Source: a virus. Taken from it: a stretch of 56,489 bases of DNA. Below are positions 1 to 56,489 of this stretch, piece by piece. The position numbers and the translations under genes are program-made. The DNA lies in the IMG/VR virus record IMGVR_UViG_3300042475_003016, positions 1 to 56,489 of that record; one strand, 5' to 3'. The stretch's first letter is position 1, and each line of letters starts with the position of its first letter. A model generated the notes under the pieces. That model was not told where the DNA came from, searched no databases, and was given only the letters and a program-made list of their open reading frames with translations.

Positions 1-108
1 GAAACCAGGGGCGGTAGCCAACTGGATGAACGTTAAGTGGGGGGTGGGGGGAATGAAGTTATGGTATCTATGTGTATAAATTATTTAATATAATTAATAA
101 TTGTATTA

Positions 109-115
109 TATTTAT
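109..115 (+). promoter_or_regulatory. candidate late promoter (TATTTAT)
   Basis: TATTTAT ends 16 nt before the ATG of the lysozyme-like gene. The same heptamer, in the same orientation, precedes many likely virion genes on both strands of this window. Confidence 0.45.
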
Positions 116-131
116 ATATAAACAATAAGAT

Positions 132-920
132 ATGAGAAACAGGTTAAATGAAGGTATTGGTAGAATACATAATATTATGTATAAGGATATTATTAGTGAA
201 CAAGCCACACCTAAAGTTGATTTTAATACATTAGCAACAACTATAATTAATAAATTAGAAGGTGGCTACTATCATCCTAATATGCTAAGAGATGGTAGGA
301 TTAGAGATAGTAGATATGGTGCTTCTGGTGAAACATTATATGGTATGGATAGAAAGCATGGTAAAGATTTTACCAATTCCCCAGAGGGAATTAAGTTTTG
401 GGAGTTGATTGATAGATTGGATGCAAAGAATAAATGGGAATGGAATTCTATGGGTGGACAGTATGAAGGTGAGTTGAAGAAATTGGCTATTAATATGATT
501 AGACCTAAGTATAATGAATTTTTAAATAGATATGTTAAAGATAAGAATATAGTTGATTTGATTAATTCTAATGCTGGTATATGTATTAACTTTATATATG
601 CTGTATGGAATGGTGAAAAGTATTTTAAAGAAATGGCTAATATTATTGTTAGGGATTATAATAATAATATTAAAGACCCCAACGTTTTAGTTTCTAACTT
701 ACTTAAATATAGAAAGAGTCACACCAGTTCTTTAATTAGACAAGGTGGTGCTAGACTTGAAAATATAATAAATGATAATAACTATGCTAATGTTCAATCA
801 GCAGGATCTGATACTTCTGATGTTGAAAATGAAGTTAGTAATAGTGGTTCTGAATTTTTAAATAAATTATATAGTACAGCGTTACAAAGTATATCTTCCG
901 CAGGTGAGGGTAAGAAATAA
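132..920 (+). CDS. lysozyme-like (GH108-type) virion protein with capsid-targeting-like leader
   Basis: 262 aa. Residues 41-70 hold E43-G-G-Y, then an Asp-rich stretch and SGETLYGMD. This fits the N-acetylmuramidase signature (E-G-G-Y ... G-G-x-T-x-x-G-I) of GH108-type lysozymes, so E43 is the likely catalytic acid and peptidoglycan the likely substrate. The first 23 residues end in I-I-S-E, which fits the I/L-x-E cleavage rule of T4-type prohead proteases and suggests packaging in the virion. The C-terminal ~60 residues are polar and Ser/Asn-rich. It is the only plus-strand gene near the left edge and has a TATTTAT motif upstream. No signal peptide is seen. The lysozyme call is moderate; the role in tail or head is inferred. 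Confidence 0.6.
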   Translation: MRNRLNEGIGRIHNIMYKDIISEQATPKVDFNTLATTIINKLEGGYYHPNMLRDGRIRDSRYGASGETLYGMDRKHGKDFTNSPEGIKFWELIDRLDAKNKWEWNSMGGQYEGELKKLAINMIRPKYNEFLNRYVKDKNIVDLINSNAGICINFIYAVWNGEKYFKEMANIIVRDYNNNIKDPNVLVSNLLKYRKSHTSSLIRQGGARLENIINDNNYANVQSAGSDTSDVENEVSNSGSEFLNKLYSTALQSISSAGEGKK

Positions 921-1009
921 GCCCCGTATTTGGCTTCTAACGAACATTAATTGTATTGGTTGGTTCTTATATTGTTTTGTTATAAAAGTTTGTTGTGCGT
1001 TATCTAAAT

Positions 1010-1047
1010 AAGAAAGGAGAGGATTTTTACGTCCCCTCCTTTTCTTT
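1010..1047. terminator. bidirectional terminator between convergent genes
   Basis: An AGAAAGGAG arm pairs with CTCCTTTTCT, with short internal irregularities. It lies between the stop of the plus-strand lysozyme-like gene and the stop of minus-strand dnaK, and has T-rich flanks. Confidence 0.55.
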
Positions 1048-2918
1048 TATTTGCTTGTTACCTCCTCGTATTCAATATCAGTTGCACTAGCATCATTCTC
1101 TGGTGTTTGGTTATTTGCATTCTCATACATTACCTTAGATACATTCTGCATAATATCATTAATACTATTCATTAATGAATCTAATTCATCCATCCTTTGT
1201 TCTGAATGTGCCGATCTTAATTGCGTTAGCAAATCATTTAGATTGGTCTTAATATCCTCAGTCAAGTATTGTGAATCCATTTCTTTCATCTGCTTCTCAA
1301 CCTGGAAGATTAAACTATCAACCTCATTTAATTTAATCACCTTCTCCAATGTTATTCTATCAGCATCAGCATTCGCCAATGCTTCATTTCTCATTCTATC
1401 AATCTCTTCTTTGCTCAATCCAGTCGATGCCTCAATCCTTATTGATTGCTCCTTATTGGTTCCCTTGTCCTTTGCACTTACACTCAATATACCATTAGCA
1501 TCAATATCAAACGATACCTCAATCTGGGGAATACCCCTTTGCGCTGGTGGTAAACCATCCAATATGAATTTTCCAATTCCCCTATTATCTTGTGCCATCT
1601 TTCTTTCCCCTTGTAATATGTTAATCTCAACACTAGGCTGGTTATCAATTGCTGTGGAATATACCTTTGATTTTCTTGTGGGTATGGTAGAATTGGCCTC
1701 AATAACCACATCAAATATTCCACCAGATGTTTCAATTCCCAATGATAATGGCGTAACATCCAATAATAACACATCCTTAACATCACCACTTAATACACCA
1801 CCTTGTATGGCAGCACCAATCGCAACAACCTCATCAGGATTTACATTCTTGCTTGGCTTCTTGCCAAAGAACTTCTCAACCGCCTCTTGTACCTTCGGTA
1901 TTCTTGTGGATCCCCCAACCAATATCACCTCGTTTATTTGTGATAACTTTAATCCAGAATCCTTTAACGCTTTTTTACACGGTGCAAGACTTCTCTCAAT
2001 AAGTGGCTCAATCATCTGCTCAAATTTTGAACGGCTTAACTTGGCAACAAAATGCTTTGGAACACCATCAATCGCTGTTATATATGGTAAATTAATCTCA
2101 GTTTCAATTGATGATGATAATTCAATCTTAGCCTTCTCAGATGCCTCAATTATTCTTTGTAGTGCAATGGAATCCTTTCTTAAATCAATACCTTCTTGAC
2201 TCTTAAATGTATCAATCAACCAGTCAATAATGACACCATCAAAATCATCACCACCAAGATTGGTATCACCATTGGTTGACTTCACCTCAAATACTCCATC
2301 ACCCAATTCCAATATTGATACGTCAAATGTTCCACCACCCAAATCATATACAGCAATGGTCATCTCCTTATTCAATTTGTCCATACCATAAGCCAAAGCA
2401 GCAGCAGTCGGTTCATTGATAATCCTTAATATGTTTAATCCAGCAATCTCCCCAGCCTCCTTGGTGGCTTGTCTCTGCGAATCGTTGAAGTATGCTGGAA
2501 CCGTTACAACAGCATCCTTTACCTCTTGTCCCAGATAATCCTCCGCAACCTTCTTCATCTTCTGTAATACAATTGCTGATATCTCCTGGGGGGTATAAAA
2601 CTTATCATCAATCGCCACCTTTATTGTGTCATTACTCCCCTTGCTAACCTTATAGGATAATGAATTGGCCTCCTTCTTAATCTCCGAAAAACGCTTTCCC
2701 ATAAATCGCTTTATGGATGAAATTGTCTTCTCTGGATTAGTTACAGATTGCCTCTTTGCTGAATCACCAATCTTCCTATTACCATCACCAAGAAACGCCA
2801 CAATGGATGGGGTTGTTCTTCTACCCTCATCATTAGGAATGACAATAGCTTCATTCCCTTCCATAACAGATACACACGAATTCGTTGTACCCAAATCTAT
2901 TCCAATAATTTTGCCCAT
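1047..2918 (-). CDS. dnaK: Hsp70 chaperone DnaK
   Basis: 623 aa, close to the usual ~640 of bacterial DnaK. The start is placed at [14 protein letters not shown] because the family begins there; the 15 codons upstream are hydrophobic and non-conserved. Visible motifs are the phosphate-1 loop IDLGTTNS near the N-terminus, DLGGGTFD in the actin-like ATPase, the hydrophobic linker [16 protein letters not shown], a substrate-binding domain and a lid helix region ending in EYEEV. It would bind and release unfolded proteins with ATP hydrolysis in the cytoplasm. No DnaJ or GrpE lies next to it, so it probably uses host co-chaperones. A full-length DnaK is uncommon in phages; a role in head or tail folding is inference. 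Confidence 0.95.
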
Positions 2919-2971
2919 ATATTTGTTTTTTAAAAAAATAAAAAAATAATACCAATATATCAAGTTATAAA

Positions 2972-3010
2972 TAAAAAAAAACCATCCAAAATTAATCTTG
3001 AATGGTTTTT
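2972..3010 (-). terminator. intrinsic terminator after thermonuclease gene
   Basis: On the minus strand a 12-13 bp hairpin (AAAAACCATTCAA pairing with TTGGATGGTTTTT, one mismatch) runs into a long T tract. It separates the thermonuclease transcript from dnaK. Confidence 0.75.
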
Positions 3011-3033
3011 CAATATGTTATGCTGCAATCAAT

Positions 3034-3453
3034 TTAAAGGATAATAAAACCCTTCTCAACCAAATACTGCTGGTTCTCATAATGCTTGGCAATCTGTTCA
3101 TCCCTGGTTAAATTCTTATAATTTATTGCCAGTTTGTTTTCAAGTAAACCATCATTAAGGTTAAACCCATCTTGCGTAATTATGGTAGCCAATAATCTGC
3201 CATACTTCTCACGCTTGTCCAATATAGTCTTAATTGTCACCTTAGATCCAACTGGTAAATTGTCATACAAATATCTTGTAGCCAATACCGCCTGCAATCT
3301 TAATAATGGGTCCTCAGAGTTCATCTCTGGTGTGTCAAGACCATACAATCTAATCTTTGTTTCATTCATAAACATGTAAAACCCCAAGTCAATGTCAAGA
3401 ACAAGACTGTCCCCATCAATAACTCTCTTTACTGTTGCTTTGTACTCATACAT
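3034..3453 (-). CDS. thermonuclease (staphylococcal-nuclease fold)
   Basis: 139 aa. The SNc fold is clear from VIDGDSLVLDIDLGF (residues ~11-25), the Arg/substrate loop IRLYGLDTPE, and EKYGRLLATI near residue 85. These contain the expected metal- and phosphate-binding Asp, Arg and Glu residues, so it should be a calcium-dependent sugar-nonspecific nuclease. No signal peptide is seen, so it acts in the cytoplasm or virion. Possible uses are host DNA degradation or nucleotide scavenging. A TATTTAT motif lies 22 nt before the start. Confidence 0.85.
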   Translation of the reverse strand: MYEYKATVKRVIDGDSLVLDIDLGFYMFMNETKIRLYGLDTPEMNSEDPLLRLQAVLATRYLYDNLPVGSKVTIKTILDKREKYGRLLATIITQDGFNLNDGLLENKLAINYKNLTRDEQIAKHYENQQYLVEKGFIIL

Positions 3454-3475
3454 AATTTTGTGTTTTTTATTATCT

Positions 3476-3482
3476 ATAAATA
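3476..3482 (-). promoter_or_regulatory. candidate late promoter (TATTTAT)
   Basis: Minus-strand TATTTAT followed by AGATAAT, 22 nt before the thermonuclease ATG. Confidence 0.4.
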
Positions 3483-3489
3483 CTATGTA

Positions 3490-3714
3490 TTATTTTATTT
3501 CAGTGTTAGTAACTTGTTTATTAATTACCTTCTCAATAAAAACTCTCGATTGCATAATATATTTTGCTTCATTTGACATAGGCATATTATTAACAATCCA
3601 TTTGCAATATGATATGTCAGTATCTAGTACATAGTCAATGTATTTACCTCTGTATTTACCGAAGAAAAACTTTAATCCAGATTTTCGTAGTATAAACTGA
3701 TTCAGTGTTTCCAT
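3490..3714 (-). CDS. ExoX-C-terminal/DUF3820-like small protein
   Basis: 74 aa. Residues 17-45 read FFFGKYRGKYIDYVLDTDISYCKWIVNN, the pattern (FGKYKGK ... DxxYxxW) of the small domain found at the C-terminus of ExoX-like exonucleases and as stand-alone phage proteins. The stand-alone domain probably binds nucleic acid but has no nuclease residues of its own. It lies in a run of small minus-strand genes upstream of the thermonuclease. Confidence 0.6.
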   Translation of the reverse strand: METLNQFILRKSGLKFFFGKYRGKYIDYVLDTDISYCKWIVNNMPMSNEAKYIMQSRVFIEKVINKQVTNTEIK

Positions 3715-3721
3715 ATATTAT

Positions 3722-4018
3722 TTATTTTTTATAGTGGTCAGAACAATATACCCTGTACTTATGCAGTTCACCATTATCAGTATATTCATAATATCCATCA
3801 TATCCATTTATATCTGGATATTTCCCATCAAATGGTGTAAACTTTAAATCTTTAAGGAATTCATCATATTCCCTGTCATATTCACCTTCCTTTTTATTTA
3901 TGCCAAATCCTATTTCATGATGGTAGTCATAAATGAATTTCTTTATATCATCAAAATCATCAACAACACCAATTGGTATGCTGGTATCAAATTGGCATAT
4001 AACATGTGTGTAGTTCAT
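3722..4018 (-). CDS. hypothetical acidic protein
   Basis: 98 aa, not recognised. Rich in Asp and Tyr, with a C-terminal YTDNGELHKYRVYCSDHYKK. No membrane segment or signal peptide. Spaced a few bases from its neighbours, so probably in the same operon as the genes on both sides. Confidence 0.6.
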   Translation of the reverse strand: MNYTHVICQFDTSIPIGVVDDFDDIKKFIYDYHHEIGFGINKKEGEYDREYDEFLKDLKFTPFDGKYPDINGYDGYYEYTDNGELHKYRVYCSDHYKK

Positions 4019-4023
4019 AGTTC

Positions 4024-4551
4024 TTATTGTTTATATAGTGTCCTAATAAAATCATACAACCCCCTACTATCATCAATATATTTAATTTCCTCATCATTGT
4101 AACGATCACCATCTAATGTTCTTTTAATTACAACCAATTCATCATCCCCCAGATACAAAAACGTTCCAACAAAATTATCCCTTCCTTTTAGTCTCCAAAC
4201 ATATCCCCCACCCCAATCTGCATTATTTGTAAATGGATTCTTATCTAAATGTTTGCTAATAACCCTCTTTAATTTTTCATCATTACTGAATATATCTTCA
4301 TCATCAGTATATTCATCATAGAATAACTTATTACCATCAGCATCATATGTGCTATCATCATCACCAAATATCCATTCTTCCAGACCTGGGTCAATATTGT
4401 CCTCCCCAAACTGCTTTAAATAGGTTCTCTCATCATATGTTAAACTTTGCTTTCCATCCTTGTTAATCTTGTCAAGCAATTGGTCAACATTATCCCTATT
4501 TTCATTAATGAAATCTCTTATTGCTGTTGATATAATTTTTCTTAATTTCAT
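4024..4551 (-). CDS. hypothetical protein with capsid-targeting-like leader
   Basis: 175 aa. The first 17 residues (MKLRKIISTAIRDFINE) form a basic amphipathic helix ending in I-N-E, the form cut by T4-type prohead protease; seven other proteins here begin alike. The rest is acidic, with WGGGYVWRLKGRDNFVG near residue 114 and a C-terminal helix. No family recognised. A TATTTAT motif lies 12 nt before the ATG. Likely a late protein packaged in the head; the function inside the virion or host is unknown. Confidence 0.65.
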   Translation of the reverse strand: MKLRKIISTAIRDFINENRDNVDQLLDKINKDGKQSLTYDERTYLKQFGEDNIDPGLEEWIFGDDDSTYDADGNKLFYDEYTDDEDIFSNDEKLKRVISKHLDKNPFTNNADWGGGYVWRLKGRDNFVGTFLYLGDDELVVIKRTLDGDRYNDEEIKYIDDSRGLYDFIRTLYKQ

Positions 4552-4563
4552 ATACTTTATTTT

Positions 4564-4570
4564 ATAAATA
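4564..4570 (-). promoter_or_regulatory. candidate late promoter (TATTTAT)
   Basis: Minus-strand TATTTAT 12 nt before the ATG of the gene ending at 4024. Confidence 0.45.
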
Positions 4571-4590
4571 TATACAATTAATTTTACATA

Positions 4591-4851
4591 TTACGGATGC
4601 TTATAATCCTTCTCCAATAAATCATATAATTGATTAACCGTTCTTGGTCCATCAACATTGGATGGTGTGGCTCCCCAATTTATATCATACATAAACCAGT
4701 TAATCCACTCCAATCCAATGTTATTATAATGTTTCAACATCGTATTGTTGAATACATCAATGATAGTGTTTAGCAGTTTCTCATCTATTTCACTATTATT
4801 CTGATACATTTTAAAATTGTTCAGAAGAGTATTAAATTTTTTCTTATCCAT
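4591..4851 (-). CDS. conserved hypothetical phage protein
   Basis: 86 aa. The C-terminal half (GLEWINWFMYDINWG ... NQLYDLLEKD) resembles that of the 105-aa protein at 25387-25704 (GYDWFTWFCHESDFG ... LKSLWEMLEE), so the two are probably paralogues. Function unknown. Its start abuts the stop of the next upstream gene. Confidence 0.6.
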   Translation of the reverse strand: MDKKKFNTLLNNFKMYQNNSEIDEKLLNTIIDVFNNTMLKHYNNIGLEWINWFMYDINWGATPSNVDGPRTVNQLYDLLEKDYKHP

Positions 4852-5307
4852 CTATGAATGATATGCTCTTGATGTTAATGATGAACAATTCTTGAAACAA
4901 CCTTGTCCAGCACCTTCAATGTACCCTATTCTATAATCAATATGCGTTCCAATACTATATGGTGTTTCAATACCACACATAACACAAATATCCTTATTAT
5001 TTAAATCAATTGGTTTCAAACCATCTGGAATTTGTGGTACATTATGATATTCCCAACCTTCTGAGCCATCATATTCCCACCTAGTCATCCAAGTTCCATC
5101 CTCAAACCAAATAATCCCATATAACTCTTGTAATCCATAACCAGCATCATATTCAAAATCAAGAGTTTTCAAAAAAACCTGGTAATCTTCTTCAGTATGA
5201 CCAACCTTTAAAATTGTTCCTCTCTCCTGACTATACATGCTGATGTCTACACACTTAACGGTTTTATCCCTAACAGTAGCCAAAAATTCACTCTTTGCAT
5301 TAATCAT
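4852..5307 (-). CDS. hypothetical protein with C-terminal cysteine cluster
   Basis: 151 aa, not recognised. The N-terminal part is Trp/Tyr/Gly-rich (WFEDGTWMTRWEYDGSEGWEYH). The C-terminus carries four cysteines (CVMCG at ~109, then C and C near 137 and 141) that could bind one metal. It ends one base before the start of the 86-aa gene, so the two are co-transcribed. Confidence 0.6.
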   Translation of the reverse strand: MINAKSEFLATVRDKTVKCVDISMYSQERGTILKVGHTEEDYQVFLKTLDFEYDAGYGLQELYGIIWFEDGTWMTRWEYDGSEGWEYHNVPQIPDGLKPIDLNNKDICVMCGIETPYSIGTHIDYRIGYIEGAGQGCFKNCSSLTSRAYHS

Positions 5308-5337
5308 ATTAATATTTTTTTATTTGTTAAATTGTTG

Positions 5338-5419
5338 TGGGGATGGAGGGACTCGAACCCTCACGCCTTGCGACACCAGGTTCTAAGCCTGGTATGTATA
5401 CCGATTCCATCACACCCCC
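5338..5419 (-). tRNA. tRNA-Leu(TAG)
   Basis: Acceptor GGGGGTG pairs with CATCCCC. Anticodon arm CCAGG-CTTAGAA-CCTGG gives TAG (reads CUA). T arm AGGGT-TCGAGTC type, long variable arm as expected for Leu, A73. No CCA encoded. It stands apart from the main tRNA cluster. Confidence 0.93.
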
Positions 5420-5437
5420 TTCTCAATCAAGATTAAA

Positions 5438-5761
5438 TTACTTTGATTTAAGTTTTTCAACCTCAACCAGTAAATCATAAATCTCTTCCCTCAATTCAGA
5501 ACTAATAATCCCCAATCTCTTGTCAACATAATCTGTGTCCCTCATATTGGTTCTGACTTCATCAAGAACATCCCGTTTTAAATCTTCAATTCTCTTACTC
5601 AGAGTATCGAACATATGGGTTTGATAAACGTCATTCTCGCTTATAAATGAATCAAAACTCTTCCTAAGTTTTAGTACTAATTTTAATCCAATTACTGAAA
5701 TAACTGACACAGCTAAAACTAATACGGTTACTACACCGTAGATAAAAGATAAAATGTCCAT
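5438..5761 (-). CDS. single-span membrane protein with coiled coil
   Basis: 107 aa. Residues 5-30 (FIYGVVTVLVLAVSVISVIGLKLVL) are one transmembrane helix; the remaining ~75 residues are charged heptad-like helix (KRIEDLKRDVLDEVR ... ELREEIYDLLVEVEKL). This resembles membrane-anchored phage accessory or spanin-like proteins, but no lysis partner is visible, so no function is assigned. Confidence 0.6.
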   Translation of the reverse strand: MDILSFIYGVVTVLVLAVSVISVIGLKLVLKLRKSFDSFISENDVYQTHMFDTLSKRIEDLKRDVLDEVRTNMRDTDYVDKRLGIISSELREEIYDLLVEVEKLKSK

Positions 5762-5766
5762 AATTT

Positions 5767-5832
5767 TTAGTTTTTAATAACTTTAATAAGTCCACTAGAT
5801 AATACAATACTAACCTTTACTGGATTTTCCAT
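5767..5832 (-). CDS. possible 21-aa leader/mini-protein
   Basis: Short ORF (MENPVKVSIVLSSGLIKVIKN) between a two-box promoter and the membrane protein gene. Start context matches other genes here. Too short to be sure it is translated. Confidence 0.3.
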   Translation of the reverse strand: MENPVKVSIVLSSGLIKVIKN

Positions 5833-5860
5833 AATATTTAGTTTTAATTTATTTGATGCA

Positions 5861-5891
5861 CAAATATACAAACATTATCTGAATAATACAA
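5861..5891 (-). promoter_or_regulatory. Bacteroidota-type promoter
   Basis: Minus strand: TTG, 20 bp, TATATTTG. Lies upstream of the membrane/coiled-coil gene and downstream of the PfkB kinase gene. Confidence 0.6.
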
Positions 5892-5910
5892 TAGCATTTT
5901 GAAATTATTT

Positions 5911-6660
5911 TTAATCAAAAGGTACACTTGTCCCCCTCTTCTTAACAACCAAAGATGACATCTCATTTGCAAAAAATATGCTCTCTTCAATATCATTTGT
6001 CTCCAATATCTTTAACCCAAATGCTGCGGTAAATGTATCACCAGCACCACTTACATCAATTGTCTTCATATTCTCCTTCTGCTTGTACTTTCTGTTATGG
6101 TATAAAACACCATCACCACCCATTGTAATGATAACCTTACCTAGATATTCATCACCAATAATATCCTCATTATTGTCATATTCAGATTCATTCAATTTGA
6201 CATAACTAACCACATCCAATATCTCCTTGGTCAATTTTCTCTTTGTGTCTAGGATTGTTGGCTTATTTAATTTGCAAATATTGACAATATCCCTATCACT
6301 CAAAAACCCCTTATTATAATCTGATATAATAATCAAATCTGTATTATTTAGTATATAGGATCCAATATTATTGATATTAAACTTATCAAGAAACTGCTCA
6401 CCATCATCAATTCTGATGAATGTATGATTGCTCTTATAATCCACATATCTGGTCTTGGTTATCTTTTTATCGTTGGTCATAACCACAACAAAGGCATCTC
6501 TATTAATGCTCTCCAGGTTGTTCCTAACGTTTAAGGCCATACCCCCAGACTTAACCTCCTTAATTACTTTTAATACCGGGACAGGTGCTTCTGGGGACAA
6601 CCTATCACTCTTTGTGTAGATATACACATCTTCACAACTTTCGCCAATGACTAATATCAT
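5911..6660 (-). CDS. PfkB-family kinase, HldA/RfaE heptose-kinase-like
   Basis: 249 aa. The family is shown by DRLSPEAPVPVLKV (~19-32, close to the RxSPEAPVPV of D-glycero-manno-heptose-7-phosphate 1-kinase), a Gly-rich SGGMALNVRNNL, SDYNKGFL (~111-118) and the catalytic DVSGAGDTF (~203-211) with the Asp base. The host enzyme makes the heptose precursor of LPS core. At 249 aa it is shorter than the ~310-aa kinase domain of HldE, mainly in the lid and early beta-strands, so substrate may differ. It lies directly downstream of the 15-gene small-protein array. Activity on a surface sugar is inference. Confidence 0.8.
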   Translation of the reverse strand: MILVIGESCEDVYIYTKSDRLSPEAPVPVLKVIKEVKSGGMALNVRNNLESINRDAFVVVMTNDKKITKTRYVDYKSNHTFIRIDDGEQFLDKFNINNIGSYILNNTDLIIISDYNKGFLSDRDIVNICKLNKPTILDTKRKLTKEILDVVSYVKLNESEYDNNEDIIGDEYLGKVIITMGGDGVLYHNRKYKQKENMKTIDVSGAGDTFTAAFGLKILETNDIEESIFFANEMSSLVVKKRGTSVPFD

Positions 6661-6672
6661 AATTTTATTTTT

Positions 6673-6867
6673 TTAAAACTTGTTCCACATCATTAACCTT
6701 AAATTAAGTCTAGTGGGATTAACAACTTGTCCAATCTGGTCATCCAAAACCAAATTCAATTTACTTGATATCCTAACCCGTAAGTTAATACCTATATTTA
6801 TTGGAGGTAGTTTATTGTGCAACCTATTGATGGGGAAACTAATTGCATCATATTCTGTGTTTTCCAT
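6673..6867 (-). CDS. small protein, array A member 15
   Basis: 64 aa from MENTEYD; an in-frame ATG 7 codons upstream is possible but overlaps the previous gene. Ends DDQIGQVVNPTRLNLRLMMWNKF. Last gene of the 15-gene tandem array, just before the PfkB kinase. Confidence 0.5.
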   Translation of the reverse strand: MENTEYDAISFPINRLHNKLPPINIGINLRVRISSKLNLVLDDQIGQVVNPTRLNLRLMMWNKF

Positions 6868-6871
6868 ATTT

Positions 6872-7048
6872 TCACAATTCATTAACATTTTGTATTTCAG
6901 TTATTATCATAGTCTGCGACCTAATTGGGATTGAAATGGTATGCCTAGCAATTCTAATCATTTCATCTGGAAGAATATTTCGCAACAACACAAAATTATT
7001 TGTCTGACATTCCACAACTTTAGCAATCTTTTGTTTAATGTTTTCCAT
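6872..7048 (-). CDS. small protein, array A member 14
   Basis: 58 aa, begins MENIKQKIAKVVECQ. Starts like its array neighbours and ends 4 nt before the next member. Middle section hydrophobic-rich but with no clear membrane helix. Confidence 0.5.
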   Translation of the reverse strand: MENIKQKIAKVVECQTNNFVLLRNILPDEMIRIARHTISIPIRSQTMIITEIQNVNEL

Positions 7049-7050
7049 CT

Positions 7051-7245
7051 TTATTTAAATTTACTCTTAATCCCAGACACCAAACTTCTGGTAGAATTAA
7101 AAACTATTTGATTCATTATTGGTAGAAGCATCATATCAATGCATTTTGTCCTTACATTTTTATCAACTATACTTGGAAGTATAGTTCTTTTCAAAGATAG
7201 TTTATTCCAAATTTTATTATATATTTTTTCTTCTATGTTTTTCAT
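7051..7245 (-). CDS. small protein, array A member 13
   Basis: 64 aa, begins MKNIEEKIYNKIWNKLSLKR; C-terminus LLPIMNQIVFNSTRSLVSG. ATGA overlap with the upstream member. Basic, helical appearance; family function unknown. Confidence 0.55.
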   Translation of the reverse strand: MKNIEEKIYNKIWNKLSLKRTILPSIVDKNVRTKCIDMMLLPIMNQIVFNSTRSLVSGIKSKFK

Positions 7246-7418
7246 ATATGAACAGCATTAATTCCTGCATTTGATATCTCATCCTTAATTTTGTAATATG
7301 TTTTATCTCTTACATGACTACATGATTTTTTTGCTGTATTACTTTCAACTATATACTTTAAATTGTTCTCCAGTAAATACCACAATTGTTTGCCAATATG
7401 TTGCTTAACATTTTTCAT
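7242..7418 (-). CDS. small protein, array A member 12
   Basis: 58 aa, begins MKNVKQHIGKQLWYLLENNL. ATGA overlaps at both ends (start inside member 11 stop, stop inside member 13 start). Confidence 0.5.
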   Translation of the reverse strand: MKNVKQHIGKQLWYLLENNLKYIVESNTAKKSCSHVRDKTYYKIKDEISNAGINAVHI

Positions 7419-7588
7419 AGTTTTAAATTTTCTTTTGTAATATGAATTAATTGTGGATAGGTTATCAGCAATTTTTCTCTAACATCATTAGCCAATTCAG
7501 TTTCCACATTTTCATCCACTGTATTACTTAATTTAATCTCAAGTAAATAAAATATTTGATTGAGTATTTTTGTTTTAACATTTCTCAT
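7415..7588 (-). CDS. small protein, array A member 11
   Basis: 57 aa, begins MRNVKTKILNQIFYLLEIKL, so it resembles member 12 in its first 20 residues (N-V-K ... Q-x-x-Y-L-L-E). ATGA overlaps both sides. Confidence 0.5.
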   Translation of the reverse strand: MRNVKTKILNQIFYLLEIKLSNTVDENVETELANDVREKLLITYPQLIHITKENLKL

Positions 7589-7791
7589 ATTTTCACGCTA
7601 GTTTTCACATCAAATAACAAAGGTTCCACTTGTTCAGAAACTGACATAAGCAATCTTCCATATATTTTAATATGCAAATCAGTTGTTATTTTGTTTAGCA
7701 ACTCATTTTGAATGAACTTTCTGTCATATCCTGGTGGATTACCCCGACTGGTCAATATTTCAAAAGAAATAATATCTAAAATATTTTTCAT
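7585..7791 (-). CDS. small protein, array A member 10
   Basis: 68 aa, begins MKNILDIISFEILTSRGNPP. C-terminal half LHIKIYGRLLMSVSEQVEPL matches member 9 (LYMQVSGRIFIPLSEQIGNT), showing common descent. Confidence 0.55.
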   Translation of the reverse strand: MKNILDIISFEILTSRGNPPGYDRKFIQNELLNKITTDLHIKIYGRLLMSVSEQVEPLLFDVKTSVKI

Positions 7792-7808
7792 TTTTTAAAT
7801 TTTTAGTA

Positions 7809-8030
7809 TTAAAAAAATGATTTATCATACACTCTATCTTGTATTTGTTCAAACATTGTATTACCTATTTGTTCAGATAATGGAATGAATATTCTTCCAG
7901 ATACTTGCATATATAATTCATTTGATGTTTTCTTAATTAATTTATTTTGAATTACCGTATTATTACGCTTGTTAATATCTAAACGGATAGTCCATATATC
8001 ATAACCAATACTTCCTGATATATTTTGCAT
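7809..8030 (-). CDS. small protein, array A member 9
   Basis: 73 aa, begins MQNISGSIGYDIWTIRLD. Shares the pattern N-E-L-Y-M-Q-V-S-G-R-I-F-x-P-L-S-E-Q-I with members 8 and 10. Confidence 0.55.
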   Translation of the reverse strand: MQNISGSIGYDIWTIRLDINKRNNTVIQNKLIKKTSNELYMQVSGRIFIPLSEQIGNTMFEQIQDRVYDKSFF

Positions 8031-8032
8031 TT

Positions 8033-8230
8033 TTAAATTTTGTTAGTATTAAAAGTTATTTGCCTATTTGGTTCATAAGTGCTTGTTTCAATCTGTTCAG
8101 CAATTGGCTTATTTAAACCAGCAGATACTCTCATAAAAAGATTATATGATGTTTCTTCCCTTAACTCTGTTTTAAGATCCAAATTGTGTAAAGCCAATCT
8201 AATGTTAATATTAAACTGAATATTCCTCAT
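8033..8230 (-). CDS. small protein, array A member 8
   Basis: 65 aa, begins MRNIQFNINIRLALHNLD; core SYNLFMRVSAGLNKPIAEQI is the same module seen in members 9 and 10. Its start overlaps the stop of member 7 (ATGA). Confidence 0.55.
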   Translation of the reverse strand: MRNIQFNINIRLALHNLDLKTELREETSYNLFMRVSAGLNKPIAEQIETSTYEPNRQITFNTNKI

Positions 8231-8397
8231 TGTCCAGTTAGTTTTAGTTTAATTTCTTTTTTTTCAATCATAGGTATGAATTTTGTCTCCTTATCCACTT
8301 GAATTCTGATAATACCAGGAATATAATCCATTGTTCTATAAACCATTCGCATAATTAATTGGTTTACTTTAACTTCTATATTAATAGCGTTTTTCAT
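8227..8397 (-). CDS. small protein, array A member 7
   Basis: 56 aa, begins MKNAINIEVKVNQLIMRMVY. Lys-rich C-terminus. ATGA overlap with member 8. Confidence 0.5.
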   Translation of the reverse strand: MKNAINIEVKVNQLIMRMVYRTMDYIPGIIRIQVDKETKFIPMIEKKEIKLKLTGQ

Positions 8398-8587
8398 AAT
8401 TTATTTTTCGTATTGATAACCTGAATAAATTTTCATTCACTTGTTCATATATGGGTGCTAATATATATTTTTGGACAACTATCCTAGACCAAGGATTATT
8501 GTGTAATTTTTTTGTAATTATATTACTAATTTCACATCTAACATTGTTCTGGACATTAAATATAATATCACCGTTGACTTTAACCAT
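8381..8587 (-). CDS. small protein, array A member 6
   Basis: 68 aa from MVKVNGDIIFNVQNNVRCEI; an ATG 3 codons upstream (8596) is equally possible. Overlaps member 7 by 17 nt. Carries YILAPIYEQVNENLFRLS, again the P-x-x-E-Q module. Confidence 0.5.
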   Translation of the reverse strand: MVKVNGDIIFNVQNNVRCEISNIITKKLHNNPWSRIVVQKYILAPIYEQVNENLFRLSIRKINYEKRY

Positions 8588-8759
8588 AATATACATTTTC
8601 TGTTACTTGTATATAGAATTTATCTCTCATTTGACCACATAATATATCACCCACTTTGTCCCATGCTTTAATTCTTGCTGGGGTGCTCACTTTCTCACTC
8701 ATTCGAAAAACTAATTGATTTCCTACCCGACAACCCACTCTTTCATATACATTCTTCAT
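8580..8759 (-). CDS. small protein, array A member 5
   Basis: 59 aa, begins MKNVYERVGCRVGNQLVFRM; centre TPARIKAWDKVGDILCGQM matches the W-x-K/Q-V motif of array B members. ATGA overlap with member 4. Confidence 0.55.
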   Translation of the reverse strand: MKNVYERVGCRVGNQLVFRMSEKVSTPARIKAWDKVGDILCGQMRDKFYIQVTENVYYG

Positions 8760-8920
8760 GATTTTACATTTTGTTTTAATTGCGCCAATAATTGATTAGA
8801 TGCTTGAACCCATACTTGATTGCCTATTTTATTCCATGCTTGATTCCATAATTTACCCTCCACTTGAACCACTAGTTTACTTCCTACTTGTTCTCTCACT
8901 TTACTTATTATATTTGTCAT
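8756..8920 (-). CDS. small protein, array A member 4 (QV-repeat type)
   Basis: 54 aa, begins MTNIISKVREQVGSKLVVQV. Almost entirely four-residue x-x-Q-V/A units (LWNQAWNKIGNQVWVQASNQ), the clearest case of the repeat in this array. Expected to form an amphipathic rod or solenoid-like helix. Confidence 0.6.
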   Translation of the reverse strand: MTNIISKVREQVGSKLVVQVEGKLWNQAWNKIGNQVWVQASNQLLAQLKQNVKS

Positions 8921-9111
8921 ATTATTTTAGAATTTTGCTTAACTGAAATAAGATTACTCTCAACTAAAACAAATAACGGATTAAAGACTTGTGTTGCCAC
9001 TTGAATTTGAAGTTCATACCCAACCTGGACATCAACTTGATTTCCTATAAACCGCCTAATTTTCTCCCCCACTTCCACCAATATTTGTTCACTAACATTC
9101 ACCATATTCAT
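8917..9111 (-). CDS. small protein, array A member 3 (QV-repeat type)
   Basis: 64 aa, begins MNMVNVSEQILVEVGEKI; core GNQVDVQVGYELQIQVATQV shows alternating Q-V. Start could be M3. Confidence 0.55.
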   Translation of the reverse strand: MNMVNVSEQILVEVGEKIRRFIGNQVDVQVGYELQIQVATQVFNPLFVLVESNLISVKQNSKII

Positions 9112-9287
9112 TTTAATTTAAAATTATTCAAAACTTGTGCAAACACTCGGCTAGCCAATAAGTTATTCATAACACTCATACATTCAATGTAATATATTTT
9201 CTTCCACTCATAGGATAATTTGGATAACAACACATATTGTAAATTAATATTTAATTGATTTTTTTTTCCAATATTTGTTATTTTCAT
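9108..9287 (-). CDS. small protein, array A member 2
   Basis: 59 aa, begins MKITNIGKKNQLNINLQYVL, ends LLASRVFAQVLNNFKLK. The ending resembles that of member 1 (RLYNQVLANLKLK). Confidence 0.5.
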   Translation of the reverse strand: MKITNIGKKNQLNINLQYVLLSKLSYEWKKIYYIECMSVMNNLLASRVFAQVLNNFKLK

Positions 9288-9463
9288 TTCAATTTTAAAT
9301 TAGCCAAAACTTGATTATATAATCTGGTATTTATAAAATCATATACTATTGTTCTATTCTTAACAGCATAAGTTCTGTTAATCCCCCCTGGCACTTTGAA
9401 AAACATTGTATATCCCAAATTAGCACTTAAAAAATCAGATATTATTGTATTGTTATTAATCAT
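9284..9463 (-). CDS. small protein, array A member 1
   Basis: 59 aa starting at MINNNTIISDFLSANLGY. The longer ORF reading back to 9595 lies inside the methyltransferase and is not used. Overlaps the methyltransferase stop by 8 nt, so the array is translated from the methyltransferase transcript. Confidence 0.5.
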   Translation of the reverse strand: MINNNTIISDFLSANLGYTMFFKVPGGINRTYAVKNRTIVYDFINTRLYNQVLANLKLK

Positions 9464-10382
9464 TTTTATTATGAATGTTTTTAAATATATGTGAAATAAC
9501 ACTAACTGTCCACCCATTTCCCAACATTTTATATCTATGTGAATCCAATAAACCAACATTTGTGTAATTGTCCGGAACTGTTTGCAAACGTTCACATTCC
9601 AAAGGTGTTGGTATTCTCAAATAGTCATCAGATAATTTTATGTTTGTTGATCCTGAATTGGATATTCCATGCCCAGATGTTGTTAATGTCTTTGACTTTC
9701 TTTCTGGTGGTCTAATATTACCCCTAGATTTGCTATAAGATAATGTTCCCTCTTTCTTCTTATAGAACCTCTCTGTGATGTTATATTTGTCAGCCACACT
9801 TTCCTCCATAATATCCCTTAAATACAATCCTAAGTCATCTGGCTGCCCCACATTTGGAATATTTGTCCAATACAATCTCTTCCTATCTTGGGCTGAAACA
9901 AGATTTGAATTTATCATTATTGGTTCAACCCCCAAAGTATCACTTATTACCTTTTTCCAATAATCTTTCATCATCACATTCTCCAATAGAAAATATGTTG
10001 GGTTTGTTTCCTTTAATAATCTAACATATTCCCAGAACAAATAAGATTCACCCTCAAATTCAAATCCAGCTTCTTTTAATGACAAATATGAGTCCAAAGA
10101 TAATATCTCTTTCTCATCTTTTGTTGCCATACCTTTCATCTTCCCAGCAAAAGAAAATGATTGACAAGGCGAACCACCCATAATCAAATCAATTTTATCC
10201 AAATCCTTGCCATTAACTTTTGAAACATCACCCAACTGGATTGTGTTAGGAAAATTATGTTGGGTTACCTTTATTGAGTTCTTTTCAATTTCAGATGCAT
10301 AGTATTTGCCATAATGAACATTAGCCCTATTAAGGGCTAACTGACCACAAGACATACCATCAAACAAGCTAAGTATATTCAT
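9456..10382 (-). CDS. DNA (cytosine-5) methyltransferase
   Basis: 308 aa. All key C5-methyltransferase motifs are present: SAM-binding SLFDGMSCG (residues 5-13), catalytic G-S-P-C-Q-S-F with Cys73, ENV at 134-136, QDRKRLYW at 165-172 and the C-terminal GNGWTVSVISHIF. The short target-recognition region suggests a relaxed DNMT3-like or short-site specificity. It adds methyl groups to cytosine in phage DNA, probably against host restriction. No cognate nuclease is adjacent; an HNH gene lies two genes upstream. It leads directly into small-protein array A. Confidence 0.93.
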   Translation of the reverse strand: MNILSLFDGMSCGQLALNRANVHYGKYYASEIEKNSIKVTQHNFPNTIQLGDVSKVNGKDLDKIDLIMGGSPCQSFSFAGKMKGMATKDEKEILSLDSYLSLKEAGFEFEGESYLFWEYVRLLKETNPTYFLLENVMMKDYWKKVISDTLGVEPIMINSNLVSAQDRKRLYWTNIPNVGQPDDLGLYLRDIMEESVADKYNITERFYKKKEGTLSYSKSRGNIRPPERKSKTLTTSGHGISNSGSTNIKLSDDYLRIPTPLECERLQTVPDNYTNVGLLDSHRYKMLGNGWTVSVISHIFKNIHNKND

Positions 10383-10388
10383 ATATAT

Positions 10389-10571
10389 TTAAATTTTTAA
10401 TTTAGTAAAATCTGGTATATTTAATTCATCTAATGCTGTAGTAGTGAATTGCTCTCCACTATCCTCACATTTATAATAATGAAAATTAATCTCAAATGTT
10501 TCACCCTTGAAAGAAATTAATCTCTTTTCATTATACAACTTCATTTGTTTACCAGTTATTGGACTTTTCAT
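10389..10571 (-). CDS. MqsA/YgiT-like zinc-finger fragment
   Basis: 60 aa: MKSPITGKQMKLYNEK then YYK-CEDSGEQFTTTALDELN. This matches only the N-terminal zinc-binding part of MqsA/YgiT-type antitoxins as seen in Bacteroidota, where a helix-turn-helix domain follows. Here the HTH part and any toxin gene are missing and only one Cys is obvious, so it is unlikely to be a working antitoxin on its own. Confidence 0.6.
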   Translation of the reverse strand: MKSPITGKQMKLYNEKRLISFKGETFEINFHYYKCEDSGEQFTTTALDELNIPDFTKLKI

Positions 10572-10600
10572 TGTCTAAAATATTTGTTGTGAACCTATAA

Positions 10601-11248
10601 CTATCCAAAATATTCCCTTTTAATACGATGGCATCTTGGATAGTTAGCACCCTTTGGTGCTAATTTAACTTCTATGAGAGATTGCCTCATATTCCAATTA
10701 TTGTTTAATAATGCATCTAATAATGTCTCATCACTAACTTTATGACCTTTTGGTCGTTGGTTTTGTTTATTACGACCTCGCCATGTATCTGTTAAAGCAT
10801 GACAATTAGGACAAAGTAATTCAAGATTGCTTCTTTCATTATTAAAGTGATTTCCATCTTTATGTTCTAATTCTAATGGAATATCCTGATTTTGCCATTT
10901 ATCATTTCCACAATTATTACATTTACATTCTTGTTCATAATAAATTTTAACCCTTCTATCAGGCCAGTTAAGGTTTTCAAATGAAGTTTCTATAATCTTA
11001 ATAATTTTTCTTTCTCTATTCTCTGCAACCCTTTGTTGATATTTTTTAATATATTCAAGATTATTAGCCCTTAATTTTGCATTTTTTTTATTAGCTTCTT
11101 TTACTTTATCAGATTTTTTTCCAGCAATTGATTTTTTAATCTTATCTGATTCTGACCAAGTTCTACTATTACGACATTCTATAGAACAATAACTCTTTAA
11201 TCCTTTAACTGGTTCAAATTCTCTATCACATTTTTTACAATTCGCCAT
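10601..11248 (-). CDS. HNH homing-type endonuclease
   Basis: 215 aa. N-terminal CKKCDREF ... SYCSIEC zinc finger (residues 4-25), a basic middle, CNNCGNDKW, the HNH core LELEHKDGNHFNN followed by NLELLCPNCHALTDTW (~126-155), and a C-terminal DNA-binding tail. It would nick or cut DNA in a metal-dependent way and probably spreads as a selfish gene next to the tRNA cluster. Confidence 0.9.
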   Translation of the reverse strand: MANCKKCDREFEPVKGLKSYCSIECRNSRTWSESDKIKKSIAGKKSDKVKEANKKNAKLRANNLEYIKKYQQRVAENRERKIIKIIETSFENLNWPDRRVKIYYEQECKCNNCGNDKWQNQDIPLELEHKDGNHFNNERSNLELLCPNCHALTDTWRGRNKQNQRPKGHKVSDETLLDALLNNNWNMRQSLIEVKLAPKGANYPRCHRIKREYFG

Positions 11249-11267
11249 AAGATACTTTCTTTATTAT

Positions 11268-11274
11268 ATAAATA
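11268..11274 (-). promoter_or_regulatory. candidate late promoter (TATTTAT)
   Basis: Minus-strand TATTTAT 19 nt before the HNH gene ATG. Confidence 0.4.
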
Positions 11275-11324
11275 TCTTATTTGAACTCTAAAAGTAAATA
11301 AAATTAAAACATTTATTAAAATAA

Positions 11325-11395
11325 GTTCGCCTTGTGGATTATACCCACCCCTAATTAAAAGTTAGGTGCTCTAAACCAACTGAGCTATAGGTTCG
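11325..11395 (-). tRNA. aberrant tRNA-Lys(TTT)-like gene
   Basis: The D arm (GCTC...GAGC) and anticodon arm CCTAA-CTTTTAA-TTAGG (TTT) are intact, but 5' GAACCTA has no matching 3' strand and the T loop lacks the TTCRANY form. Either a decayed tRNA-Lys or a modified one. Bounds are approximate. Confidence 0.5.
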
Positions 11396-11399
11396 TTTT

Positions 11400-11474
11400 T
11401 GGTTGGCATAGCAGGACTTGAACCAGCAACCTCAATCGTATCAGGATTGTGCTCCACCATTGAGCTATATGCCA
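11400..11474 (-). tRNA. tRNA-Ile(GAT)
   Basis: Acceptor TGGCATA/TATGCCA, anticodon arm CAATC-CTGATAC-GATTG (GAT), T loop TTCAAGT. A73 is followed by a genomic CCA. Confidence 0.88.
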
Positions 11475-11488
11475 AATTAATAATATTG

Positions 11489-11563
11489 TGGACCTGGTAG
11501 GACTTGAACCTACGACCCCCTGATTATGAGTCAGGTGCTGCTAACCAACTGAGCTACAGGTCC
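11489..11563 (-). tRNA. tRNA-Met(CAT)
   Basis: Acceptor GGACCTG/CAGGTCC, anticodon arm CCTGA-CTCATAA-TCAGG (CAT), T arm GTAGG-TTCAAGT-CCTAC. The 1-72 pair is G-C, so not an initiator; could be elongator Met or a lysidine-modified Ile tRNA. Confidence 0.9.
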
Positions 11564-11574
11564 TTTTTAAATAT

Positions 11575-11651
11575 TGGCGGTTCGAACGGGACTTGAACCC
11601 GTGACCACATGCTTGACAGACATGCATTCTAACCAACTGAACTACCGAACC
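11575..11651 (-). tRNA. tRNA-Asp(GTC)
   Basis: Acceptor GGTTCGG/TCGAACC, anticodon loop CTGTCAA (GTC), G73 as expected for Asp, genomic CCA. Confidence 0.92.
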
Positions 11652-11664
11652 TTTTAAAATATTG

Positions 11665-11735
11665 TTACCACAACTGGATTTGAACCAATACAAACAGAAT
11701 CAAAATCTGTTGTGCTACCATTACACTATGTGGCA
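11665..11735 (-). tRNA. tRNA-Gln(TTG)
   Basis: Acceptor TGCCACA/TGTGGTA with the U1-A72 pair typical of Gln, anticodon arm ACAGA-TTTTGAT-TCTGT (TTG), T loop TTCAAAT. No CCA encoded. Confidence 0.9.
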
Positions 11736-11751
11736 ATAAAAAAGAAATAAG

Positions 11752-11945
11752 TTTTTTGTCCCCACTTGAACATCATGATCCAGTTTTACCTAGATGATTT
11801 GAATTTCCTAGTTGCTGCTCAATTGGCCATAACAGAACATAGTTATATCAAAAACTCAGCCCCTTGCTAAATATATCGCGAATCAAGCAAGTCAAACTTT
11901 ACATATACCCTGGGGTTTCACCAGAGTCGTCACTCATTTCTAAAA
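11752..11945 (-). ncRNA. candidate structured RNA 1
   Basis: A 190-nt non-coding, GC-richer stretch inside the tRNA cluster, following tRNA-Cys. Helices seen on the minus strand: GAGT/ACTC, CTGG/CCAG, CTTGCT/AGCAAG, ATAAC/GTTAT, CTAG/CTAG. No T loop or anticodon arm is found, so it is not simply a tRNA. Confidence 0.35.
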
Positions 11946-11962
11946 CATATTTCTATGCTTTG

Positions 11963-12048
11963 AGGTAATGGAGGGATTTGAACCCACATAGAACATTAAG
12001 TTCTTCACTGTTTTGCAGACAGGTGCCTAACCATTCGACCACATTACC
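11963..12048 (-). tRNA. class II tRNA-Cys(GCA)
   Basis: 86 nt. Acceptor GGTAATG/CATTACC, anticodon loop CTGCAAA (GCA) on a CTGT/ACAG stem, and U73, the main Cys identity base. Unusually it has a 19-nt variable region with a 5-bp hairpin AGAAC-TTAAT-GTTCT; normal tRNA-Cys has 4-5 nt there. Confidence 0.8.
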
Positions 12049-12055
12049 ATAATTG

Positions 12056-12132
12056 GGTGTTTGGCGGAATTCGAATCCGCATTTAATATGATTCACAGAC
12101 ATACCCCGAAGGCCAATACGGGTTCCAAACAC
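12056..12132 (-). tRNA. tRNA-His(GTG)
   Basis: Acceptor GTGTTTG/CAAACAC, C73 as expected for His, anticodon loop CTGTGAA (GTG), T arm GCGGA-TTCGAAT-TCCGC. The top anticodon-stem pair is a T-T mismatch and G-1 is not encoded. Confidence 0.82.
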
Positions 12133-12134
12133 AG

Positions 12135-12205
12135 AGGTCTTATAGGGATTTGAACCCCAACTTCAGCATCCGTAGTGCTGTGTGCTGTCATTACACAATA
12201 AGACC
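12135..12205 (-). tRNA. tRNA-Arg(ACG)
   Basis: Acceptor GGTCTTA/TAAGACC, anticodon arm CAGCA-CTACGGA-TGCTG (ACG), T loop TTCAAAT. Lies 2 nt from tRNA-His. Discriminator is T. Confidence 0.88.
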
Positions 12206-12213
12206 AAGGTTAA

Positions 12214-12450
12214 TTATTCAAACATATCAAAACTAATACCCTTCTCAAACATAGTTTCTCTCAAAAGAGTTCTAATGCTACTTAAAGCATCAACTGTCTC
12301 TTGGCTGGTTGAATCTGGGGCATATTTTATTTTTGTTCTTAACTCCTGATCTACTTCCCATAAAACAGACATGATTTCCTTGGCGTTGGTAGCCAATTTA
12401 AAATCATTTAATTCTTCATCCAAATTAAACTCGATTATTCCTTTAGCCAT
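12214..12450 (-). CDS. conserved small phage protein
   Basis: 78 aa, helical, MAKGIIEFNLDEELNDFKLATNA...MSVLWEVDQELRTKIKYAPDS. Resembles small acidic proteins common in Bacteroidota phages; function unknown. Served by a two-box promoter and read into the tRNA cluster, so it heads the tRNA transcript. Confidence 0.7.
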   Translation of the reverse strand: MAKGIIEFNLDEELNDFKLATNAKEIMSVLWEVDQELRTKIKYAPDSTSQETVDALSSIRTLLRETMFEKGISFDMFE

Positions 12451-12491
12451 AGTTTGTTATTTTTGTATGTGAGTTAAAAACTTTGATGCAA

Positions 12492-12522
12492 CAAATATAA
12501 GCATAAAAATCCTAATTTCAAA
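12492..12522 (-). promoter_or_regulatory. Bacteroidota-type promoter
   Basis: Minus strand: TTTG, 19 bp, TATATTTG. Upstream of the 78-aa gene and the tRNA cluster. Confidence 0.75.
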
Positions 12523-12554
12523 ACCTATTTTAGATATTTTTGCAATTATAATCT

Positions 12555-12932
12555 CTAATCCACAATTGATTGACATTCAGTAATATCATATCTTTTTATT
12601 TCTTTACCATCTTGTTCAATCACTAATTCTAACTGGTCTGAATAGTATCCATTATTATACCCATGCCCAGCAATTTTCACAGAATGTCCATGAACTGGTA
12701 TTAATTCAATACCATAATCTGGTATTCTTTTAAAGAAATTATCATTAGTTAAATCAAACTCTAATCCATCAAATTCCTCTAAAGTTAAATCCTTTAAATT
12801 TAATTCGTGTGCTTCACAACACTCTGTGTCATGGAATGAGTATAACTTAATGCCATTTTCAAACTCAATAGCACCATAATGTTCACTTCCAATTCCATTC
12901 TTATCAATTCCTATTACTTTTAATTTGTTCAT
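12555..12932 (-). CDS. hypothetical protein with HDTECCEAH motif
   Basis: 125 aa, beta-rich, with Cys-Cys in SFHDTECCEAHELNLKDL (~32-49) and a Gly/His-rich VHGHSVKIAGHGYNNGYY. Similar D-x-x-C-C proteins occur in phages with no known role. Overlaps its upstream neighbour by 4 nt. Confidence 0.6.
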   Translation of the reverse strand: MNKLKVIGIDKNGIGSEHYGAIEFENGIKLYSFHDTECCEAHELNLKDLTLEEFDGLEFDLTNDNFFKRIPDYGIELIPVHGHSVKIAGHGYNNGYYSDQLELVIEQDGKEIKRYDITECQSIVD

Positions 12933-13300
12933 TGTTTTACTATTTCTATTAGTTTAATAATACAACCCAATTCTGCTTCTTCATAAGTTTCAAATATCCA
13001 ATCCCCAGATGGCCTGTCTTTTGGCATTGTATGGTGTTCTTCACTTGTTTTATAATTCCAAATCCAATAATTATAACCAAGTTTACGGCTATGCTGATCG
13101 CTTGTTGCTTCAATTGAGGATTGCCAATCATATTTTTCTCTAAACCATCTAAATGCAAGGCTGTTAAGAAATGTTCTATGAATATCATTTAATGTTAATC
13201 CATCAAGATATTCAATATCTACTCCAGCATCTTTTAATTTATGAATCTCATCTAACCACTCAAAGAAACCTAGTGCTTCTAATTCATTATATATTCTCAT
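12929..13300 (-). CDS. conserved Bacteroidota-phage protein (FRWFREKY family)
   Basis: 123 aa. LAFRWFREKYDWQSSI, WIWNYKTSEEHHTMPKDR and the ending FETYEEAELGCIIKLIEIVKQ form a pattern I associate with small proteins of Bacteroidota phages and prophages. The 105-aa protein at 31572-31889 has the same plan. No known activity. Start overlaps the next gene by 1 nt. Confidence 0.65.
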   Translation of the reverse strand: MRIYNELEALGFFEWLDEIHKLKDAGVDIEYLDGLTLNDIHRTFLNSLAFRWFREKYDWQSSIEATSDQHSRKLGYNYWIWNYKTSEEHHTMPKDRPSGDWIFETYEEAELGCIIKLIEIVKQ

Positions 13301-13527
13301 TATTTAATGTTTGTAAGTGGGTATGCCTTTAAAATACTATTTACATCTACACCCCAAATAACACCAGTAACATCCACATCTATTACTGTTACATCTGCTT
13401 CATTAGCTGCTTCATTTAATGCAGCCGTTACATGAAGTTTAGCAAATTCAATCATCTGTTTAGCTACTGTAGAATCTATTTCTACACAATGTTCTGCAAA
13501 AAAATCTTCTGCCGTTGGTATATTCAT
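13300..13527 (-). CDS. conserved small phage protein
   Basis: 75 aa, MNIPTAEDFFAEHCVEIDS ... MIEFAKLHVTAALNEAANEADV. Short helical protein of a type frequent in Bacteroidota phages; function unknown. Confidence 0.65.
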   Translation of the reverse strand: MNIPTAEDFFAEHCVEIDSTVAKQMIEFAKLHVTAALNEAANEADVTVIDVDVTGVIWGVDVNSILKAYPLTNIK

Positions 13528-13548
13528 TTTTTAAGTATTTAAAGGTTG

Positions 13549-13800
13549 TTAAAATCTATCTGCTATTTTTTTAATAACTTCCTCCTCTTCAGCAGTTAAC
13601 TTCCAGTGATTATCAAATATTTTGGTAAATTGTTTTACCACATCATCATCATTTTTATTTCTAACAGCCATTACATCATAATCTTTGATTGATTTTAATA
13701 ACTTTTCTCTAAAAATTTTGTCCCTTTTAAAGTAGTAGATGATTTCATCTGAATAATCATCTAAATCAACTTCAGCTTCTACTGTGATATAACGTGACAT
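13549..13800 (-). CDS. hypothetical acidic protein
   Basis: 83 aa, strongly charged (DLDDYSDEIIYYFKRDKIF ... EEEEVIKKIADRF), likely helical. No family recognised. First gene after a two-box promoter. Confidence 0.6.
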   Translation of the reverse strand: MSRYITVEAEVDLDDYSDEIIYYFKRDKIFREKLLKSIKDYDVMAVRNKNDDDVVKQFTKIFDNHWKLTAEEEEVIKKIADRF

Positions 13801-13822
13801 AATTATTATTTTTTTTGATACA

Positions 13823-13853
13823 CAAATATAAGGGAAATAAAATTACTGCGCAA
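13823..13853 (-). promoter_or_regulatory. Bacteroidota-type promoter
   Basis: Minus strand: TTG, 20 bp, TATATTTG; the upstream box lies in the 3' end of the 168-aa gene. Serves genes 13800 to 12555. Confidence 0.65.
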
Positions 13854-14349
13854 GTTCTTTCTTCAATCTTTCCAAAACATTTTGACTTGTATGACCATCA
13901 AAAGGAAATAAGGCTGTTGATGTTTCTGGAACTTTAAATTCATTCCATCTTTCAGCAGGATAATGATTGGATATTTGACCACTTGGCAATTTTGCCACCA
14001 CAATAAACCAACCCCCACCAAAACAAGGATCACCATCATTATGTTTCCAACTCTTATGTACGCTATGCTTTGTGTTTTGGGCTACTAGGCTTGCATCCAG
14101 GAACTCTTCATCACCTTTCTGAGTTGCCCACTCATTAAACAATAGAGCGTTGTAGGTTGCCCTAAAATCATATAATTCCTTAAAGGTATGATAACCATCA
14201 GAGGTATCTTCTGTCACCCTATGATAATCCTCTTCCAATTTCTTTATGCTTTCATAAAGTTCAAATGGAATTGTATCATTTGTAATCCTAGTACCATATT
14301 TGGAATTTATATGGTCACAAAAAATATCAACTGGTGTTTTATTGCTCAT
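13843..14349 (-). CDS. conserved phage protein (WDGH-type)
   Basis: 168 aa. The block DFRATYNALLFNEWATQ ... HKSWKHNDGDPCFGGGWFIVVAKLPSG-QISNHYPAERW ... FDGHT is a long-conserved phage signature (often listed as WDGH domain). It is found in many siphophage accessory regions; biochemical role unknown. The His/Asp/Cys pattern could bind metal, which is inference. Confidence 0.75.
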   Translation of the reverse strand: MSNKTPVDIFCDHINSKYGTRITNDTIPFELYESIKKLEEDYHRVTEDTSDGYHTFKELYDFRATYNALLFNEWATQKGDEEFLDASLVAQNTKHSVHKSWKHNDGDPCFGGGWFIVVAKLPSGQISNHYPAERWNEFKVPETSTALFPFDGHTSQNVLERLKKELAQ

Positions 14350-14365
14350 TTTGTTTCTTTTTTTA

Positions 14366-15445
14366 TTAATATTCTGAAATATTTATCTTTAAATATTCTT
14401 TAATTTTTTTTGTAAGTCTATCTCTACTAACTCTCACATCTTTATTTAATTCTTTATAAATTTTATAAAAACTAACACCTTCTTCATATTGTTTAGCAGC
14501 TTTGGCTATAACCGATTCATCTAATACAAAATGTTCAAACTCAACATTGTATTTGTTTTTTAATTTTTTTCTAATCTGGGAACCACTAAACCCAGTCTTT
14601 TTTTCAATTTCTTTAACAGTTAAACCTTTCTGGAACATTTCAAATGCTGAAAGTATATCAGATTCTGACATATAAACTTTTGATTTATATTTATTATCAA
14701 TATTAAAATTCTTTTTTAATTTCCTTGTTAATTGAGCCCTACTAAATGTAGTCTTTTTTTCAATTTCACTAAAATTAAACCCATTTTGATACATTTCAAA
14801 CGCCAAAAGTATATCAGATTCTGACATGTGTTCACCTTTATATCTTTTTGGTTCTAACTTATCGTATTTAATATTTGACCATAAATAACCATACGCTATC
14901 CAACCAGTTTTACAAGCTCTACTTATCAGTCGATTACACGAAGGCAAACCTAACTCTTTATTTATTAAGTTTTGAGATTCAAAAGATTTAATATAATCAC
15001 CATTCAAAGAATATTGATAAGTTTTGATTGATTTGTGGTTTTTCTCACCTGTTTTACCAAAAAAAGGGTTTTTTTCACCTTTAAAAACACCACTCAAAAG
15101 ACTTCTTTCTCTAACTTTAATACAAACTTCTTGAGTATGTTTATAACCCTTTCTAACACCATCACCACCATTTGTTTGATTTTTTAAAATGAAACCTCTT
15201 TCTTTATGTAATCTTATTTCTTCTATTTCAGCAAAATTACCTTTATCTTTTTCTACTTCGCAAATAAGTGAAATTTTTAAATCATCATAACCATATTTAC
15301 TAAGCCAATTATATAATTTAGTTTTTTTATTTTTTTTAGAATTATATATATGTTGGCTAAACCTAAGTTCCAATGATTTTTCTGTTTTGCCGATATAAAT
15401 CACGTTTGGGTTATTTTCATAAAATATTTTATATATTTTTACCAT
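14366..15445 (-). CDS. GIY-YIG homing-type endonuclease
   Basis: 359 aa from MVKIYKIFYENN; 12 codons upstream are basic and non-conserved. Catalytic GIY-YIG domain at residues 1-90 (KIYKIFY ... YIGKTEKSLELRFSQH, with Arg and a later Glu). Then NUMOD-like EKNPFFGKTGEKNHKS and YQYSLNGDYIKSFES, followed by two repeated helix-turn-helix-like units (MSESDILLAFEMYQNGFNF and MSESDILSAFEMFQKGLTV) that would bind DNA. A selfish intron-free nuclease gene. Confidence 0.9.
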   Translation of the reverse strand: MVKIYKIFYENNPNVIYIGKTEKSLELRFSQHIYNSKKNKKTKLYNWLSKYGYDDLKISLICEVEKDKGNFAEIEEIRLHKERGFILKNQTNGGDGVRKGYKHTQEVCIKVRERSLLSGVFKGEKNPFFGKTGEKNHKSIKTYQYSLNGDYIKSFESQNLINKELGLPSCNRLISRACKTGWIAYGYLWSNIKYDKLEPKRYKGEHMSESDILLAFEMYQNGFNFSEIEKKTTFSRAQLTRKLKKNFNIDNKYKSKVYMSESDILSAFEMFQKGLTVKEIEKKTGFSGSQIRKKLKNKYNVEFEHFVLDESVIAKAAKQYEEGVSFYKIYKELNKDVRVSRDRLTKKIKEYLKINISEY

Positions 15446-15545
15446 TTTTATAGTTTTTTCTATCTTTTTTTGCAACTGCAACTAACATCAGTTTGGTAAA
15501 ATGACTATTGCATTAATTTATTTGTTGCGTTTCTTGTCACAATTA

Positions 15546-15857
15546 CTATTGTAAATTTAATTTATTTAAATCTTCGTCCAACCTAGTAATAAATGATTCC
15601 TCACCATCATCACCAGATACCAACCAATCAACCCTCTGGGCATACACCTGGGCTATTTTCAAATACTTTACAGCATTCTTAAATTCCTCAATGATGTGAG
15701 GGGGGTATTCATAATAACTCTGTTCATCAAACCCCCACTCATCTTTGGGTTTATTCCCCTCTGCAATTTCCAAATTATTGCTTGCAATAATTTCTTCAAT
15801 TTTATTAACAATATCATTCATACGATATTGTGCATAATCAAAATGTCCTCCACTCAT
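15546..15857 (-). CDS. conserved phage protein (SGGHFDY family)
   Basis: 103 aa, begins MSGGHFDYAQYRMNDIVNKIE, a hallmark start of a small phage family. Then EYPPHIIEEFKNAVKYLKIAQVYAQRVDWLVSGDDGEESF. Function unknown. Directly precedes tRNA-Thr on the transcript. Confidence 0.75.
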   Translation of the reverse strand: MSGGHFDYAQYRMNDIVNKIEEIIASNNLEIAEGNKPKDEWGFDEQSYYEYPPHIIEEFKNAVKYLKIAQVYAQRVDWLVSGDDGEESFITRLDEDLNKLNLQ

Positions 15858-15876
15858 ATGTTATATTTTTTGTTTG

Positions 15877-15948
15877 AGCCAATAGAGGGATTTGAACCCC
15901 CAACCCCATCTTTACAAAAGATGCGCTCTACCATTGAGCTATATTGGC
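15877..15948 (-). tRNA. tRNA-Thr(TGT)
   Basis: Acceptor GCCAATA/TATTGGC, D arm GCTC/GAGC, anticodon arm CATCT-TTTGTAA-AGATG (TGT), T loop TTCAAAT. Lies between two genes of one transcript; no CCA encoded. Confidence 0.92.
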
Positions 15949-15958
15949 CTATAATTAT

Positions 15959-16561
15959 CTAATCTAAACTATTTGGAAAGTAAAGTAAAGTTGGATTCTT
16001 ACGTTGAATATCAACTTGGGGATATGATTTTCTGAACATCTCAACATCAAATCTTTTTGTGATTAAATGATAACCATTTTTAGTTGGAATTACTGCTTCC
16101 ACCTTGCTACCAATTGGTCTAGTCCAATTGTCAAGTACAGAAATAGTCTTTGCTAATTCATTTTCATCTTTATCATCAATATCAACAATCCATCTACTCT
16201 CCATTCTTTTTACCTTACCAACAACACTCTCAAATAAGTTTTTCTGATTGTGTTGACCATTTTTAATTCTTTCAGCCAAAAGAATCATCATATCCAAAGC
16301 AACATCTTTATGGTTCTGTTTCTGAACATGAATGTAGGCTCTTGCCTTGAAAAGTTCAGATAATTGGATAATCTCCTCATATTTGCTTTCAAGATATTCC
16401 AGGCTATCAATACAATAAGTTTTGATGGTTCTGGATGATTGGTGATTATCTCTCTCATCTTCTGGTTGATCCTTCTTTCTTTTAAGGATATATAACATAT
16501 AGAAATCACCCTCTTCTGTGAAGTTCAGTAATGGTTTGATTAGGTCTAGGTTGTTTATCAT
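15959..16561 (-). CDS. archaeo-eukaryotic-primase-like protein (tentative)
   Basis: 200 aa starting at MINNLDLIKPLL; the earlier ATG at 16585 lies inside the promoter. RWIVDIDDKDE (~122-132) fits the hhhDhD metal motif of AEP-type primases and PTKNGYHLITKRFD (~160-173) fits the following S/G-x-H motif. FKARAYIHVQKQNHKDVAL lies before it. At this length it would be a minimal catalytic core. No helicase is adjacent. The family call rests on two short motifs only. Confidence 0.5.
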   Translation of the reverse strand: MINNLDLIKPLLNFTEEGDFYMLYILKRKKDQPEDERDNHQSSRTIKTYCIDSLEYLESKYEEIIQLSELFKARAYIHVQKQNHKDVALDMMILLAERIKNGQHNQKNLFESVVGKVKRMESRWIVDIDDKDENELAKTISVLDNWTRPIGSKVEAVIPTKNGYHLITKRFDVEMFRKSYPQVDIQRKNPTLLYFPNSLD

Positions 16562-16582
16562 GTTTTTGTTTTTATTATACAG

Positions 16583-16614
16583 CAAAGATAAATCAAAGTT
16601 TCCAGAATTCCAAA
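16583..16614 (-). promoter_or_regulatory. Bacteroidota-type promoter
   Basis: Minus strand: TTTG, 20 bp, TATCTTTG. Lies between tRNA-Leu-like RNA a and the primase-like gene. Confidence 0.75.
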
Positions 16615-16624
16615 TGTTTTTTTG

Positions 16625-16753
16625 TAGTCAGGACAGGACTTGAACCTATATCTCCAAATCACAGGCACCTGGAACTTTCTCCCATCAATGAGGTTGATTA
16701 CTTCTCACTCTAAAGTTACTCCTTCTTGCGTCTTCCAATTCCGCCACCTGACT
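16625..16753 (-). ncRNA. tRNA-Leu-like RNA a, rebuilt anticodon domain
   Basis: 129 nt. Acceptor AGTCAGG/CCTGACT, Leu-type D arm (TGGCGGAATTGG ... GACGC), T arm ATAGG-TTCAAGT-CCTGT, A73. Between D and T arms are ~80 nt instead of ~35, with helices AACTTT/AAAGTT and ATCAA-CCTCA-TTGAT and no standard 7-nt anticodon loop on a 5-bp stem. Confidence 0.7.
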
Positions 16754-16765
16754 ATATATTATTAT

Positions 16766-17029
16766 TTATATTTTTTCATATGTTGCTTCAAAGATATCAG
16801 GTTTACACGGATAGTATTCACCTTTAATTCCCTTGATGATATAGTCGTTTTCATTTGCAATGTGTTCACCTTCCAATGTTGGTATAATGCAAGTGCAATT
16901 ACCATCAATCCTTCGTTCTATCTTCATTGTATGGGCAGTGTTATTTGTGAACTCTTTCACTTCGTCCCAATTGCTTCTATTAAATTGGATAGATTCAATT
17001 ACTACTGGTTTTTTTCTATACTGTGCCAT
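16766..17029 (-). CDS. conserved phage protein (YRKKPVVIE family)
   Basis: 87 aa, begins MAQYRKKPVVIESIQF and ends DYIIKGIKGEYYPCKPDIFEATYEKI, both hallmarks of a small phage protein family with a beta-rich fold and no known role. Flanked by tRNA-like RNAs b and a. Confidence 0.8.
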   Translation of the reverse strand: MAQYRKKPVVIESIQFNRSNWDEVKEFTNNTAHTMKIERRIDGNCTCIIPTLEGEHIANENDYIIKGIKGEYYPCKPDIFEATYEKI

Positions 17030-17050
17030 GTTATTTGTTTTTAAAGTTAG

Positions 17051-17165
17051 TAGTCAAGACAGGATTCGAACCTGTAATAGGAGAAGCTGAGATTCAAACT
17101 CATCTTAACACTCATCTGTGACATCCCCTCGGGTTTCCCCTGCGTTACCATTCCGCCACCTGACT
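17051..17165 (-). ncRNA. tRNA-Leu-like RNA b, rebuilt anticodon domain
   Basis: 115 nt. Acceptor AGTCAGG/CTTGACT, D arm TGGCGGAATGGTAACGC, T arm ACAGG-TTCGAAT-CCTGT, A73. The central domain is closed by AGGGGA/TCTCCT directly after the D stem and contains TGAG-TTTGAAT-CTCA, a 7-nt loop that could mimic an anticodon loop (TGA) but is not joined in the normal way. Confidence 0.7.
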
Positions 17166-17171
17166 ATTTTA

Positions 17172-17295
17172 AAAATTAACTTACCAATTTTAACCCTATT
17201 CACGCTTCAGTTAAAATCCCAATTTCCATAGTGAAACATTCGTGGCAATTTTCACACCTTATTGCCTACTTCTTTTCGGCTCCTCAGTTAATTTT
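17172..17295 (-). ncRNA. candidate structured RNA 5 with H-type pseudoknot
   Basis: 124 nt between the stop of the 126-aa gene and tRNA-like RNA b. Closed by a perfect 10-bp helix AAAATTAACT/AGTTAATTTT. Inside are a perfect 8-bp hairpin ATTTTAAC/GTTAAAAT and a pseudoknot: GGCAAT/ATTGCC interleaved with GTGAAA/TTTCAC, the second strand lying directly before ATTGCC. Confidence 0.6.
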
Positions 17296-17301
17296 ATTTT
17301 T

Positions 17302-17682
17302 TTAAGAAACTAATTCATAAAGTTTTAGTGTATCTCTTTTCTCTTCTTTATTAATACCTATTAAGTATTGTTCAATATTCCTAATTATATTTTTACTATA
17401 AATAGACTTAATATTTGCTAGTTTTAAGAATTTAGAAACTAATTGTGTTTGATTAATTTTATTATTCTTAATATCACTAATTGCAGCCAAAATCTGTGAT
17501 TTATATCCAATAGAAGGATCAACTAAATTAATTTTTTGGTTTGTCAATACCCCATTCACTACTATTCTTATTTCATGGGCTTTAAGTCCTTTTATATATG
17601 TGACACAATACTCATCATATCCAAGATGGTTAAATCCAGATTCAGTTTGTTCGTATTTTGCAACTTTAAAAAGAGTTTTCAT
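17302..17682 (-). CDS. hypothetical protein
   Basis: 126 aa, not recognised. Begins MKTLFKVAKYEQTESGFNHLGYDEYCVTYIKG; the second half is helical (ILAAISDIKNNKINQTQLVSKFLK). No membrane segment. Followed at once by structured RNA 5. Confidence 0.6.
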   Translation of the reverse strand: MKTLFKVAKYEQTESGFNHLGYDEYCVTYIKGLKAHEIRIVVNGVLTNQKINLVDPSIGYKSQILAAISDIKNNKINQTQLVSKFLKLANIKSIYSKNIIRNIEQYLIGINKEEKRDTLKLYELVS

Positions 17683-17707
17683 AATTTTGTTTTAGTTGTT
17701 TAAAAAG

Positions 17708-17800
17708 CAGTCAGAAGAGGAATCGAACCTCTTTACAGGGAATTACCCGACATCCACGACCTTCCATCGGACTCGAACCGACCTTGTACCAAACCTGACT
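17708..17800 (-). ncRNA. tRNA-Leu-like RNA c with second T-arm-like hairpin
   Basis: 93 nt. Acceptor AGTCAGG/TCTGACT, T arm AGAGG-TTCGATT-CCTCT, G73. The D arm is not Leu-type. A second T-arm-like hairpin TCGG-TTCGAGT-CCGA sits near the 5' side and GGG-TAATT-CCC in the middle. It has its own promoter, with 15 nt between the -7 box and the acceptor. Confidence 0.6.
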
Positions 17801-17815
17801 ATTTAATTTCCTCTA

Positions 17816-17847
17816 CAAAGATAAGCCAAAGTTTCCAGACTTCCAAA
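17816..17847 (-). promoter_or_regulatory. Bacteroidota-type promoter of tRNA-like RNA c
   Basis: Minus strand: TTTG, 20 bp, TATCTTTG, then leader TAGAGGAAATTAAAT to the acceptor stem. Nearly identical to the promoters of RNAs e and f. Confidence 0.8.
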
Positions 17848-17871
17848 TATGTTTTAAAATCTTTTCATAGT

Positions 17872-18132
17872 TTATTTCTTTTTAAATTTTTCAAACCATT
17901 CTGTAAATGGTAAATTATTTTCTCTACCTTCAAAAAATGCTACTTCTAATTCTTCTTCATTGTACATTCTTTCTTGCATCCATTTAGCACCTTCAAATAC
18001 TCCATCTTTAAAATCAACTTTTTGAAAATTATCTAATCTCTTTAAGTATTTTTTTTCTGCTAAGTCTCCAATTTCAGCAGCCTCTTCAAGTGTTTCTTCA
18101 GTAATACACTTTTTACCAAATTCCTTTTCCAT
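17872..18132 (-). CDS. conserved small phage protein
   Basis: 86 aa, helical and charged: EFGKKCITEETLEEAAE ... FKDGVFEGAKWMQERMYNEEEL. The ending FxxGAKWMQERMYxEEE ... FxEWFEKFKK is common in Bacteroidota phage proteins. Function unknown. Confidence 0.7.
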   Translation of the reverse strand: MEKEFGKKCITEETLEEAAEIGDLAEKKYLKRLDNFQKVDFKDGVFEGAKWMQERMYNEEELEVAFFEGRENNLPFTEWFEKFKKK

Positions 18133-18210
18133 ATTAATATATTTTGTTTTTAAAGAAAGGTACGGTTAATGACAACCGCACCATAAATAATTTTACCTCG
18201 ATGAGTTAAC

Positions 18211-18354
18211 TTACATAACCATTGCACAAATAAACCACAAACAAGAAACTACAATTAGTAATATTAGTATTCTCTTGTTTTTTTCTTCTCGTAAGAAAGT
18301 ATACCCAAAGAGTAATCCCATACACATACTTAATATCCAAAATATTATGTCCAT
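18211..18354 (-). CDS. 47-aa two-span membrane protein
   Basis: MDIIFWILSMCMGLLFGYTF, a charged turn (LREEKNKR), then ILILLIVVSCLWFICAMVM. Two hydrophobic helices joined by a basic loop, a holin-like or small accessory membrane topology. No family recognised. Confidence 0.55.
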   Translation of the reverse strand: MDIIFWILSMCMGLLFGYTFLREEKNKRILILLIVVSCLWFICAMVM

Positions 18355-18395
18355 AGGTCTTGTTTTTTAAATTTTAAATTAACTATCTGATTATG

Positions 18396-18525
18396 TAGTC
18401 AAGACAGGATTCGAACCTGTGATAATCCCCATCAGCACAATGGTTAAAGCAGGGATCCCGTTGCTGTTGTGGCTCTGTCAAGCCAGTCCATTGTTTCGGA
18501 GCGTGTTCCAACTCGCCTCCTGACT
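18396..18525 (-). ncRNA. tRNA-Leu-like RNA d, rebuilt anticodon domain
   Basis: 130 nt. Acceptor AGTCAGG/CTTGACT, D arm GGCGAGTTGGAACACGC, T arm ACAGG-TTCGAAT-CCTGT, A73. The central domain has CAATGG/CCATTG enclosing TGGCT-TGACAG-AGCCA and AGCA/TGCT hairpins, so a branched domain replaces the anticodon arm. Confidence 0.7.
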
Positions 18526-18546
18526 ATGTGTAGTTAGCAACAATAA

Positions 18547-18780
18547 TTAATAAGAAGCAATATCTCCTTTATAAAATTCCATAAAATTACTAAATTGTCC
18601 GCTTTTGGATAGTTTAGTCAATCCATACCCTTCAACATATATATGACCATCCACATCTTTATCTTTAAATGGCATAATATATGTTGAATCACCTTCAACT
18701 AATTTATGGAATTTTATTCCATATTTTTTAAACGTTTCTTGTACTAATTCTAAGTTTGTTAAGTTTGTCATAGACCACAT
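18547..18780 (-). CDS. hypothetical protein
   Basis: 77 aa (or 74 if it starts at MTNLTNLEL). Middle GDSTYIMPFKDKDVDGHIYVEGYG is beta-like. No family recognised. Lies between tRNA-like RNAs e and d. Confidence 0.55.
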   Translation of the reverse strand: MWSMTNLTNLELVQETFKKYGIKFHKLVEGDSTYIMPFKDKDVDGHIYVEGYGLTKLSKSGQFSNFMEFYKGDIASY

Positions 18781-18802
18781 TCTTTATTTTTATTTTAAAA
18801 AG

Positions 18803-18879
18803 TAGTCAGGACAGGATTCGAACCTGTATCCACCCGTCATCTAACGGAGTGCCTCTGTCTCCAATTCAGCCACCTGACT
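18803..18879 (-). ncRNA. tRNA-Leu-like RNA e (shortest member)
   Basis: 77 nt. Acceptor AGTCAGG/CCTGACT, D arm with CTG-AATTGGAGA-CAG, T arm ACAGG-TTCGAAT-CCTGT, A73. In the anticodon position is CAC, bulged T, CCGT, loop TAGATG, ACGG, GTG: seven pairs and a 6-nt loop, not a 5-bp stem with 7-nt loop. Own promoter 15 nt upstream. Confidence 0.65.
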
Positions 18880-18894
18880 ATTTCATTTCCTCTA

Positions 18895-18926
18895 CAAAGA
18901 TAAACCAAAGTTTTCAGACTTCCAAA
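18895..18926 (-). promoter_or_regulatory. Bacteroidota-type promoter of tRNA-like RNA e
   Basis: Minus strand: TTTG, 20 bp, TATCTTTG, leader TAGAGGAAATGAAAT, then acceptor. Confidence 0.8.
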
Positions 18927-18932
18927 TGTGTT

Positions 18933-19319
18933 TTAAAATTTCTTCATTCCATAATTGATGGCAATGAATTTCTCATAATTTATGTCGTTCTCATCACATA
19001 TTTTTATAATTTCTCTTATTTTATGACTAACTTCTGAAACAACTTCACCTAATTTGTTTGCCTCATCAATTAAATTATCAATCTCTTCTTCTATGCTGGT
19101 AGAACCCCCTTCTTCCCAATCAATATCATATAGGATATCATCATCTAATCTGATATATAAAAAAGCATTAAATTTACCCCCATTACTTTCAATTTGAACA
19201 TAAGATAATACATCAATTGTATATAACTCAAAAAGAACAACATTTGGTTTTATTTTTTCCACAGAAAATTGGATGCCCAAATCTTTTAGATAATCACCTA
19301 CATTTTTAACAATATTCAT
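18933..19319 (-). CDS. hypothetical coiled-coil protein
   Basis: 128 aa. N-terminal half beta-like (VVLFELYTIDVLSYVQIESNG, AFLYIRLDDDILYDIDWEEGG), C-terminal half a long helix (IEEEIDNLIDEANKLGEVVSE). No family recognised. A TATTTAT motif lies 31 nt upstream. Confidence 0.6.
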   Translation of the reverse strand: MNIVKNVGDYLKDLGIQFSVEKIKPNVVLFELYTIDVLSYVQIESNGGKFNAFLYIRLDDDILYDIDWEEGGSTSIEEEIDNLIDEANKLGEVVSEVSHKIREIIKICDENDINYEKFIAINYGMKKF

Positions 19320-19350
19320 AATAATTTATTTTTTTATAACTAAAGCATAT

Positions 19351-19357
19351 ATAAATA
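19351..19357 (-). promoter_or_regulatory. candidate late promoter (TATTTAT)
   Basis: Minus-strand TATTTAT 31 nt before the ATG of the gene ending at 18933; farther than usual. Confidence 0.3.
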
Positions 19358-19378
19358 TCTATACAAATCAATAAAATT

Positions 19379-19572
19379 AACATCCTAATTTATCCAACTT
19401 ACAGATGTTATGGCTGTCCCCCTAGCCAAGGGGTTAGGAATAGTCATTTCGTCCTAACGAGGTCGGGTTGACACCCCCTGACGTTCTCCCTATACGTCAA
19501 TGTACGTGTCCATACAGTAATCACTCTGTTTCTTCATATTGGACATACTATCTGGTGATTAACCAGAACGTG
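19379..19572 (-). ncRNA. candidate structured RNA 3 with kissing loop and pseudoknot
   Basis: 194 nt, GC-rich for this genome, directly after tRNA-like RNA i. Helices: TCTGGT-TAATC-ACCAGA; GTCCA/TGGAC enclosing ACAG-AGTGATTA-CTGT, whose loop GATTA can kiss TAATC; TGACGT/ACGTCA; GTTAGGA/TCCTAAC (7 bp); CCCCT-TGGCT-AGGGG, whose loop can pair with AGCCA 3 nt later; AACATC/GATGTT. No ORF. Confidence 0.55.
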
Positions 19573-19685
19573 TAGCAAGAGTAGGATTTGAACCTACAAG
19601 CCAGGCTCAACAGCCCAGAACAGTTTTGTTTAACGTCAGCATCCTTCTGATTTCTGTTTTTGCGTGTACCATTCGCCATCTTGCC
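19573..19685 (-). ncRNA. tRNA-like RNA i, expanded anticodon loop, class II variable arm
   Basis: 113 nt. Acceptor GGCAAGA/TCTTGCT, D arm GCGAATGGTACACGC, anticodon stem AACAG/CTGTT, variable arm CTGGGCT-GTTG-AGCCTGG, T arm GTAGG-TTCAAAT-CCTAC, A73. The anticodon loop is about 30 nt instead of 7 and holds TCAG-AAGGATG-CTGA. Confidence 0.7.
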
Positions 19686-19703
19686 AATATTATTCTAATT
19701 AGT

Positions 19704-19865
19704 TCAATAATCCCAATTAGATGTATCTATTTTTTTACCACTATTCAAGCAATCAAAAACATAGTCCCATCTTTTAGTCCTAGTTATATACTCTACTAAA
19801 AAATCACTAAACCCCAAAGATATGGATCCATTTTCTTTTATCATTTTAACGTCTAATGTTTTCAT
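19704..19865 (-). CDS. 53-aa hypothetical protein
   Basis: MKTLDVKMIKENGSISLGFS ... RTKRWDYVFDCLNSGKKID. Start context A-rich as in neighbouring genes. No family recognised. Confidence 0.5.
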   Translation of the reverse strand: MKTLDVKMIKENGSISLGFSDFLVEYITRTKRWDYVFDCLNSGKKIDTSNWDY

Positions 19866-19895
19866 ACTATTTGTTTTTATTTTGTATCAACTTCA

Positions 19896-20033
19896 TTACA
19901 AGTATTTTTTAACTTCCAATTTAGATTTTTGCCTATCTGATTTGGAGAATACTCTTTTGAACTTCTGCTTTACTTTATCTCCCCAAAAATAAGCCCATTT
20001 TCCTTTTCCTGAAGAATTCATTTGTGGTTTCAT
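19896..20033 (-). CDS. 45-aa basic hypothetical protein
   Basis: MKPQMNSSGKGKWAYFWGDK then KQKFKRVFSKSDRQKSKLEVKKYL. Very basic, so a nucleic-acid-binding role is possible but unproven. Confidence 0.5.
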   Translation of the reverse strand: MKPQMNSSGKGKWAYFWGDKVKQKFKRVFSKSDRQKSKLEVKKYL

Positions 20034-20068
20034 AGTTTTATAAGTTTTGTATCAAACTAACTAAAATA

Positions 20069-20274
20069 AAATAAATAAGTCTCTTGCATGTTCACCACGC
20101 TTGTAGATTTTACTGAACATAGTTTACTGTTCACCTGTTATGAGTGCACCATAGAGCAGGGTCCATCACATACTCTCTTGGGACATTTACACTTCAATTG
20201 GGCAGCTACTCCCGTGAAGCCAAGAGTTATTTAAACGGTGCTAATCCGTTATATGTAAGAGAACTTATTTATTT
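20069..20274 (-). ncRNA. candidate structured RNA 2 with 17-bp closing helix
   Basis: 206 nt, starting 2 nt after tRNA-like RNA f and so on its transcript. Closed by 12 bp + bulged T + 5 bp (ends AAATAAATAAGT/ACTTATTTATTT and CTCTT/AAGAG). Inside: AACGG-ATTAGCA-CCGTT; CTCTTGG/CCAAGAG enclosing CTTCA/TGAAG and GGG/CCC; TGAACA/TGTTCA. No ORF or tRNA arms. The closed, branched layout is typical of a stable functional RNA. Confidence 0.65.
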
Positions 20275-20276
20275 TG

Positions 20277-20354
20277 CAGTCAGGGCAGGATTCGAACCTG
20301 ATAAGCAACCGTTTTAATGGACTCGGAACCGTTCCTCATTACGCCCACCTGACT
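20277..20354 (-). ncRNA. tRNA-Leu-like RNA f
   Basis: 78 nt. Acceptor AGTCAGG/CCTGACT (8 pairs with an extra C-G), T arm CAGG-TTCGAAT-CCTG, G73. D arm GGGCGTAATGAGG. In the anticodon position only CCG/CGG with a 12-nt loop is seen. Own promoter; structured RNA 2 follows. Confidence 0.6.
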
Positions 20355-20369
20355 GTTTCATTTCCTCTA

Positions 20370-20401
20370 CAAAGATAATCCAAAGTTTCCAGATTTCCAA
20401 G
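20370..20401 (-). promoter_or_regulatory. Bacteroidota-type promoter of tRNA-like RNA f
   Basis: Minus strand: CTTG, 20 bp, TATCTTTG, leader TAGAGGAAATGAAAC, then acceptor at the same 15-nt distance as RNAs c and e. Confidence 0.75.
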
Positions 20402-20409
20402 TACTATAC

Positions 20410-20769
20410 TTATTTTTTTTCAAAGTGAAATATAATCTCTTTTGGTATTTCCTGGATTAAACCATACTTTTTTGCAAATCTAAAATTCGCATTATACTCA
20501 TTTAATCTTTTAAGTTGCTGGCTAATTTCCTTACGAAATTGTTCCAAAGAATGTGCAGACTTCCACTTATTACAAACCCTACAACTAGGCATCAAGTTAT
20601 CAATATCATTTAGTTCCTTGTCAGTATATATAAAATTAGATTTTAAACTGAAAATTAATTTACTAACCAGATGATCCACTTGCATTTCCTTGAAAATCAT
20701 TTCACATCCACAATAAGCACAACAACCATTGTACTTGTCATATACTAATTTTCTTAACTCTGGTTTCAT
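20410..20769 (-). CDS. HNH endonuclease
   Basis: 119 aa. CAYCGCEM (~17-24), EMQVDHLVSK (~29-38) and NLMPSCRVCNKWKS (~58-71) form the HNH core with two Cys pairs for structural zinc. C-terminal helices follow. Probably a free-standing homing or DNA-processing nuclease. Confidence 0.9.
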   Translation of the reverse strand: MKPELRKLVYDKYNGCCAYCGCEMIFKEMQVDHLVSKLIFSLKSNFIYTDKELNDIDNLMPSCRVCNKWKSAHSLEQFRKEISQQLKRLNEYNANFRFAKKYGLIQEIPKEIIFHFEKK

Positions 20770-20788
20770 TTGTTTTTTTTAAAAAAAG

Positions 20789-20902
20789 TAGTCAGGGTAG
20801 GATTTGAACCTACAATTTGGTGTCAGTCATAAACTGATTGCTTATTCTGTTGTGGAGTTCTTTGCTCCACCGAACCTGCGTTTACCATTCCGCCACCTAA
20901 CT
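20789..20902 (-). ncRNA. tRNA-Leu-like RNA g, rebuilt anticodon domain
   Basis: 114 nt. Acceptor AGTTAGG/CCTGACT, D arm TGGCGGAATGGTAAACGC, T arm GTAGG-TTCAAAT-CCTAC, A73. GGTTCGGTG can pair with CACCAAATT across the centre, with inner hairpins GTGGAG-CAAAGAA-CTCCAC (alternative) and TCAGT-TTATG-ACTGA. Confidence 0.7.
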
Positions 20903-20908
20903 AATTTA

Positions 20909-21112
20909 TCAAAGTTTTTGTTGTGCAAGAAACAACCAATATTTATTTGCATCTGTAAGCACATTTGGTGTAAATGATGGTAGGTATTCCTCCAGCAAGG
21001 CAACTTTTTCCTCATTAGTTAGTCTTGAGTACCATCTTATGGCTAACTCACGGTCAGTTAGTTGCACACCTGCATTAACTTTAATGTCAATTAACTCCTT
21101 TGTGCTTTTCAT
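20909..21112 (-). CDS. hypothetical helical protein
   Basis: 67 aa: KELIDIKVNAGVQLTDRELAIRWYSRLTNEEKVALLEEYLP. Helical, no family recognised. Served by the promoter at 21143-21174 and followed by tRNA-like RNA g. Confidence 0.6.
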   Translation of the reverse strand: MKSTKELIDIKVNAGVQLTDRELAIRWYSRLTNEEKVALLEEYLPSFTPNVLTDANKYWLFLAQQKL

Positions 21113-21139
21113 ATCTTATTCTTTTAATGATTTACTATA

Positions 21140-21352
21140 TTACAAAGATAAATCAAAGTTTCCAGAATTACAAATATTTCCTTTAACTTTACCAGCAACA
21201 TTAATTGATATTAACTCCCTCAAATCTGACCTCAATACAGAACTTACTTTTGCACCAGTATATGCACCTGTATAACTAAATACTCTTAACCATGCTGGAT
21301 CAGCAATATTTTTACTCACCTTAATCAAAACTGTATTTTGAATATTTTTCAT
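21140..21352 (-). CDS. small protein, array B member 14
   Basis: 70 aa, begins MKNIQNTVLIKVSKNIADPAWLR; the D-P-A-W motif matches members 9 and 1. The last ~12 codons overlap the next promoter, so its C-terminus may be shaped by regulatory sequence. Confidence 0.5.
   Translation of the reverse strand: MKNIQNTVLIKVSKNIADPAWLRVFSYTGAYTGAKVSSVLRSDLRELISINVAGKVKGNICNSGNFDLSL
21143..21174 (-). promoter_or_regulatory. Bacteroidota-type promoter
   Basis: Minus strand: TTTG, 20 bp, TATCTTTG, embedded in the 3' end of array B member 14; serves the 67-aa gene and tRNA-like RNA g. Confidence 0.75.
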
Positions 21353-21546
21353 AATTTTATATTTTGTTGTATACTACTTAATTGTCTTGACATCTGGACG
21401 CGTACTTCATTTTTTATCTGTTTCCAGATTTCAAAATATTCTTTATACCCTAATTGGTCACATGCTTGACTATTTACCTCCCCAGAACGTAAAGAGGCTA
21501 CTTGGTCAAATAAATAATCATCTATATGTTTACCTACATTTATCAT
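21349..21546 (-). CDS. small protein, array B member 13
   Basis: 65 aa, begins MINVGKHIDDYLFDQVASLR; ends KNEVRVQMSRQLSSIQQNIKL. ATGA overlaps on both sides. Confidence 0.55.
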   Translation of the reverse strand: MINVGKHIDDYLFDQVASLRSGEVNSQACDQLGYKEYFEIWKQIKNEVRVQMSRQLSSIQQNIKL

Positions 21547-21731
21547 GACTTTATGTTTTGACCTACTTCATAAAATAATTGATTATTTATTTGACTATCT
21601 ATTTGATTCTGTACTTGTTCCAATACTTGACTTCTTACCATATCTATAACTTTATTCATTACTTGATCCCATATTGACACATTTACTTTATGAGATACTT
21701 GCCCCTCTACTTGATTTCTTACGTTCAACAT
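21543..21731 (-). CDS. small protein, array B member 12 (QV-repeat type)
   Basis: 62 aa from MLNVRNQVEGQVSHKVNV, matching the usual array start; a longer reading to 21770 runs into member 11. Nearly all four-residue x-x-Q-V units (MVRSQVLEQVQNQIDSQINN). Confidence 0.55.
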   Translation of the reverse strand: MLNVRNQVEGQVSHKVNVSIWDQVMNKVIDMVRSQVLEQVQNQIDSQINNQLFYEVGQNIKS

Positions 21732-21916
21732 AAATTTACGTTTTTTTTCATTTCCTTTGTTAAGAGCCAAACTACTTGTCTATTTATTCCATGTCCTAAT
21801 TTAGCTGAACACTTTGCCCAAACTTTACAACTTACTTTATAATACATTTCACCCCATAGTTTGTTCCGTATGTGACTACTTACATTATTGCTAATTTCAA
21901 TATCTAAATTCTTCAT
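21725..21916 (-). CDS. small protein, array B member 11
   Basis: 63 aa, begins MKNLDIEISNNVSSHIRNKLW; contains three Cys. Overlaps members on both sides. Confidence 0.55.
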   Translation of the reverse strand: MKNLDIEISNNVSSHIRNKLWGEMYYKVSCKVWAKCSAKLGHGINRQVVWLLTKEMKKNVNLC

Positions 21917-22100
21917 AATTTCTTGTTTTTTGTCTAACTTGTTCCCATACTTGACTACTAACTTGATTTTTTAATTGTCCCTCTGCATGGCTACGTACCT
22001 GGTTAACCACTTTAACACTTACTAAATCCATTATTTTGATATGCATTTTGTTGACTAAAAAATAACATATTTGTTCTTCTAACTTGTCTGCAATCCTCAT
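21897..22100 (-). CDS. small protein, array B member 10 (QV-repeat type)
   Basis: 67 aa, begins MRIADKLEEQICYFLVNKM; C-terminal half VVNQVRSHAEGQLKNQVSSQV then WEQV repeats. Confidence 0.55.
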   Translation of the reverse strand: MRIADKLEEQICYFLVNKMHIKIMDLVSVKVVNQVRSHAEGQLKNQVSSQVWEQVRQKTRNYEEFRY

Positions 22101-22104
22101 AACT

Positions 22105-22302
22105 TTACATTTTTTTTACTTGATTATGTACTTGAAGCCTTATTCGAGAATATAATTGAACATCTATCTGATTTGTTGTTTTGTCCCTTAATATGTAACC
22201 TACCTTACTAGCTACTCTTTCATTTACTTTATCCAGCAATTTAATTTTACCCCTTATTTTAGCCCATAATTCTTTGGATACTTGACTTCCTAAATTCCAC
22301 AT
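22105..22302 (-). CDS. small protein, array B member 9
   Basis: 65 aa, begins MWNLGSQVSKELWAKIRGKI; ends LYSRIRLQVHNQVKKM. Not preceded by an ATGA overlap but spaced 12-13 nt into the previous gene. Confidence 0.55.
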   Translation of the reverse strand: MWNLGSQVSKELWAKIRGKIKLLDKVNERVASKVGYILRDKTTNQIDVQLYSRIRLQVHNQVKKM

Positions 22303-22475
22303 AATTTCACGTTTTGTTTCACTTGACTAAGTACTTCATTTGATAATCTAGTATTTATTTGGTCTCTCAATTTAAAATATATTTTAATTGGTATATTACT
22401 GGCTACTACACCCCAAACTTGTCCTCTGAAATTAGTATATATTTTATCCATTACTTGTTTATCTACATTTTCCAT
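22290..22475 (-). CDS. small protein, array B member 8
   Basis: 61 aa, begins MENVDKQVMDKIYTNFRGQVW; ends LSNEVLSQVKQNVKLCGI. Confidence 0.55.
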   Translation of the reverse strand: MENVDKQVMDKIYTNFRGQVWGVVASNIPIKIYFKLRDQINTRLSNEVLSQVKQNVKLCGI

Positions 22476-22479
22476 ACTT

Positions 22480-22671
22480 TTATTTTAATTTGTTGCGTAA
22501 TGATAGAGTTAATTGCCAAGATATGTTCCATATTTGAAAATTCAAATTTTCTCCAACCCCAACCCATATTTTATCACTCAATTTGTTGTAAAACTTTTCC
22601 CCTAATTTACTATGCACACTTTCTGCTTCTTTATCAAAAATAATATTGACTTGACCACTTACATCTTTCAT
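22480..22671 (-). CDS. small protein, array B member 7
   Basis: 63 aa, begins MKDVSGQVNIIFDKEAESVH; centre KLGEKFYNKLSDKIWVGVGE resembles members 1 and 4 (SDxxWxKL/V). Confidence 0.55.
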   Translation of the reverse strand: MKDVSGQVNIIFDKEAESVHSKLGEKFYNKLSDKIWVGVGENLNFQIWNISWQLTLSLRNKLK

Positions 22672-22856
22672 ATTTCCATATTTTTTCTTATAACTAGTTT
22701 TACAGGATTTAATACTCTTTCTCTATCTTCTACTATATTAGATATTTTAATCTGTGCTTTCAGCCAAGCTGCATTACCAACTTTTGGCCATAATGGATAT
22801 ATTATTTTACTAGATAGGTGATTTGAAAACACCCCTCCCATATTTTTCATACTCAT
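22668..22856 (-). CDS. small protein, array B member 6
   Basis: 62 aa, begins MSMKNMGGVFSNHLSSKI; P-L-W-P-K-V-G-N-A-A-W core. Start could be M3. Confidence 0.5.
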   Translation of the reverse strand: MSMKNMGGVFSNHLSSKIIYPLWPKVGNAAWLKAQIKISNIVEDRERVLNPVKLVIRKNMEI

Positions 22857-23061
22857 TTTTTTCTGAATTTGGAATAATTAAATTTTCTTGAACTGGATTC
22901 ATCATTTGACTTCTAACTTGTTCAAATATGTCAGAATGCAAATGACTAGTTACATTACTTATTAAAGGGAATATAGCTACATTTCTAAATCTGTCGTATA
23001 ATGGTCTTCTTATAACCATTTGAATTGTTCTTTCTAGTTCATTCTCCTTCCGTATCATCAT
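22810..23061 (-). CDS. small protein, array B member 5
   Basis: 83 aa, longest of the array; a later start (MVIRRPLYDRF) is possible. HSDIFEQVRSQMMNPVQENLI is nearly the same as in members 2 and 4, showing recent duplication. Overlaps member 6 by 47 nt. Confidence 0.5.
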   Translation of the reverse strand: MMIRKENELERTIQMVIRRPLYDRFRNVAIFPLISNVTSHLHSDIFEQVRSQMMNPVQENLIIPNSEKNEYEKYGRGVFKSPI

Positions 23062-23269
23062 AATAATTTTTCTCTGGATACAAAATAATTAAATTTTCTT
23101 GAATTGGCAACATTAATTGATTCCTCACTTGCTCAAAAACATCATAATACAAATGATTTGCTACATTATGTTTTGAATTATAATGAAGCCTATTACTTAA
23201 TTCATCATATAATATTTTTCTAACCCGGGTTGGGATTACTTTTTCCACTCTATACATTACATTTATCAT
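23039..23269 (-). CDS. small protein, array B member 4
   Basis: 76 aa, begins MINVMYRVEKVIPTRVRKIL; YYDVFEQVRNQLMLPIQENLI repeats the module of members 5 and 2. Confidence 0.55.
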   Translation of the reverse strand: MINVMYRVEKVIPTRVRKILYDELSNRLHYNSKHNVANHLYYDVFEQVRNQLMLPIQENLIILYPEKNYYDDTEGE

Positions 23270-23271
23270 GT

Positions 23272-23481
23272 TTATTTTTTATAATCCCCTAATTTAATAC
23301 TTTGCATACCTACCATCACTGCTTCTTGTCCTTGGTTATCAGATAGTGGTATCCAAATTCTATCAGCAAGTTTGAACCATAATGAATCTGAAATTCCATT
23401 ATTGACTTTAACCCCCATTGTACTTTTGACTTTAATGTGAAATTGGTTATATAATTCATCACCAATATTTTTCATAGTCAT
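23272..23481 (-). CDS. small protein, array B member 3
   Basis: 69 aa, begins MTMKNIGDELYNQFHIKVKS; duplicates member 1 along most of its length (VxNxISDxxWxKxxxRIWxPxS ... NQGQ). Confidence 0.55.
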   Translation of the reverse strand: MTMKNIGDELYNQFHIKVKSTMGVKVNNGISDSLWFKLADRIWIPLSDNQGQEAVMVGMQSIKLGDYKK

Positions 23482-23684
23482 TTTTCTTCTGGATTTGGAA
23501 TAATTAAATTTAGTTGCATTGATTCCATTAATTGATGTCTAACTTGTTCAAGAATGTCACGATGCAAATCACCAGTAATACCACTTTTTGGATTATACGC
23601 AAATATAAACCTGATATCACTATTTAATAGTTTTCTTACCCTCGTTGAAATTACGTTATCCACTCTATCCATTATATTTATCAT
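23478..23684 (-). CDS. small protein, array B member 2
   Basis: 68 aa, begins MINIMDRVDNVISTRVRKLL; HRDILEQVRHQLMESMQLNLI. Paralogue of members 4 and 5; the pair 1-2 looks like a duplicate of the pair 3-4. Confidence 0.55.
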   Translation of the reverse strand: MINIMDRVDNVISTRVRKLLNSDIRFIFAYNPKSGITGDLHRDILEQVRHQLMESMQLNLIIPNPEEK

Positions 23685-23878
23685 ACTTTAAGATTGTATT
23701 CAACTCCAATTAATGCGTGTTGACCCTGGTTATTTAATTTCACAGATATTGGTCTCCAAATTCTTATTGAAACTTTATGCCAAACTGGATCTGAAATTTT
23801 AGAATGAACTTTGCCACCCAATACACTTTTGGCTCTAATGTGAAATTGATTGCATAATTCAGAACCAATATTTTCCAT
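23681..23878 (-). CDS. small protein, array B member 1
   Basis: 65 aa, begins MENIGSELCNQFHIRAKSVLG; SDPVWHKVSIRIWRPISVKL. First gene of the 14-gene array, following tRNA-like RNA h on the same strand. Confidence 0.55.
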   Translation of the reverse strand: MENIGSELCNQFHIRAKSVLGGKVHSKISDPVWHKVSIRIWRPISVKLNNQGQHALIGVEYNLKV

Positions 23879-23893
23879 ATATTTTAATTTTAG

Positions 23894-24019
23894 TGGTCAG
23901 GACAGGATTCGAACCTGCATACACTTCGGAGACTATCCGCTGGATGATCTGTAATGAGGTAAAGTGTATTCATATCCAGTACATACCCCATTAGCGTCTA
24001 CCAATTCCGCCACCTGACC
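23894..24019 (-). ncRNA. tRNA-Leu-like RNA h with pseudoknotted centre
   Basis: 126 nt. Acceptor GGTCAGG/CCTGACC, textbook Leu D arm TGGCGGAATTGGTAGACGC, T arm GCAGG-TTCGAAT-CCTGT, A73. After the D stem, TAATGGGGTA pairs with TACCTCATTA (10 bp, one G-T), and ATACACTT, directly before the latter strand, pairs with AAGTGTAT beside the T stem (8 bp perfect), giving an H-type pseudoknot. A further CTGGAT/ATCCAG match links the loops. No anticodon loop. Confidence 0.75.
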
Positions 24020-24024
24020 GTTCC

Positions 24025-24321
24025 TTATTTTAATAATTCAGTTAATTCTTGTTTACCTAATATAGTATGATTTCGTGCCATTCCACCTATATGGAATAAA
24101 ATATCTTCATCAACCTCAATTGGTCTATATTCTTTCCAAGTATATAAGGTAACTACATCACCCTCCTCAGTCTCCAAATCCCAACTATAATTAACTTTAT
24201 CCTCCCCAGAATTATCCACATAATCAGGTTCACCTAACACTTTTGTTAATTTATCAACTGTTGATTCAATAGTCACACCATGAAATGACGTACCATTAGA
24301 TGATTTGTTTGTTTTTTTCAT
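24025..24321 (-). CDS. conserved phage protein (NGTSFHGVTI family)
   Basis: 98 aa. NGTSFHGVTIESTVDKLTKVLGEPDY ... EDKVNYSWDLETEEGDVVTLYTWKEYRPI ... FHIGG is a well-conserved phage small-protein pattern; function unknown. Followed directly by tRNA-like RNA h. Confidence 0.75.
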   Translation of the reverse strand: MKKTNKSSNGTSFHGVTIESTVDKLTKVLGEPDYVDNSGEDKVNYSWDLETEEGDVVTLYTWKEYRPIEVDEDILFHIGGMARNHTILGKQELTELLK

Positions 24322-24359
24322 TTGCCTTATTATTTTAATAAATTATATGTGATTAAATA

Positions 24360-24506
24360 TGTACGTTTTTGTAATACCCCCAGAACGTACAAACTGTGCC
24401 AACCTACGATTTGGAGAGCGTCCAAGCCAATATACAAACATAAATTAATATGTGTCGCATATCTGTCATCTCTATCTTCGATCCTTACCCAGCGCTAGGC
24501 AGAGGG
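24360..24506 (-). ncRNA. candidate structured RNA 4
   Basis: About 150 nt without an ORF between the 36-aa gene and the 98-aa gene. Minus-strand helices: GTACGTT/AACGTAC (7 bp) or, overlapping it, TTTGTA/TACAAA with CGTT/AACG as a pseudoknot; TTGGA-CGCTC-TCCAA; ACATA-TTAATT-TATGT. GC-richer than its surroundings. Confidence 0.4.
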
Positions 24507-24617
24507 CTAATTTTTATCTATGATTTTCTTAACTTGGTTAAAGGCAAAACTTCTACCAAGTTCAAAACCTAATCTAAATATAAGAAATAATAACCATAAT
24601 ACCAAAATTGTATCCAT
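24507..24617 (-). CDS. 36-aa single-span membrane protein
   Basis: MDTILVLWLLFLIFRLGFEL, then GRSFAFNQVKKIIDKN. One hydrophobic helix with a basic C-terminal tail. No family recognised. Confidence 0.5.
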   Translation of the reverse strand: MDTILVLWLLFLIFRLGFELGRSFAFNQVKKIIDKN

Positions 24618-24621
24618 AATA

Positions 24622-24834
24622 TTAATTTTTTTTAAGATGTGGATTATCCCCACAAAGAGGCTTACCATTCATAGACATCATACTAGTGTGAGTTATTTTA
24701 CAATAATCACATTGGTAATAACCTACTGCAAATTCAACCCACTTATGTGAATTGTATTTTAGCAAGTCCCAATATTCTTTTTCTTCTTCCTCCTTTGTTA
24801 ACATACGCTGGGGTCTGGGTAAATATATGTGCAT
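24622..24834 (-). CDS. hypothetical protein with cysteine pairs
   Basis: 70 aa from MHIYLPRPQRMLTKEEEEKE; upstream in-frame codons overlap another gene. C-terminal CDYCKITHTSMMSMNGKPLCG could be a small zinc site. Function unknown. Confidence 0.55.
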   Translation of the reverse strand: MHIYLPRPQRMLTKEEEEKEYWDLLKYNSHKWVEFAVGYYQCDYCKITHTSMMSMNGKPLCGDNPHLKKN

Positions 24835-24838
24835 AGTT

Positions 24839-25033
24839 TTATTTTTTTTCAATTTCATTTGCTGATGATTCAGCACAATCTTCAAATCCCTCCATATACA
24901 ATTCTTGTAATTCAGAAAAATGGATTGCTTTGGCATCTCTGTAAAATTGTTCAATTATTGGATGGTTCACAGGGGGTATGTAATTTAAAACATTACGATA
25001 AAAATATTCTAATGACTTTTCTATATTTTTCAT
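24839..25033 (-). CDS. conserved small phage protein
   Basis: 64 aa from MKNIEKSLEYFYRNVLNYIPP; the longer reading enters tRNA-like RNA j and is rejected. HFSELQELYMEGFEDCAESS is helical. Function unknown. Confidence 0.6.
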   Translation of the reverse strand: MKNIEKSLEYFYRNVLNYIPPVNHPIIEQFYRDAKAIHFSELQELYMEGFEDCAESSANEIEKK

Positions 25034-25053
25034 TTGTTTTAATTTTTTAAGTG

Positions 25054-25198
25054 TAGCCAGGAAAGGATTCGAACCAATACGAATGAAGCGTAACCTATTT
25101 TTCATTCTAACTTTATAACGATAGCGTCTACCAAGTCATAACAAGAGTTGGGCACGTTAATAATCCAACTCGCATTATGAGCATTCCGCCACCTGGCT
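25054..25198 (-). ncRNA. tRNA-Leu-like RNA j with D-loop insertion
   Basis: 145 nt. Acceptor AGCCAGG/CCTGGCT and A73. The Leu D arm is split: GCGGAAT, then about 50 nt, then TGGTAGACGC. The insert folds as TCATAA/TTATGA, an internal loop, and GAGTTGG/CCAACTC. Centre GAATGA/TCATTC. T loop TTCGAAT is present but the T stem is weak. Confidence 0.65.
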
Positions 25199-25210
25199 AT
25201 TTTATTTACT

Positions 25211-25390
25211 TTAATTATATGTGGTAGACACCACTTCCACACTCCAACCCTCTTTTATCACACCATCAGATTCTAACTCAATTTCAAGATATTGAATTAT
25301 ACCATTTTCAATTAATTCAGCTGTGTTGTCGCCATGTCCTTTATAACAACCCTCATCATCAAATTTGATTTTCAATACTAACTCTTTCAT
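25211..25390 (-). CDS. 59-aa hypothetical protein
   Basis: MKELVLKIKFDDEGCYKGHG ... IQYLEIELESDGVIKEGWSVE. Beta-rich by eye. ATGA overlap with the upstream 105-aa gene, so translationally coupled. Confidence 0.55.
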   Translation of the reverse strand: MKELVLKIKFDDEGCYKGHGDNTAELIENGIIQYLEIELESDGVIKEGWSVEVVSTTYN

Positions 25391-25704
25391 ATTGTTTGTT
25401 TTAATCTAATCTCTTCAAGCATTTCCCATAAACTTTTTAAGTCATAGCAAATGGGTTTTCCATCAGCATCAAATGCACCATAACCACCATCGTATTTTCT
25501 TTCACCAAAATCACTTTCGTGGCAGAACCAAGTGAACCAGTCATATCCCTCCTCACCATATATTTCTTTGAATAATTTAGTGATTAAGTTGTGATATTCA
25601 TCAGAATAATCAATTAAATCAATCCCCAACTTATAAAGTTTTTCTGACCTGATGAGGGTATTTCTATATAAAGAAATGAATTCTTCAAAATCTTTTAACA
25701 ACAT
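25387..25704 (-). CDS. conserved hypothetical phage protein
   Basis: 105 aa. GEEGYDWFTWFCHESDFGERKYDGGYGAFDADGKPICYDLKSLWEMLEEI; related to the 86-aa protein at 4591-4851. Type seen in many Bacteroidota phages; function unknown. Confidence 0.65.
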   Translation of the reverse strand: MLLKDFEEFISLYRNTLIRSEKLYKLGIDLIDYSDEYHNLITKLFKEIYGEEGYDWFTWFCHESDFGERKYDGGYGAFDADGKPICYDLKSLWEMLEEIRLKQTI

Positions 25705-25733
25705 AGTTTTTTTTTTAGGTTAATCAATATATA

Positions 25734-26216
25734 CTAAACAGCGAATGGTAGATTTGTGTTCAAAATATTATGACCTTCTTTCTTAACTCTTGAACAAAAG
25801 TCTTTTAACATTTTAACACCAGATTCGGTTTTTAACACATCTACCATTGAAATTCTTTTGCCATTTGAGGTGAATGTCTGGATAGAATATCTACTTGTAT
25901 CACCAAAAACAATCCCCTTCTTTTCATCTTTCTTTATTGTCTTGGCAGTTAGCCAATTTTGGAATAAATCATCAACAACATACTCCAACTTATCACCATA
26001 TGCCTCAATACCCAATCCATTACAATACTCTCTCATCTGTGCAAATGCCTCTTTTTTTGTAGCATCCCAAAGATTACAATCAGTTGGACCCCCACTACCA
26101 CGATTGACACAGTAGCCAATTTTTTTGTTATCAAAGAATATGTCAGCAGTAAAAGCATTAGTTTCCTCTGAAAAAGAAGCAGAATACTTGATGTTTTTTA
26201 ACTTAATTCTTTCCAT
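25734..26216 (-). CDS. conserved phage protein
   Basis: 160 aa from MERIKLKNIKYSASFSEETN; the upstream in-frame ATG lies in the promoter. Pattern KLKNxKxSxSxSEETNxFxAxIFxDNKKIGYxxNxGxGGPTDCN is common to phage proteins of unknown role. Confidence 0.7.
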   Translation of the reverse strand: MERIKLKNIKYSASFSEETNAFTADIFFDNKKIGYCVNRGSGGPTDCNLWDATKKEAFAQMREYCNGLGIEAYGDKLEYVVDDLFQNWLTAKTIKKDEKKGIVFGDTSRYSIQTFTSNGKRISMVDVLKTESGVKMLKDFCSRVKKEGHNILNTNLPFAV

Positions 26217-26244
26217 AGTTGTTTGTTTTGGTTTGATTGCATCA

Positions 26245-26276
26245 CAAAGATAATAAGAAGAAATCAAATAACCAAA
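26245..26276 (-). promoter_or_regulatory. Bacteroidota-type promoter
   Basis: Minus strand: TTTG, 20 bp, TATCTTTG, just upstream of the 160-aa gene. Confidence 0.75.
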
Positions 26277-26283
26277 CTATTTT

Positions 26284-26709
26284 TCAATTATTATCAAATT
26301 TATCCCCCCAAATATTTTTATCTTTATCTCTTTTTAAATTTCTTTTATATTTTAAAACCTGATTAGGATTGACAAATAAAAAACCTTTATATTCAAAAGT
26401 ATGGTTATCAATCAAATCATCAATATCAAATCCAGGCCAATTATCAAAAAATTCAATGTCATCTGTTCTATATTCACCTTTACTTCTAAATGGCCATTTT
26501 GAAGGTCTAATGATAACATCCAAATCATTTACTGACTCAATCACACCTAATACCATAAGTGGTGCTGAACCAAAAATTGCATAATCCCCATCTGGGAGGT
26601 CATATTCAGATAATAACCCCAAAAGTTCATCTAGTGTTTTTTCTTGGCTCTCTTTTAAAAGTATATACTCATTTATATTTCTTTTAATAAGTTTATTCAA
26701 ATATTTCAT
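26284..26709 (-). CDS. nucleotidyltransferase-fold protein with capsid-targeting-like leader
   Basis: 141 aa. GSAPLMVLGVIESVNDLDVII (~47-67) has the G-S ... D-x-D signature of the minimal nucleotidyltransferase fold, with D62 and D64 as likely metal ligands. The start MKYLNKLIKRNINEYILLKE ends in I-N-E and L-K-E, like the other capsid-targeting leaders here, so it may be packaged and injected. A TATTTAT motif lies 10 nt upstream. Substrate unknown. Confidence 0.7.
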   Translation of the reverse strand: MKYLNKLIKRNINEYILLKESQEKTLDELLGLLSEYDLPDGDYAIFGSAPLMVLGVIESVNDLDVIIRPSKWPFRSKGEYRTDDIEFFDNWPGFDIDDLIDNHTFEYKGFLFVNPNQVLKYKRNLKRDKDKNIWGDKFDNN

Positions 26710-26717
26710 TTTTTTAT

Positions 26718-27599
26718 CTATAAATATATGTTGTTTATAATAATTTCTGAAACCAATCCCCTACCATCCTTATTTGAATTTATACTTCTTTTTGCATTAA
26801 CTCTTAATATATTATAATCTGAATACATATCATCAAAGAAATTATCCCCGCTATTTTCTCTGACATCAGAATTGCTTAAAAGCCAATTGTATCCTTTACC
26901 ATCCAGGATATCACAAAATTCCTTTAATCTAACCTGATCACCATCACCAAACCCATCCTTTGTATATGCCCCAAAACTAGATGATACACTTATTGGCTTA
27001 TATGGGGGGTCAAAATAATATATTGGATTCCCGGATTCAATTAATGTATCAGCATAATCTCCACACCTAATTTCTACCTTCTTTAATGCCTCGCTAACGG
27101 CTAATAGATTGTTCCTGTCGCATATTGTTGGGTTTTTGTATCTACCCATCGGAACATTATATTTGTTGCTCTTATTGACCCTATACAAGCCATTGAAACA
27201 AGTTCTATTTAAGAAAATAAATAAAGCAGCATGATCCACATTTGAACAATCTCTTAAATTGAATTTATCTCTTTTATCATAATAATATATTTTCTTGCCA
27301 TCCTCATCATCTTCCAGCAAATGATATTCTTTTTGCAGAATATCCAATATGGAAATTAATTCCTCTGGTTGTAATGCAATTGTTCTATATACATTTATTA
27401 AGTCCCCATTCAAATCATTTATGATTGCCTTTTCCATCTTTGGAAACCTATCCAAAAACCAAAATAACATTGCTCCACTGCCCACAAATGGTTCAACATA
27501 GGTGAAACTATTGCTTGATAAATAAGGGGGCAAGAGTGGCTCAATATGCTCTATTAACCAACTCTTACCCCCAGCCCATTTTAAAAAAGGTTTTGCCAT
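26718..27599 (-). CDS. dam: DNA adenine methyltransferase (Dam family)
   Basis: 293 aa. FLKWAGGKSWLIEHI at the N-terminus, YVEPFVGSGAMLFWFL (~34-49, SAM site) and YYFDPPYKP (~194-202, catalytic DPPY) define the Dam/T4-Dam class. It would methylate adenine N6, probably in GATC, to protect phage DNA or mark it. Stop-start overlap of 1 nt with the upstream kinase gene. Confidence 0.93.
   Translation of the reverse strand: MAKPFLKWAGGKSWLIEHIEPLLPPYLSSNSFTYVEPFVGSGAMLFWFLDRFPKMEKAIINDLNGDLINVYRTIALQPEELISILDILQKEYHLLEDDEDGKKIYYYDKRDKFNLRDCSNVDHAALFIFLNRTCFNGLYRVNKSNKYNVPMGRYKNPTICDRNNLLAVSEALKKVEIRCGDYADTLIESGNPIYYFDPPYKPISVSSSFGAYTKDGFGDGDQVRLKEFCDILDGKGYNWLLSNSDVRENSGDNFFDDMYSDYNILRVNAKRSINSNKDGRGLVSEIIINNIYL
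26720..26726 (-). promoter_or_regulatory. candidate late promoter (TATTTAT)
   Basis: Minus-strand TATTTAT 10 nt before the nucleotidyltransferase-like gene, inside the 3' end of dam. Confidence 0.45.
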
Positions 27600-28000
27600 T
27601 ATAATTTTACTTGGAAGCGATCACGCATTTGATTTATCTTATCCTCTGGTACATTGTGTACATTCTTTCCACCATGTCTATTTTCTACAATTATTGAGAA
27701 AACCATATACCCATATTCCTTTGCCAAATCATAGTATGGTTGCATCTCCCATTCTTGGGTGAAAGTATTTGACACAACAATTCTATTTACATCAAACCCT
27801 TTTGAATCAACCCTCATCCATTCTCTAACTTGTTCCAAGCACCATTTATGTGCCTCCCTTAATTTAGAAGCATCAAACTCATACTTGCCATATTTCATAA
27901 AATACCTATCAGCCTCAACAAACTCACCACCTAATGATTTTGCCATAGTTGATTTTCCTGAACCAGGCAAACCCCGTAATAAAAATAATTCCTTTGCCAT
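27599..28000 (-). CDS. P-loop kinase, polynucleotide-kinase-like
   Basis: 133 aa. Walker A GLPGSGKST at residues 9-17, followed by VEADRYF, the Asp expected to activate the acceptor hydroxyl, and a lid region ending DKINQMRDRFQVKL. This is the small AAA_33/PNK-kinase-type fold. It would move the gamma phosphate of ATP to a 5' hydroxyl; RNA or DNA ends are the likely target given two RNA ligases in this window, but the acceptor is not proven. No phosphatase domain is fused, unlike T4 Pnkp. Confidence 0.75.
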   Translation of the reverse strand: MAKELFLLRGLPGSGKSTMAKSLGGEFVEADRYFMKYGKYEFDASKLREAHKWCLEQVREWMRVDSKGFDVNRIVVSNTFTQEWEMQPYYDLAKEYGYMVFSIIVENRHGGKNVHNVPEDKINQMRDRFQVKL

Positions 28001-28043
28001 AATATATCTGTTTTTGTTTAATAAAGTTAATTGGTTTATTGTG

Positions 28044-28051
28044 CAAATATA
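28044..28051 (-). promoter_or_regulatory. Bacteroidota-type -7 box
   Basis: Minus-strand TATATTTG upstream of the kinase-dam operon. The -33 box is not clear. Confidence 0.5.
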
Positions 28052-28054
28052 GGT

Positions 28055-28258
28055 TTATTTTATTAAAAATCTTTGTGATTGGGGAAAAAATTTTGATGTT
28101 TCATTCCAGATATCACTTCCAATTTTGCTAGCACAACCCCCCTTATTAGCATCAATTAATTTACTAGCAGAAATTAATTTATTACCTTCACGCCAAGGCA
28201 AATTAAGTAGGTGATTAATTTTGCTTACAAATTTAGTGATTTTATACGTTCTTTCCAT
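28055..28258 (-). CDS. small protein, set C member 3
   Basis: 67 aa, begins MERTYKITKFVSKINHLLN, like member 2 (MEKTYKIIKKMSDIRNRFY). Third gene of a small paralogous set resembling arrays A and B in size and packing. Confidence 0.55.
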   Translation of the reverse strand: MERTYKITKFVSKINHLLNLPWREGNKLISASKLIDANKGGCASKIGSDIWNETSKFFPQSQRFLIK

Positions 28259-28418
28259 AATTATTTAACTTTTCTTCTTCGTAATGAATTTTTCTTTTTG
28301 AATGGGGATAAACTTTGGCTATTTTTTCCCACATATCAAAACTAACACTAGCATTTATTATATAAAATCTATTCCTAATGTCAGACATTTTTTTGATTAT
28401 TTTATATGTTTTTTCCAT
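28242..28418 (-). CDS. small protein, set C member 2
   Basis: 58 aa, begins MEKTYKIIKKMSDIRNRFYI; contains SVSFDMWEKIAKVYPHSKRK, matching member 3 (GSDIWNETSKFFPQSQR). Overlaps members on both sides. Confidence 0.5.
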   Translation of the reverse strand: MEKTYKIIKKMSDIRNRFYIINASVSFDMWEKIAKVYPHSKRKIHYEEEKLNNYGKNV

Positions 28419-28648
28419 AAATGTAAATTAGAAATTGAAGGTGTGAAAACTCTTAATAATTGATCGCTCAATAGAATATCATTTGATGTAAACTTATACC
28501 AATCCTCTTTATCAACTCTAAATATTTTTGAACCTTTGCTGAAAGTAAGCAATTTACTACTATCATAATAAGGTCCTCTAATTGCATACTTAATCTCAAA
28601 AATGAAATTGCTAATGTTATACTTAGCATTCAAATTTTCATACTTCAT
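28397..28648 (-). CDS. small protein, set C member 1
   Basis: 83 aa, begins MKYENLNAKYNISNFIFEI; SKIFRVDKEDWYKFTSND parallels the W-containing core of members 2 and 3. First gene after the terminator at 28662. Confidence 0.5.
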   Translation of the reverse strand: MKYENLNAKYNISNFIFEIKYAIRGPYYDSSKLLTFSKGSKIFRVDKEDWYKFTSNDILLSDQLLRVFTPSISNLHLWKKHIK

Positions 28649-28661
28649 ACTTTTTTGATTT

Positions 28662-28693
28662 AAAAAAAAAGGGGGATTAAAATAACCCCCCCC
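28662..28693 (-). terminator. intrinsic terminator
   Basis: Minus strand: GGGGGG, short AT loop, CCCCC, then nine T. Ends the transcript of the 129-aa gene at 28702. Confidence 0.85.
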
Positions 28694-28701
28694 ATAAAAT
28701 T

Positions 28702-29088
28702 TTAGTCAATCACTCGCTTCTTTGTATTCTCCAGAGGGTCAAACCTGGTCTGGATATCAACATAATACTTGCCAGGGGGGACAATTGTGTGGCGGTGATC
28801 CTTCTTCGGAATTACAACCGCTTTATCCATAGTTGCTACACCATTTAGTTCAGATTGTAATGAGTGGTTTAATATGCACTCCTCGTGTGCATCAATCACA
28901 AACCCACCACCATCAACCTCATAAATGTCGTATGAACCAAATAGGGCGTGGAATGAACCACTTCTTTCGGATGCAGCAATATATTGCTTTTCCACCTTAT
29001 TCAATCCCTTTGGGAGTTCAGTTAGTTTAAACATCTGAACATCACCTTGATGTAAGGCTACATTGTCAAATTTCATCTTGCTTTTCAT
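28702..29088 (-). CDS. conserved phage protein (HQGDVQ family)
   Basis: 128 aa from MKSKMKFDNVALHQGDVQMFKL. HQGDVQ, then HALFGSYDIYEVDGGGFVIDAHEECILNH and KDHRHTIVPPGKYYVDIQTRFDP: the pattern of a small beta-barrel (cupin-like) protein common in phages of many hosts. Conserved His residues suggest a metal or ligand site. Role unknown. The upstream 20 codons are not conserved. Confidence 0.7.
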   Translation of the reverse strand: MKSKMKFDNVALHQGDVQMFKLTELPKGLNKVEKQYIAASERSGSFHALFGSYDIYEVDGGGFVIDAHEECILNHSLQSELNGVATMDKAVVIPKKDHRHTIVPPGKYYVDIQTRFDPLENTKKRVID

Positions 29089-29116
29089 AATAATAATTTT
29101 TTGTTTTTTAAAATGT

Positions 29117-30070
29117 TTAGTTTGCTGAATACCACTTATAATCAACACTCATTGGAACTTTACTTGGTCTATGCCATTTGGCGCACTTCACCGCATCTGT
29201 AAAAGTTGGGCAGGTATCAATCAGATAAACTGATTTGGTAGATGGACAAGTGAACTCAATCCAGGCATATGGTTGATCCATTTCACCTTTGCTGTTTTGC
29301 AAAAATGGATATGATGTCTTTGATTGATATATTCTAATTATCTCATCATAACCACCAACATGCTTAACAGTTTTCTCATCAATTACTACCGCATCCAGCA
29401 TTTCTAACAATCCTTCATTACCAAACTTATCTTTGATTATTGTTATGATTGCTGCCCTAATATCCTCATTGGTGTTATTGTGGAATGCAATTTTGGCATT
29501 AATTATATTCTCACACTCATTGAAAATTTCTGGTTCAATAAACCTACCATTCACATAGTGCTGACCATAACCATCAGCAAACTCTATGGCAAACCCATCA
29601 ACAGAATGCAAATCATTATTGGCATTTCTTTTAATGCTTTTTGGGTATTTTGAAACCACACAAACTTTATCCATCTGGATTTGTAAGTATGAGTTCTCCA
29701 CACACTCAACAATCAAATTATAATTATCTCTAAACTCATCAAGAATGTCAAAGTTGTCAAAGAAAAATTCATAGAATGCCAACCAAGATATATCATCAGC
29801 ATTAATGTAAGATGAAAAGGATTCAAACACAGGCTTTTCATTACCCATCAACTCATTGACTTTCAACTGACAAGCCATAGGACTATCAACCAGAATAACT
29901 TCTGGCTCTTCCAATCCACAAAACTTATATAACTTCTTCATTGCAGCAATTGCCTTTTCTTCATTATGATTCTGATAGAACTCATAACTAAATATCTTGG
30001 CCAACCATTTATCTTTGTAATGGTCAAGTTTTGCTTCTTGCTCTGGTGTTAGATTCTCAATTTTTTCCAT
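29117..30070 (-). CDS. DUF6745-like protein
   Basis: 317 aa. Starts LTPEQEAKLDHYKDKWLAKIF and has AAMKKLYKFCGLEEPEVILVDSPMACQL, the pattern of the DUF6745 family found in bacteria and phages, often beside leucine-rich proteins. C-terminal beta-rich part with DGYGQHYVNGRFIEPE. Cytoplasmic; biochemical role unknown. Confidence 0.7.
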   Translation of the reverse strand: MEKIENLTPEQEAKLDHYKDKWLAKIFSYEFYQNHNEEKAIAAMKKLYKFCGLEEPEVILVDSPMACQLKVNELMGNEKPVFESFSSYINADDISWLAFYEFFFDNFDILDEFRDNYNLIVECVENSYLQIQMDKVCVVSKYPKSIKRNANNDLHSVDGFAIEFADGYGQHYVNGRFIEPEIFNECENIINAKIAFHNNTNEDIRAAIITIIKDKFGNEGLLEMLDAVVIDEKTVKHVGGYDEIIRIYQSKTSYPFLQNSKGEMDQPYAWIEFTCPSTKSVYLIDTCPTFTDAVKCAKWHRPSKVPMSVDYKWYSAN

Positions 30071-30103
30071 AATGTTATTGTTTTTTTGTTTTAATAATTA
30101 ATT

Positions 30104-30337
30104 CTAATTTGGGTTAAATTTAGCCAAAAAGCCTTGTTGCATCTTTGGCAAATAATCTTTCATTAATTGTTTTCTGGAGACTTCCCACCCAATTTCAGGT
30201 AAAGTATAATCTTCAAAATATGTATATCTAATCATACCACATAAGTTTGAACCAGCTTCCTTAACTTCATCATTTTCCATCTTTATCTGAAAATTTCCTT
30301 CACCAAGATGTGTTAATAAATAATCATCTATTTCCAT
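30104..30337 (-). CDS. hypothetical protein
   Basis: 77 aa, MEIDDYLLTHLGEGNFQIKM ... EIGWEVSRKQLMKDYLPKM. No family recognised. Divergent from the plus-strand gene at 30393, with the promoter region between them. Confidence 0.6.
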   Translation of the reverse strand: MEIDDYLLTHLGEGNFQIKMENDEVKEAGSNLCGMIRYTYFEDYTLPEIGWEVSRKQLMKDYLPKMQQGFLAKFNPN

Positions 30338-30356
30338 ATCAACTAATTTTCTTTAA

Positions 30357-30388
30357 CAAAGATATTTATAATAAAGCAACAAGTCAAA
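30357..30388 (-). promoter_or_regulatory. Bacteroidota-type promoter
   Basis: Minus strand: TTTG, 20 bp, TATCTTTG, serving the 77-aa gene and DUF6745 gene. Confidence 0.7.
30363..30369 (+). promoter_or_regulatory. candidate late promoter (TATTTAT)
   Basis: Plus-strand TATTTAT 23 nt before the exported protein gene, overlapping the opposite early promoter. Confidence 0.35.
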
Positions 30389-30392
30389 TAAT

Positions 30393-30755
30393 ATGAATAA
30401 AATATTTCTTTTAATTTCACTTTTCATCTCAAGCCATTCATTTGGTCAAATCCCCCAGGATAAACTATTGCACTTTGGTGCTGGTGTTGGCATTGGCGCA
30501 ACCATAACATTAACCCATAAGAAACCAAATATACATATTGGCTATGGGGATATAATTCAAAAAAGCGTATTTGCTGGTGCTGGTATTGGATTGTTAAAAG
30601 AATCCTATGACGCATCACTATATGGAAATAAGTATTTTGATGTTGGTGATGCTGCTGCAACTGCATTAGGTTCATTGGTTGGATCCTTAATAATCTATTC
30701 AATTGTCAAAGATAAAAAACCAAAATCAAAATACCGTTTCTGTCCCCAGTTTTAA
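30393..30755 (+). CDS. exported YfiM-like protein
   Basis: 120 aa. Residues 1-19 (MNKIFLLISLFISSHSFGQ) are a clear signal peptide ending SFG-Q. Then DKLLHFGAGVGIGATITL, IQKSVFAGAGIGLLKESYD and FDVGDAAATALGSLVGSLII: the D-K-x-x-H-F ... K-E-x-Y-D ... D-x-x-A-x-x-x-G pattern of the YfiM/VanZ-like family. Probably sits in the envelope; a lysis or superinfection role is inference. Confidence 0.65.
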   Translation: MNKIFLLISLFISSHSFGQIPQDKLLHFGAGVGIGATITLTHKKPNIHIGYGDIIQKSVFAGAGIGLLKESYDASLYGNKYFDVGDAAATALGSLVGSLIIYSIVKDKKPKSKYRFCPQF

Positions 30756-30787
30756 ATAGTATCGCATAGCCAGTAGTTAGCACCAAT
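30751..30787 (+). repeat. cassette-junction repeat E1
   Basis: TTTAAATAGTAT then GCATAGC-CAGTA-GTTAGCA, an imperfect palindrome. Same layout as repeats E2 and E3, and shares GCATA and GTTAGC ends with the large palindrome at 31289. Confidence 0.6.
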
Positions 30788-30788
30788 A

Positions 30789-31229
30789 CTACTGAACTGC
30801 GTACTTTGAAACATTGTCTTTTATATAAGTTTCAAGTTTATTTAGTTCAGTTATTTTAAAATTTGAAATAAAACCATTTTGGATATAATCATTAAACATT
30901 TTTTCTGTTACAAGAATATGTTCTGGTTCATTAACATAGTCAGCATGGTCGTTTTCAATATCATTTAATGTTATTAATCCACTCGCATCATAATAGTTAC
31001 CTTTTTTGTCTTTGCAATAAGCGTGAACCAAAGCATCAGAATAATCAAATCCATCATCTGTTTCAAATTCAGCATTATTGTCTATAAAAAAATACATATC
31101 ATAACCTAATGTTTTATGTAGTGCTAATGCAAATAATTCACATTGACCATGTTCGTAATATTCAATATTTACATTTTCGTTAAGATATTCTCTTATGGTA
31201 GTTGCTATAAATTTCTTCAAATCTTTCAT
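30789..31229 (-). CDS. hypothetical protein with capsid-targeting-like leader
   Basis: 146 aa. MKDLKKFIATTIREYLNE ends L-N-E, a T4-type prohead-protease-like cleavage form. Next, YEHGQCELFALALHKTLGYDMYFF ... VHAYCKDKKGNYYDASG has Cys25, His and Asp in the order of a papain-like/transglutaminase-type fold; this is a weak match. A TATTTAT motif lies 14 nt before the ATG. Possibly an injected enzyme. Confidence 0.6.
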   Translation of the reverse strand: MKDLKKFIATTIREYLNENVNIEYYEHGQCELFALALHKTLGYDMYFFIDNNAEFETDDGFDYSDALVHAYCKDKKGNYYDASGLITLNDIENDHADYVNEPEHILVTEKMFNDYIQNGFISNFKITELNKLETYIKDNVSKYAVQ

Positions 31230-31243
31230 CGTTTTCTTTATAT

Positions 31244-31250
31244 ATAAATA
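31244..31250 (-). promoter_or_regulatory. candidate late promoter (TATTTAT)
   Basis: Minus-strand TATTTAT 14 nt before the ATG of the 146-aa gene. Confidence 0.45.
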
Positions 31251-31288
31251 TTCAAATTTTAAAATTCTACTAAATAAACCGTACTGGT

Positions 31289-31381
31289 GCTAACAAGGTG
31301 TATAAGAAAGTTTGCTATCAACAGTAGTGGGAATTCGAAAGTTTCTACAAGCAAACCTTCTCATACACCCAACCGTTATGC
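31289..31381. repeat. attC-like long imperfect palindrome
   Basis: 93 nt. Ends GCTAAC and GTTATGC pair; then GGTGTAT/ATACACC (7 bp), one mismatch, AGAA/TTCT, one mismatch, GTTTGC/GCAAAC (6 bp), with a 35-nt loop. Long stem, isolated unpaired bases and inverted R-box-like ends are the layout of integron attC sites. Confidence 0.6.
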
Positions 31382-31451
31382 TCCATGCCTTAGTTCAGTT
31401 CTTCGATTTGAGTTTCGTGATGAAAAACAAAAAGAATTTTTCCAACGTACT

Positions 31452-31550
31452 TTATTTTTTTAAAAGATACCAATATTGAATTGGTAAAATATCTATTATG
31501 GTGTTGTTATTGGGGTTTTGTTCTTCTAATAAATCCTTACTTGTTTTCAT
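31452..31550 (-). CDS. 32-aa hypothetical protein
   Basis: MKTSKDLLEEQNPNNNTIID then ILPIQYWYLLKK. Small ORF with the usual A-rich start context, between the palindrome and the next gene. Confidence 0.4.
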   Translation of the reverse strand: MKTSKDLLEEQNPNNNTIIDILPIQYWYLLKK

Positions 31551-31571
31551 AATTTTGTACTATTAATTAAT

Positions 31572-31889
31572 TTAAACAATATCTGGAATCATCTGCAAAC
31601 TTTCGTAGATGCCATCTTCTAATGCAGCCTCATAAGTATCATATCTACGTTCACCATTAACTTTTCTATATTCATTACTATTCTTAACATATTCTTCTCC
31701 ACTCATGCTCATAAAATATGGGACAAAATCCCACTTTTTTATGTTTGGTTTGAAACTCATAAATATATTAATACCATGCACTTCTCGTAGCCATTTCTGG
31801 ACTACTGATTGAGTTGTACGCCCATTTACATCAAATCCTTTTACTGATAGAATTTTAATGTTTTTTAATTCAATTAATTGGTCTTCCAT
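31572..31889 (-). CDS. conserved Bacteroidota-phage protein (FRWFREKY family relative)
   Basis: 105 aa. GRTTQSVVQKWLREVHGINIF ... RRYDTYEAALEDGIYESLQMI follows the same plan as the 123-aa protein at 12929-13300. Its 33-nt leader is almost the same as those of the next two genes upstream, and repeat E2 precedes it. Confidence 0.6.
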   Translation of the reverse strand: MEDQLIELKNIKILSVKGFDVNGRTTQSVVQKWLREVHGINIFMSFKPNIKKWDFVPYFMSMSGEEYVKNSNEYRKVNGERRYDTYEAALEDGIYESLQMIPDIV

Positions 31890-31900
31890 TTTAGTTTATT

Positions 31901-31943
31901 TAAAGTTTAAATAGTATTGCATAACAAATAGTTAGGCGTAATG
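31901..31943 (+). repeat. cassette-junction repeat E2
   Basis: TTTAAATAGTATT then GCATAAC-AAATA-GTTAGGC-GTAATG. GTTAGGC fits the integron core GTTRRRY; GCATAAC is its imperfect inverse. Confidence 0.6.
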
Positions 31944-31977
31944 TTAAAAAGCCCATCCTGGTAATTTTCCATGAGTG

Positions 31978-32217
31978 CTACACCGCACCTCTATTATGTT
32001 TCGATATATAATTAGATAATATATGAAATGCCAATTCCCATCTTCCATCTAAAGTATTAAAGAATTGCTCTTTTGTTAACAATTCTTCTGGTATATCATG
32101 CCAAGGTTCTGATGTCCTTTGTGATACACACACCCTTACACAATGGTCATTTTCATAATATTCATACAAATAATCCATAGTTTTATCTATAGCATCTTTA
32201 AAATCTTTATCTTCCAT
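31978..32217 (-). CDS. hypothetical protein
   Basis: 79 aa, MEDKDFKDAIDKTMDYLYEY ... EEQFFNTLDGRWELAFHILSNY-type helical protein. No family recognised. Lies between repeats E3 and E2. Confidence 0.55.
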   Translation of the reverse strand: MEDKDFKDAIDKTMDYLYEYYENDHCVRVCVSQRTSEPWHDIPEELLTKEQFFNTLDGRWELAFHILSNYISKHNRGAV

Positions 32218-32249
32218 TTTAGTTTATTTAAGGTTTAATAAATAGTTTT

Positions 32250-32284
32250 AAATAGTATTGTATAACCAATAGTTAGGCGTAATG
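32250..32284 (+). repeat. cassette-junction repeat E3
   Basis: TTTAAATAGTATT then GTATAAC-CAATA-GTTAGGC-GTAATG, nearly the same as E2. Confidence 0.6.
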
Positions 32285-32329
32285 TAAATACAACTATGCT
32301 TATAAATGTCTCTGAAATATTCAATCCCT

Positions 32330-32554
32330 TTATTGATTTTCATTTTTCTTTAATTTAGATAACTCATCAAGAATGTAGGCAGTAGCATCTTTGCAAATAT
32401 CTCTCTCTGTAAATAATTTTAGTGCATACTCTGCATCTATCACGCTATTCACTGTTGCCTTTTCCATTATTTCATTATCTGTCATCAGATTATATTTTAG
32501 TAGATGTTCTAAAAATTTTGGTTCGTTTGCTATTAGTTTTGGTTTGTTTTCCAT
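32330..32554 (-). CDS. hypothetical protein
   Basis: 74 aa, MENKPKLIANEPKFLEHLLK ... YALKLFTERDICKDATAYIL. Helical, no family recognised. Leader sequence (AAACTAAAATGGAA) shared with the two downstream genes. Confidence 0.55.
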   Translation of the reverse strand: MENKPKLIANEPKFLEHLLKYNLMTDNEIMEKATVNSVIDAEYALKLFTERDICKDATAYILDELSKLKKNENQ

Positions 32555-32585
32555 TTTAGTTTAGTTTTAAAGTTTAGAAAATAAG

Positions 32586-33020
32586 TTAAACAGTATGGGG
32601 AACAATCCACCTTACACAATCTTGGGGGTGTCTGGTGATATGCTTGTAGTTATTAATATAACCCATCATATTTGCAGCACCAATCGCATTTGCTGAATGA
32701 ACCATAACCACACAAACAGGCTCACCATCCATCCATTTTTCAACCAACCACTTGGCACAATCCATGCCAGTTTTTTCAGTTATATTATTGTAATCTAATG
32801 TGAAATTGTAATATACATTAGTGTGCCACTCATTTATGGCACTATCACCCAAGTCATGATCCAAAGATATCAAATTAATATTTTTTAACCCAATTTCATT
32901 TATTTTGGAAACAAACTCATCATAACTTCGAACAACGGTCCACTCCTCAAGACCATCCACCCATTCATTGTTTGGGCTAATTGGGGTACGAACATCATCT
33001 AGGTAAATATTATATTTCAT
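32586..33020 (-). CDS. cyclic-phosphate-processing receiver-domain protein (cREC)
   Basis: 144 aa. IYLDDVRTP (residues 5-12) and NLISLDHDLGDSA (~49-60), TGMDCAKWLVEKW and VHSANAIGAANM form the receiver-like fold named cyclic-phosphate-processing receiver domain, predicted to act on 2',3'-cyclic phosphate RNA ends. The Asp pair D7-D8 and D54/H55/D56 would make up the active site. The same genome carries a P-loop kinase and two RNA ligases, which fits an end-healing role before sealing. Activity is predicted, not shown. Confidence 0.8.
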   Translation of the reverse strand: MKYNIYLDDVRTPISPNNEWVDGLEEWTVVRSYDEFVSKINEIGLKNINLISLDHDLGDSAINEWHTNVYYNFTLDYNNITEKTGMDCAKWLVEKWMDGEPVCVVMVHSANAIGAANMMGYINNYKHITRHPQDCVRWIVPHTV

Positions 33021-33129
33021 ATTGCTGGTTTAGAGTGTAAATATAGTTTAATTATTTTGACTTTGCAACAAATATTTCATTTGTTTTAAGTAAAAATATT
33101 GGTTATTATTTTTTTGAACAAAAAACTAT

Positions 33130-33486
33130 TTAAGAAGAAAATGAAATACCACAACCACAAGTTTCTTTTGCATTGGGATTATTAAAAATAAACCCCCTGT
33201 TTTGCAGATTATCCAGCCAATCTATTTCCATACCAAAAAGATATAAAATATGAGATTTCTGTATATAAACATTTAAGCCCATATAATCATATATTTCATC
33301 ATTATCTTTTGATGAATCTATACCAAGTATATATGTGAAACCAGAACAACCCCCACCTTTAACACCAATTCTAAGACCTTTACTATCATTATAATCAGTA
33401 TTTAAATCTTTGCATATATTTTTAAGTTCTTTAAATGCGCTTTCAGTAAAGGTTATGGGTAAATTTACACTTAAAACATCGACCAT
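33130..33486 (-). CDS. A-type iron-sulfur carrier (IscA/SufA/HesB family)
   Basis: 118 aa. FTESAFKELKNI, LRIGVKGGGCSGFTYIL (Cys ~49) and the C-terminal ETCGCGISF (Cys-Gly-Cys) give the three conserved ligands of A-type carriers. It would hold and hand over Fe-S clusters. No other Fe-S assembly gene is adjacent. Known in some large phages, role there unclear. Confidence 0.9.
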   Translation of the reverse strand: MVDVLSVNLPITFTESAFKELKNICKDLNTDYNDSKGLRIGVKGGGCSGFTYILGIDSSKDNDEIYDYMGLNVYIQKSHILYLFGMEIDWLDNLQNRGFIFNNPNAKETCGCGISFSS

Positions 33487-33523
33487 CTATAATAGTTTTA
33501 TTAAAATATATAAAATAAATAAA

Positions 33524-33925
33524 TTATGTCCAACTATTTAAGTTTAATGTTTGTAAATTTTTAATAATATCTGCTTTAGCCTTGGAATACCCTTTCCAGG
33601 TTTTTAAGGTTTGTCCAATATCTTTTAAAAAGGTATCCTTACGATCTTGAGGTATATTTAATGAGTTAATGTTATCTCTTAATGCCCTTAATTCATTCAT
33701 AACACTCTCATTAGGTTTATCTAGTTTGGTTAATTTTAAAATCAATCTTTCCAGCTTGCTCATTTTATTAAAGTAGTCATATCCCCAGCCTCTTTTTGCA
33801 CCTTTAACTCCTCTGCCAAAATCAACTATGGGATCAAAGATGCCCTCATTCATATCATTCTCCTCTATAATTGTTTTTATTAGATTTTTTAACTCACTTT
33901 CATTTAATGTTACTATTTTTTTCAT
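33524..33925 (-). CDS. hypothetical protein with capsid-targeting-like leader
   Basis: 133 aa. MKKIVTLNESELKNLIKTIIEEN is the most typical leader of the set, with L-N-E and I-I-E sites. Then DFGRGVKGAKRGWGYDYF, a basic Gly-rich stretch, and a helical remainder. A TATTTAT motif lies 15 nt upstream. Probably an internal head protein. Confidence 0.65.
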   Translation of the reverse strand: MKKIVTLNESELKNLIKTIIEENDMNEGIFDPIVDFGRGVKGAKRGWGYDYFNKMSKLERLILKLTKLDKPNESVMNELRALRDNINSLNIPQDRKDTFLKDIGQTLKTWKGYSKAKADIIKNLQTLNLNSWT

Positions 33926-33940
33926 ATATTATATTTTAAA

Positions 33941-33947
33941 ATAAATA
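33941..33947 (-). promoter_or_regulatory. candidate late promoter (TATTTAT)
   Basis: Minus-strand TATTTAT 15 nt before the 133-aa gene. Confidence 0.45.
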
Positions 33948-33977
33948 TATCCGATGTGTTATTTAGATTTAAAAAAG

Positions 33978-33984
33978 TATTTAT
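33978..33984 (+). promoter_or_regulatory. candidate late promoter (TATTTAT)
   Basis: Plus-strand TATTTAT 14 nt before the 79-aa gene; forms a divergent pair with the motif at 33941. Confidence 0.45.
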
Positions 33985-33998
33985 AGTAATAAAAAAAT

Positions 33999-34238
33999 AT
34001 GGAAGCCAAGAATATTAAAAAAATAAAGTACTACGAAGTCCCATTAGATGATGGACAATTTGCGTTAATGGACCAAAAGGAATTTGACAAATATACCGTA
34101 GGTAAACCAACAGATGCTATCGCAAAAGCAAGCGGCCTAATTGATTATATAACATTTGAAATGGATGGTAAAAATTACGCCATTCCAGAATCTAAATTTG
34201 AATCTTATATCCAAAAATTAAAAGCAAATGAAATATAA
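33999..34238 (+). CDS. hypothetical protein
   Basis: 79 aa, IKKIKYYEVPLDDGQFALMDQ ... YITFEMDGKNYAIPESKFESY; beta-rich. No family recognised. Overlaps the phosphoesterase start by 11 nt, so both are coupled. Confidence 0.6.
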   Translation: MEAKNIKKIKYYEVPLDDGQFALMDQKEFDKYTVGKPTDAIAKASGLIDYITFEMDGKNYAIPESKFESYIQKLKANEI

Positions 34239-34947
34239 AATATTGATAATGTCTGATTTACATCTGGGTATGAACAACTCAAAACCTAAATCAATCCTTA
34301 ATTTCTTAAATTCAATCCAGACAGATTTATTAATTCTAAATGGTGATATTATTGATATTGATGCCATCAAACGTGGTTCGAAATGGAAAAATAAACACAC
34401 AAAAGTATTATTGAAAATTCTTGAACTATCAAAAACAACAAAAGTTATCTACATTAGGGGAAACCATGATGATGAGATAAAACATTTTTATGATGCTAAA
34501 ATAGGTGATATTGAATTTAAAAACGAACACACCATAACTGCTGGTGATAAAAAATATTTAGTTGTTCACGGTGACCAGTTTGAAAACTTTGGGGGTAAAT
34601 TAAAAATTGTATATTATGTTGGTTCTGTATTATATGATATACTTTTAACAGCAAATACATACTACAATGCAATACGCGAAAAACTAAACCTACCATATCA
34701 TTCTATATCAAAAGTTGCAAAACAAAATGTAAAAAAGATAATGTCATTTATATTTAAATTTGAAACAAAAGCAATTGAAGCTGCTAGTAAAAAAGGTTAC
34801 GATGGAATAATATGCGGACATATTCACACCCCAACCATTAAAAAAGTTTCAAATATTGAATATATGAATAGTGGTGACTGGGTTGAAAACAAAACTGCAA
34901 TTGCCCTAACCAATAACAACGAATGGTTAATTCTTGATTTTGACTAA
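34228..34947 (+). CDS. calcineurin-like phosphoesterase, LpxH-like
   Basis: 239 aa. Metal-site motifs: MSDLHLGM (8-15), LNGDIIDID (36-44), YIRGNHDDE (~75-83), VVHGDQF (~112-118) and CGHIHTP (~193-199). This order and the YYVGSVLYDILL middle resemble UDP-2,3-diacylglucosamine pyrophosphatase-type enzymes of Bacteroidota. It probably cleaves a phosphoanhydride or phosphodiester; lipid A precursor is one candidate substrate. Confidence 0.85.
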   Translation: MKYKILIMSDLHLGMNNSKPKSILNFLNSIQTDLLILNGDIIDIDAIKRGSKWKNKHTKVLLKILELSKTTKVIYIRGNHDDEIKHFYDAKIGDIEFKNEHTITAGDKKYLVVHGDQFENFGGKLKIVYYVGSVLYDILLTANTYYNAIREKLNLPYHSISKVAKQNVKKIMSFIFKFETKAIEAASKKGYDGIICGHIHTPTIKKVSNIEYMNSGDWVENKTAIALTNNNEWLILDFD

Positions 34948-35034
34948 TTCATAATATTTTCTTCTAATTAATGCCCCCAATTCTTGGTCGTTTGGGGTAT
35001 CTAGTATTTCTTTTTCTGTGATTTCAATTTTCAT
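34927..35034 (-). CDS. 35-aa conserved mini-protein
   Basis: MKIEITEKEILDTPNDQELG then ALIRRKYYELVKIKN. This I-T-x-x-E-I-L-x-T-x-N-x-x-x-L-G-x-x-I-R-x-K pattern recurs in phages. Its start overlaps the stop of the upstream P-loop gene (ATGA) and its 3' end overlaps the convergent phosphoesterase by 21 nt. Confidence 0.6.
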   Translation of the reverse strand: MKIEITEKEILDTPNDQELGALIRRKYYELVKIKN

Positions 35035-35579
35035 ATGATTTGATTTAATATTTTTTCAACTGTTTTATCATCAACATATATTGATTCATACTTAACCTCA
35101 TATGAATTCAACATATCTTTTATTTCTTTATCAATCATTTTTGATTCTTCTAATGTCTGAAATCTCTCACCCCCATCATAAGATGAATTTAAATTTCGTT
35201 CCAGAAAATAATTTATATTGTCGTATCTATTAAATAGATTAAAAATAAAAGCATTAAATTCTTTGCCATATAAAGATGATATGAAATCTCCCTCTTTTTT
35301 ATATTTCTCCTTATAAACAAGAGCAAATAAGATGGGTGAATCACATACCACAAAATCAACCTTACCATAGGATCTCACAATATTCCTATGCTGGTTTGCT
35401 GTGATATAGAACTGATCCTTTATTGCTCCCATATTTTCATCCCAGGCTAGGTTCTTGGGAAATTCGTATGGATTGTCAGCACTAATGTGTTGCTTCTTTA
35501 ATTCATACATTAACCCACTAGCAATTGTGCTTTTGCCAGCACCAGGACCAGCAAATAAGTTTATTATTTTTGTTTGCAT
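35031..35579 (-). CDS. P-loop NTPase, nucleotide/nucleoside-kinase-like
   Basis: 182 aa. Walker A LFAGPGAGKST (8-18), then VVCDSPILFALVY (~76-88, Walker-B-like D-S-P), and a C-terminal RFQTLEESKMIDKEI. Matches small ATPase/kinase proteins of the AAA_28 type common in phages. Substrate unknown. Follows the first leucine-rich cluster on the transcript. Confidence 0.7.
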   Translation of the reverse strand: MQTKIINLFAGPGAGKSTIASGLMYELKKQHISADNPYEFPKNLAWDENMGAIKDQFYITANQHRNIVRSYGKVDFVVCDSPILFALVYKEKYKKEGDFISSLYGKEFNAFIFNLFNRYDNINYFLERNLNSSYDGGERFQTLEESKMIDKEIKDMLNSYEVKYESIYVDDKTVEKILNQII

Positions 35580-36316
35580 TATCTATATATTCTGTTAACC
35601 CCAGTTCTAATTATGCCCTGCTTTATTTTGCCAGGATATATCATTTCTTTTAAATCTTCATCTGAATACTCTTCTAATGGTGTATTATATATACTTAACC
35701 ATCTACCAACTTTCAATCCTTTTGGTAATGAGGCTATTTTTGTATCATCCAATAATAATTCACCCCAAACTTCCAATCCTTCAGGTAAAGAAGTAATTGC
35801 TGATCCAGTTAAATCTAAATTACCCCAAACCATTATTTTTTTTGGTAATGAAGTTAATTTTTTGCAATTACTTAAATATAAATCATCATGTATTTCCAAT
35901 CCTTCTGGTAATGAGGTTAATTCCGTACAACCATTTAGGATTAATTCACCACCAACATCCAAATTTTCAGGTAATGATGTTATTTTTGTAGATGCTAAAT
36001 TCAAACGACCCCCAACTTGTAATCCATCTGGTAAGGAGGTTATATTTGTTTGAGCCAATTCTAAATTCATAGAAACATACAAATCTTCTGGTAAAGAAGT
36101 TAATTGTTTGCAACGATACAAATCCAAAGTCCCAAAAACCATCAATCCCTCTGGTAAGGAGGTTATATTTGAGTTTTCTAAATCCAAATCAGCCTTAATA
36201 GTTAATTCATCCTCTGTTAGGGGCTCATTATTTAATAACTTCCATTTGAATGGTTTATTTTTATTATCATTCTTTTCAAGAAAATCAATTATATTCTTTA
36301 TTGTTTCTTTTTCCAT
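35579..36316 (-). CDS. LPEGL leucine-rich-repeat protein, cluster 1 member 6
   Basis: 245 aa. N-terminal 45-residue module KETIKNIIDFLEKNDNKNKP-FKWKLLNNEPLTEDEL, then seven to eight ~22-residue repeats of the form T/K-I-T-S-L-P-E-G-L-x-V-G-G-x-L-x-L, then a C-terminal cap YSDEDLKEMIYPG. Longest of its cluster. Bacterial LRR of this type form a curved beta-solenoid used for binding. Overlaps neighbours by 1 nt. Confidence 0.8.
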   Translation of the reverse strand: MEKETIKNIIDFLEKNDNKNKPFKWKLLNNEPLTEDELTIKADLDLENSNITSLPEGLMVFGTLDLYRCKQLTSLPEDLYVSMNLELAQTNITSLPDGLQVGGRLNLASTKITSLPENLDVGGELILNGCTELTSLPEGLEIHDDLYLSNCKKLTSLPKKIMVWGNLDLTGSAITSLPEGLEVWGELLLDDTKIASLPKGLKVGRWLSIYNTPLEEYSDEDLKEMIYPGKIKQGIIRTGVNRIYR

Positions 36317-36723
36317 TATTTAAATATTTCTCCTTCTATAAATCCAGGTTTAATCATCTCTATTAATTCGTCATCTGAAAGTTTTGCTAATGGAGTATCT
36401 GTAATAATTAAATTTCCCCCAACTTTCAACCCTTCTGGTAATGATTTTATATCTGAATGGGTTAATGATAAATAACCCCCAATTTCCAAGCCTTTTGGTA
36501 AAAATTTAAAAATATAACAACCATCTAAATCCAAATTGCCCTCAACTTTTAATCCTTCTGGTAATGAGGTTATTTTTGTATATTGTAAAAGCAAATTACC
36601 TTTAACTTTTAAGTCTTCTTTTGAAAATGGGATATTATTTTCCAATTTCCATATAAATGGTGCTTTTATATTATCATTCTTTTCAAGGAAATTAAATATA
36701 TTCTTTAATGCTTCTTTTTTCAT
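36316..36723 (-). CDS. LPEGL leucine-rich-repeat protein, cluster 1 member 5
   Basis: 135 aa. Same N-module (KEALKNIFNFLEKNDNIKAP), about three repeats, and cap LSDDELIEMIKPGFIEGEIF. Shortest of the cluster, so repeat number varies freely. 4-nt overlap with member 4. Confidence 0.75.
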   Translation of the reverse strand: MKKEALKNIFNFLEKNDNIKAPFIWKLENNIPFSKEDLKVKGNLLLQYTKITSLPEGLKVEGNLDLDGCYIFKFLPKGLEIGGYLSLTHSDIKSLPEGLKVGGNLIITDTPLAKLSDDELIEMIKPGFIEGEIFK

Positions 36724-37253
36724 CCTCCTCTATATATTGTCCATTCTATAAATCCAGGTTTAATCATTTCTCTTAATTCATCATCTGTGTATTTTTGTAA
36801 TTTTGTGCCCCTTATGTTTAAATTCCAACCAACTTCTAACCCTTTTGGTAATAAAGTTATTTCTTTACAATATGATAAATCCAAACTTCCCCCAATACTT
36901 AATCCTTCTGGCAATGATTCTATGTCTGACTGTGCTAAAGATAAAAAACCATTAACTTGTAAGTCTTTTGGTAATGAGGTTATTTTTGTACCAGCTAAAG
37001 ATAAAAAACCCCCAACCTTCAAGCCTTCTGGTAAGGTTCTTATTTCTGAACCATCTAAATCCAAATCACCTCTAACCTTCAAGCCTTCTGGTAAGGTTCT
37101 TATTTTTGTATCACTTAAATTCAAATTACCTCTAACATCCAAATCTTCTTCTGTAAAAGGTTCTTTATTTAATAATTTCCATTTAATAGATGATTTATTA
37201 TCTTCTTTTTCAAGAAAATGCATTATGCTCTTTAATGTTTTTTTATCCATCAT
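36720..37253 (-). CDS. LPEGL leucine-rich-repeat protein, cluster 1 member 4
   Basis: 177 aa. N-module KKTLKSIMHFLEKEDNKSS, five repeats with two adjacent near-identical units (IRTLPEGLKVRGDLDL), and cap YTDDELREMIKPGFIEWTIY. Confidence 0.78.
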   Translation of the reverse strand: MMDKKTLKSIMHFLEKEDNKSSIKWKLLNKEPFTEEDLDVRGNLNLSDTKIRTLPEGLKVRGDLDLDGSEIRTLPEGLKVGGFLSLAGTKITSLPKDLQVNGFLSLAQSDIESLPEGLSIGGSLDLSYCKEITLLPKGLEVGWNLNIRGTKLQKYTDDELREMIKPGFIEWTIYRGG

Positions 37254-37780
37254 CTATATATTTTTCCTTTTATAAACCCCGGTTTAATCATTTCTTTTAA
37301 TTCAGCATCTGAAAGTTTTTTTAATGGAGTATGTCTAATAATTAATGGTCCCAAAACTTTTAACCCTTTTGGTAATAATGTTAAATTTGTGCAAGCTTCT
37401 AATTGTAAAGTATTAACTTTCAATCCTTCTGGTAAGGATGTTAAACTTGTGCAACCATATAAATATAAATTACCCCCAACATCCAAGTCTTCTGGTAATG
37501 AGGTTAATTCTGTGCAATTTGATAAATCCAAATCAATCCCAACACTTAATCCTTCTGGTAATGATGTTATTTTTGAATAATCTAAATCCAAATTACCCTT
37601 AACTTTTAATCCTTTTGGTAATGAGGTTATTTTTGAAAAATGCAAATTCAAATTACCCTTAAAATTTAATTCTTCTTTTGTTAATGACATCTCACTCATA
37701 AATTTCCCCATAAGTGGTGTTTTTATCTTATCATTCTTTTCAAGGAAATTAAATATGTTCTTTAATGCTTCTTTTTCCAT
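37250..37780 (-). CDS. LPEGL leucine-rich-repeat protein, cluster 1 member 3
   Basis: 176 aa. N-module KEALKNIFNFLEKNDKIKTP, then repeats that include C-T-x-L-T-S-L-P type units, and cap LSDAELKEMIKPGFIKGKIY. 4-nt overlap with member 4. Confidence 0.78.
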   Translation of the reverse strand: MEKEALKNIFNFLEKNDKIKTPLMGKFMSEMSLTKEELNFKGNLNLHFSKITSLPKGLKVKGNLDLDYSKITSLPEGLSVGIDLDLSNCTELTSLPEDLDVGGNLYLYGCTSLTSLPEGLKVNTLQLEACTNLTLLPKGLKVLGPLIIRHTPLKKLSDAELKEMIKPGFIKGKIYR

Positions 37781-38307
37781 TATCTAATTATATCTCCTTT
37801 TATATATCCAGGTTTAATCATTTCTCTTAATTCATCATCTGAATATTTTAATAATGACATATCCCTAATAAATAAATCACCCCCAACTTGCAAACCTTTT
37901 GGTAAGTTATTTACTTCTGATTGAGATAGAAATAACCTGCCCCCAACTTGCAAACCTTTTGGTAATGATTCTACAGAGGAATCTTCCAAATCCAAATAAC
38001 CACCAACTTGCAAATCTTCTGGTAATGATGTTATTTTTGTTTTTCTTAAATTCAAATAACCCCCAACTTTCAATCCATCTGGTAATGATTCTACAGAAGA
38101 ATCTTCCAAATCCAAATTACCACCAACTTTTAATCCTTTTGGGAATGTAGGTATATTGGTGAATCGTAAATATAAATGACCATTAACATTTAAATCTTCC
38201 TCTGTTATTGGTTCATTATTATTATTTAATTTCCAAATAAGTGGTGTTTTTATGTTATCATTCTTTTCAAGGAAATTAAATATGTTCTTTAATGTTTCTT
38301 TATTCAT
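37780..38307 (-). CDS. LPEGL leucine-rich-repeat protein, cluster 1 member 2
   Basis: 175 aa. N-module KETLKNIFNFLEKNDNIKTP, repeats containing two copies of DLEDSSVESLPxGLxVGG, which marks an internal duplication, and cap YSDDELREMIKPGYIKGDII. Confidence 0.78.
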   Translation of the reverse strand: MNKETLKNIFNFLEKNDNIKTPLIWKLNNNNEPITEEDLNVNGHLYLRFTNIPTFPKGLKVGGNLDLEDSSVESLPDGLKVGGYLNLRKTKITSLPEDLQVGGYLDLEDSSVESLPKGLQVGGRLFLSQSEVNNLPKGLQVGGDLFIRDMSLLKYSDDELREMIKPGYIKGDIIR

Positions 38308-38723
38308 CCTCTGTATATATCTCCTTTTAAAAATCCTGGTTTAACCATTTCTCTTAATTCTTCATCTGTGTATTCTTTTAATGGTGATTCATAAATGTAT
38401 AAAATACCACCAACCTTCAAGCCTTTTGGTAATGAATTTAATTCTGTATACATTAAATTAAAATCACCCCCAACTTCCAATCCTTCTGGTAATGATTCTA
38501 TTTTTGAAGAACCTAAAGACATCCATCCCCCAACTTTCAATCCTTCTGGTAATGATGTTATTTCTGAAGACTTTAAGTCCAAATTACCTTTAACATTCAA
38601 ATATTCTTTATTTAATGGCTCATTAAATGTCAACTTCCATTTTAACCCATATTTGTGTTTAGATTTTTTCCCCTCCTCTTCTTCAAGGAAATTAAATATG
38701 TTCTTTAATGTTTCTTTTTCCAT
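38304..38723 (-). CDS. LPEGL leucine-rich-repeat protein, cluster 1 member 1
   Basis: 139 aa. N-module KETLKNIFNFLEEEEGKKSK, three repeats, cap YTDEELREMVKPGFLKGDIY. First gene of cluster 1, with a TATTTAT motif 14 nt upstream, so the whole six-gene cluster is probably late-expressed. Confidence 0.78.
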   Translation of the reverse strand: MEKETLKNIFNFLEEEEGKKSKHKYGLKWKLTFNEPLNKEYLNVKGNLDLKSSEITSLPEGLKVGGWMSLGSSKIESLPEGLEVGGDFNLMYTELNSLPKGLKVGGILYIYESPLKEYTDEELREMVKPGFLKGDIYRG

Positions 38724-38737
38724 TATGTAATTATACT

Positions 38738-38744
38738 ATAAATA
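38738..38744 (-). promoter_or_regulatory. candidate late promoter (TATTTAT)
   Basis: Minus-strand TATTTAT 14 nt before the first gene of leucine-rich cluster 1. Confidence 0.45.
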
Positions 38745-38761
38745 TAAGGAATAAGAAAAAT

Positions 38762-39859
38762 TTAATCCTTCTGTTTTAACAAGAATTTGTTGCTAATTGC
38801 TTTGAATGAAATAACACTATCAGTTGATCTAATAACAATACCCTCACGCTCAAATTTATCATTCAATTCAGATTTGCCTTCAGCATATTTTAGCAAATCT
38901 TCAATAGTTTCTGGTAAGAATGAACCAGAAATAAAACTCAACACAGGAACCATGTCAAACCCCATTCTTGCAATCATTAATGCTAATTCGCTATAATCCA
39001 TTTTTGACCTTTTGTCAATATCAAAACCAGAAAAGAACTTGACAGTTTGTCCTTTTATCTTATATGGATTACCCTGGATGCCCTCGCCAATCAACTCCCC
39101 TTGGATGGCAACATTAGCATTTAATGCCCTTAATTTTTCCTCAATACCCATTTCTCTTGCTACCTTCCAGTAAGTATTATCCTCACTTTCAAGCAAATCC
39201 AAATTTCTTGAACAAACCCCAAACTCACCATTATTAATATAGAATGTTGCAGATGATCCATCCAATTTTTCTGTGATATAAAAATCAAAATGATTTTTTC
39301 TCCAATCAATATATTCGTCTTTCAAATTCTGAACCCTCTCCTCATCTGTTTTTGATAAAAATGATGGAAATTGACCCTTAACCAATCCTTGTAAGTTGGC
39401 TGGGATTGGCTTATCATATTTAATAATTCCCAAAAGATTTGTAACATCAACCCCAGGCTCAAGAAGTAATGCATTATCATAAGGTCCAAGTTGGAATTGC
39501 TCACCCCAAGGTTGCTTTGAAATGCCAACCACCATCTCTGGGTCAGTTTTTGAGTTTAATACCTCAAGTTTCAACAACAAGCCTTGGGATAATTGACCCC
39601 TTAATCTAATTGTCTTTAATCTGAATCCCTCTTGATCCAACATCTTGGTATAAGATGATTTTCGGAGAAATTCAAACTCTTCCCTTATTGGTAAAAAAGA
39701 ATCAATCTCACAATATACAACCAATTCACCAATAAAGTAATTCTGGTCTTTTGCAACCACAACTGACCAGCCATCAACAATGGCCAATTCAATATTATCA
39801 GCCCCCTCAATTTGCTTAATCTCATCTATTTTTCTTATTGTTGCTAGTTTTCTTGACAT
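38762..39859 (-). CDS. RNA ligase, Rnl5/DRB0094 type
   Basis: 365 aa from MSRKLATIRKIDEI; 25 codons upstream encode a Cys/His-rich non-conserved stretch. N-terminal OB-fold region (residues 1-100), then nucleotidyltransferase motifs: TEKLDGSS with Lys198 as adenylation site, FGVCSRNLDL (motif III), AIQGELIG (IV), GIVIRS (near V) and SFKAISNKFLLK (V). This order, N-terminal OB before the catalytic core, is that of Deinococcus RNA ligase (Rnl5), which seals nicks with an RNA 3'-OH. Likely part of RNA repair with the second ligase at 41167. Confidence 0.88.
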   Translation of the reverse strand: MSRKLATIRKIDEIKQIEGADNIELAIVDGWSVVVAKDQNYFIGELVVYCEIDSFLPIREEFEFLRKSSYTKMLDQEGFRLKTIRLRGQLSQGLLLKLEVLNSKTDPEMVVGISKQPWGEQFQLGPYDNALLLEPGVDVTNLLGIIKYDKPIPANLQGLVKGQFPSFLSKTDEERVQNLKDEYIDWRKNHFDFYITEKLDGSSATFYINNGEFGVCSRNLDLLESEDNTYWKVAREMGIEEKLRALNANVAIQGELIGEGIQGNPYKIKGQTVKFFSGFDIDKRSKMDYSELALMIARMGFDMVPVLSFISGSFLPETIEDLLKYAEGKSELNDKFEREGIVIRSTDSVISFKAISNKFLLKQKD

Positions 39860-39900
39860 TTTATTTTTTTTTTGATGCAAGTGTAATACAATTTTTTTAA

Positions 39901-39928
39901 CCCCCACCCAGAAATTTGGGCAGGGGCA
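39901..39928. other. GC-rich stem-loop
   Basis: CCCCCACCCA and TGGGCAGGGG pair with one mismatch around a 6-nt loop, between the 88-aa gene and the Rnl5 gene. No T run follows on the minus strand, so it may be a weak terminator or an mRNA stabiliser. Confidence 0.5.
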
Positions 39929-39936
39929 TTTCATAA

Positions 39937-40203
39937 CTAATCCACTAAACTTTCCATCTTTGATTTGTTAATTAAATGGTCTGTGATTGTATATTCTTCT
40001 ACTTTTGTCAAGATGACACATTTGGATAAAATCTTATAAGGGACATTGACTAGGAAGTCATTCCCATTAAAAAATTGAAGAGTATTCTTCAACTGCAAGG
40101 ATCCGTGGATTGCTTTCAAAAACAACTTGAACTGGATTTTATCCGCAAAGTTCTCATTGATTAAATTTTCGTTCTTGTAAATTACTCTAATGTTATGTGC
40201 CAT
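39937..40203 (-). CDS. hypothetical protein
   Basis: 88 aa, MAHNIRVIYKNENLINENFA ... FKLFLKAIHGSLQLKNTLQF. No family recognised. Preceded by a two-box promoter and followed by the RNA ligase gene. Confidence 0.6.
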   Translation of the reverse strand: MAHNIRVIYKNENLINENFADKIQFKLFLKAIHGSLQLKNTLQFFNGNDFLVNVPYKILSKCVILTKVEEYTITDHLINKSKMESLVD

Positions 40204-40225
40204 GTTGTTTGTTTTTTTGTTGATG

Positions 40226-40257
40226 CAAATTTAAAGCAAAGGAATGAATTATCCAAA
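40226..40257 (-). promoter_or_regulatory. Bacteroidota-type promoter
   Basis: Minus strand: TTTG, 20 bp, TAAATTTG, upstream of the 88-aa gene and Rnl5. Confidence 0.7.
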
Positions 40258-40378
40258 TCTTTTTTCCATTATTTTTTGGGTTAGGCTATTGTCAAAGCCA
40301 CACATAAGCCATTCTTATCACAAGCCTGGTTATCAGCAACTTGTGGAAGTGTGGTTCACCCATTGATTCTTTTAAACA

Positions 40379-40714
40379 CTAAATTACATACTCGGGGATT
40401 CTTTCAATCGAATCGTCTATTGTATCCAACAAACCATCACAATATACATCTTTGATTTCTTTTTTGACCTTACCCAAAGTATTCACCAAATAAACATCAT
40501 ATAAATCGCTACCATTCAAGGTAATCAGAACCCATCCCTTATGCCTACGAGCAGACACTCTCAATAATAGACCTTTGTTGCTCAAATTTATCATTTTTGA
40601 TACCCCAAAGGACCAGAACACTGGTTGGTTGTAAGTGAGCCAACCCATAGTCTCGGTTGGATTAAATTCTAATTTGTTTTCAAGCAAAGGTTTGATGGCT
40701 GTTATGATTTTCAT
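40379..40714 (-). CDS. hypothetical protein, duplicate copy 2
   Basis: 111 aa. ENKLEFNPTETMGWLTYNQPVFWSFGVSKMINLSNKGLLLRVSARRHKGWVLITLN; paralogue of the gene at 40783 with the same length. Beta-rich. Function unknown. Its promoter is a near-exact copy of that of the paralogue's upstream neighbour. Confidence 0.65.
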   Translation of the reverse strand: MKIITAIKPLLENKLEFNPTETMGWLTYNQPVFWSFGVSKMINLSNKGLLLRVSARRHKGWVLITLNGSDLYDVYLVNTLGKVKKEIKDVYCDGLLDTIDDSIERIPEYVI

Positions 40715-40743
40715 ATTGTTTGGTTTTTGTTATTTTGATGATG

Positions 40744-40775
40744 CAAAGTTAATATACCCCAATCACATTTCCAAA
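40744..40775 (-). promoter_or_regulatory. Bacteroidota-type promoter
   Basis: Minus strand: TTTG, 20 bp, TAACTTTG. Over 40 nt identical to the promoter at 41148, showing duplication of gene plus promoter. Confidence 0.75.
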
Positions 40776-40782
40776 TGTTTTT

Positions 40783-41118
40783 TCAAACCATTTTATTTAT
40801 TTGAATTGAGTAATTAAGTGCCTGTATTAAATTTTCCCCACTCACATCTTGTATTTCTCCTTTAACAGAATTACCCAAATTATCTAACAAATAGATAGTG
40901 TATAAAGTGTTATCATCATTTAAGGTAATTAAAACCAAACCTTTATGTTTCATAGCAGATACTTTTAATAATAATCCCTTATTATCTGCATTCATTACTT
41001 TTGTTAACCCAATTGAGAAACAGAACAACTTATCTTGTTTTAAGATTTTTAGTGGTACAGATGGATTAAATTCAATCTTATCTGCAAGCAAGTTTGTAAT
41101 TTTTTCGCTTAATGACAT
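40783..41118 (-). CDS. hypothetical protein, duplicate copy 1
   Basis: 111 aa. ADKIEFNPSVPLKILKQDKLFCFSIGLTKVMNADNKGLLLKVSAMKHKGLVLITLN; shares D/N-K-x-E-F-N-P and K-G-L-L-L-x-V-S-A-x-x-H-K-G with the paralogue at 40379. Function unknown. Confidence 0.65.
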   Translation of the reverse strand: MSLSEKITNLLADKIEFNPSVPLKILKQDKLFCFSIGLTKVMNADNKGLLLKVSAMKHKGLVLITLNDDNTLYTIYLLDNLGNSVKGEIQDVSGENLIQALNYSIQINKMV

Positions 41119-41147
41119 CTTGTTTGGTTTTTGTTAATTTGATGATG

Positions 41148-41179
41148 CAAAGTTAATATACCCCAATCACATTTCCAAA
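41148..41179 (-). promoter_or_regulatory. Bacteroidota-type promoter
   Basis: Minus strand: TTTG, 20 bp, TAACTTTG, upstream of duplicate copy 1. Confidence 0.75.
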
Positions 41180-42234
41180 TATCTTTTCAAAAAAAGTGAA
41201 TTATTATTTAAAGCCTTTGCAAAATCTGGCTTCACCAAATCCCATATGTATTTTTCATAATCCCTCCCATCAAGCATAGAAAATAATATGGAAGGATAAG
41301 CATATTCTTTTGTCCTTATTGCAAAATCTTTTCTGGTTAAACATTCTTCTTCAAGCCTTGCAAAGATTTTTAAGTGATCCTCTTTTATCCTGGAAAAATC
41401 CTCATTTAACCCCCTTACAGTCTCTCTAACCCACCCATCAAACTCATCTGGTATTCTATCCAACAATTCAGAGAAATTGCCCCCAGACCTCAATACGTCC
41501 CAAATAGAAGTAGTGGATATGTTGGTTAATATTCTATGTAATCTAACATACTCTTCTCCCTTTATTTTCATTCTCATTCCAGATTTGAACCTTATGACAA
41601 ATCCTTCAGCATCATTAGGTATGATGGCTTTTAATTTAGCAAAATCATTAACCCCATCATATTTATTAACCAAATCAAACCCTTCAAGAGCCTCCAATTC
41701 AGTTCTATCAACCTCAATATTATTTGCAGTATTAAATGCCCCCAATAAAACTAACCCTTCATAATCCCCATAATTTACAACTATCACATTCCGTTTGTCT
41801 ATTATCTCAAATACGTAAGTGTTTCTAATATCCAATTTTTCCATAGGATATTTAACAAACATATGCCTTCCCATTTTTGCTTGGTCAGATGTGAAAGACC
41901 CCCTAGTTGCTATGTGCCACTCCCCAGCATAGAAAAATACTATACCACAAGATCCATCCATTTTCTCAAAAACATCAAAAGATTCATTTGGTATTTCATC
42001 AGCAGAATATTCCTCATAATTTTTGAACTTTGGAAACGGCCTCGCAACAACCTCCCCGGAATTGTCAGTAACAAGACCCCTGCAAGCCATGGTTATCTCA
42101 TCCCAGAAACCACCATATTGTACTTCCCTGGAATAGTTCCATATCACCAAAGGCAATTCTGGGTGTTCATTCTTAACCAACAACCCATCACCAACATATC
42201 TATCCAACAAAGCCAAATCCATTTTCATATTCAT
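41167..42234 (-). CDS. RNA ligase, T4 Rnl1 family
   Basis: 355 aa (T4 Rnl1: 374). EITMACRGLVTD and VARPFPKFKNYEE (~47-75), the adenylation motif VFEKMDGSCG with Lys91, GEWHIATRGSF (III), VFEIID (IIIa), EGFVIRF (IV) and MRMKIKGEEYV (V) match the T4 RNA ligase 1 class, followed by an all-helical C-terminal domain as in T4, where it gives preference for broken anticodon loops. It would join 5'-phosphate and 3'-OH RNA ends using ATP. Own two-box promoter, so early. Confidence 0.92.
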   Translation of the reverse strand: MNMKMDLALLDRYVGDGLLVKNEHPELPLVIWNYSREVQYGGFWDEITMACRGLVTDNSGEVVARPFPKFKNYEEYSADEIPNESFDVFEKMDGSCGIVFFYAGEWHIATRGSFTSDQAKMGRHMFVKYPMEKLDIRNTYVFEIIDKRNVIVVNYGDYEGLVLLGAFNTANNIEVDRTELEALEGFDLVNKYDGVNDFAKLKAIIPNDAEGFVIRFKSGMRMKIKGEEYVRLHRILTNISTTSIWDVLRSGGNFSELLDRIPDEFDGWVRETVRGLNEDFSRIKEDHLKIFARLEEECLTRKDFAIRTKEYAYPSILFSMLDGRDYEKYIWDLVKPDFAKALNNNSLFLKRYLEM

Positions 42235-42246
42235 TATTTATTTCTG

Positions 42247-42277
42247 CAAAGATAATCCATTTTATCAAACCCACAAA
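42247..42277 (-). promoter_or_regulatory. Bacteroidota-type promoter
   Basis: Minus strand: TTTG, 19 bp, TATCTTTG, just upstream of the Rnl1-family gene. Confidence 0.75.
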
Positions 42278-42284
42278 TATTTAT
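42278..42284 (+). promoter_or_regulatory. candidate late promoter (TATTTAT)
   Basis: Plus-strand TATTTAT 15 nt before the lipoprotein gene; early and late promoters lie back to back here. Confidence 0.45.
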
Positions 42285-42299
42285 TGAAAAAAAAAAATA

Positions 42300-43178
42300 A
42301 TGATAAAATATGTTTTAATCCTATCAGTTCTATTACAAGGCTGTGCAACATTAACCCCATCCAAAAAAATGGCGGTAAAAGAATTTAGTATGACAACCAA
42401 AGACTTACCAGTATATGGTGAAAAGTTCTCACAAGGCATATCAGATGTAAGACTTAAAAGAAGCGTATATTTTGCTAACACCCTAATAACACCAGAAATC
42501 CATATAAATGAACTAGATAGAATACACGCACAAGAAAATATAGATGTAAAAAATAAAAAATTATTTAATGCATCATTCAGAGTATTAGGATCCTACGCCA
42601 ATCTGCTAATGATTATATCATCAAATAATTATGTAAATGATTATGATTCAAATGTCAAACAATTAAGCGATGATATCCAGTACTTTACATCTTTAACAAA
42701 TAATTTTGAAAATTCTTCTAAAATTATTAGGATATCTGAAAAAATTGGATTACTTATTGGTAAATATTATATTAGTTATAACCAGAACAAAGAATTAACT
42801 AACATAATAAATACATCAGACACCTTAATAACAATATTATCAAATAATATGATAGAATATTTGGAATCTGAATCATTAAAAACTATCATTGAAAATGAAA
42901 ATAATATGGTAAAAAGAAATTACCTAAGTTATTTACAACAAAAACCAAATGCCACAACAATTAACGATCTTGAATATATCCAGTTAAAAAGAAATTTAGA
43001 TAATATTAATCTTTTAAGGCGTAGTTTAATTGGGGGTATAACAAATTTAAAAGAAGCTCATACCATTTTAGCAAAACAAATGAACAGCAAGAATTCAAAT
43101 ATAGATAATATAAATCAAATAAAAGATTTGATGAAAACATTTACAGAAATAAACATTATTTCAAAACAAATTAAATAG
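42300..43178 (+). CDS. lipoprotein with coiled coils
   Basis: 292 aa. Signal peptide MIKYVLILSVLLQGC with lipobox L-L-Q-G-C15, so lipid-anchored after export. The rest is long helices (DRIHAQENIDVKNKKLFNAS, NDLEYIQLKRNLDNINLLRR). First of three tightly packed plus-strand genes. Could be an envelope protein for lysis or superinfection exclusion; not established. Confidence 0.65.
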   Translation: MIKYVLILSVLLQGCATLTPSKKMAVKEFSMTTKDLPVYGEKFSQGISDVRLKRSVYFANTLITPEIHINELDRIHAQENIDVKNKKLFNASFRVLGSYANLLMIISSNNYVNDYDSNVKQLSDDIQYFTSLTNNFENSSKIIRISEKIGLLIGKYYISYNQNKELTNIINTSDTLITILSNNMIEYLESESLKTIIENENNMVKRNYLSYLQQKPNATTINDLEYIQLKRNLDNINLLRRSLIGGITNLKEAHTILAKQMNSKNSNIDNINQIKDLMKTFTEINIISKQIK

Positions 43179-43179
43179 T

Positions 43180-43476
43180 ATGCAAAGTTTATTGAAAGAA
43201 ATACATGATTCAATTTCTCTGGTAGAAACCAATAGAACTGATAATAATTTGTCAAAAATTGAAAAGGCTAAATTAGAGGAAACTTTAATAACCTTAACCA
43301 ATATAGAACGAGCCATTATCAATGAAACAAATACTAATATGCAATCAAAGTTATCTGCATCAACACCAGCACTTACAGAACTTATAAATGATATGGCCTC
43401 ATCCACTGAAAAACTTGATGAACTAAATAGCAAATTGAGGAAAATAATTAATATAATTAACTTTTTAAAATTCTAA
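43180..43476 (+). CDS. coiled-coil protein
   Basis: 98 aa, almost all helix with heptad pattern (LSKIEKAKLEETLITLTNIER; MASSTEKLDELNSKLRKI). No signal peptide. Starts 2 nt after the lipoprotein stop. Confidence 0.6.
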   Translation: MQSLLKEIHDSISLVETNRTDNNLSKIEKAKLEETLITLTNIERAIINETNTNMQSKLSASTPALTELINDMASSTEKLDELNSKLRKIINIINFLKF

Positions 43477-43477
43477 T

Positions 43478-43726
43478 ATGAAAATTGAAATTATTGGCTT
43501 CATTGCCACAATACTAACCATTGTATCTTTCACATTTAAAAACATACTAACTATTAGGATAGTTAATGTATTAGGGTCATTTGTTTGGCTTGTGTATGGC
43601 TTTTACACAAAAGACCACCCAGTAATCATTGTGAATTTAAGTGTCATCATAATCCATATATGGGGCATATTCTTTTTACTAAAAGATAAAATCTTTCCCC
43701 CAGCAAACAAACGACAACTTCTTTAG
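43478..43726 (+). CDS. three-span membrane protein, SemiSWEET/YgjV-like
   Basis: 82 aa. Three helices at about 5-22, 27-46 and 50-70 (IGFIATILTIVSFTFKN, IVNVLGSFVWLVYGFY, IIVNLSVIIIHIWGIFF). The G-F-x-A-T-I-L-T-x-x-S-F start and N-x-x-G-x-x-x-W-x-x-Y-G core match small three-helix bundle proteins of the SemiSWEET/YgjV type. Function in phages unknown. Confidence 0.65.
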   Translation: MKIEIIGFIATILTIVSFTFKNILTIRIVNVLGSFVWLVYGFYTKDHPVIIVNLSVIIIHIWGIFFLLKDKIFPPANKRQLL

Positions 43727-43736
43727 ATGGGCTTTT

Positions 43737-43764
43737 CACAGAGGGAAATTGATTTCCCTCTGTG
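43737..43764. terminator. bidirectional terminator
   Basis: Perfect 12-bp hairpin CACAGAGGGAAA-TTGA-TTTCCCTCTGTG between the convergent plus-strand membrane-protein operon and leucine-rich cluster 2. Confidence 0.75.
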
Positions 43765-43799
43765 GGCATAAAATACTGATTGTTATGTGGTTAGGGGGC

Positions 43800-44213
43800 T
43801 TAAAGGTAATGAATTCTCTTTAAATACCCATCATCTCCAACCATATTTCTTAATTCACCTTCACTATATTCACCTAATGGTGATGTACCAATATATAAAG
43901 TGCCACCAACTTTCAATCCTTTAGGTAATGAATATAATTGACTACAATCTTCTACAATCAAATTAAATCTAACTATTAACCCTTCTGGTAATGAACTTAT
44001 ATTTTCACAAAAAGTTAAGTTCAAATCACCTCTAACTATTAATCCTTCTGGTAATGATTCTATGTTTGAGTATGTTAAATCCAAATCACCATTAATATGT
44101 AAATCATCTTCTGTTAATGGTTCATTATTTAACCATTTCCACATAAATGGTGCTCTTATATTCTCCTCATTTTCAAGGAATTTGAATATGCTTCTTATTG
44201 TGTTTTTTTCCAT
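43800..44213 (-). CDS. LPEGL leucine-rich-repeat protein, cluster 2 member 6
   Basis: 137 aa. N-module KNTIRSIFKFLENEENIRAP, about three repeats (LPEGLIVRGDLNLTF), cap YSEGELRNMVGDDGYL, which differs from the usual IKPGFI form. Last of cluster 2. Confidence 0.75.
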   Translation of the reverse strand: MEKNTIRSIFKFLENEENIRAPFMWKWLNNEPLTEDDLHINGDLDLTYSNIESLPEGLIVRGDLNLTFCENISSLPEGLIVRFNLIVEDCSQLYSLPKGLKVGGTLYIGTSPLGEYSEGELRNMVGDDGYLKRIHYL

Positions 44214-44821
44214 TATTTATATATTTTTCCTTCTATAAATCCAGGTTTAATCATATCTCTTATTTCATCATCTGATAAGTTTGTAAAATTAGTTCTTTGA
44301 ATATGTAAACTACCACCAACATATAATCCTTTTGGTAATGATTTTAAACCCCAACTCTCAATTAACCATAAACTACCCCCAACTTCCAATCCTTCTGGTA
44401 AAGATGTTAAATTTTCGCAATGAGATAAATTTAACCTACCACCAACTTTAAATCCCTTTGGTAATGATGTTAAACTTGTGCATGTGCCTAAATTCAAATC
44501 ACCTTCAGCTTTCAAGGTTTTTGGTAATGAAGTTAATTCTCTGGACCAATATAAATCCAATTCACCTCCAACTTTTAATCCTTCTGGTAATGATTTTATT
44601 TTTGAGCCTATTAAAATTAAATCACCTCCAACTTTTAATCCTTCTGGTAATGATTTTATTTTTAAGCCTTTTAAATTTAAATCACCATTCACATTTAATT
44701 CTTCCTTTGTAATGGATTTATTAAAAAACAATTTCCACTTTAGGCTTCTGCTGTCTTTATGTTTTTTGTTTTCCTTTTCTTCAAGGAAATCAAATATGTT
44801 TTTTAATGTTTCTTTTTTCAT
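44213..44821 (-). CDS. LPEGL leucine-rich-repeat protein, cluster 2 member 5
   Basis: 202 aa. N-module KETLKNIFDFLEEKENKKHK, six repeats beginning with two near-identical units (IKSLPEGLKVGGDLILIGSK), cap LSDDEIRDMIKPGFIEGKIY. 1-nt overlap with member 6. Confidence 0.78.
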   Translation of the reverse strand: MKKETLKNIFDFLEEKENKKHKDSRSLKWKLFFNKSITKEELNVNGDLNLKGLKIKSLPEGLKVGGDLILIGSKIKSLPEGLKVGGELDLYWSRELTSLPKTLKAEGDLNLGTCTSLTSLPKGFKVGGRLNLSHCENLTSLPEGLEVGGSLWLIESWGLKSLPKGLYVGGSLHIQRTNFTNLSDDEIRDMIKPGFIEGKIYK

Positions 44822-45405
44822 GATCTACGTATTGTTCCTTTTATAAAGCCAGGCTCAATCATATCTTTTATTTGCTTGTCTGTGTATTTTTCTAATTCTG
44901 TCCAGCCTATATATAAATCCCAACCAACTTCCAAACCTTTTGGTAATGATTCTATTTTTCTAGTATAAATATATAAATTTATGCCAACCTTTAAGCCTTT
45001 TGGTAATGAAGTTATATTTGTTTTAGTTAAATCCAAACTACCACCAACTTCCAATCCTTCTGGTAATGAAGCTATATTTGTTTCATCAATAAACAAATTT
45101 TCACCAACTTTTAATCCTTCTGGTAATGAGGTTATTTTAGAACCTGATATGTTCAAAGTTCCACCAACTTCCAAACCTTCTGGTATTGATTCTATTGCTG
45201 AATGATACAACGATAAATCACCTTTAACTTTCAAATTATTAGGCAATGATTTAAACCTTGAGTATTCTAAAAGCAAATGCCCATCAATTGTTAAATCATC
45301 TTCTGTTAAGGGCTCTCCAATAGCATGTTTCCACAAAAATGGCACATTATGATTTTCATTTTCTTTAAGAAATTCAAATATCTTTTTTAGTGTTTCTTTT
45401 TTCAT
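44818..45405 (-). CDS. LPEGL leucine-rich-repeat protein, cluster 2 member 4
   Basis: 195 aa. N-module KETLKKIFEFLKENENHNVP, six repeats including SLPEGLEVGGSLDLTKTNI, cap YTDKQIKDMIEPGFIKGTI. Confidence 0.78.
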   Translation of the reverse strand: MKKETLKKIFEFLKENENHNVPFLWKHAIGEPLTEDDLTIDGHLLLEYSRFKSLPNNLKVKGDLSLYHSAIESIPEGLEVGGTLNISGSKITSLPEGLKVGENLFIDETNIASLPEGLEVGGSLDLTKTNITSLPKGLKVGINLYIYTRKIESLPKGLEVGWDLYIGWTELEKYTDKQIKDMIEPGFIKGTIRRS

Positions 45406-45890
45406 TATTCTCTTATTATTTTTCTATCAATATAGCCATCAACATCATCTGTTGGTTTAATCATTTTTATCAATTCTTCATCAGAAAAATTAACTAAAGG
45501 TGTATAACGAATAAACAAAAAACCATCAACTTTTAATCCTTTTGGTAAGGAACTTATATTTGTTTTTGCTATAGATAAGTTCCCCCCAACATATAATCCT
45601 TCTGGCAAGGAAGTTAAATTATCACAATAACCTAAATATAAGTTTTTGCTAACATATAAATCTTTTGGTAATGATTTTATTTCTGACCCAAATAAACTCA
45701 AATCACCATTAACATACAGTCCTTCTGGTAATGATTTTACTTTTGAATATTCCATATTTATATCACCATTAACAATTAAATCATCTTGTTCAATAGGTTC
45801 ATTATTCAATATCTTCCAGAAAATTGGTGTGCTTCTATTTTCCTCCTTTTCAAGGAATTTGAATATGCTTCTTAATGTGTCTTTTATCAT
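45405..45890 (-). CDS. LPEGL leucine-rich-repeat protein, cluster 2 member 3
   Basis: 161 aa. N-module KDTLRSIFKFLEKEENRSTP, repeats with YVNG/YVGG in place of KVGG, and a cap extended by TDDVDGYID. Confidence 0.76.
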   Translation of the reverse strand: MIKDTLRSIFKFLEKEENRSTPIFWKILNNEPIEQDDLIVNGDINMEYSKVKSLPEGLYVNGDLSLFGSEIKSLPKDLYVSKNLYLGYCDNLTSLPEGLYVGGNLSIAKTNISSLPKGLKVDGFLFIRYTPLVNFSDEELIKMIKPTDDVDGYIDRKIIRE

Positions 45891-46357
45891 GTTCTATATA
45901 TTTCTCCCCCTATAAATCCAGGTTTAATCATATCTCTTATTTCATCATCTGATAAGTTTGTAAAATTAGTTCTGAAAATATATAAATCACCACCAACATG
46001 TAAACCTTTTGGTAATGAGGTTATAAGCCAACACCCAATTAACCATAAACTATCCCCAACTTCCAAACCTTCTGGTAATGTTCTTATATCTGAATATGAT
46101 AAATCTAAAGTAGCCCCAACTTCCAATCCTTCTGGTAAGGAGGTTATTATTGACCCTAATAAATTCAAATTATCTCCAACTTTCAAACCTTTTGGTAATT
46201 GTGTTATTTTTGAATCAGTCAAATTCAAATTGCCTTCAATATTTAATTCATCATCTGTTAATGGTTCATTATTAATTAATTTCCAGACAATTGGTGTGTT
46301 TCTATTATCCTCATTTTCAAGGAATTTGAATATGCTTCTTATTGTTCCTTTTTCCAT
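45887..46357 (-). CDS. LPEGL leucine-rich-repeat protein, cluster 2 member 2
   Basis: 156 aa. N-module KGTIRSIFKFLENEDNRNTP, four repeats; its C-terminal ~60 residues closely match those of member 5 (LHVGGDLYIFRTNFTNLSDD), suggesting exchange between genes. Confidence 0.78.
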   Translation of the reverse strand: MEKGTIRSIFKFLENEDNRNTPIVWKLINNEPLTDDELNIEGNLNLTDSKITQLPKGLKVGDNLNLLGSIITSLPEGLEVGATLDLSYSDIRTLPEGLEVGDSLWLIGCWLITSLPKGLHVGGDLYIFRTNFTNLSDDEIRDMIKPGFIGGEIYRT

Positions 46358-47139
46358 TATCGTTTTATTTTACCTTTTATAAAACCAGGATAAATCATTT
46401 TTTTTAATTTAGTATTGGTATGCGTTTTTAAATCTGAATACCCCAACATTAAATCACCCTCAACTTCCAATCCTTTTGGTAGGGATTTTATATTGGTATA
46501 TTGTAAATATAAATCCCTCCCAACTTTTAATCCTTCTGGTAATGATTTTAAACCTACTGCATTAAATAAATTTAAATCACCCCCAACTTCCAATCCTTCT
46601 GGTAATGACTTTAATTTACCACAATAAGATAAATTCAACTCACCCCCAACTTTTAAATCATCTGGTAATGTTTCTATATCTAGGTGTCGCAAAAACAAAT
46701 CCCCCCCAACTTCTAGGCCTTTCGGTAGTGATGTTATTTCTGTGTTTAATAAAATTAAAAACCCATCAACTTTTAATCCTTCTGGTAAATATTTTATTTT
46801 TGATAGCATTAAATTTAAAGCCCCAACTTCCAATCCTCTTGGTAGTGATGTTATATTTTCACAACGATTTAACGCTAGTATCCCACCAACTTTCAACCTT
46901 TCTGGCAATTTTTTTATTTTTGAATTGGTCAAATTCAAATCACCACCAACTTTTAATCCTTCTGGTAGTGAATTTATATTTGAACTGCGTAAATCTAAAT
47001 CACCCTCCACATTTAATTCTTCCTTTGTAAATGGTTCATTAAAAAACAATTTCCACTTTATACTTCCATTGTCTTTGTGTTCTTTGTTTTCTTCTTTTTT
47101 TAAGAAGTCAAATATGTTTTTTAATGTTTCTCTTTCCAT
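46357..47139 (-). CDS. LPEGL leucine-rich-repeat protein, cluster 2 member 1
   Basis: 260 aa, longest of all twelve. N-module RETLKNIFDFLKKEENKEHK, nine repeats, cap HTNTKLKKMIYPGFIKGKI. Start overlaps the stop of the Ntn hydrolase gene by 1 nt, so cluster 2 is on the hydrolase's late transcript. Confidence 0.8.
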   Translation of the reverse strand: MERETLKNIFDFLKKEENKEHKDNGSIKWKLFFNEPFTKEELNVEGDLDLRSSNINSLPEGLKVGGDLNLTNSKIKKLPERLKVGGILALNRCENITSLPRGLEVGALNLMLSKIKYLPEGLKVDGFLILLNTEITSLPKGLEVGGDLFLRHLDIETLPDDLKVGGELNLSYCGKLKSLPEGLEVGGDLNLFNAVGLKSLPEGLKVGRDLYLQYTNIKSLPKGLEVEGDLMLGYSDLKTHTNTKLKKMIYPGFIKGKIKR

Positions 47140-48071
47140 TATTTACCCTTTGTTTTCTCACTCTCAATTCTTATAGTTATTTTGGGTGAATAATCATCTG
47201 GCAATTTATTATCTATACCAACAAATTCACCCATCTCATTATCCATTCTTATTATAATTTCTTTTTTGTCCAAATTCATCATTATTTGTCCAACAGTTTG
47301 CATATTATACATATTCTTCATTCTATATGGATTTAAGAATTTGTTTTTCTTGTATTGCTCTTTCATCTTATCAATAACATCAATATCTTCTTCAGCATCT
47401 TGCAAATGCTTTTTTGCCAACTCTAACCTAGAGTGGGATGATTTCTTTTTAATTCCATAAATGTATCCAGTTTTTTTGTGAGCAATACCATGATTGGTTC
47501 TAACCTCAACTTTCTCATCCCCCATTTTTGTAATAACAGGAGTGTCCTTGCTTGTTAATTCAACAATATATATATTCTTTGGACTACCAACAATGGTCTG
47601 ACCTTTGATTCCAACATTTTTTGGATCATCAGCATCATAGGAAACAACAGATTTAATAGCATCCTTTATGCTTTTGCATTTTAAAGCATGCCTAATCTTT
47701 TTTCCATCATTTGAATTTTTTACTTTTTTGGATTTGAATACTTTGTTGCTCTCCTTCTCATCTTGTCTAACTAATAGACTTGAGTTAACAATCCCAATAC
47801 CATATTCATTCATACCTTCAGACCAGTCTGTTTCGGTATCTCTCCAATATACCATTTCAACCCCATTGACAATCTCGTGAACAACCTCCATTTTTGCAAG
47901 ATAGCCCCTATCTCTATTCTTGGCAATGACATTACCATTGTCTAATCTAACAGCAGCTATTGTGCATTCTTGTATGGTATCATGTGCAGTATCATGTGCA
48001 GTATCATGTGCAGTATTATCACTTTTTACTAATAGGCTTAATTGACTTTCTGTGATTAAAATTCGTTTCAC
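47139..48071 (-). CDS. Ntn-hydrolase (choloylglycine-hydrolase/C45-like) with capsid-targeting leader
   Basis: 310 aa, GTG start fixed by the leader. Residues 1-16 MKRILITESQLSLLVK match the capsid-targeting type. Three TAHD repeats follow (20-32), then T-I-Q-E-C36-TIAAVRLDNGNVIAKNRDRGY. A Cys followed by T-x-x-x-V and G-K/R-N-R-D is the start of the mature enzyme in choloylglycine hydrolase and acyltransferase Ntn families, which need a free N-terminal Cys. MNEYGIGIVNSSL fits the next strand. Cleavage after I-Q-E would free Cys36. Amide hydrolysis of an unknown substrate is likely. Confidence 0.75.
   Translation of the reverse strand: MKRILITESQLSLLVKSDNTAHDTAHDTAHDTIQECTIAAVRLDNGNVIAKNRDRGYLAKMEVVHEIVNGVEMVYWRDTETDWSEGMNEYGIGIVNSSLLVRQDEKESNKVFKSKKVKNSNDGKKIRHALKCKSIKDAIKSVVSYDADDPKNVGIKGQTIVGSPKNIYIVELTSKDTPVITKMGDEKVEVRTNHGIAHKKTGYIYGIKKKSSHSRLELAKKHLQDAEEDIDVIDKMKEQYKKNKFLNPYRMKNMYNMQTVGQIMMNLDKKEIIIRMDNEMGEFVGIDNKLPDDYSPKITIRIESEKTKGK
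47977..48012 (-). repeat. three 12-bp tandem repeats
   Basis: Three exact copies of a 12-bp unit (plus strand GTATCATGTGCA) encode the repeated T-A-H-D between the leader and the catalytic Cys of the Ntn hydrolase. Confidence 0.85.
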
Positions 48072-48084
48072 TTTTATTTTTTAG

Positions 48085-48091
48085 ATAAATA
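48085..48091 (-). promoter_or_regulatory. candidate late promoter (TATTTAT)
   Basis: Minus-strand TATTTAT 13 nt before the GTG of the Ntn hydrolase, inside the 3' end of the region after the Nudix gene. Confidence 0.45.
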
Positions 48092-48093
48092 TC

Positions 48094-48507
48094 TTAAACC
48101 AAACTTTTAATTATATTTTTTAGTTTGTCATCAATATTCATTCCATCTAATTCTTCTACTATGAAATACCCACATTCAGTATGTTCATCACCATCAATAG
48201 CATTTACCAAATCTGGAACTAATCTGTCTGGACTTTCCAATAAAAAAACATAGAACTGGCCATTAATCCTACTACCATCTCTTGAATATCTATCAATAAT
48301 ATCTAATATTCTTATTTTCTTATTAATAATACTAATATTTGTTTCCTCAAAAAATTCCCTTTTTGCACCCTCATGAGTTGATTCATACACTTCTAACTTA
48401 CCAGCAGGTATTGACCACATTCCCGGAAGACTTTTAGTCTTAGGGCTTCTTTTACATAATAGGAATTCTTCTTTATGCTTTACTAAAATACCAACATACT
48501 TTCTCAT
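48094..48507 (-). CDS. Nudix hydrolase
   Basis: 137 aa. Nudix box GKLEVYESTHEGAKREFFEET (G-x5-E-x7-R-E-x2-E-E), about residues 36-58, with the metal-binding glutamates intact. N-terminal VGILVKHKEEFLLCKRSP is the usual first strand pair. It hydrolyses a nucleoside diphosphate linked to another moiety; substrate unknown. Confidence 0.92.
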   Translation of the reverse strand: MRKYVGILVKHKEEFLLCKRSPKTKSLPGMWSIPAGKLEVYESTHEGAKREFFEETNISIINKKIRILDIIDRYSRDGSRINGQFYVFLLESPDRLVPDLVNAIDGDEHTECGYFIVEELDGMNIDDKLKNIIKSLV

Positions 48508-48517
48508 ATCTTTTTTT

Positions 48518-49222
48518 TTATTTAGTTACTAAATGATAGGCATTTTCATTACCTGTGTCAATAAAGGTTAAGGTAATATCATCATAATTTTTGATTGTTT
48601 TTTCAGCCAAATGCGTATGACCAATAACTTGATTATATCCAACCAAATAATCCTCACATAATTCTTTCATACCAGCCCAGAAAATCCCAGAGAAAGGATC
48701 CAAACCACCCCTCTCATCACCAATATAGAAAAGATATTTGCTATTAATATTAAACAAGAAATTAAACTTGTCAGCAATAGTATTATGCTCATTCCCATCA
48801 CCCCAACCCAAATCAAGTGCATCTTTATAATCAGACTCAACAGATTGGTATAATCTATTTGTAATTCCAGCGTGGGAAACAATTGTATTATTATACATAA
48901 AGGCAACTTGGAATAAATGTTTTTTATTCTTGAAGATTGTATTGAACTCAAACATCATATCAAAGTTGAACCCACTACCCCTATATGAACTATTTAGAAA
49001 ATAATAATGAATATCATGATTTCCTAACAATAATTTTACCTTATCTGGGTATTTCTCTTTGAACTTAATAATATCCAATAAGTTCTTTAACATTTTAGTA
49101 TTACTCATAGCATTATGCGTATCAACATAATCCCCAACAAAGACGATATAATCTTCATCAAGATGTTGATTTACAATGTTTTTCCAGAATTTGCTGCCAT
49201 GTATATCTCCAATCACTAACAT
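48518..49222 (-). CDS. calcineurin-like metallophosphoesterase
   Basis: 234 aa. Metal motifs IGDIHGS (4-10), FVGDYVDTH (28-36), LLGNHDIHY (~65-73), VSHAGI (~114-119) and VIGHTHLA (~197-204) give the full two-metal site of PPP-type phosphatases. It could act on phosphoproteins or cyclic or dinucleotide substrates. Starts 18 nt before a weak TATATTTA -7-like box. Confidence 0.9.
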   Translation of the reverse strand: MLVIGDIHGSKFWKNIVNQHLDEDYIVFVGDYVDTHNAMSNTKMLKNLLDIIKFKEKYPDKVKLLLGNHDIHYYFLNSSYRGSGFNFDMMFEFNTIFKNKKHLFQVAFMYNNTIVSHAGITNRLYQSVESDYKDALDLGWGDGNEHNTIADKFNFLFNINSKYLFYIGDERGGLDPFSGIFWAGMKELCEDYLVGYNQVIGHTHLAEKTIKNYDDITLTFIDTGNENAYHLVTK

Positions 49223-49270
49223 AGTTTCCTTTTTTGTTTCTGTAAATATACAAAAAAAATAATTAAAACC

Positions 49271-49277
49271 TATTTAT
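49271..49277 (+). promoter_or_regulatory. candidate late promoter (TATTTAT)
   Basis: Plus-strand TATTTAT 18 nt before the DUF192 gene. Confidence 0.4.
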
Positions 49278-49295
49278 TATTAAATAAATAATTCT

Positions 49296-49643
49296 ATGAA
49301 AATTAATATAAATGATTTGTTGTTTAATACTAAATTAGCAATATCCAGAGAAGAGAAAGAAAAGGGGATGATGAATAAAAGATTTGATGAAACATTTAAT
49401 GGAATGTTATTCATAATGGATACACCCAGGTCATGTTTCTGGATGAAAAATTGCATTATCTCACTTGATATAATAATGATTCAAGATAATGTTATAACAA
49501 AAATTCACCACAATTGCCCCCCTTGTTCAGCAGAACCGTGTAAAACATATTGTGGTGAAGGTAATTTGATTCTTGAATTAGATGGGGGCACTTGTGATAA
49601 ACATAATATTAACGAAGGTGATGTTATAAATCTTAATAACTAG
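49296..49643 (+). CDS. DUF192 protein
   Basis: 115 aa. EKEKGMMNKRFDETFNGMLFIM (~21-42), CFWMKNCIISLDIIMI (~47-62) and the GGTCDKHNINEGD end match DUF192 (PF02643), a small beta-barrel. Here the signal peptide usual for bacterial homologues is absent, and CPPCSAEPC adds extra cysteines. Role unknown. Convergent with the DHH gene, 11-nt overlap. Confidence 0.88.
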   Translation: MKININDLLFNTKLAISREEKEKGMMNKRFDETFNGMLFIMDTPRSCFWMKNCIISLDIIMIQDNVITKIHHNCPPCSAEPCKTYCGEGNLILELDGGTCDKHNINEGDVINLNN

Positions 49644-51096
49644 AAATCTCCTTCTCTAATTTGGTTTTTATTTTGCTTGCAATATCTTTCATTAATGTCA
49701 GATATTGAGTTTCACTTCTTGGTTCTGATTTGTAGGTGCTTGTTTTTGGTGCATATGTTCTTGGTTCAGTTGATTTTGGTGCATACGTTCTTGGTTCAGT
49801 TGATGGCGGTCTACCACCCCTACCAATAAAGTTAAGTCCAGAAATATTTGTAATACTTGGATGACCCCCACTATTTGCTTGAATTAAATCCCAGGCATTT
49901 AGTGCAATATTATCTAATTTCTTTTTCTCCTCTTCAGTTAATTCACTAAACAACTTATCCATAATTCCCTTTAATTCCGCATTTGTTTTTGGCGCACCTT
50001 CTTTTGTATAATATTTATCACCATAAGTGGCATAAAAATCATTAAAGGTAAAACCAACACTCTCTTCTGTTGCTTTTGATTCACTAACCCATTTAATTGT
50101 TGATAATAAAATTAATTTATCTTCCAGCATTGGTTTAAATTGTGCCATAACTTTTTGTGCCAATTCACCTAAATGTAATTTGCTATACTTGGGGTTTGGT
50201 TTAAATGGATTTTTTGAAACTTGAATCAATCCTAAAGGCCAATATATAATTAAGAAATCAGCATCAGGTTGGTTTTTAAATGATGTATATCTATCATATG
50301 ATCCAGTTCCTTTTAAAGTCCCCATACCATATTGGTAAATAATTCCATCTTTAAATTCAACGTTCTTATGACCCTTCATACTTTCAATATACTTTTCAGC
50401 ATTTGCTTGTAGGTCAGCTGGAATTTCAGATGTGTTTTCTTTCATCCATTTCTTTATATTATTTAATACTGATAATATGGATGCTTTTGAATTCATAACC
50501 AAATATTCAAGAAATCCTTTCTTGTTCTTAAAAGCCAATAGCAATTTATTTGCAACCAAACCCATTAATAATTTATTCTCTCTAACACTTTTTAGTTTGT
50601 CAAATTTGAATAAATAATTAATAACATCATTTGGTGTTAACCCTTGTCTAACAAAGTCGGCAGAGTCAACTGTATTTATAATCAAAATATCAGTATCACT
50701 AAACAAATCACTCTTAGAAATTGTTTGTGAAATTGTTTCCGCATTAGACCTAGCTTTTTTAAATTGTCCAGATGTTTTCTTGGTATCAACCCCAATCTGA
50801 CTATCGTGGTGATCGGTATGTATCTTAAACATTGGTTTACCATGTGCAAAATCCACCAATACAGGCATAACATCCCCTGACGCATCAGGTTTTTTAACAG
50901 AGAACTCAGTATCACCGTATTGAATTATTTCTGAATCTACAACTTTGATGCCATTGTTTTCTAAATAATTTTTCATAGCTAATGCCGAGGCGACTCCATC
51001 AAGATCCTGGTGGAAATATATTTTAGCTTCTTTATATCTTTTTGATAAGGCATTTATGTCTCTAATACCCCCCTCATTAATTAAATTTCTTCTCAT
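49633..51096 (-). CDS. DHH-family phosphoesterase with capsid-targeting-like leader
   Basis: 487 aa. Leader MRRNLINE with I-N-E at 6-8. DHH core: YFHQDLDGVASALAMKN (~27-43, H-x-D-x-D-G), VLVDFAHGKP (~84-93) and IHTDHHDSQIG (~97-107), the DHH motif itself. These bind two Mn ions in RecJ, nanoRNase and cyclic-dinucleotide phosphodiesterases. C-terminal tail has two copies of STEPRTYAPK and is low-complexity. If packaged and injected, it could remove oligonucleotides or cyclic nucleotide signals; substrate not known. Confidence 0.82.
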   Translation of the reverse strand: MRRNLINEGGIRDINALSKRYKEAKIYFHQDLDGVASALAMKNYLENNGIKVVDSEIIQYGDTEFSVKKPDASGDVMPVLVDFAHGKPMFKIHTDHHDSQIGVDTKKTSGQFKKARSNAETISQTISKSDLFSDTDILIINTVDSADFVRQGLTPNDVINYLFKFDKLKSVRENKLLMGLVANKLLLAFKNKKGFLEYLVMNSKASILSVLNNIKKWMKENTSEIPADLQANAEKYIESMKGHKNVEFKDGIIYQYGMGTLKGTGSYDRYTSFKNQPDADFLIIYWPLGLIQVSKNPFKPNPKYSKLHLGELAQKVMAQFKPMLEDKLILLSTIKWVSESKATEESVGFTFNDFYATYGDKYYTKEGAPKTNAELKGIMDKLFSELTEEEKKKLDNIALNAWDLIQANSGGHPSITNISGLNFIGRGGRPPSTEPRTYAPKSTEPRTYAPKTSTYKSEPRSETQYLTLMKDIASKIKTKLEKEISSY

Positions 51097-51464
51097 TAAT
51101 CTAATGTTAATAAATATTTTAGTTTATTTACTTCTGCCAAAATCTCATCTCTGATATTTAACAAATCAGTGTCTTCTCCTTGTGTTAATTTTTCCGACAA
51201 ACTCATTAAGAACTCTGTGAAATCATCCAGATATTCTTGCATTGAGAAACTCTTTATATCTTCAAAATCCATTGTAAATCCACCCTCAAAATTGGGGCGG
51301 CCATGTTTGCCCATACAAACCTCAACATATTTATCAATCAAATCATCTAAATTATCATAAAAAGCACCATAGGCTTGATGTTTCGCATATGATTTTGTTT
51401 GCCAATGCAAGAATCTAAATTGTACTTGTGTATTGACTAACTCTAATATAATCTCATCATTCAT
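51096..51464 (-). CDS. Dps/ferritin-like phage protein (DUF5856-like)
   Basis: 122 aa. FRFLHWQTKSYAKHQAYGAFYDNLDDLIDKYVEV is the first helix pair of a Dps-like four-helix bundle, with His and Glu/Asp at the expected spacing; the second pair is CMGKHGRPNFE ... MQEYLDDFTEFLMSLSEKL. Common in large phages and in Bacteroidota phages; iron storage or DNA protection is possible but not shown. Stop-start overlap of 1 nt with the DHH gene. Confidence 0.7.
   Translation of the reverse strand: MNDEIILELVNTQVQFRFLHWQTKSYAKHQAYGAFYDNLDDLIDKYVEVCMGKHGRPNFEGGFTMDFEDIKSFSMQEYLDDFTEFLMSLSEKLTQGEDTDLLNIRDEILAEVNKLKYLLTLD
51110..51116 (-). promoter_or_regulatory. candidate late promoter (TATTTAT)
   Basis: Minus-strand TATTTAT 13 nt before the DHH gene, inside the 3' end of the Dps-like gene. 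Confidence 0.45.
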
Positions 51465-51479
51465 ATTATTATTTTAATA

Positions 51480-51716
51480 TTAAATATCGCTTGAAGTTAA
51501 TTTATTTATCTTGAACCCAAGATACTCGATTGCTTTTTTTAAATCTTCAATTTCTTTTTCTGGATTCTTCTTCCCCGCTCTGGCAACATATTTTACAACA
51601 TTGAATAAATACGCATCTTTATCCAAGCCCCAAGCCTCACATACTTTTAATACTTCATAGGGATTATCTTTACCGCCATAGTAGTTAGGGTGACTAACTG
51701 TGTTATTGTTTTCCAT
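51480..51716 (-). CDS. DUF3310 protein
   Basis: 78 aa. HPNYYGGKDNPYEVLKVCEAWGLDKDAYLFNVVKYVARAGKKNPEKEIEDLKKAIEYL is the full DUF3310 pattern, as in T7 gp1.7-like nucleotide kinases' shared domain. Likely helps nucleotide metabolism; activity of the single domain is uncertain. Confidence 0.88.
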   Translation of the reverse strand: MENNNTVSHPNYYGGKDNPYEVLKVCEAWGLDKDAYLFNVVKYVARAGKKNPEKEIEDLKKAIEYLGFKINKLTSSDI

Positions 51717-51717
51717 A

Positions 51718-52482
51718 TTAATTTATATATTTTTTATTAGTGAAAATTGGTTTATTCTTCAACATTATTTTTCTTTTTGCAATAGGTATTAGCGTTTCTC
51801 TTACTGGAAATTCTTTTGTAGTTTTAACCTCATAAATAACATAATTATTTTCACCACTATGTTTTTTTATTAAGTTTAAAATAATAGCTATTGATATAGA
51901 CTTATCAATTACATCATAAAAAACTTCTTCAAATTCATTATATGTACTATATGAATTCTGGTTCTTTGTGAAATCAAAAAAATACAAACACAATAAATTA
52001 CTGCTTTTACAATAGTAATAAAAATATCCTATTATCAAACTAGATTGCTTATTCTTTTTAATTCTTAAATCAATATTTTCAAAAGCGAATGCCCATATTG
52101 ATTTTGCAAAATTAAATAAATCTAGTAATTTAGGATAGGTGAAATTAATTGTTTTGTTTACCTCAGTTTGTTCATTAGGTTCTATGTCTGGAATCAAGTC
52201 GTATTTAAAATCACTTAAATTAATCTCAGCATCAAAATCACTAAGAATCTTATTAAGTGAAATTATTTTATTGTCCTTAACTATTGACGCAATATTAACT
52301 ATGTTAATAGTTATCTCTTGTAAGTCTGGGTATATTTTTAATTCATTTAATCTATTTTCTGAATTCTTAACATAATTCAACAAAATATATTTTTTGTATT
52401 CAAAATCTATTGGTTTCTTAAATAACCAATCAGAAGTAAGCCCATCTATTTTACTATTCTCCAATTTTCTGTTTTTATTCAT
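51718..52482 (-). CDS. hypothetical protein
   Basis: 254 aa, not recognised. Mixed alpha/beta; YKKYILLNYVKNSENRLNEL near the N-terminus, then alternating Ile-rich strands. No membrane segment or signal peptide. Divergent from the plus-strand genes at 52576. Confidence 0.6.
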   Translation of the reverse strand: MNKNRKLENSKIDGLTSDWLFKKPIDFEYKKYILLNYVKNSENRLNELKIYPDLQEITINIVNIASIVKDNKIISLNKILSDFDAEINLSDFKYDLIPDIEPNEQTEVNKTINFTYPKLLDLFNFAKSIWAFAFENIDLRIKKNKQSSLIIGYFYYYCKSSNLLCLYFFDFTKNQNSYSTYNEFEEVFYDVIDKSISIAIILNLIKKHSGENNYVIYEVKTTKEFPVRETLIPIAKRKIMLKNKPIFTNKKYIN

Positions 52483-52544
52483 AAAATATAGGTTTTTTTA
52501 AAAAAAAAATCAATTTAACTTTATGTTATTTATAAATATCTATA

Positions 52545-52551
52545 TATTTAT
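52545..52551 (+). promoter_or_regulatory. candidate late promoter (TATTTAT)
   Basis: Plus-strand TATTTAT 24 nt before the 46-aa MGCGCKK gene. Confidence 0.4.
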
Positions 52552-52575
52552 TACTATATCAAAAATAATAAAATT

Positions 52576-52716
52576 ATGGGTTGTGGTTGTAAAAAAAATC
52601 AAGCAGAAAATACTGAAGCACAAGTTGCAAACAAACTAGCTGAAGAGGAACAGTTGAAAACTAAAATAAAAAAAACTGTTGAGAAGTATTATTCTGGCAA
52701 ACAAATTAAAGGGTAA
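52576..52716 (+). CDS. 46-aa MGCGCKK mini-protein
   Basis: MGCGCKKNQAENTEAQVANK then a charged helix. Small proteins with this Cys-Gly-Cys start are frequent in Bacteroidota phages; function unknown. Followed at once by a terminator, so it is a one-gene unit. Confidence 0.65.
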   Translation: MGCGCKKNQAENTEAQVANKLAEEEQLKTKIKKTVEKYYSGKQIKG

Positions 52717-52724
52717 AAAATGAT

Positions 52725-52748
52725 AAAGGGCTAAATGCCCTTTATTTT
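52725..52748 (+). terminator. intrinsic terminator
   Basis: AAAGGGC-TAAAT-GCCCTTT, 7 bp, then a T-rich tract, 9 nt after the mini-protein stop. Confidence 0.85.
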
Positions 52749-52749
52749 T

Positions 52750-52756
52750 TATTTAT
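52750..52756 (+). promoter_or_regulatory. candidate late promoter (TATTTAT)
   Basis: Plus-strand TATTTAT 35 nt before the 232-aa gene; weak call because it sits in the T-rich terminator tail. Confidence 0.25.
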
Positions 52757-52791
52757 ATTTTAATTTAAATTTTCTATGTTTAAATAAAAAT

Positions 52792-53490
52792 ATGAATCAA
52801 ACTTATCCAAGCAAAGAAACTAGAATATGTAATTTATTAGCTGATTTCATTCTCATTAAAATAGGTAAAGAGTTTAATTGCAAAATTCAAATAACTGATT
52901 GTGTTAACTTTTATGTTATAAATGGGAAAACAAACTCTGAGACCATTTTAGATATGGCTGCCATAACAGACGAGTTTAATGAAAAATTTAAAGATTTTTT
53001 AGATGGTGTCAAAATAATTAGAACCATAGACATTATTGAATATAATGAAAAATTAACTCCCCCAACAAAAGTAACTTACACATTTTATAATACAGAAAAT
53101 AATATATATCCAGATAAGGATTATGAAAATAATGTATTAGAAGGCTTCATAGCAAAGTCAAACTTTCCATATGGTTATTCCCCCACTATGGGAAGAAATG
53201 TATTCTACAATCTAAAGAACATAGCCTACAATGTAACAAAACTTGGTTATATCAAATGTGTTGAAATAAAATACGATTCAGAAAAGTATGATGATGACAT
53301 TATATATATTAATTGCCCACACACCCAGTATTTGAATGAAACAATAAAGTCAGCAATACTCGATGTATTTAATTTAAAGTCTCCTATTGAATACAATTTT
53401 TTGGAAAATGATATTTTTAAGGAAACTTTAAATTATAAAGAAGATACAAGTTTATTAAGGGAAACGAACCCAGATTTTATGATTCTTTAA
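52792..53490 (+). CDS. hypothetical protein
   Basis: 232 aa from MNQTYPSKETRICNLLADF; the longer reading begins in the terminator. Contains SNFPYGYSPTMGRNVFYNLKN and DDIIYINCPHTQYLNETI. No family recognised. Convergent with the 399-aa gene, 14-nt overlap. Confidence 0.6.
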   Translation: MNQTYPSKETRICNLLADFILIKIGKEFNCKIQITDCVNFYVINGKTNSETILDMAAITDEFNEKFKDFLDGVKIIRTIDIIEYNEKLTPPTKVTYTFYNTENNIYPDKDYENNVLEGFIAKSNFPYGYSPTMGRNVFYNLKNIAYNVTKLGYIKCVEIKYDSEKYDDDIIYINCPHTQYLNETIKSAILDVFNLKSPIEYNFLENDIFKETLNYKEDTSLLRETNPDFMIL

Positions 53491-54676
53491 CGCTTGGTAA
53501 TGCTGTAAACTCTTGAGAATAAACACCCTGCTCCACATTTGTTGGAGCAGTTTCTTTTCTAAACATCAAACTATAAGCATCAAAAGCTGAAACCTTGTTA
53601 AACTTCATATTATTAATTTTAGCCATTTCATCAGTACCTGCGCTTTGAAAATACGTTTTCACATATAATGTTAAATTATTTATATATGTGGTTAATATTT
53701 GTGCTTGAATTTTAATTACTAAATCATCAACTTGAGCTAATATTTGTTTAACCACACTAGCATTATTAATTTTACCAATTTCTGTGTTTGCATCTGAAGT
53801 TGAAATCTTACCCTTCATCAAAATGATTTTATCAAGAACTTGTCTTATTTCTGGTAACTCTAAACTAGTGACAAAGCCTCTTTTAGAGAGGTACTCAACA
53901 AATTTACTCTGTTGCCCCCTAGGTAAGAATTTATACCCACTAATAACCTGGGGAATAAAATTAATTAATACATTATACATATTAGTTTTAGAATCTACAT
54001 ATTTCTTACAGAATGGTGCTGTGTTACTATAATCTAAATAACAAATCATTAACTGTGCAATAGTTCTAAGTTCCGGGGTTATGTCGTATGCTGAAGTAGG
54101 AATCTCAACTTTCACCCCACCTTTTAATCTCTCTGCGGATGCTGCTGAATCTTGCTCTGTTTTTTCAAGATACTTACCAAAAATAACTTGTAAAGTTTTA
54201 GGTAAAGTCTGCATATTTTTTAACTCCAGCATTAAACGTTGTACAGCCAACAATCCATTATGTGCTGCGATAATAACATCACTCTCACTAATTAAATCAG
54301 AAACAAATGTACCTGACTTATATGCATTTGTATTGTTTGCATCAACAGCATATGGGTCACCAGCTGAATATGAGGCTGATCCTACTGATATGTAATCATC
54401 ATATTTGCCCATATTTTCATTTGGAACAAAACTAGATAAGAATTTATTCTCAGGGCCTTTAGATAATCTAAAAATTTCCCCTACTGTTGTTTTATAATTA
54501 AAAAATTCATATTTACCATAAGGTAATCCATATTTAGTACTTAGGTCACTATGAGCAATGGGTGACTTATTTGTACCTGCTACGGCTGTTTCGTATGAAC
54601 CAAATTCATCTTCATTAATTAAAACCCTCTGCACCAATTTCTTAAATTGATTTTCACTTATCAATACTTTTCTCAT
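53477..54676 (-). CDS. hypothetical virion-type protein with capsid-targeting leader
   Basis: 399 aa. MRKVLISENQFKKLVQRVLINED has I-S-E (6-8) and I-N-E (20-22), the classic leader of this set. The body is soluble, mostly helical, with YGLPYGKYEFFNYKTTVGEIF near residue 50 and long helices at the end. No family recognised. A TATTTAT motif lies 14 nt upstream. Probably an internal head protein. Confidence 0.65.
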   Translation of the reverse strand: MRKVLISENQFKKLVQRVLINEDEFGSYETAVAGTNKSPIAHSDLSTKYGLPYGKYEFFNYKTTVGEIFRLSKGPENKFLSSFVPNENMGKYDDYISVGSASYSAGDPYAVDANNTNAYKSGTFVSDLISESDVIIAAHNGLLAVQRLMLELKNMQTLPKTLQVIFGKYLEKTEQDSAASAERLKGGVKVEIPTSAYDITPELRTIAQLMICYLDYSNTAPFCKKYVDSKTNMYNVLINFIPQVISGYKFLPRGQQSKFVEYLSKRGFVTSLELPEIRQVLDKIILMKGKISTSDANTEIGKINNASVVKQILAQVDDLVIKIQAQILTTYINNLTLYVKTYFQSAGTDEMAKINNMKFNKVSAFDAYSLMFRKETAPTNVEQGVYSQEFTALPSVKES

Positions 54677-54690
54677 TAATTTATTTTAAT

Positions 54691-54697
54691 ATAAATA
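54691..54697 (-). promoter_or_regulatory. candidate late promoter (TATTTAT)
   Basis: Minus-strand TATTTAT 14 nt before the 399-aa gene. Confidence 0.45.
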
Positions 54698-54707
54698 TAT
54701 GAAAGTG

Positions 54708-54992
54708 TTAAATAATATGTTTTTTAAGCAAACTTAAACCTTCGTGTATTGTAATGAAATCTCTATCCGCAGCATAGAAAATACTTTTTTCATTATTATC
54801 ATCATCCGTTTCAATTAATAATAATGATGGAATAAACTCACTTTTAGTTATTTTTACATACATATCATATTCTTCTTGATAATCAAATACATCTCTGTCA
54901 TAATAAGTTATATTTGCCTCATCAAGCAATTTTTTAAAATTCTCACAATGCGAACAACCTTCCATTGTATAAACTATAATATCTAGTTTCAT
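54708..54992 (-). CDS. glutaredoxin-like protein
   Basis: 94 aa. VYTMEGCSHCENFKKLLDEANI (~7-28) has the redox motif C-S-H-C at the start of helix 1; YYDRDVFDYQEEYDMY and SEFIPSLLLIE (cis-Pro region) follow the thioredoxin fold. It would reduce disulfides such as those of ribonucleotide reductase. ATGA overlap with the upstream gene. Confidence 0.85.
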   Translation of the reverse strand: MKLDIIVYTMEGCSHCENFKKLLDEANITYYDRDVFDYQEEYDMYVKITKSEFIPSLLLIETDDDNNEKSIFYAADRDFITIHEGLSLLKKHII

Positions 54993-55282
54993 AAATTTTT
55001 GTTTTTTTTATTTAAATTATTTATATAGAACTTAATCTCATCTAAATTAACTGGGTTAAAATAAATTGTAACATTATACTCACAATACATTTGGGCAAAT
55101 TCTTTTAAATGAATAAAAAACCCTGCTTTTGTTAAATATACTATTTCTCTTATTTTATCATTATCATACATATCAATATAAACTATTTCTCCTATAAATA
55201 AATCTAATTTAAATCTATGGGAAAGAGATATTTTACTTAAATCGTAACTTAATTTGTTTTTTATTTTTGTTAAAAATTCCAT
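54989..55282 (-). CDS. hypothetical protein
   Basis: 97 aa from MEFLTKIKNKLSYDLSKISL; the longer reading enters the terminator. Tyr/Ile-rich beta pattern FKLDLFIGEIVYIDMYDNDKI. No family recognised. Coupled to the glutaredoxin gene. Confidence 0.55.
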   Translation of the reverse strand: MEFLTKIKNKLSYDLSKISLSHRFKLDLFIGEIVYIDMYDNDKIREIVYLTKAGFFIHLKEFAQMYCEYNVTIYFNPVNLDEIKFYINNLNKKNKNL

Positions 55283-55299
55283 ATTATTTTTTTTAGAAA

Positions 55300-55329
55300 A
55301 CCCCCTACCAAACATTTATGATAGGGGGT
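55300..55329 (-). terminator. intrinsic terminator
   Basis: Minus strand: ACCCCCTA and TAGGGGGT form 8 bp around a 14-nt loop, then TTTTC and an A/T tract. Ends the DUF932 transcript. Confidence 0.75.
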
Positions 55330-55335
55330 AGTTTA

Positions 55336-56088
55336 TTATACCACTAAATACTCTTCAGCAATCTCCCAAAGTTGGGTGTTTAACTTGTTGTCATTAATGA
55401 AATTGACAATTGGCTTTGACCTTCTATTTGTGTTCTTGAATTTAAGACCCCCTTTGATTACCTTCTCTTGTACAAGATTAAATACTGTCCAGAGGTCATT
55501 TGATTGATCCTCCTCTCTGTAAGGTCTTAAAACTTGGTCAAAATCAACATTATTGGCTGACTTATCAAAACGAATATTAATTGCTCTTTGCGCAAACTCC
55601 TCAATTTCTCTTTGACCCAATACTCTTTGTTGCATTTCTCCCATTCTGTTGAAGATTAAGGGGATTTTTGAGAAGAAGTCATTTGTCATCACTTCGGTAA
55701 AGTCTGTGTTTAAATCCACATGTTTAACAGAAATGCTGTTAGCAACTGATGCTGGAACTACCAACCCATTTGAACACACCAACCTATAAATTCCCATTGA
55801 GATGTCCATTTTTGATGTTCCATTGTGGGAATTGTTGAACATAATCTGTGGGAGGACATCGCCAACATTATTAAAATCATTATGTCTTAAAATAACTTGG
55901 TGCGCAGAATAATCTGAATCTCCAACTTGTTTTGCAGAATTTATCTGCCATCCGCTATCAACCAATTTTTCCAAAATTACTTTTGAGTTAGCAAAGTTGT
56001 ATCTGTTGGACATTTTAGGGTCTGGTCTTTCAGCAAAGATTGCAGGAACTGATGTCTTTAGTACTTCAAGATTTAGTGATGTGTTCAT
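55336..56088 (-). CDS. DUF932 protein (phage/plasmid-like)
   Basis: 250 aa. SVPAIFAERPDPKMSNRYNF, SAHQVILRHNDF, MDISMGIYRLVCSNGLVV and TVFNLVQEKVIKGG match the DUF932 family found in phages and plasmids. The I-x-R-L-V-C-S-N-G-L core is intact. Function unknown; often encoded among early genes, which fits its strong two-box promoter. Confidence 0.88.
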   Translation of the reverse strand: MNTSLNLEVLKTSVPAIFAERPDPKMSNRYNFANSKVILEKLVDSGWQINSAKQVGDSDYSAHQVILRHNDFNNVGDVLPQIMFNNSHNGTSKMDISMGIYRLVCSNGLVVPASVANSISVKHVDLNTDFTEVMTNDFFSKIPLIFNRMGEMQQRVLGQREIEEFAQRAINIRFDKSANNVDFDQVLRPYREEDQSNDLWTVFNLVQEKVIKGGLKFKNTNRRSKPIVNFINDNKLNTQLWEIAEEYLVV

Positions 56089-56120
56089 ATTGTTTGTTTT
56101 TTTTGATTAATTTGATGCTG

Positions 56121-56152
56121 CAAAGATATATCATCCAATTCTATTTTCCAAA
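56121..56152 (-). promoter_or_regulatory. Bacteroidota-type promoter
   Basis: Minus strand: TTTG, 20 bp, TATCTTTG, upstream of the DUF932 gene. Confidence 0.75.
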
Positions 56153-56153
56153 T

Positions 56154-56435
56154 CTAATTCAAATTTATTTTTCCAAAAGGTCCATCAAAATATCTAACAT
56201 TCTTTAAAGGATCGTTTTGCTTCTTGGGATTATTTAATTCAACGCAAATCTCAATAATTTGACTTTTTGTTAAAACAAAACTTTCCCCATTTTTATGATT
56301 CAAATAACTAGTTGCTCTAACTTTTTCAAAGAAAATATCTTTCTTAATAAATGGTATTAATTTTTCTAATTCTTCTTTATTTTTTTGGAAAAATGTAAAT
56401 ATCTGAGTTAGGTAAATTTCTATATCAACATTCAT
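56154..56435 (-). CDS. hypothetical protein
   Basis: 93 aa, MNVDIEIYLTQIFTFFQKNK ... VLTKSQIIEICVELNNPKK. Helical, no family recognised. Ends just upstream of the DUF932 promoter. Confidence 0.6.
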   Translation of the reverse strand: MNVDIEIYLTQIFTFFQKNKEELEKLIPFIKKDIFFEKVRATSYLNHKNGESFVLTKSQIIEICVELNNPKKQNDPLKNVRYFDGPFGKINLN

Positions 56436-56489
56436 ATTATAATTGTTTGTTTACATAAAATGAAATCATATTTATAATTATTTTTAAAA

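Follow-up and report, generated by a model that had tools for sequence, protein, structure and literature searches.

Array B is a row of tandem cassettes that probably encode free-standing tetrad-repeat peptides (here termed QV peptides) as a split-off form of the xxQV insert of DUF6745 proteins, and that would act together with a DUF6745 core lacking this insert; the probability of this reading is roughly 0.6. The array lies in a 56,489-bp IMG/VR record, the whole of which is referred to as the window. Arrays of the same family occur in many phages, in the neighborhood of DUF6745 genes, and suggest a phage system of two parts, so far undescribed, whose components can be swapped. What is new is the split layout, for which the mechanism presented below is a proposal. 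In the literature searched (open access, with most subscription journals outside that scope), DUF6745 is not mentioned and no description of such arrays was found.

Organization of array B

Array B comprises 14 minus-strand open reading frames (ORFs) within positions 21140-23878, each starting with ATG and encoding 61-83 amino acids (aa), and neighboring ORFs are joined mostly by 4-nt (ATGA) or short overlaps. A second row of related genes, array A, lies elsewhere in the window. The genes are as follows, with E-values referring to an HMM of other phages:

B1, 23681..23878, minus strand: 65 aa; array B gene 1; paralog of B3 (z = 34)
B2, 23478..23684, minus strand: 68 aa; block LEQVRHQLM; paralog of B4
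B3, 23272..23481, minus strand: 69 aa; duplicate of B1
B4, 23039..23269, minus strand: 76 aa; block FEQVRNQLM; duplicate of B2
B5, 22810..23061, minus strand: 83 aa; block FEQVRSQMM; third copy of the B2/B4 type
B6, 22668..22856, minus strand: 62 aa; E = 1.7e-5
B7, 22480..22671, minus strand: 63 aa; E = 2.2e-7
B8, 22290..22475, minus strand: 61 aa; E = 3.2e-13
B9, 22105..22302, minus strand: 65 aa; E = 3.5e-9
B10, 21897..22100, minus strand: 67 aa; E = 6.5e-14
B11, 21725..21916, minus strand: 63 aa; E = 5.6e-10
B12, 21543..21731, minus strand: 62 aa; closest of all array B members to the canonical xxQV tetrad; E = 2.8e-13
B13, 21349..21546, minus strand: 65 aa; E = 8.1e-10
B14, 21140..21352, minus strand: 70 aa; final array B gene; E = 1.6e-4
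Array A, 6673..9287, minus strand: 14 further members of the same family as array B

A preliminary description had reported 14 related small genes in array B, and the ORFs, Smith-Waterman z-scores, and HMMs bear this out. It had also taken array A to be of the same type; an HMM built from array B alone matches 9 of the 14 array A members at E < 0.01 (the best non-array ORF reaches 0.096). The location that it gave for array B, among tRNA-like genes, is matched by Rfam tRNA hits that flank the array exactly:

20789..20902, minus strand: tRNA-like gene with a long insertion; RF00005, 44.5 bits; 3' flank of array B
23894..24019, minus strand: tRNA-like gene with a long insertion; RF00005, 37.7 bits; 5' flank of array B
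16625-16753, minus strand: tRNA-like gene with an insertion; above the Rfam cut-off
18803-18879, minus strand: tRNA-like gene; above the Rfam cut-off; called tRNA-??? by ARAGORN

The tRNA-like genes at 20789-20902, 23894-24019, and 16625-16753 are 114-129 nt long and were missed by ARAGORN. Other features of the window include a freshwater-1 sRNA (RF02979) at 20108-20170 on the minus strand (73.1 bits, cut-off 72), a phage-borne Hsp70 (DnaK) at 1047-2963, and two different RNA ligase family proteins at 38762-39934 and 41167-42234 (minus strand). Two LRR-like arrays, at 35579-38723 and 43800-47139 (minus strand), are also rows of tandem short genes that each carry a few repeat units; in contrast to array B, they have an unrelated repeat (SLPEGLKVGG) and a common N-terminal head of their own (M.KETLKNIFNFLE).

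The tetrad repeat

In both arrays, hydrophobic residues recur at an exact 4-residue period. The power at 90 degrees is 5.6 for array B (shuffle maximum 2.05) and 4.2 for array A (shuffle maximum 2.37), and there is almost no power at the alpha-helical 100 degrees. Lying so far above the shuffles, the period sets the similarity of the genes apart from one of low-complexity composition only; together with the z-scores, the HMMs, and the control loci, it rules out chance or composition as the source of the array relationship. The repeat unit is [W/R/S]-[N/D/S]-[Q/K]-[V/I/L], which is clear in other phages and degenerate in the window (glutamine occupies tetrad position 3 in 18% of cases in the window arrays vs 44% in the arrays of other phages). 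The consensus of a whole QV peptide is M-K-(N/S)-(V/I)...[W/R/S]-[N/D]-Q-V repeated...QNIKL. A tetrad superperiod, which would hint at beta-solenoid coils, was looked for and is not clear (lag 3, z 2-3).

Membership in the family is also detected from outside the window. An HMM trained on the related phages L089-L094, with no window sequences, finds all 14 array B members at E <= 7.5e-4 and nine array A members at E < 0.01, and the best other ORF among the 252 searched scores 0.061. An HMM from the less related phages L349-L359 detects B12 (E = 1.8e-12) and A3 (E = 2.6e-10), with a mild bias in that its training members were picked by an HMM that included window sequences.

Searches of Pfam, PHROGs, NCBIfam, and PADLOC gave no convincing match for the array proteins, and no PF20530 (DUF6745) match was among them. 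PADLOC likewise had no match for B12, the DUF6745 protein, or the small QGDV gene described below, and B12 had no tblastn match among 50,697 phage records. One L359 member has a weak PADLOC match to Cas2 (E = 0.0016) in which no stretch passes on its own, and the assignment was rejected. The best matches to solved structures, ARID-domain protein 23fj (E = 3e-6) and P230 (E = 0.017), fall in the repeat region and are read as matches of repeat composition.

Duplication within array B

Smith-Waterman z-scores, taken against composition-preserving shuffles, average 5.2 within array B and rise to 34 for both B2-B4 and B1-B3, 22 for B4-B5, and 20 for B2-B5. At the DNA level, the alignment of B1B2 with B3B4 spans 399 nt, gene junction included, with 76% identity and a score of 184 (the highest among 100 shuffles is 34); therefore the duplication took in one whole gene pair at once, as had been proposed for members 1-2 and 3-4. 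B5 is an additional copy of the second gene of the pair, and the block (L/F)EQVR.Q(L/M)M that B2, B4, and B5 were said to have in common is found in all three. These duplications had been called recent, which does not agree with a pair dS of about 0.42-0.54 and an aa identity of 49-52%.

No clear similarity at the DNA level was seen among the remaining array B members tested, so pair duplication accounts only for B1-B5. Growth by tandem duplication of gene pairs thus holds for one pair and fails as a general mode; in related phages, the arrays change mainly as single cassettes are gained, lost, or fused in frame. Overall, the preliminary observation on array B is confirmed and its interpretation partly supported; it had overlooked the tetrad repeat, had not connected the genes with DUF6745, and had not seen how widespread such arrays are.

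Arrays in other phages

The junction signature of array B (gene end, ATGA, next start) is present seven times in the window as against 0.46 expected (at most two mismatches). Run as a DNA pattern over IMG/VR, it revealed long arrays in four contigs, L089-L092, with 31, 24, 19, and 19 matches. A second pattern, QVxxQVxxQVxxQV, revealed additional phage arrays, whose consensus starts and ends are different (MKSVHKQ...HEISS; MTLQNKV...NDLTK; MISVKQQ...; MNIDDQV...), and independent arrays are present in ten further phage records. The commonest cassette junction is a 4-nt overlap (66 of 149).

DUF6745 and its tetrad insert

The window encodes one DUF6745 protein, followed by a small gene:

29117..30070, minus strand: DUF6745 protein; PF20530, 29.8 bits (cut-off 27); 317 aa, no tetrad run; proposed core partner
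28702..29148, minus strand: 'HQGDVQ' gene; after DUF6745 here and in related phages

The DUF6745 gene of the window is not adjacent to the arrays (about 5 kb from array B and 20 kb from array A). An array adjoins DUF6745 in most relatives, usually in what is the same operon, and in all four of the contigs L089-L092 the array abuts a DUF6745 gene and then the small 'HQGDVQ' gene. Among the array-bearing records, 12 of 17 carry DUF6745 (the window, 4 of 6 related records, and 7 of 10 others) vs 0 of 30 comparison viral contigs (Fisher p about 1e-7, with some of the records being near-duplicates). A small 'QGDV...HxH' gene also adjoins DUF6745 in phages of the insert type (L404 4194-4544, L436 768-1124, and L316 1621-1944) and therefore may belong to the core module.

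In some DUF6745 proteins, tens of xxQV tetrads are inserted as a single stretch that separates the N-terminal part from the conserved core. Such inserts are widespread: a cyanobacterial DUF6745 has an xxQL form, that of a mycobacterial prophage (prophiGD102-1, L467, 1682-3127) contains 45 xxQL pairs, and that of a freshwater siphophage (MW202476, L462, 2359-3636) consists of xSSL tetrads. Insert-bearing DUF6745 is present in cellular genomes and prophages, and DUF6745 was found in 2 of 395 sampled Bacteroidota. The DUF6745 of Microcystis phages has no recognizable xxQV run and no array nearby. The tetrad unit and register of the inserts are the same as those of the array peptides; however, the insert repeats within one polypeptide, whereas the arrays consist of separate tandem mini-genes that neighbor a DUF6745 without an insert. 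The protein is insert-less in all 12 array phages that have it.

This alternation was also observed in a scan seeded with the DUF6745 core and blind to QV, in which 80 of 419 loci were classified and deduplicated at 85% identity into 46 clusters (11 insert-bearing and 35 insert-less). Free-standing QV genes are nearby in 0 of 11 insert-bearing vs 22 of 35 insert-less clusters (Fisher p = 2.4e-4). Of the QV genes, 120 lie on the DUF6745 strand and 7 on the opposite one, and the distance from DUF6745 to the nearest one is mostly about 110 bp or less, with several overlapping it; the same small-ORF criterion gave one match in 545 kb of control loci. Neither insert nor array is nearby in 13 of the 35 insert-less clusters, some of which have full 10-kb flanks and others cut-off flanks. 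A tree of the DUF6745 core places at least 5-6 changes of each label (array and insert) on well-supported branches; repeated switching between the two has therefore taken place. Five supported independent contrasts on this tree comprise none in the same direction, about three in the opposite direction, and about two with no difference, a result that agrees in direction with the cluster counts but is of low power and not significant by itself.

Cassette turnover and constraint

Contigs L090-L092 agree in the order of their cassettes, except that single cassettes have been gained or lost. In five other contigs (L368-L372), the flanks are 99.9-100% identical over about 9.7 kb, the 286-aa DUF6745 is the same, and the arrays differ by whole cassettes; one L372 cassette is an in-frame fusion of two cassettes that are neighbors in L368 and L370. 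Repeat misassembly could account for part of the array differences between contigs. The conserved cassette ends (M-K-N-V; Q-N-I-K-L) and the 4-nt overlaps fit a recombination between neighbors that keeps the frame.

Orthologous cassettes have a pooled pN/pS of 0.5-0.6, below 1 (Fisher p = 7e-4 and 8e-3 for the larger two of three comparisons; not significant for the third). Constraint on the duplicate pairs of the window is weak: their pN/pS is 0.6-0.8, third codon positions are not enriched for change, and the second codon position is the most conserved.

The near-neutral values of the window pairs, and the degenerate repeats of the window members, would be expected if the arrays were debris, that is, open but functionless pieces of an ancestral long QV-repeat gene broken by stops or frameshifts; tetrad coding, moreover, tends to remain open in several frames. 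This account is unlikely, as every cassette has its own ATG and is conserved at its start (M-K-N/S-V) and its end (QNIKL), and the predominance of the 4-nt junction, the recurrence of the layout in distant phages whose cassettes start and end differently, the pooled pN/pS of orthologous cassettes, and the retention of the exact 4-residue period all argue against it.

A proposed split repeat protein

Another improbable reading would make the QV peptides decoys or inhibitors that mimic the DUF6745 repeat of a host or rival phage and jam it, with the phage DUF6745 serving not as a scaffold but as a component for immunity or as a target. The presence of insert-bearing DUF6745 in cellular genomes and prophages, and peptide sets that are large, variable, and fast-changing, would suit such a conflict; against it, DUF6745 is rare in the sampled Bacteroidota, and nothing tested gave a sign of antagonism. 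It is very improbable that the arrays are a silent store donating repeats by gene conversion to an expressed DUF6745 insert, as pilS does to pilE, for although they recombine, lie next to DUF6745, and are built from its repeat unit, the adjacent DUF6745 has no insert to act as recipient and the cassettes have start codons and translational-coupling overlaps.

In the split-protein proposal, the QV peptides would correspond to the xxQV insert that many DUF6745 proteins carry within their chain, but would be encoded by genes of their own. The computed results in its favor are the family with its 4-residue period, the arrays in many phages, their closeness to DUF6745, the alternation of insert and array, and the cassette turnover; the distance of the window arrays from DUF6745, their degenerate repeats, the insert-less clusters with no array nearby, and the weak constraint on the window pairs speak against it. 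Once translated, they would supply the repeat domain in pieces, and the insert-less core (29117-30070) would physically assemble and work with a set of different peptides. Recombination would duplicate, delete, and fuse cassettes in frame, and the repertoire could change quickly because neighboring cassettes share their ends and 12-nt tetrad units. The variable repeats may adjust how the phage interacts with its host, for which counter-defense would be the most plausible purpose.

The clearest analog, and an analog only, is gp54 of mycobacteriophage Tweety, which contains 40-48 copies of a tetrapeptide encoded by 12 bp and whose copy-number changes tune counter-defense (PMC2884959, PMC9262239, PMC8549241). 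Like the QV system, gp54 is a phage tetrapeptide-repeat protein with 12-bp units; unlike the arrays, it is a single gene, with the repeat AA[GWQ][SY]. Homology of gp54 to DUF6745 was considered and rejected (no Pfam match; hhalign probability of 0.2% against the insert-bearing DUF6745 alignment). In T4, phage gene copy number can rise fast under defense through tandem amplification of tifA (PMC9391042), and anti-defense genes undergo tandem segmental amplification in the case of SegB (PMC13096335). In these cases, as in the arrays, phage gene copies are multiplied by recombination; the amplified copies, however, are recent, identical, and under selection, whereas the array cassettes are old, diverged, and permanent. 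From the precedents of Tweety gp54 and T4 copy number, counter-defense would be the leading guess for the role of the QV peptides. Among the papers searched, gp54 was the only phage tetrapeptide-repeat protein of known role to be found, which makes this idea directly testable.

A further, tentative step is the possibility that the peptides are interchangeable repeat subunits, diversified by recombination, that assemble combinatorially on the insert-less DUF6745 core into a variable binding surface used in conflict with the host or rival phages. If this is true, the arrays represent a repeat protein that has been divided among the genes of an evolving array. The split-protein proposal unites in one testable module two features that lack an explanation, orphan rows of mini-genes and an abundant domain of unknown function, and suggests a route by which small genes, shuffled as whole units, may give a phage new versions of a repeat protein.

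Follow-up and report, generated by a model that had tools for sequence, protein, structure and literature searches.

An H-type pseudoknot replaces the anticodon arm of a phage tRNA-like RNA

In tmRNA, tRNA-like ends are combined with pseudoknots and a tag reading frame in a molecule of about 350 nt that carries a G3-U70 pair. tRNA mimicry is also found in the tRNA-like structures of plant viruses, in which a pseudoknot lies in the acceptor arm, and in the tRNA modules of bacterial Y RNAs, in which the acceptor is replaced. Phage T4 encodes the stable RNAs C and D, which are not tRNAs, among its tRNA genes. The pseudo-tRNA of Bacillus cereus known as tRNA-Other is a tRNA-like RNA active outside translation (PMC3399842). 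For Escherichia coli, a review places leucine identity in A73, A15-U48, G18G19 and A20a, finds the anticodon irrelevant to that identity, and reports that tRNA-Leu variants without the anticodon and variable arms stay active (PMC9976931).

The element described here, tRNA-like RNA h, is encoded on the minus strand at positions 24019-23894 (126 nt) of a 56.5-kb phage record, IMGVR_UViG_3300042475_003016, the whole 56,489-nt stretch of which is referred to as the window. Like class II tRNA-Leu and its minimal variants, it possesses A14, A15, G18G19, A20a, U48, A73, a 7-bp acceptor stem and a T arm. The minimal variants were engineered, whereas the element is natural and phage-encoded, and carries a pseudoknotted domain of ~75 nt with no anticodon arm. 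It shares with tmRNA the tRNA-like ends, the placement of pseudoknots where the anticodon arm belongs and the non-decoding character, but it has no tag reading frame and no G3-U70, retains a normal D stem, and measures 126 nt rather than ~350. With respect to the plant-virus structures and Y RNA modules the arrangement is reversed: the element has an ordinary acceptor, and the exchange affects its anticodon side. The T4 stable RNAs C and D are comparable by description alone, as non-tRNA RNAs among phage tRNA genes. tRNA-Other differs from the element in having a Trp anticodon, in being chromosomal and, apparently, in having no pseudoknot domain (PMC3399842).

An earlier note on this DNA, made from the sequence alone, had held that such a fold in the position of an anticodon arm is not a known tRNA form. 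The literature searched (titles and abstract openings, with most subscription journals outside the search) contains no description of such RNAs, in agreement with that statement, but tmRNA represents a related body plan. We regard the element as a novel form of tRNA mimicry that has a real chance of being a class of its own. Together with its relatives, it belongs to a widespread and apparently undescribed family of phage RNAs that are tRNA-like but unable to decode.

Architecture of the element

Read from 5′ to 3′, the element consists of the acceptor strand GGTCAGG, T8 and G9, a leucine-type D arm, a 75-nt insert, a T arm, the acceptor strand CCTGACC and A73, all on the minus strand. The 5′ acceptor strand (24013-24019) pairs at 7/7 positions with the 3′ strand (23895-23901), the third pair being T-A. 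The class II D arm (GCGGAATTGGTAGACGC, 23994-24010) contains the leucine-type nucleotides listed above, the T arm reads GCAGG TTCGAAT CCTGT (23902-23918), and the discriminator A73 lies at 23894, with CCA not encoded. The element fills the gap between two open reading frames of the same strand (24321-24025 and 23878-23687): the upstream one, of 98 aa, has its stop codon 5 nt before the element, and the downstream one, of 64 aa, has its start codon (23878) 15 nt past it.

The 5-bp stem and 7-nt loop that would constitute an anticodon arm after position 26 are absent, and a helix with a 22-nt loop, S1, is found there. The 5′ strand of S1 (UAAUGGGGUA, 23993-23984) is followed by loop L1 (23970-23983), the 5′ strand of a second helix, S2 (AUACACUU, 23969-23962), the 3′ strand of S1 (UACCUCAUUA, 23961-23952), loop L3 (23927-23951), which contains a possible CGGA/UCCG hairpin, and the 3′ strand of S2 (AAGUGUAU, 23926-23919), whose final nucleotide is position 48 (U48). 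The earlier note had proposed two interleaved helices of 10 and 8 bp, with no gap between them and with the second abutting the T stem, and the sequence bears this out: S1 has 10 bp including one G.U and S2 has 8 bp, both located as described, the 5′ strand of S2 touches the 3′ strand of S1, and the 3′ strand of S2 ends at 23919 where the T stem begins at 23918. As the note suggested, the two helices may stack coaxially. A third proposed match of 6 bp between the loops, CUGGAU (23979-23974, in L1) with AUCCAG (23945-23940, in L3), is indeed present, but it does not rise above chance (p 0.26).

Pseudoknot-aware folding, which the earlier note had named as a check, supports this arrangement. The most favorable H-type pseudoknot in the 75-nt insert has an energy of -25.6, a value that few of 1000 dinucleotide shuffles of the insert equaled: 3/1000 when the gap was 0, 1/1000 when it was at most 1, and 6/1000 with any gap. 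Within this single sequence, S1 alone is unremarkable when conditioned on S2 (p 0.17). A nested, pseudoknot-free fold of the whole element does not stand out (z -1.45), and it disrupts the D arm. Taken with the recurrence of the same layout in many phage RNAs of other sequence (see below), these chance tests sustain the proposal that an H-type pseudoknot replaces the anticodon arm, and the structure of the element as a tRNA-like RNA of this kind is well supported.

The Rfam tRNA model RF00005 scores 37.7 bits (cut-off 29) on 23894-24019 under permissive filters. Under default filters the same model does not report the element, and ARAGORN does not call it as a tRNA. Programs that search for tRNAs depend on the anticodon arm and so leave such RNAs unannotated, even though at least 119 stretches emerged from a single scan of phage contigs.

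Relatives in other phages

The pattern used for that scan of IMG/VR required a leucine-type D arm and, 57-87 nt beyond it, a T arm. Acceptor stems with at least 5/7 pairs accompany 106 of the 120 pattern matches listed, most of them pairing at 7/7 positions. In a specificity check on 40 records chosen for holding loci, the pattern matched 38, and the pattern read backwards matched 0. Further scans contributed 33 stretches, some already in the set, and nine in bacterial genomes, among which L160 (a pair of tRNAs) and L165 (a run of N) were discounted; here and below, L with a number labels a locus holding relatives. Frames without a readable D stem and inserts outside 50-95 nt were dropped, and 138 inserts yielded 102 nonredundant members. 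The IMG/VR pattern scans gave more than 100 nonredundant relatives with the same frame.

L061 has exactly the same element as BS-TP2, an isolated Bacteroides phage that infects Bacteroides salyersiae BG8. In BS-TP2 it lies within PQ571275 19519-19679, in a gap that carries no annotation and is bordered by a DUF2303 gene and ninG. Among 397 Flavobacteriaceae genomes there were two matches, one in the genome at the center of the set and the other formed by two adjacent ordinary tRNAs, and with one credible match the frame is effectively a viral feature. A Blast search of a phage collection with the elements of L028, L063, L136 and window 16620-16760 gave no match. Two annotated phage RNAs of ~78 nt, tRNA-OTHER of Escherichia phage Antha and tRNA-Undet of Tenacibaculum phage pT24, were considered and set aside as being of another type. 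No neighboring gene is conserved, the commonest protein family occurring near 7 loci only. The Flavobacterium phages immuto have relatives of the gene upstream of the element, and the tRNA-like frame is absent from the 40-kb stretch examined there. A homologue of the upstream open reading frame (52% identity) also occurs in L128 (6001-6607); the tRNA-like RNA that comes after it there is another one, and its D arm is of class I.

The distribution of these RNAs across phages is cassette-like. In seven pairings (L052/window, L063/L121, L030/L055, L030/L117, L022/L102, L056/L079 and L028/L046), the main similarity does not extend past the element and a few adjoining bases (97-139 bases), and the flanks are unrelated. 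When a 20-base loop sequence served as the query, 13 stretches were recovered; every one of them has the frame, several have different downstream flanks, and one long insert is identical across several different flanks. Near-identical elements in unrelated surroundings indicate that these are discrete RNA genes.

For the insert of the element itself no close homologue turned up in the collection searched: one targeted scan gave only L014/L061-type loci and two others gave none, and its best match, L014, is marginal (score 28, against a shuffle maximum of 27). Nonetheless, the family as a whole displays a recurrent pairing next to the T stem. The 6-mer that ends 2 nt before the T stem finds its complement within its own insert in 34/102 members, whereas 4.4 are expected (z 14.6) when the same 6-mers are tested on the inserts of other members, a control that preserves composition and position. 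A helix crossing S2 is modestly enriched, both relative to shuffles (Fisher p 6e-4, n 46) and relative to segments from other members (Fisher p 0.013, n 39). When members are taken singly, the full pseudoknot model reaches p 0.05 in 20/80 and p 0.01 in 12/80. Among 66 members with a strong S2, many display the order S1a, S2a, S1b, S2b and then the T stem, with optional hairpins. The element likewise has a helix no more than 2 nt from the T stem and, closer to the D arm, a second helix that crosses it; together with the frame, these features define the family. A nested fold fits some members, such as L010 and, by eye, L167, and the pseudoknot is thus a common rather than a universal form.

Compensatory changes come from the relatives and not from the insert of the element. 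Between L063 and L121 there are double changes in two S2 pairs, with 24/24 cells paired. The group of L030, L055 and L117 has one double change in S2 and one in S1, as well as in a further helix, with 98.3% of cells paired, and in the comparison of L056 with L079 one S2 pair is changed on both sides and one pair of S1 is broken. Column-shuffle controls reached the observed values in 135, 24 and 245 of 500 cases, and because such controls are weak with groups of two or three sequences, these counts support covariation without proving it. Sliding the partners by 1-3 columns left 20-55% of cells paired and zero double changes. In L061, L071 and L014, S1 (GAGUA/UACUC) is invariant and S2 is wholly replaced yet still pairs, a comparison made by eye because MAFFT fails to align S2 there. 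One-sided changes preserve G.U in the tRNA sense, which fits transcription from that strand.

Leucine identity and alternative readings

The element carries the leucine determinants described for E. coli, and the family shares part of this signature. U48 is present in 100/102 members and A73 in 80/102; since the leucine-type D arm was imposed by the search pattern, only these two positions constitute independent evidence, and U48 is also needed for folding. Both occur together in 28/31 ordinary tRNA-Leu of the same loci, in 1/14 tRNA-Ser and in 34/136 other tRNAs. In a count made without the D-arm condition, 121/163 long frames have a leucine-type D arm (the loci having been fetched mostly via the leucine-type D-arm pattern), with U48 in 121/121 and A73 in 96/121 of these. 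The 22/102 members that lack A73 would be poor LeuRS substrates. CCA is encoded in 5/102 members only. With the determinants for LeuRS kept and the anticodon arm gone, the family appears to have retained the needs of LeuRS and lost those of the ribosome.

Starting from the observed frame, the missing anticodon arm and the pseudoknot layout, we infer a course of processing, CCA addition, charging and action on a target. The element may encode a small phage RNA that descends from a leucine tRNA, in which the acceptor stem, D arm, T arm and tertiary core would have been retained and the anticodon and variable arms replaced by an H-type pseudoknot domain of ~75 nt, with S2 placed next to the T stem, where the class II variable arm would end. 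Host tRNA-maturation enzymes would cut the RNA from a polycistronic transcript, as suggested by its tight spacing from the genes on either side. CCA would then be added and the L-shaped body would fold. Charging with leucine is predicted to be possible, the anticodon being dispensable for leucyl-tRNA synthetase. The RNA would be unable to decode and would work somewhere other than at the codon, in all likelihood by mimicking tRNA or serving as a decoy toward a host enzyme that binds or cuts tRNA. The pseudoknot, which evolves fast, would be what distinguishes the RNA of one phage from that of another. That the element is such a processed, probably leucine-chargeable and non-decoding tRNA mimic, with the pseudoknot as its divergent effector or decoy domain, has in our estimation an even chance of being correct.

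The strongest rival to a leucylated mimic is that the tRNA body is a mere carrier, providing 5′ and 3′ processing and stability for an unrelated effector RNA, such as a small regulatory or protein-binding RNA, that occupies the anticodon position, much as in the engineered tRNA scaffold, and that the leucine determinants persist as nucleotides that hold the core together. The extreme diversity of the inserts (118 clusters among 153) and the tolerance of members without A73 fit this possibility, as does L052, where an insert near-identical to that of window 16625-16753 lies under an acceptor stem that is completely different yet paired. Against it, the levels of A73 and U48 are closer to those of tRNA-Leu than to those of other tRNAs, and throughout the family the spacing between the T stem and the pairing end of the insert is fixed, which ties the insert to the frame. 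The carrier role is a serious possibility, if a minority one.

The remaining alternatives fare considerably worse. Decaying tRNA-Leu pseudogenes with random, functionless insertions might be expected from the lost anticodon and from the failure of ARAGORN and default-filter Rfam to find the element, but the acceptor stems remain paired in most of the pattern matches listed, relatives show compensatory changes, one long insert is unchanged in several different flanks, and there are about ten paralogues in the window and at least seven frames in L064; decay is accordingly unlikely. A tRNA-Leu with a small intron, removed by self-splicing or by cutting and ligation, would explain an insert at the anticodon position and would give the two RNA ligase genes of the window a role, but an anticodon arm in the canonical place is seen in 2/102 members against 0.9 expected, Rfam found no group I intron at the element, and ~75 nt is too short for one, which makes an intron very improbable. 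A pared-down tmRNA relative that combines a pseudoknot with a coding tag would have the same body plan of tRNA-like ends and pseudoknots in the anticodon-arm place, yet ARAGORN calls none, G3-U70 is absent, the D stem is intact and the length is only 126 nt, and this idea is more doubtful still. HDV-like ribozymes, whose theta members occur near phage tRNAs, have the same strand order (P1a, P2a, P1b, P2b) and a G after the cleavage site, but S1 starts with U, cleavage there would sever the tRNA body, and no ribozyme family appears up to E 5 in 11200-26500, so that a self-cleaving element is scarcely credible.

Returning to the leucylated mimic, a wider form of it can be offered as a tentative and rather speculative conjecture. 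These RNAs could form a large, undescribed phage class of leucine-charged, anticodon-less tRNAs with fast-evolving pseudoknots, multicopy in some genomes and exchanged as cassettes, in which host maturation and leucyl-tRNA synthetase would make a non-decoding aminoacyl-RNA that neutralizes tRNA-targeting defenses or donates leucine off the ribosome. If the RNAs are processed and charged, phages would produce aminoacyl-RNAs that are unable to decode, and there would be a concrete molecule with which to ask about roles of phage tRNA arrays outside translation. As a compact, naturally occurring structure, the pseudoknot-in-tRNA fold could find use as an RNA scaffold as well.

Further RNAs and genes around the element

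The window contains about ten tRNA-like frames between 16.6 and 25.2 kb, seven of them located by a frame finder and the others by reading the sequence. The paralogues of the element, all on the minus strand, include those at 16625-16753 (whose insert recurs in L052), at 17051-17165 and 19573-19685 (frame finder), at 17708-17800, which has an internal T-arm-like hairpin and a relative in L174, at 18396-18525, with a pseudoknot-compatible insert, and at 20789-20902, which scores 44.5 bits with the Rfam tRNA model. Two are short, namely 18802-18879, a frame-finder paralogue that ARAGORN also calls, as tRNA-???, and 20277-20354, which was read from the sequence. Another read in the same way, 25054-25198, has an extra hairpin in the D loop. 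It exemplifies a second kind of insertion, in which hairpins or stretches of tens of bases lie in the D arm of tRNA-like frames (window 25198-25054, minus strand; L109 from 843; L075 from 6152; L064 from 11360).

Comparable clusters exist elsewhere. L064 (7183-12206) holds at least seven tRNA-like frames with different inserts in ~5 kb of one phage contig. In L159, a contig of a Trichormus MAG, tandem frames at 1304-1412, 3106-3228, 3297-3430 and 3458-3581 (minus strand) have a common insert motif around CTTGCC..AAAGGC..GA.GAATGAGGGTTATCG.

Several other sequences lie in or next to the tRNA-like cluster of the window. Directly after the last base of a tRNA-like RNA, in window 19572-19380 (minus strand) and in L048, L174 and L177, is a conserved stretch that begins CACG..GGTTNATNACC..ATAGTATGTCCAATA, which is probably, in these four places, another structured RNA. 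A freshwater-1 RNA (RF02979, 73.1 bits) resides at 20108-20170 (minus strand), within the cluster. Two RNA ligase genes are found on the minus strand at 38765-39934 (phrog_968) and 41170-42234 (phrog_562), and could be relevant to tRNA repair. Upstream of 17800, 18879 and 20354 (minus strand), before three of the tRNA-like RNAs, is a near-identical leader, TTGGAA..CTG.AAACTTTGG.TTATCTTTGTAGAGGAAAT, which we take to resemble the Bacteroidota promoter consensus. As a feature of the family such a promoter was rejected, the signal being weak, with a Bacteroidota-type promoter upstream of only 5/102 members, downstream of one and antisense to one.
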